Made by a program: the position numbers and the translations under genes | Part shown: one piece after another, positions 1-27,838 of the stretch | Position numbering within the stretch: position 1 is the stretch's first letter | Layout of the letters: the number at the start of each line of letters is the position of its first letter | Notes under the pieces: generated by a model | The model's input: only the letters and a program-made list of their open reading frames with translations | Databases searched by the model: none | Told to the model about the DNA's origin: nothing | IMG/VR virus record: IMGVR_UViG_3300025132_000217 | Coordinates: 1 to 27,838 of that record | Strand: one strand, 5' to 3' | Source: a virus | Length of the DNA stretch: 27,838 nucleotides

Positions 1-1446
1 GGTTCAACTGGTCCCCAAGGTTCAAAGGGTCAAATTGGTGACCAAGGTCAAACTGGTGGTGTAGGTGTAACTGGTGGTGTAGGTGTAACTGGTGGAGCAG
101 GAGCACAAGGTTCAAAAGGTCAGATAGGTTCAATCGGTTCAACTGGTCCTCAAGGTTCCAAGGGAAACATAGGTTCAATTGGTTCCCAAGGTGCACAAGG
201 TCAAACTGGTGGTGTTGGTGTAACTGGTGGAGTTGGTGTAACTGGTGGTGTAGGTCAGACTGGTGGAGCAGGAGCACAAGGTTCAAAAGGTCAGATAGGT
301 TCAATCGGTTCAACTGGTCCTCAAGGTTCAAAAGGTCAGATTGGTTCTCAAGGTGCACAAGGTCAGACTGGTGGTCAAGGTCAAACTGGTGGACAAGGTG
401 CACAAGGCCCGATAGGTTCAACTGGTCCACAAGGTTCCAAAGGAAACATAGGTTCAATCGGTTCTCAAGGTGCACAAGGTCAGACTGGTAATCAAGGTCA
501 AACTGGTGCACAAGGTGCTCAGGGCCCTCAAGGTTCTAAAGGAAATATTGGTTCAATTGGTTCAACTGGTCCAATTGGTAATACTGGTCCAGTTGGTAAT
601 ACTGGAGCACAAGGTTCAAAGGGAAATATAGGTTCAATCGGTTCCCAAGGTGCACAAGGACAAACTGGTAATCAAGGACAAACTGGTAATCAAGGACAAA
701 CTGGTGGTCAAGGTCAGATAGGTTCAACTGGTCCACAAGGTTCCAAAGGAAATATTGGTTCAATAGGGTCACAAGGTGCACAAGGTCAGACTGGTAATCA
801 AGGTCAGACTGGTGGTCAAGGTCAGATTGGTTCAATAGGTTCAACTGGTCCGATTGGTTCAACTGGTCCGATTGGTAATACTGGTCCTCAAGGTTCAACT
901 GGTCCACAAGGTTCAAAAGGAAATATTGGTTCAATAGGTTCAACTGGTCCTCAAGGTCAGACTGGTAATCAAGGTCAGACTGGTAACCAAGGACAAACTG
1001 GTAATCAAGGTCAAATTGGTCAACAAGGTAATATAGGCCCGATTGGTAATACTGGTCCACAAGGTTCAACTGGTCCAATTGGTAATACTGGTCCAGTTGG
1101 TAATACTGGAGCACAAGGTTCAACTGGTCCTCAAGGTCAAACTGGTAATGTAGGTGTTACTGGTAACATAGGTGTAATTGGTTCTATCGGTTCAACTGGT
1201 CCAATTGGTAATACTGGTCCGATTGGTAATACTGGAGCACAAGGTTCAACTGGTCCGATTGGTAATACTGGTCCAATTGGTAACACTGGAGCACAAGGTT
1301 CAACTGGTCCGATTGGTAATACTGGTCCAATTGGTAATACTGGAGCACAAGGTTCAATTGGTTCACAAGGTCAAACTGGTAATCAAGGTGCTGTCGGTAA
1401 TACTGGTCCGATTGGTAATACTGGTCCTATAGGAAACCCAGGAGCG
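1..1446 (+). repeat. Gly-X-Y coding microrepeat tract
   Basis: About 160 consecutive 9-base units, nearly all starting with GGT, encode Gly-X-Y. Larger motifs recur at DNA level, such as units encoding GSKGNIGSIGS, GAQGQTG and GPIGNTG, in shuffled order. Such tracts can expand or contract by slippage or recombination. The long open frames on the opposite strand and in frame 2 here are by-products of this repetitive composition. Confidence 0.95.
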
Positions 1447-3324
1447 TCTTTTAGTTCTACTGATAATGGTAGATTCTTAATAGTTGACTCAACACAATCC
1501 ACAGATATAAATACCCAAAGGACAATATCAACTACGGCATCTGGATTAGCAATAGATGATGAAGGTGTAGTTGGTTTATTTGGAAGTGCAACTTTCGCAG
1601 GATTTGATACGGACTCTATCTCTGTTGATGTGTTACAAAGTGTTAAATCTGGAGCAACAACTAATATAGAACCTGATGATGTAAGTTTCTTTATTAGTGG
1701 TTCACCAAGTGGTAACAATGCAACAAGAACTAATATGTTCATATCAGCAAGTGGATTCGTTGTAACTGCTGATGGTAATGTAACTGCATCTAATATTGAC
1801 TTAAGTGGTGGGTTAGCTGCAGAAGGTATTACGGCAACATTTGGTTTCTTTGGTGATAAGTTAGCAGTTGGTGGTACAGAGGATGTTCCTAATGTAATAG
1901 TTTCTGCAAGTGGAGAGATATCATCTTCTAACTTTCTCGTAGATAAACTTGGTAATGTAACCGCATCTAATATGAGATTAGCAGGTGGTTTGGAATCAGA
2001 AACCGTACAATCAAATTTTGGTATCTTTAATAGTAGAGTGGAAGTTGGTGGTACAAAGTCTAATGCAAGAGTAATAATAGGAGAACTTGAAGGGCATCCT
2101 TTAGGTGGTAGTAGTGCAAGATATGGTATAAGAGGGTTTGCAGCAAATGGAACTACACGAGTATTTGAAATATCAGAGACCAGAAATGAACTATCTGGTT
2201 GGACAATAAGTGATACTTCTATCTCTAAAAACAATGTTAAATTAGATTCAACATCAAATGGAGAAGGTTTATATGTTAAGAAGACAAGTTTTTCCAACAC
2301 AACTGCAGGTGCTTTTGTAGGTTTAGATAGTGGTACTGCTAAGTTTAATGTTGGTGATGCTTCTAAGTTTATAAAATTTGATGGAAGTGATTTTACGGTA
2401 GATGCTGGTAATTTCTCATTAGACTCAAGTGGTAATATGACTGCTACAAGTGCTACTCTTACAGGCACTGTTACGGCAACTGCAGGAGCGATTGGTGGAT
2501 TTACTATTGCTAATAATGATATTACGGGTAGTGGTGGTACTCTTGTATCTTCTGATAGAGAGACCACAAGTGGTGATGACACAACAAGAAGGTCAGAGAT
2601 ATCAGATGAAGGATTTATTTTTAGAACATGGTCAGCAGGAAGCAAAAATCACTTTACAACTCCTCCAAATGCAAATAATATTCCAGTTCCATCAAGAATT
2701 GTACTTGACCTTGTAAATGTACAAGAATTTACTTTTTTCCAATCAGAAACTTTAAAAACTTCTTATAGAAATGCTATAAGAAGTGAGAATATAGAGTTTG
2801 GTTTATTTTCAACAGATGGTAATGACACATTTACAACGGGTAATTTGGTCATCGGAAAAGGTGGAAAGGGAACTGCTTCAATAAGAAATGTGATGAACGA
2901 TTCAACCCCTGATTCATGGTTTGGACCAGATACTGTTAATGGTGGTTGGGTACTTGGTAACGAATTGGAAATAAAAACAGTGCTCGCATCTCATACTACA
3001 CCAGTTAGAACAAATACCAGTTATATGTTTAGTGTTACTGGTACATCTTATTTTGGTGGAGATGTAACCTTTGGTGCTCAAGTTGCATCACACATCCAAC
3101 CAGACGCATCTGCTACTTATGATTTAGGTTCTTCAACTCTAAGATGGAACAACATATACACTACTGATATGCAGTTATCTAACATGGATAAAGAAGAAGG
3201 TAATGAAGTTGATGGTACGAAAGGTGATTGGACAATTCAAGAGGGTAAGGATGATTTATTCTTAATAAATCGTTTGAATGGTAAGAAGTACAGATTTAAA
3301 TTAGAGGAGATGAAAGATGAGTGA
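1..3324 (+). CDS. Collagen-like long tail fibre/adhesin, 5' partial
   Basis: The frame is open from base 1, so the N-terminus lies outside the window; at least 1107 residues are present. Residues 1-482 are an unbroken series of Gly-X-Y triplets, rich in Gln, Thr, Ser, Asn and Ile, as expected for a trimeric collagen-like stalk. The next 620 or so residues are a beta-rich fibre region with repeated units containing GNVTASN (near 1780 and 1950) and a related SGNMTAT unit near 2430. The C-terminus has a YDLGSSTLRWNNIY motif and a short domain with GDWTIQEGKDDLF and NGKKYRFKL, which I recall from tail-fibre C-termini of marine T4-like phages. It probably acts on the virion surface in host recognition. 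A start codon inside this frame at 1630 (GTG) is not credible because coding continues upstream. The stop is TGA, overlapping the next gene by 8 bases. Role in the fibre is inferred; frame and repeats are seen directly. Confidence 0.88.
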   Translation, partial: GSTGPQGSKGQIGDQGQTGGVGVTGGVGVTGGAGAQGSKGQIGSIGSTGPQGSKGNIGSIGSQGAQGQTGGVGVTGGVGVTGGVGQTGGAGAQGSKGQIGSIGSTGPQGSKGQIGSQGAQGQTGGQGQTGGQGAQGPIGSTGPQGSKGNIGSIGSQGAQGQTGNQGQTGAQGAQGPQGSKGNIGSIGSTGPIGNTGPVGNTGAQGSKGNIGSIGSQGAQGQTGNQGQTGNQGQTGGQGQIGSTGPQGSKGNIGSIGSQGAQGQTGNQGQTGGQGQIGSIGSTGPIGSTGPIGNTGPQGSTGPQGSKGNIGSIGSTGPQGQTGNQGQTGNQGQTGNQGQIGQQGNIGPIGNTGPQGSTGPIGNTGPVGNTGAQGSTGPQGQTGNVGVTGNIGVIGSIGSTGPIGNTGPIGNTGAQGSTGPIGNTGPIGNTGAQGSTGPIGNTGPIGNTGAQGSIGSQGQTGNQGAVGNTGPIGNTGPIGNPGASFSSTDNGRFLIVDSTQSTDINTQRTISTTASGLAIDDEGVVGLFGSATFAGFDTDSISVDVLQSVKSGATTNIEPDDVSFFISGSPSGNNATRTNMFISASGFVVTADGNVTASNIDLSGGLAAEGITATFGFFGDKLAVGGTEDVPNVIVSASGEISSSNFLVDKLGNVTASNMRLAGGLESETVQSNFGIFNSRVEVGGTKSNARVIIGELEGHPLGGSSARYGIRGFAANGTTRVFEISETRNELSGWTISDTSISKNNVKLDSTSNGEGLYVKKTSFSNTTAGAFVGLDSGTAKFNVGDASKFIKFDGSDFTVDAGNFSLDSSGNMTATSATLTGTVTATAGAIGGFTIANNDITGSGGTLVSSDRETTSGDDTTRRSEISDEGFIFRTWSAGSKNHFTTPPNANNIPVPSRIVLDLVNVQEFTFFQSETLKTSYRNAIRSENIEFGLFSTDGNDTFTTGNLVIGKGGKGTASIRNVMNDSTPDSWFGPDTVNGGWVLGNELEIKTVLASHTTPVRTNTSYMFSVTGTSYFGGDVTFGAQVASHIQPDASATYDLGSSTLRWNNIYTTDMQLSNMDKEEGNEVDGTKGDWTIQEGKDDLFLINRLNGKKYRFKLEEMKDE

Positions 3325-3676
3325 TACAAGATATCCAGATAGAAGATGGGTAGTGTTTGATACAAGTGAAACTGGAAGTATTGACTTTTCACAAGTCTTA
3401 CAAACAAGTGTAAATACTTTGAGATTAAACATTAGTGGAAGTCAAACTTTTGTAAAATGGGATAGGATAGCAGCAGTAGAAGAAGTACTTTATGCAGATG
3501 GTGATGATGATATTCCTGCAGATAAAAGTGTTGGTGATGTAAGAATTGCCGCAACAGCGTCAATGGATACACCAGCATGTGTGCTTTCTTTATCAACAAA
3601 GTCACAAGAATATACTCATAGTGAAATCCTTAATGTACTTACAGGAAGTGCTTGGGTAACTAATGATGGAGATTAA
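3317..3676 (+). CDS. Conserved small protein of the tail-fibre cassette, unknown function
   Basis: This 119-residue protein has no signal peptide or membrane segment. It begins with RYPDRRWVVFDTSE followed by SIDFSQV and a stretch with TFVKWD. I recall similar proteins next to fibre genes in marine T4-like phages, always without assigned function. It starts inside the end of the collagen-like fibre gene (8-base overlap) with a good GAGGAG ribosome binding site at 3304-3309, so it is translationally coupled to the fibre. It may be a fibre accessory or assembly protein; that is inference from position only. Confidence 0.75.
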   Translation: MSDTRYPDRRWVVFDTSETGSIDFSQVLQTSVNTLRLNISGSQTFVKWDRIAAVEEVLYADGDDDIPADKSVGDVRIAATASMDTPACVLSLSTKSQEYTHSEILNVLTGSAWVTNDGD

Positions 3677-3678
3677 TA

Positions 3679-4377
3679 ATGCCAGTAAATGGTTCAGGTA
3701 GATTTATTGGTCCAGGACATCCAATTCGTGATGGGTTGATATTGTGGCTTGACCCTCGTTATAAAGAAACAAATTTAATTACTGGAGGAAATTGGGTTGA
3801 CCAAAGTGGAAGAAATGCAACGGTAACCCCAGTAAATGACCCAGAGTGGTTGTATGGATATTACTTTGAGTTTGATGGTACAGACCAAGGGTTTCAAGCT
3901 ACAAATCAAATGGATGGTAGTCATACAACTTTTACTCTTGAAGTATGGTCAAAGAGAGACGATTCATCTGGTAATGAATATTATTTAGATGGAAGAAATG
4001 CTGGAGCATCAACCGATAGTACAAATTGGTGGTTTCTATCAGAGTATAATAGTTACGACACCAATTTTAGAAATTTGGCTTTTGTAAATTGGAGTAATGG
4101 ATATACAAATTGGCATCAAGTCTTAGTAACGGATGATAATAGTAATTCAAAATTATATATAAATGGAGAACTACAAGATACGGGAAATAGTGCAACCTGG
4201 AACTCTAATGACCTTACAATAGGAATGAGGATGAACACAACAAGTGGTGGTGGGCAGTGGAACGGACAAATTGGAATTGTTAGGATATATAATAGAGCTC
4301 TTACCGCTACAGAAGCAAGACATAATTTTCAAACAGACGCAGGAAAATTTGATATACTGATAGAGGGGACATCGTAA
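3679..4377 (+). CDS. LamG/concanavalin-like lectin-fold protein, copy 1
   Basis: A 232-residue protein with hallmarks of the Laminin_G_3/ConA-like jelly-roll family: ILWLDP near the N-terminus, DQSGRN, a YYFEFDGTDQ strand, FTLEVWSKRDD, WHQVLV, a LYINGEL turn, LTIGMR, and the closing IVRIYNRALTATEARHNF helix. Such domains bind glycans or mediate adhesion. It is first of three tandem paralogues behind a collagen-like fibre, which suggests a receptor-binding or decoration role on the virion. Its TAA stop overlaps the ATG of the next gene (TAATG). Confidence 0.85.
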   Translation: MPVNGSGRFIGPGHPIRDGLILWLDPRYKETNLITGGNWVDQSGRNATVTPVNDPEWLYGYYFEFDGTDQGFQATNQMDGSHTTFTLEVWSKRDDSSGNEYYLDGRNAGASTDSTNWWFLSEYNSYDTNFRNLAFVNWSNGYTNWHQVLVTDDNSNSKLYINGELQDTGNSATWNSNDLTIGMRMNTTSGGGQWNGQIGIVRIYNRALTATEARHNFQTDAGKFDILIEGTS

Positions 4378-5099
4378 TGCCAGTAGATGTAGGTGGAATA
4401 AAAATAGGTGGGGAGATGATTATAAGAGAAAACTTATATCAGTATTATAGTGCCTTAGACCCAAATAGTCATGTAAATGGTGCAAGCACTATACAAGATA
4501 TAAGTGGTCGTAATGAAGATGCTTCATCTCAAGATATTACATGGAGAAACTACTATTGGGACTTTGATGTAAATAATGATGATGTAAGTCAAATAGATTT
4601 TCCAAACGCAGGTATGACAGGGAATATCATAGCACAAGATTGGTCTTGGGAGATTTGGTTTATCTCATCAAATTTAACTGGAATAAGTGGTTTAGGAATG
4701 TTAGGAAATAAAACAAGTTCCTTTGGTTGGGATACGGGTAATACCACGAACACAATACGAGGGGGAATAGCTAATAGTGCTGGTACTGCTTTCACGGTTA
4801 CATCTGGTACACTTTCATTAAACACATGGCATCATTCGGTATTAACATATAACGGGACTGGTGATGATAAAATCAGATTATATATGAACGGAAGTCTTAC
4901 AGGAGAATCAGGTGCATCAAATGGTTCATTTTCTGAAACTAATGTTATAAGATTTGGGGCAACAAGAGTGTTGGTTGGTACTCAAGCATCTAAAAGATGG
5001 TTAGGTGGGATAGCAGTATTTAGAATATATGATAGAACATTAGATGCTGATGAGGTTAGATATAATTATAGTTGCGAAAGAGGAGCGTTTGGAGTATAA
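4377..5099 (+). CDS. LamG/concanavalin-like lectin-fold protein, copy 2
   Basis: A 240-residue paralogue of its neighbours. It shows YSALDPN, DISGRN, WSWEIWF, NTWHHSVLTYNG, LYMNGSLTGES and the closing VFRIYDRTLDADEVRYNYSCERGAFGV. The fold assignment comes from the order of these strands. The N-terminus (MPVDVGGIKIGG) keeps the Gly-rich leader seen in all three copies, which may be the virion attachment or trimerisation part, whereas the lectin body is much diverged. Start ATG 4377 overlaps the previous stop. Confidence 0.85.
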   Translation: MPVDVGGIKIGGEMIIRENLYQYYSALDPNSHVNGASTIQDISGRNEDASSQDITWRNYYWDFDVNNDDVSQIDFPNAGMTGNIIAQDWSWEIWFISSNLTGISGLGMLGNKTSSFGWDTGNTTNTIRGGIANSAGTAFTVTSGTLSLNTWHHSVLTYNGTGDDKIRLYMNGSLTGESGASNGSFSETNVIRFGATRVLVGTQASKRWLGGIAVFRIYDRTLDADEVRYNYSCERGAFGV

Positions 5100-5869
5100 T
5101 GGCTATTAATGTTGGAGTAACTGGAAGTGCAGGAAGGTTTATCGGTGGTGGTGCTGGTGTTTATAGAAACACCCAGTTAAAAATGTATTTAGACCCTTTC
5201 AAATATTCTGCTTGGACTGCTGAAACGGCGTCAACTTTTCTTGATATAAGTGGATGGGGGAATAATATGACATTGGTAAACGGAGCAAGAAGTCGTACAG
5301 ATGGTTGGTGGAGTTTTGATGGAACAGATGATTTTGGTTACAGAACAGATGACTCTGATTTTGATTATGGTACAACGATAGACTTTTCTATACAAATGTG
5401 GTATTATAATTTAGGTGGGAATGGTTCTGATTTTTATCTAATAAGTAAAGGAAAAAAATCATCAGCAAAAGGTAACCCAGCTACTGGGTTTAGTCTGTTT
5501 TGGAATACGGGAACAAGTGAATTAAGATTGAGAATGAATGAAAGTACAGGAATAAATAGTCCAGGAAATACTCATAATTGGGCACAAGCTCAATGGATAA
5601 ATTTAGCAGTAGTTGTTGATAGAAGTTCTGATGTAAAGTTTTATAAAAATGGTGTACTTGCAACTACTGAAACTGGTAGTACAACCGCACAGAATATCTC
5701 AAATGATAGGTATATTTTAATTGGTGGTTCTCAAAATACTAATTCTACTACTGGTGTTCTTGATGACTTTAACGGATACATGGGACATATTCTTATTTAC
5801 TCAACTTTACTTGATGAGGATGAAATAAGACAAAACTTTAATGCCCATCGTGGAATTTATGGGGTGTAA
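5099..5869 (+). CDS. LamG/concanavalin-like lectin-fold protein, copy 3
   Basis: A 256-residue paralogue with DISGWGNN, WWSFDGTDDFGYR, TIDFSIQMWYY, WINLAVVVDRS, FYKNGVLATTE, YILIGG and closing ILIYSTLLDEDEIRQNF. I take ATG 5099, which overlaps the previous stop (TAATG) as at the preceding junction, rather than an upstream in-frame start at 5072 inside the previous gene. It likely binds surface glycans like the other two copies. It ends the fibre cassette; a 46-base gap with a TATTTATA box follows. Confidence 0.85.
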   Translation: MAINVGVTGSAGRFIGGGAGVYRNTQLKMYLDPFKYSAWTAETASTFLDISGWGNNMTLVNGARSRTDGWWSFDGTDDFGYRTDDSDFDYGTTIDFSIQMWYYNLGGNGSDFYLISKGKKSSAKGNPATGFSLFWNTGTSELRLRMNESTGINSPGNTHNWAQAQWINLAVVVDRSSDVKFYKNGVLATTETGSTTAQNISNDRYILIGGSQNTNSTTGVLDDFNGYMGHILIYSTLLDEDEIRQNFNAHRGIYGV

Positions 5870-5884
5870 AAGTTGTTAGGTTTA

Positions 5885-5892
5885 TATTTATA
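5885..5892 (+). promoter_or_regulatory. TATTTATA box, candidate phage late promoter
   Basis: TATTTATA lies in the 46-base gap, 23 bases before the kinase start codon, with no -35 element at the usual distance. The same octamer recurs upstream of other gene blocks here. It is the exact reverse complement of the T4 late box TATAAATA, so its direction is uncertain. Confidence 0.4.
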
Positions 5893-5915
5893 TACGAACT
5901 AAACTGGGATTTGTA

Positions 5916-6680
5916 ATGATTAAATTAGTAGATTTATTAAACGAGGGTGTATACGACAAAGGAATATTAAAAGCAGTTTTTCTTGCTGGAGGTCCAGGAA
6001 GTGGAAAGACATATGCAGCAGAAGGTCTGTTTGGTATACCAGAAAATATTAATCTGTCCTATACTGGATTAAAGATGGTAAACTACGACCAAGAGTTTGA
6101 AAAAGCACTAAATAAATATGGTTTCGGAACTGAGTTAGATGCAATGCCAGATGAAGTGTTTGCAGATTTAACGGGATATGATAAGAAGACAGATGAACCA
6201 GTTACTGGTGTTCATAGTGGATTAAGAGATTATACAAAATCATTGACAAAAGCAAGACAGAAACTATATGAGAACGGAAGACTTGGAATGATTATAGATG
6301 GTACTGGTGATGATTATTCAAAGATAGCAGACAATAAATCAAGACTTGAAAGAATTGGATATGATTGTTATATGGTTTTCGTAAATACTTCAATGGAAGT
6401 AGCGTTACATAGAAACAATAATAGAAAGAGAGTTCTTCCTAAAAAATTAGTAACAGACTCTTGGCACAAATGTCAGAAAAATATCGGTAGATTTCAAGGA
6501 TTGTTCAAAGGAAATATTGTTGTCATTGATAACTCAAAACATTTAGAAGAAGATGAAGCAAAAAAGAAATTTGATTCTTTAGCAAAAACTTACATTGATA
6601 AGTTCGTAAAGAAACCAACGAGGAATCCAAAAGGAAAAAATTGGATTAGAAAACAAAAGATACTTAAAAAGAGAAAGTAA
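5916..6680 (+). CDS. P-loop kinase (zeta-toxin/AAA_33-like) with capsid-targeting-like leader
   Basis: This 254-residue protein has a clean Walker A motif GGPGSGKT (residues 25-32), a Walker B-like strand GMIIDGTG (124-131), and an Arg-rich lid HRNNNRKRVLP (165-175). That pattern fits a small P-loop phosphotransferase of the zeta-toxin or T4 PNK-kinase type; the substrate cannot be told. The C-terminus is strongly basic (residues 228-254), suggesting nucleic-acid or scaffold contact. Residues 1-10 (MIKLVDLLNE, followed by G) resemble T4 internal-protein capsid-targeting leaders and carry an L-x-E/G site of the type cut by gp21. I recall relatives in many marine T4-like phages, annotated only as hypothetical or kinase-like. 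Packaging in the head is inference. Confidence 0.75.
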   Translation: MIKLVDLLNEGVYDKGILKAVFLAGGPGSGKTYAAEGLFGIPENINLSYTGLKMVNYDQEFEKALNKYGFGTELDAMPDEVFADLTGYDKKTDEPVTGVHSGLRDYTKSLTKARQKLYENGRLGMIIDGTGDDYSKIADNKSRLERIGYDCYMVFVNTSMEVALHRNNNRKRVLPKKLVTDSWHKCQKNIGRFQGLFKGNIVVIDNSKHLEEDEAKKKFDSLAKTYIDKFVKKPTRNPKGKNWIRKQKILKKRK

Positions 6681-7093
6681 TGATAAGATTACAAGACCTA
6701 TTAGAACAAAAATACAAAGAGTGTCCCCCAGCAACTCAAGATGTAAAATTAAATACTCAGAACAGAGATTTAACTACTAAAGATTTTAATTACGGGCCTC
6801 AAGATGTAGATAATCCAGGTGATTACTGGATAAAGGTTGCAAAAAGATGGAACACAGAAGTAGAAAATGTTAACAAATCTTTATGTGGTAATTGTGTTGC
6901 TTTTGATATATCACCAAGAATGTTGGAGTGTATGCCAGGAGAAGTATCAGATGAATCTGGTCAATTAGGATATTGTTGGATGCATCATTTCAAATGTCAC
7001 TCTGCTCGTAGTTGTCATACATGGGCAAAAGGTGGGCCTATAAAAGATGATAAGATTTCCTATATATGGGGTAAAAAAGCTTTTAGTAAATAA
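6680..7093 (+). CDS. Cys-rich, HiPIP-like metal-binding-type protein
   Basis: A 137-residue protein beginning with the recurring leader MIRLQDLLEQ. Cysteines at 69, 72, 84 and 99 follow the pattern C-x2-C-x11-C-x14-C with a MPGE stretch after the third and a GYCW context at the fourth. This resembles high-potential iron-sulfur proteins, which bind a 4Fe-4S cluster. Two further Cys (106, 112) and several His sit in FKCHSARSCHTWAKGGP, so zinc binding is a good alternative. It starts at the TAATG junction with the kinase gene, so the two are co-expressed. There is no export signal. Function is unknown; the metal-site idea is inference from spacing. Confidence 0.65.
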   Translation: MIRLQDLLEQKYKECPPATQDVKLNTQNRDLTTKDFNYGPQDVDNPGDYWIKVAKRWNTEVENVNKSLCGNCVAFDISPRMLECMPGEVSDESGQLGYCWMHHFKCHSARSCHTWAKGGPIKDDKISYIWGKKAFSK

Positions 7094-7108
7094 AGATAAG
7101 AGGTAGTC

Positions 7109-7585
7109 ATGTTAGTAAACTTTGATGAAATAATAGAAGTAGTATTACATCACGAGGGTGGGTATGTAAACGACCCGAAAGACCCAGGTGGTGAAACTAA
7201 TTTCGGAATAGCAAAAAGGTCACATCCAGATGTGGACATAAAAAATTTAACAAAAGATGGTGCTAAAGAAATCTACAAAGAGCATTATTGGGATAAGAAC
7301 AAAGTAGAATCTTTATCAGAAGAATTAAGACATATTTATTTTGATATGTGTGTAAATCAAGGTAGAGGTAGAGCAGTAAAAATATTACAAAGAGCAGCAA
7401 ATGCTAAAGGAGCAGGTCTAAAGGTAGATGGTGGAATGGGGCCAAAAACAATAGCAGGTTTGAAAGGTGTAGAGTTAGATAGAGTTCGTGCTTATCGTGT
7501 AAAGTATTATGCAGATTTAGTAACGAGAAAACCCGATTTAGAAAAATTTTACTTTGGTTGGTTTAGAAGAGCTCTTGAAGTTTAA
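7109..7585 (+). CDS. GH108-family endolysin (N-acetylmuramidase-like)
   Basis: This 158-residue protein has the family signature HHEGGYVNDPKDPGGETNFGI near its N-terminus, with Glu16 of EGGY as the expected catalytic acid, followed by the IYKEHYWD segment. Residues from about 80 onward (FDMCVNQG, VDGGMGPKT, YFGWFRRALEV) match the short peptidoglycan-binding domain that usually follows in GH108 lysins. It should cut the glycan backbone of peptidoglycan, for host lysis or, as a virion enzyme, for entry. There is no signal peptide and no adjacent holin that I can recognise, so export would need a holin encoded elsewhere. Confidence 0.88.
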   Translation: MLVNFDEIIEVVLHHEGGYVNDPKDPGGETNFGIAKRSHPDVDIKNLTKDGAKEIYKEHYWDKNKVESLSEELRHIYFDMCVNQGRGRAVKILQRAANAKGAGLKVDGGMGPKTIAGLKGVELDRVRAYRVKYYADLVTRKPDLEKFYFGWFRRALEV

Positions 7586-7593
7586 AAAAAGAC

Positions 7594-7623
7594 TTGACAT
7601 ATATAGGCAAAATGTCGTATATT
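7594..7623 (+). promoter_or_regulatory. Sigma70-type promoter before the NMNAT/ligase-like gene
   Basis: A perfect TTGACA (7594-7599) is followed after 18 bases by TATATT (7618-7623), close to bacterial consensus. It sits in the 69-base gap between the endolysin and the 810-residue gene. The spacer is flanked by GACAT/ATGTC (7597-7601 and 7612-7616), an inverted repeat that could be an operator. Host-type promoters usually serve early genes, which fits a non-structural product. Confidence 0.6.
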
Positions 7624-7654
7624 TACATAGATAGATTGGGGGTTTACAACCAAA

Positions 7655-10087
7655 ATGAGTTTAAATGTATTAACAGAAAGTTTAGTTAAAGATATTCTTG
7701 GTAAAGAGTCTAAGAAAACCCAACTATTAGCATTCAATAAACTTGATGAATTAAAACTAAAAAAGAATAATGTAGTAGTTGTATATCCTGGAAGATTTCA
7801 ACCATTTCATAAAGGTCACTATCACTCATATTCTCAACTTGTTCGTGAGTTTGGTAAGAAAAATGTTTTTATAGCAACATCAAATAAAACTGAGGCAGGT
7901 AGGTCACCATTAGGATTTAAAGAAAAAAAAGTTATCATGACGACCATGTTTTCAATACCATCGTCTCAAATAGTTCAAGTAAAGAATCCATATGCACCAT
8001 CAGAGATTCTAAATAAATATGATTCGGATTCTACGATATTGGTTGTAGCGGTAGGAGAAAAAGATAGTAGTAGACTAATGGGTGGTAAATACTTTCAGAA
8101 TTTCAAAGGAACAACAGATTTTGATACATATGAGAATCAAGGATATGTTATTATAGCATCACCATTACAATTAAAGATTGGTGGTAAACTAATTTCTGGA
8201 ACAATAGTAAGAAAACTTTTGGGTCAAGAATTAGATGACAATGTAAGACAGAGTATGTTTAAAACTCTTTTTGGAAAATACGACAAAAGAATTGATATGA
8301 TTCTAAAGAAAAAGTTTGAAAGAAAGTTAAGTTTCTTTCCACAAAAGATAGACAAGACAGATGGAGAGAAAAGAATTTTGAACGATAAATTAATTGATGC
8401 ATTTATGAACGAATCAAGTAGAGGTCTTACTGCTACAGATGACGGGCCAACCTTTATGTACCCAAGTCATAGTACATTTATGGCATCTGCAAAAAGAAGA
8501 GCAGAAAAAATTGGATATCAGTTAGTAGATTTTGTTTTAGGAAGAGAAGATTTTTATGACCATCCTATATATGTTGACGCAGTTAGTTTCTTTCCAGCAG
8601 GTAAAGCAGGTGCTTTGTCTCCTATCAACAGAGCAGACTATAAAGGAACACAAGCATATGCTACTTGGAAAAAACACATATCAAATATAGCGACACAAGC
8701 AGGATATGAACTATTAGCATTCAGTAAGAAAGAAGAAGATGAATCTAAAACAAATGTAGAACCAGAACATGATTCTAAAAAAGTAGTAGAAAAATATAAT
8801 ATAGTAAAAGATTTATTACCCTATTTACCACACAATAAAACACACAAGGAGTTATTACTTATGGGTGGAGCGTATGGACACCTTTCACATCCGTTTGATG
8901 ACAAGGACATGACATTCGGAGACATGAAAGAATTAGTAGATTTAGCATTACAAGGTAAACTTGAATATGTAAGAGAAAAAACTGATGGTCAAAATATAAT
9001 GGTCACATGGAAAGATGGTAAACTGAGAGCAGCAAGAAATAAAGGACATATAAAGAATGCAGGAAAAAATAGTTTAACTGCATCTGGAATAAAAGATATG
9101 TTCGCAGGTAGAGGTGACATAGAAGACGCATTCTTTTTTGCTATGAACGATTTAGGAAAAGCAATTGGTAAACTAAATAAGAAACAAAGAGATAAAATAT
9201 TTGGACAAGGTACTAAGTTTATGTCACTTGAGGTGATGTATCCAAAGACTGTAAATGTAATACCATATGGATTGTCAATGTTATACTTTCATGGTGTAAA
9301 AGAATATGATGACGATGGTAATGTTATTGGGGATGAAAGAAGTTCAGCGAGAAAACTTTCTGGAATGATAAAACAGATAAATCAAAGTGTACAAAAAACA
9401 TATACTATCTCTGATATTCCAGTAACTAAACTTCCAAAAGTTTCAGATTATTCAAAAAGAAAAGGATATTACTTTAGTCAAGTAAATAAATTAAAGAATG
9501 AGTTTGCTTTGAAAGATAGTGATGTCGTTTCTTTATATCATCAACAATGGTGGATGGAATATATTTTGAATGGAGCAAACTCTTCAGACTTTCCACATAT
9601 AACAAATGATATTATGGTAAAGTTAGTACAGAGATGGGCATTCTTTGATAAGAGTTACAAGATACCACAGATGAAAAAAGAATTAAAAGACTACCCTGAA
9701 TTTTTAGATTGGGTATTGTCTACTGATAAACAAGACCATACTAAATTATACAAAAAGAACATGGAACCATTTGAGAAATTATTTCTTGAATTGGGTGCAG
9801 AGATTATGAAGAACATGACTAACTTTTTATCTGCAAATCCATCAAAGTCAACAAGAATTATGGTAAAAGATTTGAATAGTTTGATAAAGAAAATAAATGC
9901 ATCAGACGATGTCAATGTAATAAATAAGTTAAAAACACAACTTGATAGATTAGATAGTATCGGTGGATTTGATGCTATTGTTCCAAGTGAGGGAATAACA
10001 TTTGTATTTAAAAACAATTTATACAAATTTACTGGAACTTTTGCACCTATTAACCAAATTATGGGACTATTTAGATATACAAGATAG
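7655..10087 (+). CDS. Fused nucleotidylyltransferase (NMNAT-like) and polynucleotide-ligase-like protein
   Basis: The 810-residue product joins two adenylyl-transfer modules. Residues about 38-200 are a HxGH-type nucleotidylyltransferase: GRFQPFHKGH (46-55) and ISGTIVRKLL (from 180), as in NadM/NMNAT-like enzymes that make NAD from NMN and ATP. Residues about 380-800 look like a nucleotidyltransferase of the ATP-dependent ligase superfamily: EKTDGQNI with the candidate adenylated lysine K442 (motif I), FMSLEVMYP with E526 (motif III), and SEGITFVFK with E779 and K786 (motif IV), then YKFTG. A region between (250-360) is unassigned. Possible roles are NAD synthesis combined with nick or RNA-end sealing. 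I am fairly sure of the first domain and less sure of the second. It has its own sigma70-like promoter, unlike neighbouring structural genes. Confidence 0.7.
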   Translation: MSLNVLTESLVKDILGKESKKTQLLAFNKLDELKLKKNNVVVVYPGRFQPFHKGHYHSYSQLVREFGKKNVFIATSNKTEAGRSPLGFKEKKVIMTTMFSIPSSQIVQVKNPYAPSEILNKYDSDSTILVVAVGEKDSSRLMGGKYFQNFKGTTDFDTYENQGYVIIASPLQLKIGGKLISGTIVRKLLGQELDDNVRQSMFKTLFGKYDKRIDMILKKKFERKLSFFPQKIDKTDGEKRILNDKLIDAFMNESSRGLTATDDGPTFMYPSHSTFMASAKRRAEKIGYQLVDFVLGREDFYDHPIYVDAVSFFPAGKAGALSPINRADYKGTQAYATWKKHISNIATQAGYELLAFSKKEEDESKTNVEPEHDSKKVVEKYNIVKDLLPYLPHNKTHKELLLMGGAYGHLSHPFDDKDMTFGDMKELVDLALQGKLEYVREKTDGQNIMVTWKDGKLRAARNKGHIKNAGKNSLTASGIKDMFAGRGDIEDAFFFAMNDLGKAIGKLNKKQRDKIFGQGTKFMSLEVMYPKTVNVIPYGLSMLYFHGVKEYDDDGNVIGDERSSARKLSGMIKQINQSVQKTYTISDIPVTKLPKVSDYSKRKGYYFSQVNKLKNEFALKDSDVVSLYHQQWWMEYILNGANSSDFPHITNDIMVKLVQRWAFFDKSYKIPQMKKELKDYPEFLDWVLSTDKQDHTKLYKKNMEPFEKLFLELGAEIMKNMTNFLSANPSKSTRIMVKDLNSLIKKINASDDVNVINKLKTQLDRLDSIGGFDAIVPSEGITFVFKNNLYKFTGTFAPINQIMGLFRYTR

Positions 10088-10096
10088 GAGATAATA

Positions 10097-10348
10097 ATGC
10101 CACATTCAATGGAAACAAGAAAGAAGATTTCCGAAGCTACATCTAAAGCGATGAAAAAAAAGTGGCAAGATTCTGAGTTTAGAAAGAAAAATGTAACATC
10201 AAGAAAAGGAAGAGTAGTAACTCAAAAAACGAGAGAAAAGATTTCCAACTCTTTGAGAGGTAAACCAAAGTCTGAAGAACACAGAACGGCACTTAAAATG
10301 GCTTGGAAAAAAAGAAAGAAACAATATAGTTTATATCACGAGGAATAA
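10097..10348 (+). CDS. Small NUMOD3-like DNA-binding protein
   Basis: This 83-residue, highly basic protein carries two helix-containing repeats, METRKKISEATSKAMKKKW and TREKISNSLRGKPKSEEHR, that resemble NUMOD3 motifs found C-terminal to GIY-YIG and HNH homing endonucleases. No nuclease domain is present. It may be the remnant of a homing endonuclease or a free-standing DNA-binding protein. It has a GGAG-type ribosome binding site (10087-10090) and sits directly before the zinc-ribbon and terminase genes. The motif match is by eye. Confidence 0.65.
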   Translation: MPHSMETRKKISEATSKAMKKKWQDSEFRKKNVTSRKGRVVTQKTREKISNSLRGKPKSEEHRTALKMAWKKRKKQYSLYHEE

Positions 10349-10353
10349 AGGTT

Positions 10354-10893
10354 ATGTCAACAAAACATGAAGAAAAGGCTTTACAGTCAATACTTAGGGG
10401 TGAAACTCCTGAGAAGAGAGTAATGGTAGGTTACGAAAGCGATAAGAAAATAGAAAGTAGAGATGGTAAGACCATTGAGTCCCCTTTGACAAAAGTCATG
10501 CAAGAGGCAAGAATGCCTTGGTTTTGTCCAGAGTGTAAATGTATCATGAAGAAAAAAGCAGATGATAGATACTGGACAAGGTATAAAATGTGTTTAGATT
10601 GTTGGTCTAAAAAAGAAACCAAAATGAAAATTGATGGAACATGGGAAGCATATGAAAAAGAACAAGATGAACTTTATAGGCGTTCTTATGTAAAAGATTT
10701 GAAAGCAGAATTAGAGGGATATATTAAAATGGTTTCTAAAGACCAAGATATTGCACAAGATAGTGGTGACTTAGAAAGATGGGGGATGAGTGACCCAACC
10801 GAGATTGTTGAGACTCTTAGTAAAGAGATTACTAATATTGATAAATACCTAAGTGACGAAATGACTTGGGAAGAGTTAAGTGATGGACAATAA
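10354..10893 (+). CDS. Zinc-ribbon protein in the terminase small-subunit position
   Basis: This 179-residue protein has a zinc-ribbon: C58-x2-C61 and C80-x2-C83, with W56 and W84 around the knuckles, then a charged, probably coiled-coil C-terminal half (residues 90-179). It overlaps the large-terminase gene by 11 bases. T4 carries the small terminase gp16 at this place, so it may do that job, but I see no sequence match to gp16 and oligomeric small terminases are not usually zinc ribbons. It could equally be a late-transcription or packaging accessory factor. Confidence 0.65.
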   Translation: MSTKHEEKALQSILRGETPEKRVMVGYESDKKIESRDGKTIESPLTKVMQEARMPWFCPECKCIMKKKADDRYWTRYKMCLDCWSKKETKMKIDGTWEAYEKEQDELYRRSYVKDLKAELEGYIKMVSKDQDIAQDSGDLERWGMSDPTEIVETLSKEITNIDKYLSDEMTWEELSDGQ

Positions 10894-12478
10894 ACTAAAA
10901 CAATTAATACAAAAAGAATATAAGAAATGTGCAGTTGACCCTATACATTTCTTAATGAAATATTGTCAGATACAGCATCCAGTAAGGGGTAAAGTACCAT
11001 TTCATTTGTATGAGTTTCAAAAGAAATCAATACGAGAATTAAAAGACAATAGATATAATGTCATTCTAAAAGCAAGACAGATGGGTATATCAACTCTAAC
11101 TGCTGGTTATTCATTGTGGATGATGTTGTTTCAACAAGACAGAAATATACTTGTTATCGCAACAAAGCAAGATGTAGCAAAAAATCTTGTTACCAAAGTG
11201 AGAGTTATGCACGACAATCTTCCAAGTTGGTTAAAAGGAAAATGTCTTGAAGATAATAGATTGTCTTTAAAGTTTTCCAATGGTTCTCAGATAAAAGCAG
11301 TAAGTAGTAGTGGAGACGCAGGTCGTTCAGAAGCACTATCTCTTTTGATACTTGACGAAGCAGCATTTATTAAGGATGTTGATTCTATATGGGCATCAGC
11401 ACAATCTACACTATCAACTGGTGGAAGTGCAATTGTTCTATCTACACCAAATGGTGTTGGTAACTTTTATCATAAGACTTGGGTTGGTGCTATGGAAGGA
11501 ACTAATGAGTTTAATCCAATAAAATTACATTGGGATTTACATCCAGAAAGAAATCAAGATTGGAGAGATGAACAAGACCAATTACTGGGCCCTAAACACG
11601 CAGCACAAGAATGTGATTGTGACTTTATAACTTCTGGTAATACGGTTGTTGATGGTACAATAATACAATGGTATGAACAAACTCATCTAAAAGAACCAAT
11701 TGAGAAAAAAGGATTTGATGGAAACTTTTGGGTTTGGGGATATCCAGATTATACAAGAGATTATATGGTATGTGCTGATGTAGCACGAGGAGATGGAAAA
11801 GATTTTTCTGCATTCCATGTGATTGATGTAGAGTCTATGGAACAAGTAGCAGAGTATAGAGGAATGGTTGGTACTAAAGACTATGGTAATATGTTAGTAA
11901 ATGTGGCAACAGAATACAATGATGCATTACTGGTTATTGAGAATGCAAATGTAGGTTGGGCAGCAATACAACCAGCAGTAGATAGAATGTATAAGAATTT
12001 ATACTATTCAGCAAAAGATTTAACAATAGTAGATACACAAGTTCAATTATCTCAAGGATATGACTTAAAGGGAAAAGATAAGATGGTTCCAGGTTTTTCA
12101 ACAACTGCAAAAACAAGACCAATGATTATATCAAAACTTGAAAGTTACTTTAGAGAGAAAGCACCTATTGTACATTCACAAAGATTGTTAGATGAACTAT
12201 TTGTTTTTATTTGGAATGGTTCAAGAGCAGAAGCAGCAAACGGATACAACGATGACCTTACAATGGCGTTTTGTATCGGTATGTGGGTAAGAGATACAGC
12301 ACTAAGATTAAGACAAGAGGGTATGGAAATGACTAAGTTAGCACTTGGTGGTATTGGAAGTAACTCAAGTTTTGGTCAAGGATTTAGTCAAGACAATCCA
12401 TTTGGACAGAGAAACCCTTGGCAAATGAAGGTTGGTACTGATGATGAATCAATAGAGTGGTTACTGGATAAGAATTAA
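10883..12478 (+). CDS. 17: Terminase large subunit gp17
   Basis: A 531-residue packaging motor. The ATPase has ARQMGIST (64-71) at the Walker A place, LLILDEAAF (154-162) as Walker B plus catalytic Glu159, and STPNGVGN (187-194) as the coupling motif. The RNase H-like nuclease shows ADVARGDG with D299, VIEN with E353, and YNDDLT with D457/D458. It cuts concatemeric DNA and pumps it into the prohead through gp20. The Walker A loop has Ile where T4 gp17 has Lys (RQLGKTT), so it is a deviant P-loop. I chose ATG 10883 over the GTG three bases upstream because it has the better spacing from AAGAG at 10871. Length is somewhat below T4 (610). Confidence 0.95.
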   Translation: MDNKLKQLIQKEYKKCAVDPIHFLMKYCQIQHPVRGKVPFHLYEFQKKSIRELKDNRYNVILKARQMGISTLTAGYSLWMMLFQQDRNILVIATKQDVAKNLVTKVRVMHDNLPSWLKGKCLEDNRLSLKFSNGSQIKAVSSSGDAGRSEALSLLILDEAAFIKDVDSIWASAQSTLSTGGSAIVLSTPNGVGNFYHKTWVGAMEGTNEFNPIKLHWDLHPERNQDWRDEQDQLLGPKHAAQECDCDFITSGNTVVDGTIIQWYEQTHLKEPIEKKGFDGNFWVWGYPDYTRDYMVCADVARGDGKDFSAFHVIDVESMEQVAEYRGMVGTKDYGNMLVNVATEYNDALLVIENANVGWAAIQPAVDRMYKNLYYSAKDLTIVDTQVQLSQGYDLKGKDKMVPGFSTTAKTRPMIISKLESYFREKAPIVHSQRLLDELFVFIWNGSRAEAANGYNDDLTMAFCIGMWVRDTALRLRQEGMEMTKLALGGIGSNSSFGQGFSQDNPFGQRNPWQMKVGTDDESIEWLLDKN

Positions 12479-12503
12479 ATGAGTTCTTTGTGATGTATCT
12501 AAC

Positions 12504-12511
12504 TATTTATT
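12504..12511 (+). promoter_or_regulatory. TATTTATT box before portal gene
   Basis: A one-base variant of the TATTTATA element lies in the 69-base gap between terminase and portal genes, 36 bases before the portal ATG. No -35 sequence is evident. The gap also carries the portal ribosome binding site GAGG at 12538-12541. Confidence 0.3.
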
Positions 12512-12547
12512 ATATACAAGATTTTAGGTTAACTTAAGAGGAAATTT

Positions 12548-14419
12548 ATGGCAGACACAACACTATTTGGTCGTCTTCGTAGACTATTTTCATCCAACAT
12601 AATTGTTAGGAATGTTGGTGGTAATCGTTTAAAAATAGCAGACACAGACAGAATCCAATCAAGTGGTAATTTAGCAACTAACTACTTAGCAGCAAGATAT
12701 TCTGGCATGCACATGCCAAACAATGTAGGTGGTTATAGACAGAATCCAGTCTACAACGCAGGTAGACTTGAACTATTTTCTGATTACGAAGCAATGGATT
12801 TAGACCCAATCTTAGCATCTGCACTTGATATTTACTCTGATGAATCTACAATGAAAAATGAGAATGGTGACATTCTTGATATTCGTTCTGATAATGAACA
12901 AGTTCGTGAAGTTTTACATAACTTATTTTATGATGTGATTAATATTGAATTTAATCTCTGGCCATGGATTCGTAGTATGAACAAGTATGGTGACTTTTTC
13001 TTAAAATTAGATATCGCAGAAAAGTATGGTGTTGTAGGTGTGGAACCAATGTCCCCATATGCAGTTTCAAGAGAAGAAGGTGTGAATCCAGATTTACCAC
13101 ATGAAGTTACTTTTAATGTAGATGATGGTAATAAAACAACTTCGTATAACAAAAATCAAAACACATTAAAGAATTATGAAGTAGCACATTTCAGAATGTT
13201 AACGGATTCTAACTTTTTACCTTATGGTAAATCAATGATAGAAGCCGCAAGAAAGATTTGGAAACAATTAACTCTTATGGAAGACGCAATGTTAATACAT
13301 CGTATCATGAGAGCACCAGAAAAAAGAATATTCAAGATTGATATTGGTAATATTCCACCAGCAGAAGTTGATAACTATATGCAACAACTGATAAATAAAA
13401 TGAAAAAAACTCCATACATTGACCAAAATTCGGGAGAGTATAATTTAAAGTTTAATATGATGAATATGATGGAAGACTTTTATTTACCAGTTCGTGGTGG
13501 TGATAGTGGTACACAAATAGAATCACTTAGTGGTATGGAATATAATGCAATTGATGATGTTGAATACTTAAGAAACAAGATGATGGCAGCTCTTAGAATC
13601 CCAAAAGCATTTTTAGGATATGAAGAGGGTGTTGAAGGTAAAGCAACATTAGCACAAGAAGATGTTCGTTTCGCAAGAACAATAGAAAGAATACAAAGGA
13701 TTGTTCTATCTGAATTAACAAAGATTGCAATCGTTCATTTATATACACAAGGGTTTGATAAAGAAGATTTAGTAGGTTTTGAACTAAATTTAACTAATCC
13801 AAGTATTGTATATGAACAAGAAAAGGTAGCACTTTGGAGTGAAAAGATATCTTTAGCAGAGTCAATGAAAGGAACTAAGTTAATATCTGAAGATTGGATA
13901 TACAAAAACATATTCAATATGACTAAAGACCAAGTAAATGACGAAAGAGCACGAATAATAGACGATATAAAACAGAACTTTAGAAAAGAACAGATTGAAA
14001 ATGAGGGTAACGACCCTGCTGTTACTAAAGAATCTTTTGGAACACCACATGATTTAGCATCAATGCACCAAAAAAGAGAGGGTGATATGCCCGAAGGTGG
14101 ATGGCCAGGTAGTGGAAGACCAAAAGAAGCAACAAAATATTCTACTGATAAACACCCAAGAGGAAGAGACCCTATTGGAAAGAAAGCATTAGACAAAACT
14201 TTTGATGTTGATACATCAATTAAACACACATATAAGAATAATTCACCATTAACAAAAGAAAATATAATAAATTCCGTATTAGATTCATTACCAAATAACA
14301 AAAAAATACTAATTGAAAAAACTCAAAACGAACAAATCACTAAAAAAAGTGATAAAGAATTTGATTTAATGAACGAAGATAAAGTTATTTTGTCAGATAA
14401 AGACATGAAATTGAAGTAA
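12548..14419 (+). CDS. 20: Portal protein gp20
   Basis: A 623-residue portal subunit, longer than T4 gp20 (524). Family features include DLDPILASALDIYSDE, FNLWPWIRSMNKYGDFFL, EVAHFRMLTD followed by YGKSMIEAARKIWKQL, MRAPEKRIFKIDIGNI, and RIPKAFLGYEEG before the long crown helices. The dodecameric ring sits at the unique vertex, starts prohead assembly and is the channel used by gp17. The extra C-terminal part (about 510-623) is hydrophilic, with a Gly/Pro-rich stretch (EGGWPGSGRPKE) and a Lys-rich tail, probably flexible. It has its own ribosome binding site and an upstream box, so it likely heads a late unit. Confidence 0.95.
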   Translation: MADTTLFGRLRRLFSSNIIVRNVGGNRLKIADTDRIQSSGNLATNYLAARYSGMHMPNNVGGYRQNPVYNAGRLELFSDYEAMDLDPILASALDIYSDESTMKNENGDILDIRSDNEQVREVLHNLFYDVINIEFNLWPWIRSMNKYGDFFLKLDIAEKYGVVGVEPMSPYAVSREEGVNPDLPHEVTFNVDDGNKTTSYNKNQNTLKNYEVAHFRMLTDSNFLPYGKSMIEAARKIWKQLTLMEDAMLIHRIMRAPEKRIFKIDIGNIPPAEVDNYMQQLINKMKKTPYIDQNSGEYNLKFNMMNMMEDFYLPVRGGDSGTQIESLSGMEYNAIDDVEYLRNKMMAALRIPKAFLGYEEGVEGKATLAQEDVRFARTIERIQRIVLSELTKIAIVHLYTQGFDKEDLVGFELNLTNPSIVYEQEKVALWSEKISLAESMKGTKLISEDWIYKNIFNMTKDQVNDERARIIDDIKQNFRKEQIENEGNDPAVTKESFGTPHDLASMHQKREGDMPEGGWPGSGRPKEATKYSTDKHPRGRDPIGKKALDKTFDVDTSIKHTYKNNSPLTKENIINSVLDSLPNNKKILIEKTQNEQITKKSDKEFDLMNEDKVILSDKDMKLK

Positions 14420-14424
14420 CTTTA

Positions 14425-14432
14425 TATTTATA
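14425..14432 (+). promoter_or_regulatory. TATTTATA box, candidate late promoter
   Basis: Exact TATTTATA, inside a longer TTATATTTATATA, lies in the 51-base gap after the portal gene and 38 bases before the next ATG. No TTGACA-like -35 is found at 16-19 bases, consistent with a T4-late-type promoter that needs only a -10 box. Confidence 0.4.
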
Positions 14433-14470
14433 TATGAATTAACCTAAAAACTTGTAGATACGGAATTGGT

Positions 14471-15328
14471 ATGAAGTATAAAAAACATTCAAAGGTCAAA
14501 AACACTGGCCTCATATTTGAGTTGTTAACGAGACAAATTGTTGCCGACTCATTAAATAATAAAAACTCACACGCAGTTAAAATCTTAAAAAAATATTTTA
14601 AAAAGGGAACTGAACTTTTTAAAGAATATCAAATTTATCAATGCTTTTTAAACCAAAAGTACAATGATGAAAAGAAAGCAGATAAATTGATTGACTTAGT
14701 ATTAGAACAAGTTGGTTCCGTAAATGAAAAACAAGTAAAACAAGAGAAATATAATCTAATTAAAGAAGTTATGGAAAACTATGACTTAAAAGATTTCTCT
14801 TCTGGAAGAATTACTAACTATAAAGTCCAAGCAAGTATTTACAAGTTGATGGAATATTATAGAAATAGTCAAAATGTAGAACCAAGTGAAGTGGTTGATT
14901 CAAGATTCACGGTAATAGAACATTTGACATCTGGTAAAACAAAGAAAAATAGAGATACTGAGATTAAAAAGTTAGTTGAAAAACAAGATAAAGATGTTCG
15001 TTATCTAACTATCAAGACTTTATTAGAAAAATTTAACGATAAGTATTCGTCTCTTGATGATAAACAAAGAAAACTATTAAGTACATACATTTACAATGTT
15101 ACAAATACCAATTCCTTGTCAGAATATGTGTATGGAGAGTTTTCTTCTATCAAAAAAGACATCTCTCGTTTGATGAAAAAAGTAGATGATGATGTAACTA
15201 CAATAAAATTAAAAGAAGTTATCAAACAAATACCTACAAAAAGTCAAACAAAATCAATGGTTAGGGATAAACAAGTAGCAAGTCTTCTTAGACATTATGA
15301 ATTAGTCAAGGAATTGAAAAAAGTATAA
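14471..15328 (+). CDS. Conserved head-cluster protein of unknown function
   Basis: A 285-residue, Lys-rich, mostly alpha-helical protein without membrane segments. The N-terminus has KVKNTGLIFELLTRQI, which I recall from proteins beside portal and prohead protease genes in marine T4-like phages. Later segments such as SLLRHYELVKEL and IKLKEVIKQIPTKSQTKSM suggest an extended helical bundle. Its position between gp20 and gp21, where T4 carries core genes 67 and 68, suggests a prohead core or assembly role, but no sequence match to those is visible. The stop overlaps the next ATG. Confidence 0.7.
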   Translation: MKYKKHSKVKNTGLIFELLTRQIVADSLNNKNSHAVKILKKYFKKGTELFKEYQIYQCFLNQKYNDEKKADKLIDLVLEQVGSVNEKQVKQEKYNLIKEVMENYDLKDFSSGRITNYKVQASIYKLMEYYRNSQNVEPSEVVDSRFTVIEHLTSGKTKKNRDTEIKKLVEKQDKDVRYLTIKTLLEKFNDKYSSLDDKQRKLLSTYIYNVTNTNSLSEYVYGEFSSIKKDISRLMKKVDDDVTTIKLKEVIKQIPTKSQTKSMVRDKQVASLLRHYELVKELKKV

Positions 15329-15552
15329 TGGATAAGTTAAGATATATAGTAAGAGAACTTGTTAAAAGACAATTAAAAGAAGCAAATGTAACTGCTAACC
15401 TTGATGGTGGAGAAGGGCCACCTAAAACACCTTATGCATTTTCTAAGAATAAAAAGAAAGATGATAAGAAAAAAGTAAAACACGCAGAAAAAGTATACGG
15501 ATACACTAAAGCAAAAAGGAATCCTAAAATATACAAAAAGTTTGGAGCATAA
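15328..15552 (+). CDS. Small basic protein with leader-like N-terminus, candidate prohead core/internal protein
   Basis: A 74-residue protein. Residues 1-18 form an amphipathic helix ending in QLKE, followed by Ala19, which matches the L-x-E/A site cut by T4-type gp21. The rest is very rich in Lys (NKKKDDKKK and later KAKRNPKIYKKFGA), suitable for lying on packaged DNA. It sits directly before gp21, where T4 has its small core proteins. I propose a packaged, processed internal protein; the motif is seen, the processing is inferred. Starts at a TAATG junction. Confidence 0.65.
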   Translation: MDKLRYIVRELVKRQLKEANVTANLDGGEGPPKTPYAFSKNKKKDDKKKVKHAEKVYGYTKAKRNPKIYKKFGA

Positions 15553-15553
15553 A

Positions 15554-16147
15554 ATGAGTAAAAATTTATTAGTTGATTACATACCATTCCAAGTTTCCCC
15601 AGAAATGATTAACGAATCAATGGCGAACAACAATGGTAAACTGATTGTAAAGGGTGTTTTACAAAGAGCAGAGGCAAAAAATCAGAATGGTCGTATCTAT
15701 CCTAAAGAAATTTTGATGAGAGAGTCAAAAAAGTACATGGATAGTTTTATAAAAGAGAGTAGAGCATTAGGAGAGTTAGACCATCCAGATAGTTCGGTTG
15801 TAAATCTACAAAATGTTTCTCATAATGTACTAAATATGGGTTGGGACGGAGATGATTTAGTTGGAGAAGTAGAAGTTTTATCAACACCATCTGGAAATAT
15901 CTTAAAAGAACTATTTCAATCTGGAATAAAGTTAGGAATTAGTTCTCGTGGTCTCGGTAGTGTTAAAGAAAAGGGTGATGTAAACGAAGTTCAAGATGAT
16001 TTTGAACTAATAGCATTTGACTTCGTATCAAATCCATCTACACATGGTGCATTTTTAAGACCAATGAATGAAAGTGTAGACAATAATCAGACCGACCCTA
16101 TCTCAAATATCAACAGAATCATTACAGAAATTCTTACGGAGAGATAA
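15554..16147 (+). CDS. 21: Prohead maturation protease gp21
   Basis: A 197-residue serine protease of the T4 prohead-protease family (MEROPS S80, herpes assemblin-like fold). Signature segments are GRIYPKEIL (46-54), LGELDHPDS with His77, LGISSRGLGS with Ser130/Ser131, and AFDFVSNPS with Asp156. It cleaves scaffold, internal proteins and the gp23 N-terminus after assembly, and then itself. Site MINE/S at residues 18-22 fits the gp21 consensus and may be its own maturation site. I chose ATG 15554, which has GGAG at 15544-15547, over an upstream TTG at 15542 in the previous gene. Confidence 0.93.
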   Translation: MSKNLLVDYIPFQVSPEMINESMANNNGKLIVKGVLQRAEAKNQNGRIYPKEILMRESKKYMDSFIKESRALGELDHPDSSVVNLQNVSHNVLNMGWDGDDLVGEVEVLSTPSGNILKELFQSGIKLGISSRGLGSVKEKGDVNEVQDDFELIAFDFVSNPSTHGAFLRPMNESVDNNQTDPISNINRIITEILTER

Positions 16148-16149
16148 AA

Positions 16150-16620
16150 ATGGTCAGTTTGGTGGATTTACTTCCTAAAAAACATAAATTTGAATTAGGA
16201 AAAGTCCAGTCAAATCCATATCATCGTGTATTTAAACCAATAGAAGAACAAGATGACTCTGGTCTTGTAGGAGATGACCACGAACAAGTAGAATTATTTG
16301 GTTTTCATAGTAAAAATTACGACATATGTCAGAGTGCAGTTAAGGCAATTAACCTATTAAAGAAGGCACGAATGACCGAAAAGAGTAAAGAAATACTTAT
16401 TCAGTTGGTAAAGATACAAGATGACTTCTTTGGAATTGAAAAAAAGGCACTTAAAGACGAAAAAATCAATGAAGAAGATTTAAAGGGAATGATAAACAGA
16501 CTAAATGAGATACATCATAGAGTAGGAATGTTATCAGCAAGATTTAAAAGTGATTTAAGAAAACATTTTACATACACAACCATGCATATTTTTAGGGTAT
16601 TACCTCATTATGAAAATTAA
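16150..16620 (+). CDS. Unknown prohead-cluster protein with leader-like N-terminus
   Basis: A 156-residue protein that starts MVSLVDLLPKK, a variant of the leader shared by several neighbours. Residues 60-156 look helical, with a conserved-looking C-terminus (HHRVGMLSARFKSDLRKHFTYTTMHIF). A PIEEQ segment near residue 36 also occurs in the protein at 17313-17633. It begins two bases after gp21 ends and overlaps the next gene by 11 bases, so it belongs to the same translation-coupled head unit. No family recognised. Confidence 0.6.
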   Translation: MVSLVDLLPKKHKFELGKVQSNPYHRVFKPIEEQDDSGLVGDDHEQVELFGFHSKNYDICQSAVKAINLLKKARMTEKSKEILIQLVKIQDDFFGIEKKALKDEKINEEDLKGMINRLNEIHHRVGMLSARFKSDLRKHFTYTTMHIFRVLPHYEN

Positions 16621-16804
16621 AGTTGAAAAATTAAGACAAATTGTCAAAGAAGAACTTGAGTTCGTTAGAAATATGAAGTCTCTTGCTATGATTACAGAGG
16701 AAATCACAGACAAAGATTTGGTAATGTTAAGACAGATTATAAGATTTGAGTTAGCATCTGTTTTTTATGACTTGTATCGGAGGAAGAACGCATGGGCAAA
16801 GTAA
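16610..16804 (+). CDS. Small helical protein with leader-like N-terminus
   Basis: A 64-residue protein, MKIKVEKLRQIVKEELEF at the start, then a second amphipathic helix (DLVMLRQIIRFELASVFYDLY). The two helices echo each other (LRQIVKEEL and LRQIIRFEL), hinting at an internal duplication of the leader. It overlaps both neighbours (11 and 13 bases), as expected for a real coupled gene. Function unknown; a small prohead-core protein is possible. Confidence 0.55.
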   Translation: MKIKVEKLRQIVKEELEFVRNMKSLAMITEEITDKDLVMLRQIIRFELASVFYDLYRRKNAWAK

Positions 16805-17316
16805 ATATACTTAAACAAATCATAAAAGAAGAGATAAAAAACTCTCTTTTAAACGATGGTCTTGGTGATAGAATGTCTAAGAAAATTAGTAAACATAAAG
16901 GTACACGAAATAGAGACGATATGAAAAAGGTTTACAAACTTCTTAGAAAATATGGTAACAATAAAAAAGACTCCAGAGAGATGATGATTAGAAATTATGA
17001 CTATGTTACCAAGACATATAGAAATGCAAGTCCAAAAAAGAAAGCAGAAATACTTTCCTCTTTATCAGCAACCGATAAACCAAAAGCAATAAGACTTAAA
17101 GGTAGAGGTGTGTATCAAGACTTTGACGGATTAGACGAAAATACTTACTATGATGAAGATAAATTATTAAAATTGGTTGATAAAGATAAGTTTTTAAAGT
17201 ACATGGTAAAATCTAAGTACAGAAATAAACCAAAAGCAAAAGATTTAAAAGATATGTTTGATACTTATATAAGTGGTGACAAAGATATGGAAAAAAAATA
17301 TAGGAAAATACGATGA
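16792..17316 (+). CDS. Lys-rich protein with leader-like N-terminus
   Basis: A 174-residue, strongly basic protein starting MGKVNILKQIIKEEIKNSLL. The body is full of Lys/Arg (for example MKKVYKLLRKYGNNKKDSREMM) with a short acidic patch near DGLDENTYYDEDK. This composition suits a DNA-associated internal head protein. It overlaps the previous gene by 13 bases, has GGAGG at 16780-16784 before its ATG, and its TGA overlaps the next ATG. I recognise no family. Confidence 0.6.
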   Translation: MGKVNILKQIIKEEIKNSLLNDGLGDRMSKKISKHKGTRNRDDMKKVYKLLRKYGNNKKDSREMMIRNYDYVTKTYRNASPKKKAEILSSLSATDKPKAIRLKGRGVYQDFDGLDENTYYDEDKLLKLVDKDKFLKYMVKSKYRNKPKAKDLKDMFDTYISGDKDMEKKYRKIR

Positions 17317-17633
17317 AAAAAATGAAAGAATTACTAAGCGAAATTAGATTCAGAGATGAACATAATAATATACTGAGATTATCAGATATTACGAAAGAAT
17401 ATCAAGATAAGTTCATGACATCTCCAGGTGCAAAACATGGTGAACCTATTGAAGAACAAGCACCATTACCTGCTGATGTGAAAAGATTTATGGGAAAATT
17501 TACTGATTCTTTAAAAGGAGCAGGTTTGAATCGTATGAAACAAGCACAAGTGTTAGCAGGGGTTGTTGATGCACTTGGTATTGAACCAAAAGAACTTATG
17601 CAACTAATACAAAGAGTAAAAAGAGGAATGTAA
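17313..17633 (+). CDS. Small protein with leader-like N-terminus
   Basis: A 106-residue protein beginning MKKMKELLSEIRF, which fits the shared leader and offers an L-S-E/I bond. Residues 45-52 contain PIEEQ as in the protein at 16150. The C-terminal half (FTDSLKGAGLNRMKQAQVLAGVVDALGIEPKELMQLIQRVK) looks like a compact helical domain. ATG 17313 overlaps the previous TGA; the TAA overlaps the next ATG. Function unknown. Confidence 0.6.
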   Translation: MKKMKELLSEIRFRDEHNNILRLSDITKEYQDKFMTSPGAKHGEPIEEQAPLPADVKRFMGKFTDSLKGAGLNRMKQAQVLAGVVDALGIEPKELMQLIQRVKRGM

Positions 17634-17884
17634 TGACAAATTCTACTTACAAAAAGATGATGTTTGAAGACCTTGAAGTAAATGAGGAACTTAGTAAGAT
17701 AGGAAGAGAACAACATTTAGGTATGTTAAAGTTACAACTTAAAAAGTATGAAGATGTGGTTAAAAAATATATAAAATCTCTTGATAGAGAAGGTGAAAAA
17801 AAGATGGCAGTAGAGTTGATGAAACTTTATAAGAAACATATTATAGAATTTAAAATAGGATTGGAAAAAATTTATAAGGTATGA
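17633..17884 (+). CDS. Small helical hypothetical protein
   Basis: An 83-residue Lys/Glu-rich protein that should be almost entirely alpha-helical (YKKMMFEDLEVNEELSKIGR, then long charged helices). It begins at a TAATG junction. It lacks the leader seen in its neighbours, although MMFEDLEVNEEL is loosely similar. Its TGA stop lies in the same frame as the following gene, only eight codons before that gene's ATG. No family recognised. Confidence 0.55.
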   Translation: MTNSTYKKMMFEDLEVNEELSKIGREQHLGMLKLQLKKYEDVVKKYIKSLDREGEKKMAVELMKLYKKHIIEFKIGLEKIYKV

Positions 17885-17892
17885 TATTTATA
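17885..17892 (+). promoter_or_regulatory. TATTTATA box, candidate late promoter
   Basis: Exact TATTTATA occupies most of the 24-base gap between two small head-cluster genes, 16 bases before the next ATG, with ribosome binding site AAGGAG at 17896-17901. The close spacing would give a very short leader RNA. Confidence 0.35.
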
Positions 17893-17908
17893 TCTAAGGA
17901 GAAACACT

Positions 17909-18382
17909 ATGATTAAACTAAAAAAATTATTAAAAGAAGAAAAGTCTCAACAATATAAACAACATCGTAATGAGTTTATTGAGGCAGTTAACAACTTCAG
18001 TTCACTTGGACAAAACATCTATAAGTCTGGAAAAGACCTAAAGGAAATAAGTGAAACAATCAATCGTATCTGTGGTATGGCAGAAGTATTCACAATGGAA
18101 GAATCAGCAGATTGGTTTGATGAAGTTACAGTTAAAAGAAACATAGGTTCTCTAAAAGAAGCAAACAAGACATTTGTTGAATCAGCAAAAGAGATGTTCG
18201 CATTACAACAAAGACTTGAGGGTGCATATGAAGATATAGGTCAAGTTCTTGGTAGGTATTATGAAATCAAAGAAGCAACTGATGATTACGATGGTACGAA
18301 TGTAGATGGATATATAAAAGACGACCCACATGATGATAGTGAAGTTTCTCAAAAAAGGGATATGGAAGATATTCCAAATTAA
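17909..18382 (+). CDS. Helical protein with leader-like N-terminus and gp21-type sites
   Basis: A 157-residue protein starting MIKLKKLLKEEK, the clearest copy of the shared leader. The central part (20-135) is helical. Two internal segments, SLKE/A and EIKE/A, match the L/I-x-E/A consensus of T4-type prohead protease, the second just before an acidic tail (DDYDGTNVDGY...). This would fit a prohead-core protein trimmed during maturation. It has a strong ribosome binding site and a TATTTATA box. Function is inferred from position and sites only. Confidence 0.6.
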   Translation: MIKLKKLLKEEKSQQYKQHRNEFIEAVNNFSSLGQNIYKSGKDLKEISETINRICGMAEVFTMEESADWFDEVTVKRNIGSLKEANKTFVESAKEMFALQQRLEGAYEDIGQVLGRYYEIKEATDDYDGTNVDGYIKDDPHDDSEVSQKRDMEDIPN

Positions 18383-18406
18383 TTTAAAATGAAAGGTTAT
18401 AACAAA

Positions 18407-18640
18407 ATGAGAAGAAAAAAACAAAAGAAATCTGATTGGGCTTTAGGTGGTCAAGGGGTAAAGGTACTAAATGGAGATGTTGAATTAGCCCTTAAACGAT
18501 TCAAAAAAATAATTAAAGATTCTAAAAAACTGATAGAATTATCAGAAAGAAGATTTTATACCAAACCATCTGTTAAAAAAAGGTTAGAAAAGAAGATGGC
18601 AAAGGTAAGAGAAAGAAAAAGATTACAAGAAAACCAATAA
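18407..18640 (+). CDS. rpsU: Ribosomal protein bS21, phage-encoded
   Basis: The 77-residue protein matches bacterial S21: GDVELALKRFKKIIKDS aligns with the DVALRRFKR helix, ERRFYTKPSVKKRLEKK with the REFYEKPTxxRKR block, and a basic tail follows. bS21 sits on the 30S platform near the anti-Shine-Dalgarno end of 16S rRNA and helps initiation. A phage copy could replace the host protein and favour phage mRNAs. Phage S21 genes are known from pelagiphage HTVC008M and many metagenomic phages. ATG 18407 has GAAAGG ten bases upstream; ATG 18389, six codons earlier, is an alternative. It lies in the head cluster just before scaffold and capsid genes. Confidence 0.9.
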   Translation: MRRKKQKKSDWALGGQGVKVLNGDVELALKRFKKIIKDSKKLIELSERRFYTKPSVKKRLEKKMAKVRERKRLQENQ

Positions 18641-18668
18641 ACCTGTAAGGCTTTTTACAACTTGTGTA

Positions 18669-18676
18669 TATTTATA
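18669..18676 (+). promoter_or_regulatory. TATTTATA box
   Basis: Exact TATTTATA within TGTATATTTATATACA, which is itself a palindrome-like sequence. It lies 113 bases before the scaffold start, so it would give a long leader that includes both inverted repeats. Confidence 0.35.
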
Positions 18677-18687
18677 TACATATGAAT

Positions 18688-18719
18688 ACACTATCGTACA
18701 TTCGTACATCATATAGTGT
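18688..18719 (+). repeat. Nested inverted repeat with tandem octamer
   Basis: ACACTAT (18688-18694) pairs with ATAGTGT (18713-18719). Inside, GTAC (18696-18699) can pair with GTAC (18704-18707) around ATTC. The octamer TCGTACAT is present twice in tandem (18694-18701, 18702-18709). It could form an RNA hairpin or be a protein-binding site. Confidence 0.6.
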
Positions 18720-18738
18720 GAGACCTTAAGTAATTCTA

Positions 18739-18760
18739 TTATACTTCTTAATAAGTATAA
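18739..18760 (+). repeat. Perfect 8-base inverted repeat
   Basis: TTATACTT and AAGTATAA flank a 6-base spacer. The right arm overlaps the TATAAATT box, so binding of a protein here would affect promoter use. No T-run follows, so it is not a terminator. Confidence 0.6.
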
Positions 18761-18763
18761 ATT
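18756..18763 (+). promoter_or_regulatory. TATAAATT, T4-late-like box before scaffold gene
   Basis: Seven of eight positions match the T4 late promoter TATAAATA, in the correct orientation and 26 bases before the gp22 ATG. It is the only good match of this orientation I found in the non-coding gaps. Confidence 0.4.
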
Positions 18764-18789
18764 CCAATAATAATATATGGAGAAATAAT

Positions 18790-19914
18790 ATGGATAGTCT
18801 CTTAAAAGACGCTATCGCAGACGCAAAAACAGTTCGTGAAACTGCTTTAGAAAATGCTAAGTTAGCACTAACCGAAGCTTTTACACCTACTCTTCAATCT
18901 ATGCTATCTCAGAAACTTCGTGAAGAAGATGATGAAATGGATATGGATATGGATGACAAGGAAGAGGACGAAGAAGCAGAAGAAGCACCAGCAATGGATG
19001 CAGAAGCTGCTGATGACGACCACATGCCAGGTCATGATGCCGATGAAGGTCATGGAGAAGACCATGATGAAGAAGAAGGCGAAGAAGAAGAAGAAGGTAT
19101 GAGAGAAGAAGAAGGTGAAGAAGAAGACGAAAGAATGTCTGAAGAAGAAGGCGAAGAGCATGATGAAGATGATGACCTTGACCTTGAAGCAATCATTAGA
19201 GAGCTTGAAGAGGAAGCAGGGGAAGATGAAGACGAGCGTGATGACATGAAAGAAGAAGAAGACGCTGATGAAGATAAAGAAGAAATGGATGAACAATCTG
19301 ATTCTTCTGGTATCGGCAAATCTGATAACAAAGTTGACCAAGCAAGTGGTGATGACTATGAAAAGGCAGAAACTGAAAAATCTTCTAAAGCACCTGGTGC
19401 TGAAATGGAAGACCATAAGAAAGTTGATGACTTGAAAGACCACATAGAGCTTGACCTTGATTCTATCATTCGTGAAATTGAAGGCCTTGATGAAGAGGAA
19501 GACAATGATGAAGGTGAAGAGATGAAAGAAAACGAAGAACTTGAAGAGGTTAAAAAATCTCTTGAAGAGCATCGTGAAGTAATCGTACATCTTCGTGAAA
19601 AAATCAATGAAGTCAATCTTCTAAATGCTAAACTTCTTTACACAAATAAGTTGTTCAGAAATCATAACCTTAATGACGGACAGAAATTGAAAGTCGTTGA
19701 GACATTTGATAGAGCAACTAACATTCGTGAAGTAAAGTTAGTTTTCACAACTTTAGCCGAGTCATTTGACGGAGTTAGAGTAACTAAGAAGCGTTCTGTG
19801 AATGAAAGTGTTGCAAGTAAGGCTGTTGCATCTACGAAACCAAAGCAAGAAATTGTTGAGGAATCAAATGATGTTGCAGATAGATTCAAACAATTAGCAG
19901 GGTTAATTAAATAA
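18790..19914 (+). CDS. 22: Prohead scaffold/core protein gp22
   Basis: A 374-residue scaffold. The N-terminus MDSLLKDAIADAKTVRETA, followed by ALTE/AFTP and LQSMLSQKL, matches gp22 of marine T4-like phages; L-T-E/A is a typical gp21 cut site. Residues about 42-160 are extremely acidic Glu/Asp repeats (long GAAGAA runs), followed by a second acidic block to about 255, a coiled-coil-like part (EELEEVKKSLEEHREVIVHL), and the typical C-terminus DRFKQLAGLIK. It fills the prohead and is degraded by gp21 on maturation. T4 gp22 is 269 residues; the extra length is mainly the acidic region. Confidence 0.9.
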   Translation: MDSLLKDAIADAKTVRETALENAKLALTEAFTPTLQSMLSQKLREEDDEMDMDMDDKEEDEEAEEAPAMDAEAADDDHMPGHDADEGHGEDHDEEEGEEEEEGMREEEGEEEDERMSEEEGEEHDEDDDLDLEAIIRELEEEAGEDEDERDDMKEEEDADEDKEEMDEQSDSSGIGKSDNKVDQASGDDYEKAETEKSSKAPGAEMEDHKKVDDLKDHIELDLDSIIREIEGLDEEEDNDEGEEMKENEELEEVKKSLEEHREVIVHLREKINEVNLLNAKLLYTNKLFRNHNLNDGQKLKVVETFDRATNIREVKLVFTTLAESFDGVRVTKKRSVNESVASKAVASTKPKQEIVEESNDVADRFKQLAGLIK

Positions 19915-19938
19915 CCCACAATATGGAGATAAAATATC

Positions 19939-21555
19939 ATGAAAAATCTTGATACTTTAACTGGTTTAGTTGGGGACGCAGGTTCTCAGCATAAATCCCT
20001 CCAGGCTGATGCAAAGAAATTGTCTGAAAAATGGGAAAAAACTGGTCTTTTAGAAGGACTTGATGGATACGATAAAAATTCTATGTCCATTCTTCTTGAA
20101 AACCAGGCTAAACAATTAGTACAAGAATCCAGTAGAACTGGTACAGCATCCAACTCTGAGGAGTGGAGTGGTGTAGCACTTCCTTTGGTTCGTAGAGTGT
20201 TTGCAGAAATCGCAGCGAAAGACTTCGTTTCTGTTCAACCTATGAATCTTCCATCTGGACTTGTTTTCTTCCTTGATTTCAAATATGGAACTTCACAACC
20301 TGGATTTGATGTCGTTAGTGGCGTCACTCGTGATGGGTCTGGTACTCTTCACGGTCAAACAAATACCTCTGGTAATCCATCTGGTGGATTGTACGGAAGT
20401 GGTAGATTTGCTTATTCTATAAACGAAGCAGCATCAGATTCTATCGCTACTCCTACATCAGCATCAGTAGTCTTTAGTGAACTTAACTTTAACGCAGATA
20501 TGTCAGCATCTATTAATACTGGTCATCTTCGTTCTGTTACAGTCACTACTGGTTCTAATGCTCTAACTAATGTGGATGCTGAGGGTGTTCGTGGTTTCTC
20601 AATTTCTGGTAGTAACATCGTTAGTTTCTTTCCAGAATTTACTTCAATTGACACAAGCGGTAATATTAAATTTATCGTATCTGGTTCTGATAACATAACA
20701 GGTATTGTTGTTAAATATCAGAAGCAACCAACTGATGTCACAAGAGGTGATTTTGAGGATACCTCAACTTCTGGTTCCGCAGTGAGCCTTGATATTCCTG
20801 AGATTGATGTACAATTAAGGTCTGAGACAATTGTCGCAAAGACTCGTAAATTGAAAGCATCATGGACTCCTGAATTCGCTCAAGACCTTAACGCTTACCA
20901 CTCAATTGACGCAGAAGCAGAATTGACTTCTATGTTAAGTGAATACATTTCAATGGAAATTGATTTGGAAATCCTTGATATGTTAATTGAGAATGCAGTT
21001 TCATCTGCTAATTGGTCTGCTAAAGTCGGTTTTGATGACGATGGAGCTGGCTCAGGTGAAGACAGATTTTCTGAAATATCTGGTGCATCTAATGCTTATA
21101 CTAAGAATGCTTGGTATCAAACATTAGGTATTAAGATACAGAAAGTGTCTAATGAAATACATCGTAAAACACTTCGTGGTGGAGCGAACTTCTTGGTAAC
21201 TTCTCCAACTGTAGCTACAATCCTTGAGTCAATTCCTGGATATGCAGCAGATACAGATGGTGACCAAAGTTCTTTCGCAATGGGTGTACAGAAAATCGGT
21301 GCTTTAAACAATCGTTTCACAGTTTACAAGAACCCTTATATGACCGAGAATGTAATTCTTATGGGATATCGTGGTTCTCAGTTCCTTGAAACTGGTGCTG
21401 TTTATGCTCCGTATGTACCTCTCATCATGACTCCGTTGGTCTATGACCCAACGAACTTTACACCAAGAAAAGGTGTGATGACTCGTTACGCGAAGAAGAT
21501 GGTAAGACCTGAGTTCTACGGAAAGATTAATGTTGCTCACTTAGACCAAGTCTAA
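19939..21555 (+). CDS. 23: Major capsid protein gp23
   Basis: A 538-residue HK97-fold capsid subunit. VQPMNLPSGLVFFLDFKYG corresponds to the T4 gp23 VQPMNSPTGQVFALRAVYG region, and EIDVQLRSETIVAKTRKLKASWTPE, DLEILDMLIENA and KMVRPEFYGKINVAHLD are typical family segments. Residue pair E63/S64 in LVQESS lies where T4 gp23 is cut (E65/A66), so the first 63 residues are probably removed by gp21. Residues about 145-270 form a Ser/Thr/Gly-rich insertion-like region, likely surface-exposed. Ribosome binding site GGAG at 19925-19928. A strong terminator follows. Confidence 0.96.
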   Translation: MKNLDTLTGLVGDAGSQHKSLQADAKKLSEKWEKTGLLEGLDGYDKNSMSILLENQAKQLVQESSRTGTASNSEEWSGVALPLVRRVFAEIAAKDFVSVQPMNLPSGLVFFLDFKYGTSQPGFDVVSGVTRDGSGTLHGQTNTSGNPSGGLYGSGRFAYSINEAASDSIATPTSASVVFSELNFNADMSASINTGHLRSVTVTTGSNALTNVDAEGVRGFSISGSNIVSFFPEFTSIDTSGNIKFIVSGSDNITGIVVKYQKQPTDVTRGDFEDTSTSGSAVSLDIPEIDVQLRSETIVAKTRKLKASWTPEFAQDLNAYHSIDAEAELTSMLSEYISMEIDLEILDMLIENAVSSANWSAKVGFDDDGAGSGEDRFSEISGASNAYTKNAWYQTLGIKIQKVSNEIHRKTLRGGANFLVTSPTVATILESIPGYAADTDGDQSSFAMGVQKIGALNNRFTVYKNPYMTENVILMGYRGSQFLETGAVYAPYVPLIMTPLVYDPTNFTPRKGVMTRYAKKMVRPEFYGKINVAHLDQV

Positions 21556-21584
21556 ATTTCAACTTAATCGTAACCTGATAAAAT

Positions 21585-21616
21585 AGGGGGAAGTTTTTAC
21601 TTCCCCCTTTTTTTTT
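21585..21616 (+). terminator. Rho-independent terminator after gp23
   Basis: A perfect 10-base-pair stem, AGGGGGAAGT with ACTTCCCCCT, around a TTTT loop, is followed directly by a run of T to 21616. It ends the scaffold-capsid unit and separates it from the neck genes. Confidence 0.95.
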
Positions 21617-21647
21617 AACCTATAAGTCTAATTTTTAGGTTACTTGA

Positions 21648-21655
21648 TATTTATC
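21648..21655 (+). promoter_or_regulatory. TATTTATC box plus ATTTATAT before neck genes
   Basis: TATTTATC (21648-21655) and a second partial copy CATTTATATC (21665-21674) lie between the gp23 terminator and the neck operon. As the terminator should stop upstream transcripts, a promoter is needed here, which supports a promoter role for this box family. Confidence 0.45.
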
Positions 21656-21688
21656 TATAAGAAACATTTATATCTTTGGAGTAAATTT

Positions 21689-22852
21689 ATGGCAGATATA
21701 CCTATATGGCCAGGAAGTGGTTCGGCAATTAGTGGGTCAACTCCTTTCGGTCAATACGATACGGATTCATCTTTTCAGAATGACGGGCCAAGTGTTGCGA
21801 ATTGGTGCGCAAAAAGACTTGGATATCCTATAACAGACATTGAATTACAAGATTCTCAATTCTATGCTTGTTTTGAGGAGTCTATTAGTGAGTATAGTTC
21901 ACAAGTGAATCAGTTTCAAATAAGAGAAAATTTATTGAATGTAAAAGGAGCACCAACTGGTAGTGATATGACCAATGTTGAAATAAATCCAAATCCTCTT
22001 GCTCGTGCAATATCAATAGCAGAAAACTATGGTTCTGAAGCAGGTAGTGGTGGAAATATAACATGGTATAGTGGTTCTATTGATATGGTAGCAGGTCAAC
22101 AAGATTATGACTTGGATGCATTATGGGCAACTCCATCTGCAAGTGGAGCAGCAATTGAGATAAAAAGAATATTCCACGAAGCACCACCTGCGATACAAAG
22201 ATACTTTGACCCATTTGTCGGAACGGGAATGGGAATGAATGCAATGTTAGATTCTTTTGGATTTGGTAATTATTCACCAGGAGTTAGTTTTATCTTAATG
22301 CCAATTTATGCTGATATATTAAGATTACAAGCAATTGAGTTTAATGACCAAATTAGAAAATCAGCATATTCGTTTGAATTGATTAATAATAAATTAAGAA
22401 TATTTCCAATACCACAAGACGATGGAAATGGAGCATCACCAGAAAAGGTACATTTTCAGTATATTGAGAAAGCAGATAGAAACGCAGTTGTTACTAATAA
22501 TATTGGTACGGTAACCAACTATTCAAATATACCTTATAATAACTTTACATATTCTTACATTAATGATGTTGGTAAGCAATGGATTAGAAAATATACTCTT
22601 GCATTATCACGAGAATTATTAGGGTTTATAAGAAGTAAGTATTCAAGTGTTCCAGTACCTGGTTCTGAAGTTACTCTAAATGGTGGGGAACTTGTTTCTC
22701 AAGCACAACAAGAGAAAGAAGAGTTGGTCACACAACTTAGAGAGAACTTAGAACAAAGTAGTCGTAGATTACAACTTGAGGCTCAAAGAGAAGAAAATGA
22801 AAATATGCTTTCTGTACTTTCAGGAGCACCATTAAAAATATATGTAGGATAA
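21689..22852 (+). CDS. 13: Neck protein, gp13-type
   Basis: A 387-residue protein starting MADIPIWPGSGSAISGSTPFG. The segment NWCAKRLGYPITDIELQDSQFYACFEESISEYSSQVNQFQ has the look of gp13 of marine T4-like phages, and the following genes are gp14- and gp15-like, as in T4. gp13 closes the filled head and forms the platform for tail docking. The C-terminus (residues 330-375) is a Gln/Glu-rich coiled coil. I chose ATG 21689 with GGAG at 21678-21681; an upstream in-frame start at 21644 would overlap the promoter region. Assignment relies strongly on context. Confidence 0.7.
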   Translation: MADIPIWPGSGSAISGSTPFGQYDTDSSFQNDGPSVANWCAKRLGYPITDIELQDSQFYACFEESISEYSSQVNQFQIRENLLNVKGAPTGSDMTNVEINPNPLARAISIAENYGSEAGSGGNITWYSGSIDMVAGQQDYDLDALWATPSASGAAIEIKRIFHEAPPAIQRYFDPFVGTGMGMNAMLDSFGFGNYSPGVSFILMPIYADILRLQAIEFNDQIRKSAYSFELINNKLRIFPIPQDDGNGASPEKVHFQYIEKADRNAVVTNNIGTVTNYSNIPYNNFTYSYINDVGKQWIRKYTLALSRELLGFIRSKYSSVPVPGSEVTLNGGELVSQAQQEKEELVTQLRENLEQSSRRLQLEAQREENENMLSVLSGAPLKIYVG

Positions 22853-22855
22853 TTC

Positions 22856-23350
22856 ATGGGTTTATTTTATAGGTCACGAGACTTTCAGTTAATAGAGACT
22901 ATCAACGAAGAACTTATTGGAGAAGTTGTAAACACAGAAATAGATGTTTACAAATACAATCTATATGAGTCTGAAGTAAACTTGTATGGTGAAGCAAGAA
23001 GTAAAGTATATTATCAAGGTTTGAGGGTAGCAGCTCTTATAGAACAAGAAGACCAAACATACGATACGGCGGAATATCCAGGTGCAGAATTAAATCAAGC
23101 TGCTACCTTTAATTTCTTAAGAAAGACAATAAAAAACGCTGGACTATTTTTAGAATTAGGAGATATTATCTCTTGGAATGATTCTTATTGGGAAGTTAAT
23201 GGTGTTGTAGAAAATCAGTTGGTATATGGACAAACAGAGAATAGTTTAACAATCACCGTAACTACACATATGTCAAGAAGAACAAAACTTCAAATAGAAA
23301 GAGTTCGTGTTGGTAATGCAAGTAAAAACAATAGTATGAGGAATATCTAA
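22856..23350 (+). CDS. 14: Neck/head-completion protein, gp14-type
   Basis: A 164-residue protein. NTEIDVYKYNLYESEVNLYGEARSKVYYQGLRVAALIEQ resembles the N-terminal half of T4 gp14, and LELGDIISWNDSYWEVNGVVENQLVYGQ parallels the T4 segment [20 protein letters not shown]...LGQ. It is shorter than T4 gp14 (256), lacking the C-terminal part. It should join gp13 at the head-tail connector. The stop TAA overlaps the next ATG by one base. Confidence 0.8.
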   Translation: MGLFYRSRDFQLIETINEELIGEVVNTEIDVYKYNLYESEVNLYGEARSKVYYQGLRVAALIEQEDQTYDTAEYPGAELNQAATFNFLRKTIKNAGLFLELGDIISWNDSYWEVNGVVENQLVYGQTENSLTITVTTHMSRRTKLQIERVRVGNASKNNSMRNI

Positions 23351-24603
23351 TGGCAGAAAAACCAACACCTAAAACTCAACGAGAAATTTCCTCTCAGTTT
23401 GTGATAGATAGAGCATTACCAGGTGTACAAAAACCACCATTAGAAACTGATAAGGTAAATCGTGGTGCTACAAGAACAAGAAAAAATGACCGAGTAGGTG
23501 ATATAAAAATAGGTCTATATGACATAGATGATACTATTAAGTATTATTTTGATGAAGTTATAAGACCAAGAGTAACAGATTTTGATGAAGATGTTCAAGT
23601 ACCAGTTATGTATGGTTCTCCAGAAAGATGGGTTTCAGCACAAAGAGGACAATATTATAGAGACCAAAAAGGTAAGATAATGGTTCCTTTAATTATGTAC
23701 AGAAGAACATCTGTAGGTAAAGATACTACTTTAAATTTTTCAAAAATAGATGCAAATAACCCAAAACTTTTTTACACATTTGAGAAAAAATATTCTCCAC
23801 AAAATAGATATGATAATTTTTCAGCATTACAAGGGGTCATTCCAACAAGAGAAAGATACTCAGTAGTAGTTCCTGACTATGTAACTATTCAGTACGAAGG
23901 TGTTATTTGGACAGACTATATTGAGCAAATGAATGACCTTATAGAAGCCATAAATTACTCACAAGGTAGTTATTGGGGTGACCCCGAAAGATTTAAATTT
24001 AGAACATCAATTGCTGAATTTTCTGATGCTACAGAAGTTCCTACTGATGGGGATAGAATTGTTAAAACTACATTTAATATGGAGTTACATGGATACATTA
24101 TACCAGATAGTTTAAATAAAGAATTAGCAATGACTAATCCAAATACTCAACTTGAAAACACGGTTGGACAAATTTTATTTGACGAGGGTGATGATATAAC
24201 CAGTGAAGAAGTACTAAGTGGTACAGAAACTTCTACTGGTGGTAGTAATGCAAATTTTGTCACATCAACACCTGGAGCAACTGTAGAAGAAACATTGGAT
24301 ATGGCATTAGTATTTCAATATTTAGATAAAAGATTTTCAAAGTTAGCAAATAATACGGCGATGACGACTAATACTGCTACATTCTTAACTTCAAGTTTAG
24401 CAATAGCACCAAGTGGATTTGAGTTGAATCCAACTACTAATAATGATTTTCTTATATTTGTAAATGGTGCTTATGTAAGACCTGGATTATATAGTGTGGC
24501 AGAGGATGGTGGAAATACGATTTTTACTTTTACAACATCTTCATTAGGATATGGTTTAGAGTCTGATGATGAGATTATAGCATATGGAAAGTTTAACGCA
24601 TGA
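23350..24603 (+). CDS. 15: Tail sheath stabiliser/completion protein gp15, with extra C-terminal module
   Basis: The 417-residue protein matches T4 gp15 (272) over residues about 55-265: YYFDEVIRPRVTDFDEDVQVPVMYGSPERW parallels the RQLESGDKFIRVPITYASKEHF region, and DRIVKTTFNMELHGYIIPD parallels the WSLTFEVNGWMYPP region. It caps the tail top and binds gp14 at the neck. Residues about 350-417 form an added beta module (FLIFVNGAYVRPGLYSVAEDGG...DDEIIAYGKF) that is repeated as the separate next gene. Its TGA overlaps the next ATG. Confidence 0.82.
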   Translation: MAEKPTPKTQREISSQFVIDRALPGVQKPPLETDKVNRGATRTRKNDRVGDIKIGLYDIDDTIKYYFDEVIRPRVTDFDEDVQVPVMYGSPERWVSAQRGQYYRDQKGKIMVPLIMYRRTSVGKDTTLNFSKIDANNPKLFYTFEKKYSPQNRYDNFSALQGVIPTRERYSVVVPDYVTIQYEGVIWTDYIEQMNDLIEAINYSQGSYWGDPERFKFRTSIAEFSDATEVPTDGDRIVKTTFNMELHGYIIPDSLNKELAMTNPNTQLENTVGQILFDEGDDITSEEVLSGTETSTGGSNANFVTSTPGATVEETLDMALVFQYLDKRFSKLANNTAMTTNTATFLTSSLAIAPSGFELNPTTNNDFLIFVNGAYVRPGLYSVAEDGGNTIFTFTTSSLGYGLESDDEIIAYGKFNA

Positions 24604-24950
24604 GTTTATTAAGTCCAGATTTACAAGATAAATTGAACTATATTCACAACGATAGTTTCATAAATTCTGCTCCACTTTCACCAGATAGTATAACTGGAGG
24701 TGGTAGTGGCACAGTTACTATAACTTTTAATAATAAGAGTTTTATGACACCACCAGAATCTCAATTTGGTGGATTTAACTCTGTTAGCAAAGATAGTTTT
24801 CTGATATTTATTAATGGGTTGGAAGCCGAACATGAATCTTGGAGTATTGAAGAAAGTGGAAATAATATCGTGGTTACGGTAAATGAGACTAAAATAAATT
24901 TTACAATGGATAATAGTGACGAAGTGTTTTTGTACGGGAAAATTGAATAA
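24600..24950 (+). CDS. Small beta-module protein related to the gp15 C-terminus
   Basis: A 116-residue protein whose second half (SFLIFINGLEAEHESWSIEESGNN...DEVFLYGKIE) aligns with the C-terminal module of the preceding gp15-like protein (FLIFVNGAYVRPGLYSVAEDGGN...DEIIAYGKF). Thus the two share a duplicated domain. Modules with an FVNG turn and a closing YGKF strand occur in phage fibre and decoration proteins. It is linked by an ATGA overlap to gp15 and by an overlap to the fibre gene behind, which suggests a structural part of neck or fibre. Function inferred. Confidence 0.65.
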   Translation: MSLLSPDLQDKLNYIHNDSFINSAPLSPDSITGGGSGTVTITFNNKSFMTPPESQFGGFNSVSKDSFLIFINGLEAEHESWSIEESGNNIVVTVNETKINFTMDNSDEVFLYGKIE

Positions 24951-26206
24951 TGGCAAAGTTAAAAGCAAAACAGATAGTAGATATACAAGATAGTATCTTT
25001 CAGCAGACTGGGTCAGTACAATCTACACAAGCAGATTTAGCAATTACTGGTTCTTTAACTGCAAGAGCAGGTATTGTTGACTTTACTAATGCTACTTCTA
25101 TAAGTGGTTCTACTTTTAGTGGTTCATTTGTAGGTAGTGGAGCAGGTTTAACTGGTGTACCAGCAAGTGGTATAGATGGACAACTTGGAATATTCTCTCA
25201 AACTGGTTCTATACAAGCAACAACAAATAATATAGAAGTTACTGGTTCAGCGATTTTTACAGGTCAAGTAACTGCCAGTAGTGGAATAAGAGCAGTTGGT
25301 GATTCAGTAATAGTTGGTGATTTACAAGTCAATGATGATTTAATTGTTTCACAATACATTTCACATAAAGGTGATGCTAATACAAGATTTAACTTTACCA
25401 GTGATAGGATTCAAGCTGAAGCGGGTGGTATTAATTTTTTTGGATTACACAAAAAAGATGCCCAACCACATCTCTTTACTGTTAATAATGGTGGAAACCA
25501 TATTGATTTTCAAATTAAAGATAACGATGGAGATACACTTTTTAGAACAGATGCTGATGGTGATAATGTTTTATTTCCAGATGCAGTAAAAATAAGTGGT
25601 TCATCAGCATCAACTGCTTCTTTTGGTTTACTACAAGGTGATGGTAGTGAACTAACTGGAATTGTAAGTGGTATATTTCAAACTACTGGTTCAATTGAGG
25701 CAACAACTAATGATATAGAAGTAACTGGGTCAGCGAAAGTAAATACTTCAGCAACTGGTTCTACTGCTATATTTACAAATAACATACAGAATGGATATCC
25801 AACTTCAAATAACTGGAAAGAAAATTTAGACGGAAGTTTTTTCAATAACTTTGATAACACAACTCATGTAAGTGAAATATTAAGATTTATGGCAGGAGTA
25901 ATTAGTTCTTCAATAGATACTGCTTCTCCAACAGCAAATACAAAAACATTTGGAAGTGTTGATTCAAATGAAAATAATTTAGGTAGTACAGATACTATTA
26001 GTGGATATTTACCAACAAATTATACTTCTTTAAATAATGCGACATTAAACTATTTAGTATCTAAGGGTTGGACAAGTGTTGGAGCAACAATCTTTAATGG
26101 TATTTCAGTATATCATGATAATGGAAGTTCTTATTTTGTAGACTTTGATTCTAATTCAGCAGGTTCTACAGACATTAGGTCTTCAGCAGATACAGAGTTA
26201 TTTTGA
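24950..26206 (+). CDS. Fibre/structural protein, 5' part before an in-frame TGA
   Basis: 418 residues, beta-rich, Gly/Ser/Thr-rich, starting MAKLKAKQIVDIQDSIFQQTGS. Three related units recur: IFQQTGSVQSTQADLAITGS (about 16-35), IFSQTGSIQATTNNIEVTGS and IFQTTGSIEATTNDIEVTGS, each leading into a fibre-like repeat. A GSGAGLTGVPASG turn is typical for fibre proteins. The frame ends at TGA 26204-26206, but the same frame continues open for at least another 544 codons to the window edge. So this is either the 5' part of a longer fibre gene broken by a nonsense change, a readthrough gene, or one of two adjacent genes. It overlaps the stop of the preceding gene by one base. Confidence 0.75.
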   Translation: MAKLKAKQIVDIQDSIFQQTGSVQSTQADLAITGSLTARAGIVDFTNATSISGSTFSGSFVGSGAGLTGVPASGIDGQLGIFSQTGSIQATTNNIEVTGSAIFTGQVTASSGIRAVGDSVIVGDLQVNDDLIVSQYISHKGDANTRFNFTSDRIQAEAGGINFFGLHKKDAQPHLFTVNNGGNHIDFQIKDNDGDTLFRTDADGDNVLFPDAVKISGSSASTASFGLLQGDGSELTGIVSGIFQTTGSIEATTNDIEVTGSAKVNTSATGSTAIFTNNIQNGYPTSNNWKENLDGSFFNNFDNTTHVSEILRFMAGVISSSIDTASPTANTKTFGSVDSNENNLGSTDTISGYLPTNYTSLNNATLNYLVSKGWTSVGATIFNGISVYHDNGSSYFVDFDSNSAGSTDIRSSADTELF

Positions 26207-27838
26207 TTAGGTGGATTGACAAGTGGTGGAGCAACAGAGTTTAAAGTTAGAGTTGTTGCTACACAATCATTTAGTGATGTGTCCACTAATAGTGCTCCAA
26301 ATCAAAGTAGTAATACTTTTACTACACAATCGTTTAAAGATTTATCAATTAGTTCTTTTGGAACATCAAACGGATTGACCTTAGCAAAAATTGATTCTTC
26401 TAATCCAGCAGTAATTCCAGCAGCATTTCAAGATGGTAAATTTGCAAATGTTGGTGGTACTTCTATGACTGGTTCTTTATCAAGAAAATATCACACATCA
26501 GAAACAAGTTTTACAAGTGTATCATCAAGTGGATATTATAGATTTCATGATTTAAAAGTCGGTATAGCAACAGGCTCATCAGGTGCTTTTACCCTTGTAA
26601 ATGGTTCTACAAAAAATAGATTTTGGGCGCCAGTAGACCAAATAGAATCTGATATAGGTACTAACTCACTTTCAGATACAGGCACCACACATAGAAGTTT
26701 AACAGTTGTGTCAAGAAGTTTAAGTGGAGTTCCATACATGACTGGTTCTACTTACGAACTATCCTCGAAAATAACTGGTCTATTTAGTCCTATGTTTATT
26801 GCATCAACTACTTTAGTTGATATGACTGCCGCATCAGTTGGAGTTGGAAGTGCAACGATAACAGGCGACACAGTATCCACGAGCGGGGGAACCGTTCAAA
26901 CAAGTGGTAAAGTTTTCCAAAGTGATGGTACAACGGGAGTAAATAGTGGAGTACCAAGACATGATGATTTGGTTTTAGTTACTGCATCAATAGTCTATGA
27001 TGGTGGTAGTAGTACAAACATACAACAAACTGGTACAAGTGATAGTTCATTTACAGTGGCTACAAAAGCTCGTAATAGAAACAATTCACAATCTACGTTA
27101 GATACACAAACTATTAACTATCATACCCAAGGAACTTTTGGTCAAGTAACAGCAAGTGGTAGTTTAGCAGTGTACGATAGACCACAAGGATATGATGGTG
27201 GTTCTCTTACTGGTACTACTGAGGCTTTTAGTGGAGAAGATTTTAGAATAAAAAACAATAATAATGTTTTAGGATTTAATGGAGAGGCATCAGATACAAA
27301 CTATAATGTATCACAATCTGGTGCAAATAGAATATTAGGTGAAAACGATTTACAAGTAAAACCAGGTTTCTTAGTAAATCCAGGTGGTAGTTTTAGATAT
27401 TGGTATCCAGCTAACTATGGTAGTGGCTCCTACAAATATTATATAAGAAGATTTCAAACAAGTGGTGCAAAAACACAAATGACTTTAAATGTTGGTAAAA
27501 CGTTAGTAAACTGGCGAGCAACAACGGCTGATAGTGTAGCCGCAGTGGTCTTGTTTAAGAGTTCTGCAAGTGGTAGTGGTAATCGTGGTGGTGCAGGTTC
27601 TTATAGTAGAGCTAGATTGTATGACCCAAGTGAAACAACAAGTAACCTAGTTTCTGAAAGTGTAGCACATCAATCAGATGACCATTTGAATCCATTTACT
27701 GATGCATTTGATTTATATGGAAATACAGGTGGTGGTTTATCATCAACCACTTATACCATACCACTAAGAAATGCAGATGGAATGTTTTTAGATAATACAG
27801 ATAACGAGTTTTATGTGATACTAAGATATAAAGGTAAC
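26207..27838 (+). CDS. Fibre/structural protein continuation after in-frame TGA, 3' partial
   Basis: The frame of the preceding gene continues without any stop for 544 codons to the window end. The translation stays fibre-like: LGGLTSGGATEFKVRVVATQS, TSNGLTLAKIDSSNPAVIPAAFQDGKF, GYYRFHDLKVGIATGSSG, GSFRYWYPANYGSGSYKYYIRRF and FYVILRYKG at the edge. I recall similar segments in single long structural proteins of marine T4-like phages. No ATG with ribosome binding site lies near its start; a TTG at 26216 after GGTGG is the best restart candidate. The first in-frame ATG is near 26464. If translated, it is by readthrough, by weak restart, or the TGA is a mutation or error. Confidence 0.7.

Follow-up and report, generated by a model that had tools for sequence, protein, structure and literature searches.

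Introduction

The closest described system is that of the T4 internal proteins IPI–IPIII and Alt. These carry an N-terminal helix of ~10 residues with hydrophobic residues at positions 4, 7 and 8 and Glu at position 10, have unrelated mature bodies that are basic or enzymatic, and share an L/I-x-E cut motif in a genome that encodes a gp21-type protease. Mutagenesis of IPIII links residues 4 and 7 to targeting and residues 8 and 10 to processing (PMC9026906). Other systems are similar in part. The capsid signal of phage P1 DarB is likewise N-terminal and is sufficient to route a foreign protein into the head, and it serves to deliver anti-restriction proteins (PMC9024508). In the giant phages phiKZ and SPN3US, a protease related to gp21 cleaves the ejection proteins, which are carried in the head, on the C-terminal side of Glu. 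Polyvalent proteins, encoded both by phages and by conjugative elements and including zeta-toxin-like kinases, have been proposed to be packaged or injected effectors (PMC5512222).

Here, we analyze a 27,838-nucleotide stretch of viral DNA (the window) together with related IMG/VR contigs. The leaders found there resemble those of T4 in each of the respects listed above. They differ in that the cargo is far more numerous and of other kinds (74 body families for one leader class alone), in that several leader classes exist (MIKLKxLLxE; LKEIIREEI..LxE; LRxLSxITTRYxNRxxE; MKILESYxKIAKxMLTE; LTxWLVxxxLxE), in that leaders also precede fused multidomain proteins, and in that Val is allowed at P3. 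T4 tags a few proteins in this way; a marine T4-like virus probably does so on a much larger scale, the apparent removal of the tag and loading into the head being inferred. Unlike these leaders, P1 Dar proteins lack a common N-terminal consensus, the SPN3US motif is A-x-E with propeptides that are mostly long (100 or more residues), and for polyvalent proteins no common cleavable leader is described in the sections searched (PMC5512222). As to polyvalent multidomain architecture, one leader-bearing relative gives an MPTase-PolyVal match and fused kinase-NMNAT proteins occur in relatives; the window genes are single-domain.

A capsid-targeting rule

We applied a rule requiring hydrophobic residues at positions 4, 7 and 8 plus Glu at position 10, either strictly or with an offset allowed (the loose rule). 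Among 268 called T4 genes, it selects IPII, IPIII, Alt, gp24 and 61.1. IPII, IPIII, Alt and gp24 are gp21-cleaved head proteins, and the rule names gp61.1 as candidate cargo. Alt is reported to have a propeptide of 7 residues; the rule thus identifies the proteins correctly without necessarily marking the exact bond. There were no matches in lambda, T7, phi38:1 or HTVC010P, and in HTVC008M, where gp21 is present, no strict leader was found in the 50 kb examined.

Among the 29 genes of the window, named here by their start coordinates, 5916, 15328, 17313 and 17909 meet the strict rule, compared with 0.09 expected from shuffling. Allowing an offset adds 16610, 16792 and 17633, for 7 observed versus 0.88 expected. 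Neither count was ever attained in 20,000 shuffles. The rule was framed after the window had been read, so the window P-value is partly post hoc; the non-circular test is that in relatives (below).

An earlier note, made from the sequence alone, had proposed that eight genes share a leader resembling that of the T4 internal proteins, with unrelated bodies behind it and the prohead protease gene inside the group. All eight gene starts and quoted N-termini are present, and the T4 likeness held when the same rule was run on T4. The shared leader held with corrections: seven window genes fit the motif, including 17633, which had been omitted; 6680 fits only in part, its Glu being at position 9 rather than 10; and 16150 (MVSLVDLLPK) keeps the helix and, lacking Glu, fails the cleavage rule. 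The bodies are indeed unrelated (every pairwise BLAST E > 0.03, no kinship being detected, and 74 body families in relatives), and the protease does lie inside the group.

Leader-bearing genes of the window

All features below are on the + strand, and ↓ marks the predicted cut. The P-loop kinase gene 5916–6680 begins with the 10-residue leader MIKLVDLLNE↓ (5916–5945; strict rule). In 25 homologues, E10 and G11 are invariant and the residues before them vary. Mean AF2 pLDDT is 47 at residues 1–10 versus 87 at residues 11–20, and the model puts residues 1–10 outside the kinase domain. The invariant E↓G might also serve the fold. The body (5946–6680) is zeta-toxin- or polynucleotide-kinase-like (PF06414, E 4e-8); Foldseek places polynucleotide kinases 4gp6 and 4jt2 at the top (E 4e-6) and also finds zeta toxin 1gvn. 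The following gene, 6680–7093, encodes a Cys-rich protein (7 Cys) with the 9-residue leader MIRLQDLLE↓ (6680–6706). Its body recurs after MDNFNLRKYLAEGKLYE↓ (L281_6258) and MKLKHLALE↓ (L257_8777), and a leader swap involving MIKLKSLLE↓ independently backs the 9-residue form. We dropped gene 7655 as a possible additional carrier, its N-terminus (..KDILGKE) being a misfit; its relatives have ..LVRPLIDE↓.

The remaining leaders surround the gp21-type prohead protease (15554–16147; phrog_207, E 1e-56), which has homologues in 2,541 phage records and, as in T4, shares its genome with the leader genes. Upstream, in the gp67/gp68 position, a small basic protein (15328–15552) carries the 18-residue leader MDKLRYIVRELVKRQLKE↓ (15328–15381), which meets the strict rule at E10 and also contains LKE18↓A; the majority of its 88 homologues have an [LIV]xE↓(A/V)S-type junction. 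Downstream, gene 16150–16620 has the degenerate, Glu-less leader noted above (16150–16179), and its homologues carry the canonical leaders MIKLKNIMNE and MIKLTSLLVE. The leader of gene 16610–16804 (16610–16699; loose rule) has sites at IVKE14 and MITE30, and homologous bodies begin after MITE↓E, KINE↓E or NLKE↓E. Gene 16792–17316 starts with MGKVNILKQIIKE↓ (16792–16830; loose rule); its mature protein has a net charge of about +20, and its body is found with at least 4 other leaders and, elsewhere, leaderless. Gene 17313–17633 starts with MKKMKELLSE↓ (17313–17342; strict rule), and elsewhere its body follows another leader class or forms a C-terminal fusion to kinases. In gene 17633–17884, the leader MTNSTYKKMMFE↓ (17633–17668; loose rule) has a Y-x-x-M-M-x-E pattern resembling Y-x-x-F-I-x-E of T4, and leaders of homologues end in ..DWRLxE↓. 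Finally, gene 17909–18382 carries MIKLKKLLKE↓ (17909–17938; strict rule), with a leader of the same class in nearly all of 65 homologues. Genes 15328 and 17909 are conserved and syntenic and flank the protease and scaffold; possibly, they encode structural prohead-core proteins rather than injected cargo. A search for T4-type late promoters gave merely three scattered TATAAAT sites and was uninformative.

The same cut motif is seen in the head proteins themselves. An acidic scaffold in the gp22 position (18790–19914) has an LTE29↓A site, and almost every one of 44 relatives shows LxE↓AFTP. The major capsid protein (19939–21555; phrog_138, E 1.5e-74) has LVQE63↓S, which aligns with E65↓A66 of T4 gp23, and QL[IVL]xE↓[AS] is present in nearly all of 36 far-T4 capsid-protein relatives. 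Thus [LIV]xE is common to leaders, scaffold and capsid-protein maturation site, matching the T4 cut motif with Val also at P3.

Leaders in related contigs

In related IMG/VR contigs, MIKLKxLLxE starts 111 genes across 74 unrelated body families, and 112 of its 113 occurrences are at gene starts. A relaxed pattern gave 109 matches versus 0 for its reverse in 47 records, and 16 versus 0 in 14 records not selected by pattern. For the non-circular test, the sole selection was an M[IVL][KR][LIM] start (31 genes after deduplication by body, and 337 others). Glu occupies position 10 in 65% of these starters versus 7% of the others, positions 7 and 8 are hydrophobic in 90% and 94% versus about 31%, and the signal stops at residue 10. 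Pooled [LIV]xE enrichment by position over all clusters was blurred, families being split across clusters, and the deduplicated test was substituted for it. The leader 30-mers are distinct in 108 of 113 cases and show synonymous codon variation, which indicates conservation at the protein level.

Near-identical bodies sit behind unrelated leaders, with the junction directly after Glu. In one pair of contigs (L009 and L029), DNA homology of 95.7% over 463 nt begins exactly at the Glu codon. Automatic swap detection also returned terminase and capsid-protein N-termini with plainly homologous leaders; these were excluded. The leader is therefore a modular unit, exchangeable among unrelated mature bodies as in T4. 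Had it been an ordinary part of a conserved domain, the earlier interpretation would have been refuted; this was examined and is not the case, bodies also occurring with other leaders or leaderless. The leader sequence, its modularity, the junction, and the protease with its conserved site are all directly shown.

Among leader contigs >28 kb, 20 of 33 have a T4-type gp21, gp23 or gp20. No T4-type head gene was detected in the other 13, which PF06841 did not resolve; these may be fragments or another kind of phage. Leader clusters adjoin the protease in several genomes, and leader-bearing bodies include Nudix, NT5C, exonuclease, Mom, cell-wall hydrolase and kinase proteins.

Proposed mechanism

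We consider it likely that the leaders are T4-type capsid-targeting propeptides with a greatly expanded cargo set (kinase, Nudix, nucleotidase, Mom-like, exonuclease and others), binding, cleavage and packaging being inferred, head targeting and cleavage strongly so. Late in infection, the N-terminal helix of 9–30 residues would bind the prohead core (scaffold). During head maturation, the gp21-type protease would cut after the Glu of [LIV]-x-E, and the freed body would remain in the head beside the DNA. The leader alone would suffice, so that any protein acquiring it would become head cargo; hence the lineage would have attached it to a varying assortment of enzymes and small proteins. Cargo with enzymatic activity would probably be ejected into the host and act on metabolism or defenses, like T4 Alt and IPI. 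This last step is plausible and the least certain, being inferred without infection data. No proteomics exists for the window phage.

The interpretation of the earlier note is, overall, probably correct, with the same steps inferred. Its statement that the leader loads different proteins into the head is supported and needs narrowing, because 15328 and 17909 may belong to the prohead core as structural proteins and a cut site is missing from 16150; packaging, cleavage and injection are not shown.

Which proteins enter the host with the DNA is known for few phages, usually by proteomics. With a sequence-readable leader, probable head cargo can be recognized among the thousands of "hypothetical" genes of abundant marine phages, and the mature N-terminus can be predicted. 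If the cargo is injected, lytic phages could gain new first-minute effectors via a 30-nucleotide tag, and a broad natural leader set would be available for protein delivery. A bolder reading, toward which we remain slightly skeptical, is that far-T4 phages possess a general platform for protein delivery, in which swappable leaders ending in [LIV]xE load unrelated effectors, drawn from a large and rapidly exchanged repertoire, into the head for injection. Fused cargo would then be polyproteins, cut by gp21 at internal [LIV]xE↓G linkers, and a single head would supply kinase, nucleotidyltransferase and further enzymes as separate proteins.

Alternative explanations

The best-surviving alternative, which we consider unlikely, is that the leader is a docking helix rather than mainly a cargo tag, tethering proteins of the prohead core or head to the scaffold or the portal, with most carriers serving in assembly and never reaching the host. 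In its favor, 15328 and 17909 (88 and 65 homologues) are syntenic with the protease and scaffold, gp21 also cuts the T4 core proteins gp22 and gp67, and 16150 retains the helix without a cut site. However, many bodies are enzymes without a structural role (those listed above for relatives), and the Glu junction is both the most conserved point and the swap point.

Less likely still, and very doubtful, is that the leader sends proteins elsewhere (membrane, host protease or phage compartment) and resembles T4 leaders by convergence. Direct localization data are absent, and the 13 contigs without detected T4 head genes would fit this reading. Against it, the T4-calibrated rule singles out head proteins when run on T4 and finds nothing in phages that lack gp21, and several genomes have their leader clusters at the protease.

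MKK and MIK starts are common in AT-rich phages, but an origin in chance or composition (Lys/Ile/Leu-rich N-termini of AT-rich genomes, or a 5′ translation-initiation element) is all but excluded and counted as refuted, because shuffles and the reversed pattern yield almost none, codons vary synonymously, AT-rich HTVC010P has no leader, and Glu is specific to position 10.

Leader carriers in isolates

Isolates that carry the leader include Microcystis phage Mel-JY01 (genes at 60276, 60923 and 62056) and Flavobacterium phage immuto (genes at 24569, 103366, 117631 and 118632), with the Glu cut sites predicted. WHFTS and YHFTS motifs were seen, by eye only, in cargo of two related contigs (L281 and L282) and of Mel-JY01. 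An ADP-ribosyltransferase-like reading of this cargo was set aside; Pfam gave nothing for L281 and L282, and homologues were too few for a structural model.

The leader rule, in T4 and in the window

Mutagenesis of the 10-residue capsid-targeting sequence (CTS) of T4 internal protein IPIII has assigned residues 4 and 7 to packaging and residues 8 and 10 to processing; with Asp at position 10, cleavage is blocked and targeting kept (PMC9026906). From these mutants we built a strict rule, hydrophobic at 4, 7 and 8 plus Glu at 10. Among the 29 window genes, named here by start coordinate, it matches 5916 (the kinase gene), 15328, 17313 and 17909, against 0.09 expected by shuffling; with an offset permitted, 16610, 16792 and 17633 join them, making seven against 0.88. 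The earlier note had proposed eight leader genes with unrelated bodies (the remainder of each protein). The bodies indeed share no relationship, but the list lacked 17633, and two of its entries held only in part: the leader of 6680, the Cys-rich gene, is one residue shorter (MIRLQDLLE/Q, slash marking the predicted cut), and that of 16150 reads ..DLLPK, without Glu. By analogy with the T4 Asp mutant, it is possible that the 16150 product is targeted yet uncut.

In T4 (268 gene calls), the strict rule selects five proteins, four of which (IPII, IPIII, Alt and gp24) are tabulated as head proteins cleaved by gp21, the prohead protease (PMC9026906). IPI is not picked, and no match occurs in lambda, T7, Cellulophaga phi38:1 (first 50 kb only) or Pelagibacter HTVC010P (268 genes together). 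Since the Alt propeptide is reported as 7 residues, the rule identifies proteins, not always the exact bond. The fifth protein is gp61.1 (locus L344; NC_000866 18966-19130, minus strand; MKTFKEFIKE/DMVAG..), which the rule predicts, from sequence alone, to be uncharacterised head cargo, a new prediction in the best-studied phage.

A far-T4 head module

The window, an IMG/VR virus contig, represents part of the genome of a far-T4 marine myovirus. It encodes a terminase (10883), a portal (12548; phrog_213), a gp21-type protease (15554; phrog_207, E 1e-56), an acidic scaffold (18790) and a major capsid protein (19939; phrog_138, E 1.5e-74). As in T4 (genes 20-67-68-21-22-23), small-protein genes lie between portal and protease and again between protease and scaffold, with the capsid protein gene following. 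Among isolates, its protease comes nearest to those of Microcystis phage Mel-JY01 (59%) and Flavobacterium phages immuto (48%). A ribosomal protein S21-like gene (18389-18640; phrog_21469, E 3e-6) lies inside the module and adjoins head genes in Mel-JY01 too. A small homing-endonuclease-like ORF (10097-10348; phrog_655, E 7e-7) sits immediately upstream of the terminase region, and three tandem paralogues of 232-265 aa (3679-5869), grouped by clustering, are lectin/LamG-like by eye only.

The leader in relatives

Loci of relatives were collected around protease and kinase homologues, and IMG/VR was scanned at the DNA level with a degenerate pattern encoding MIKLKx[LIVMF]2xE. At least 113 occurrences were found, 112 with an in-frame stop no more than 40 codons upstream; the occurrences are therefore gene starts. 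Those encoding at least 45 aa number 111 and represent 74 unrelated body families in this set, and several contigs carry three to five leader genes in tandem. Leader-coding 30-mers are almost all distinct and synonymous codons vary freely, so conservation is of protein. A motif-independent test took protease- and kinase-locus genes merely for starting M[IVL][KR][LIM]: Glu occupies position 10 in 65% (7% of other genes), and hydrophobic residues occupy position 7 in 90% and position 8 in 94% (about 31% in others), with no enrichment past residue 10. A relaxed pattern gave 109 matches against 0 for its reversed control in 47 records, and 16 against 0 in 14 records selected without the pattern. 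An additional leader class, MENFDLKKFLVENKLTxNSKxLxE (24 residues), is common to three different immuto proteins (NC_055915 1803, 117631, 118632).

Exchange at the Glu codon

Among relatives, the same or homologous bodies stand behind unrelated leaders, joined immediately after Glu. The body AGVPNHLRAGF.. follows MIKLKSLLE/ and MDLRQLSKITTRYTNRLDE/, GPDEQRPADKE.. follows MIKLKDFLNE/ and MKDGCECGGGCCSITE/, and xKRDYKxEYKK.. occurs behind four leaders and leaderless as well. For the first pair (L009 4892, L029 1912), 95.7% identity over 463 nt starts exactly at the Glu codon. The bodies of 6680, 16150, 16610, 16792, 17313 and 17633 each occur elsewhere with different N-termini, that of 17313 also as a C-terminal domain of kinases. 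At L009 4113-5317, compared with L029 1858-2337, an additional body and new leader appear to have been inserted between the old leader (LSKITTRY..), of which a remnant persists, and the body that it once preceded; this is likely an example of cargo gain. Homologues of 17909 (e.g. L072 9842-10504, L253 3851-4534) have two leader-like segments around a conserved GGVVSxPAF peptide, repeated at the C-terminus of the L253 copy.

Inferred protease specificity and mechanism

The capsid-protein site aligned to T4 gp23 E65/A66 reads QL[IVL]xE/[AS] in nearly all 36 far-T4 relatives, though not in HTVC008M, and LxE/AFTP is found in nearly all scaffolds. From these conserved sites we infer a clade protease specificity of [LIV]xE, which is how leaders end. 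Among leader contigs >28 kb, gp21 occurs in 16 of 33 and gp23 or gp20 in four more; 13 were not assigned to T4-type heads, and HTVC008M has gp21 and no strict leader (50 kb examined). The leader is thus associated with T4-type heads, though it is not present in all of them and its restriction to them is unproven.

What the sequences show is the leader, the modular way in which it is exchanged at Glu, the protease and the conserved protease site. The rest of the mechanism is inferred: the leader would bind the prohead core, the protease would cut it, and the body would remain in the head. Ejection of cargo into the host is plausible, without experimental data. The earlier note's T4 analogy held, cleavage and packaging being inferred here; the mechanism is like that of T4 internal proteins. 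A role of the CTS in giving T4-like phages a varied protein cargo has already been suggested in reviews (PMC9026906). Judged by title and abstract, none of the 15 open-access papers that mention a capsid-targeting sequence deals with marine far-T4 phages; within this literature, the cargo scale, several leader classes, base-exact junction and extension to fused proteins appear to be new.

Putative core and cargo proteins

Two leader genes may encode core proteins, judging by their conservation and place: 15328, which occupies the gp67/68 position and has 88 homologues, and 17909, which adjoins the scaffold and has 65. In the kinase, [LIVM]xE/G directly precedes the domain in 25 of 25 aligned homologues, the residues before it differ, and the junction recurs in multidomain fusions. 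AlphaFold2 models the window domain with good confidence and the leader with very low (mean pLDDT 47, residues 1-10); the fold is similar to polynucleotide kinases and zeta toxin. Among the proteins that represent the 74 body families, Pfam hits cover, for example, a Mom-type protein, Nudix, RNase_T exonuclease with DUF5661, cell-wall hydrolase, NT5C nucleotidase, AAA_33/zeta-like kinase and metallopeptidases, including MPTase-PolyVal. Enzymes of these kinds are easier to see as injected effectors than as head components, injection itself being no more than plausible.

An 810-aa window protein (7655-10087) has an NMN-adenylyltransferase-like N-terminus (PF01467 E 4e-7; PDB 2qjt E 0.003) and contains EKTDGQN, a KxDG motif whose meaning is unknown; its relatives have the leader ..LVRPLIDE/, some fused to kinase. 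Mel-JY01 60276-62718 (L342) encodes three consecutive leader-bearing paralogues whose ISDRVWHLTT-type bodies, resembling L281 and L282, are perhaps ADP-ribosyltransferase-like, judged by eye only.
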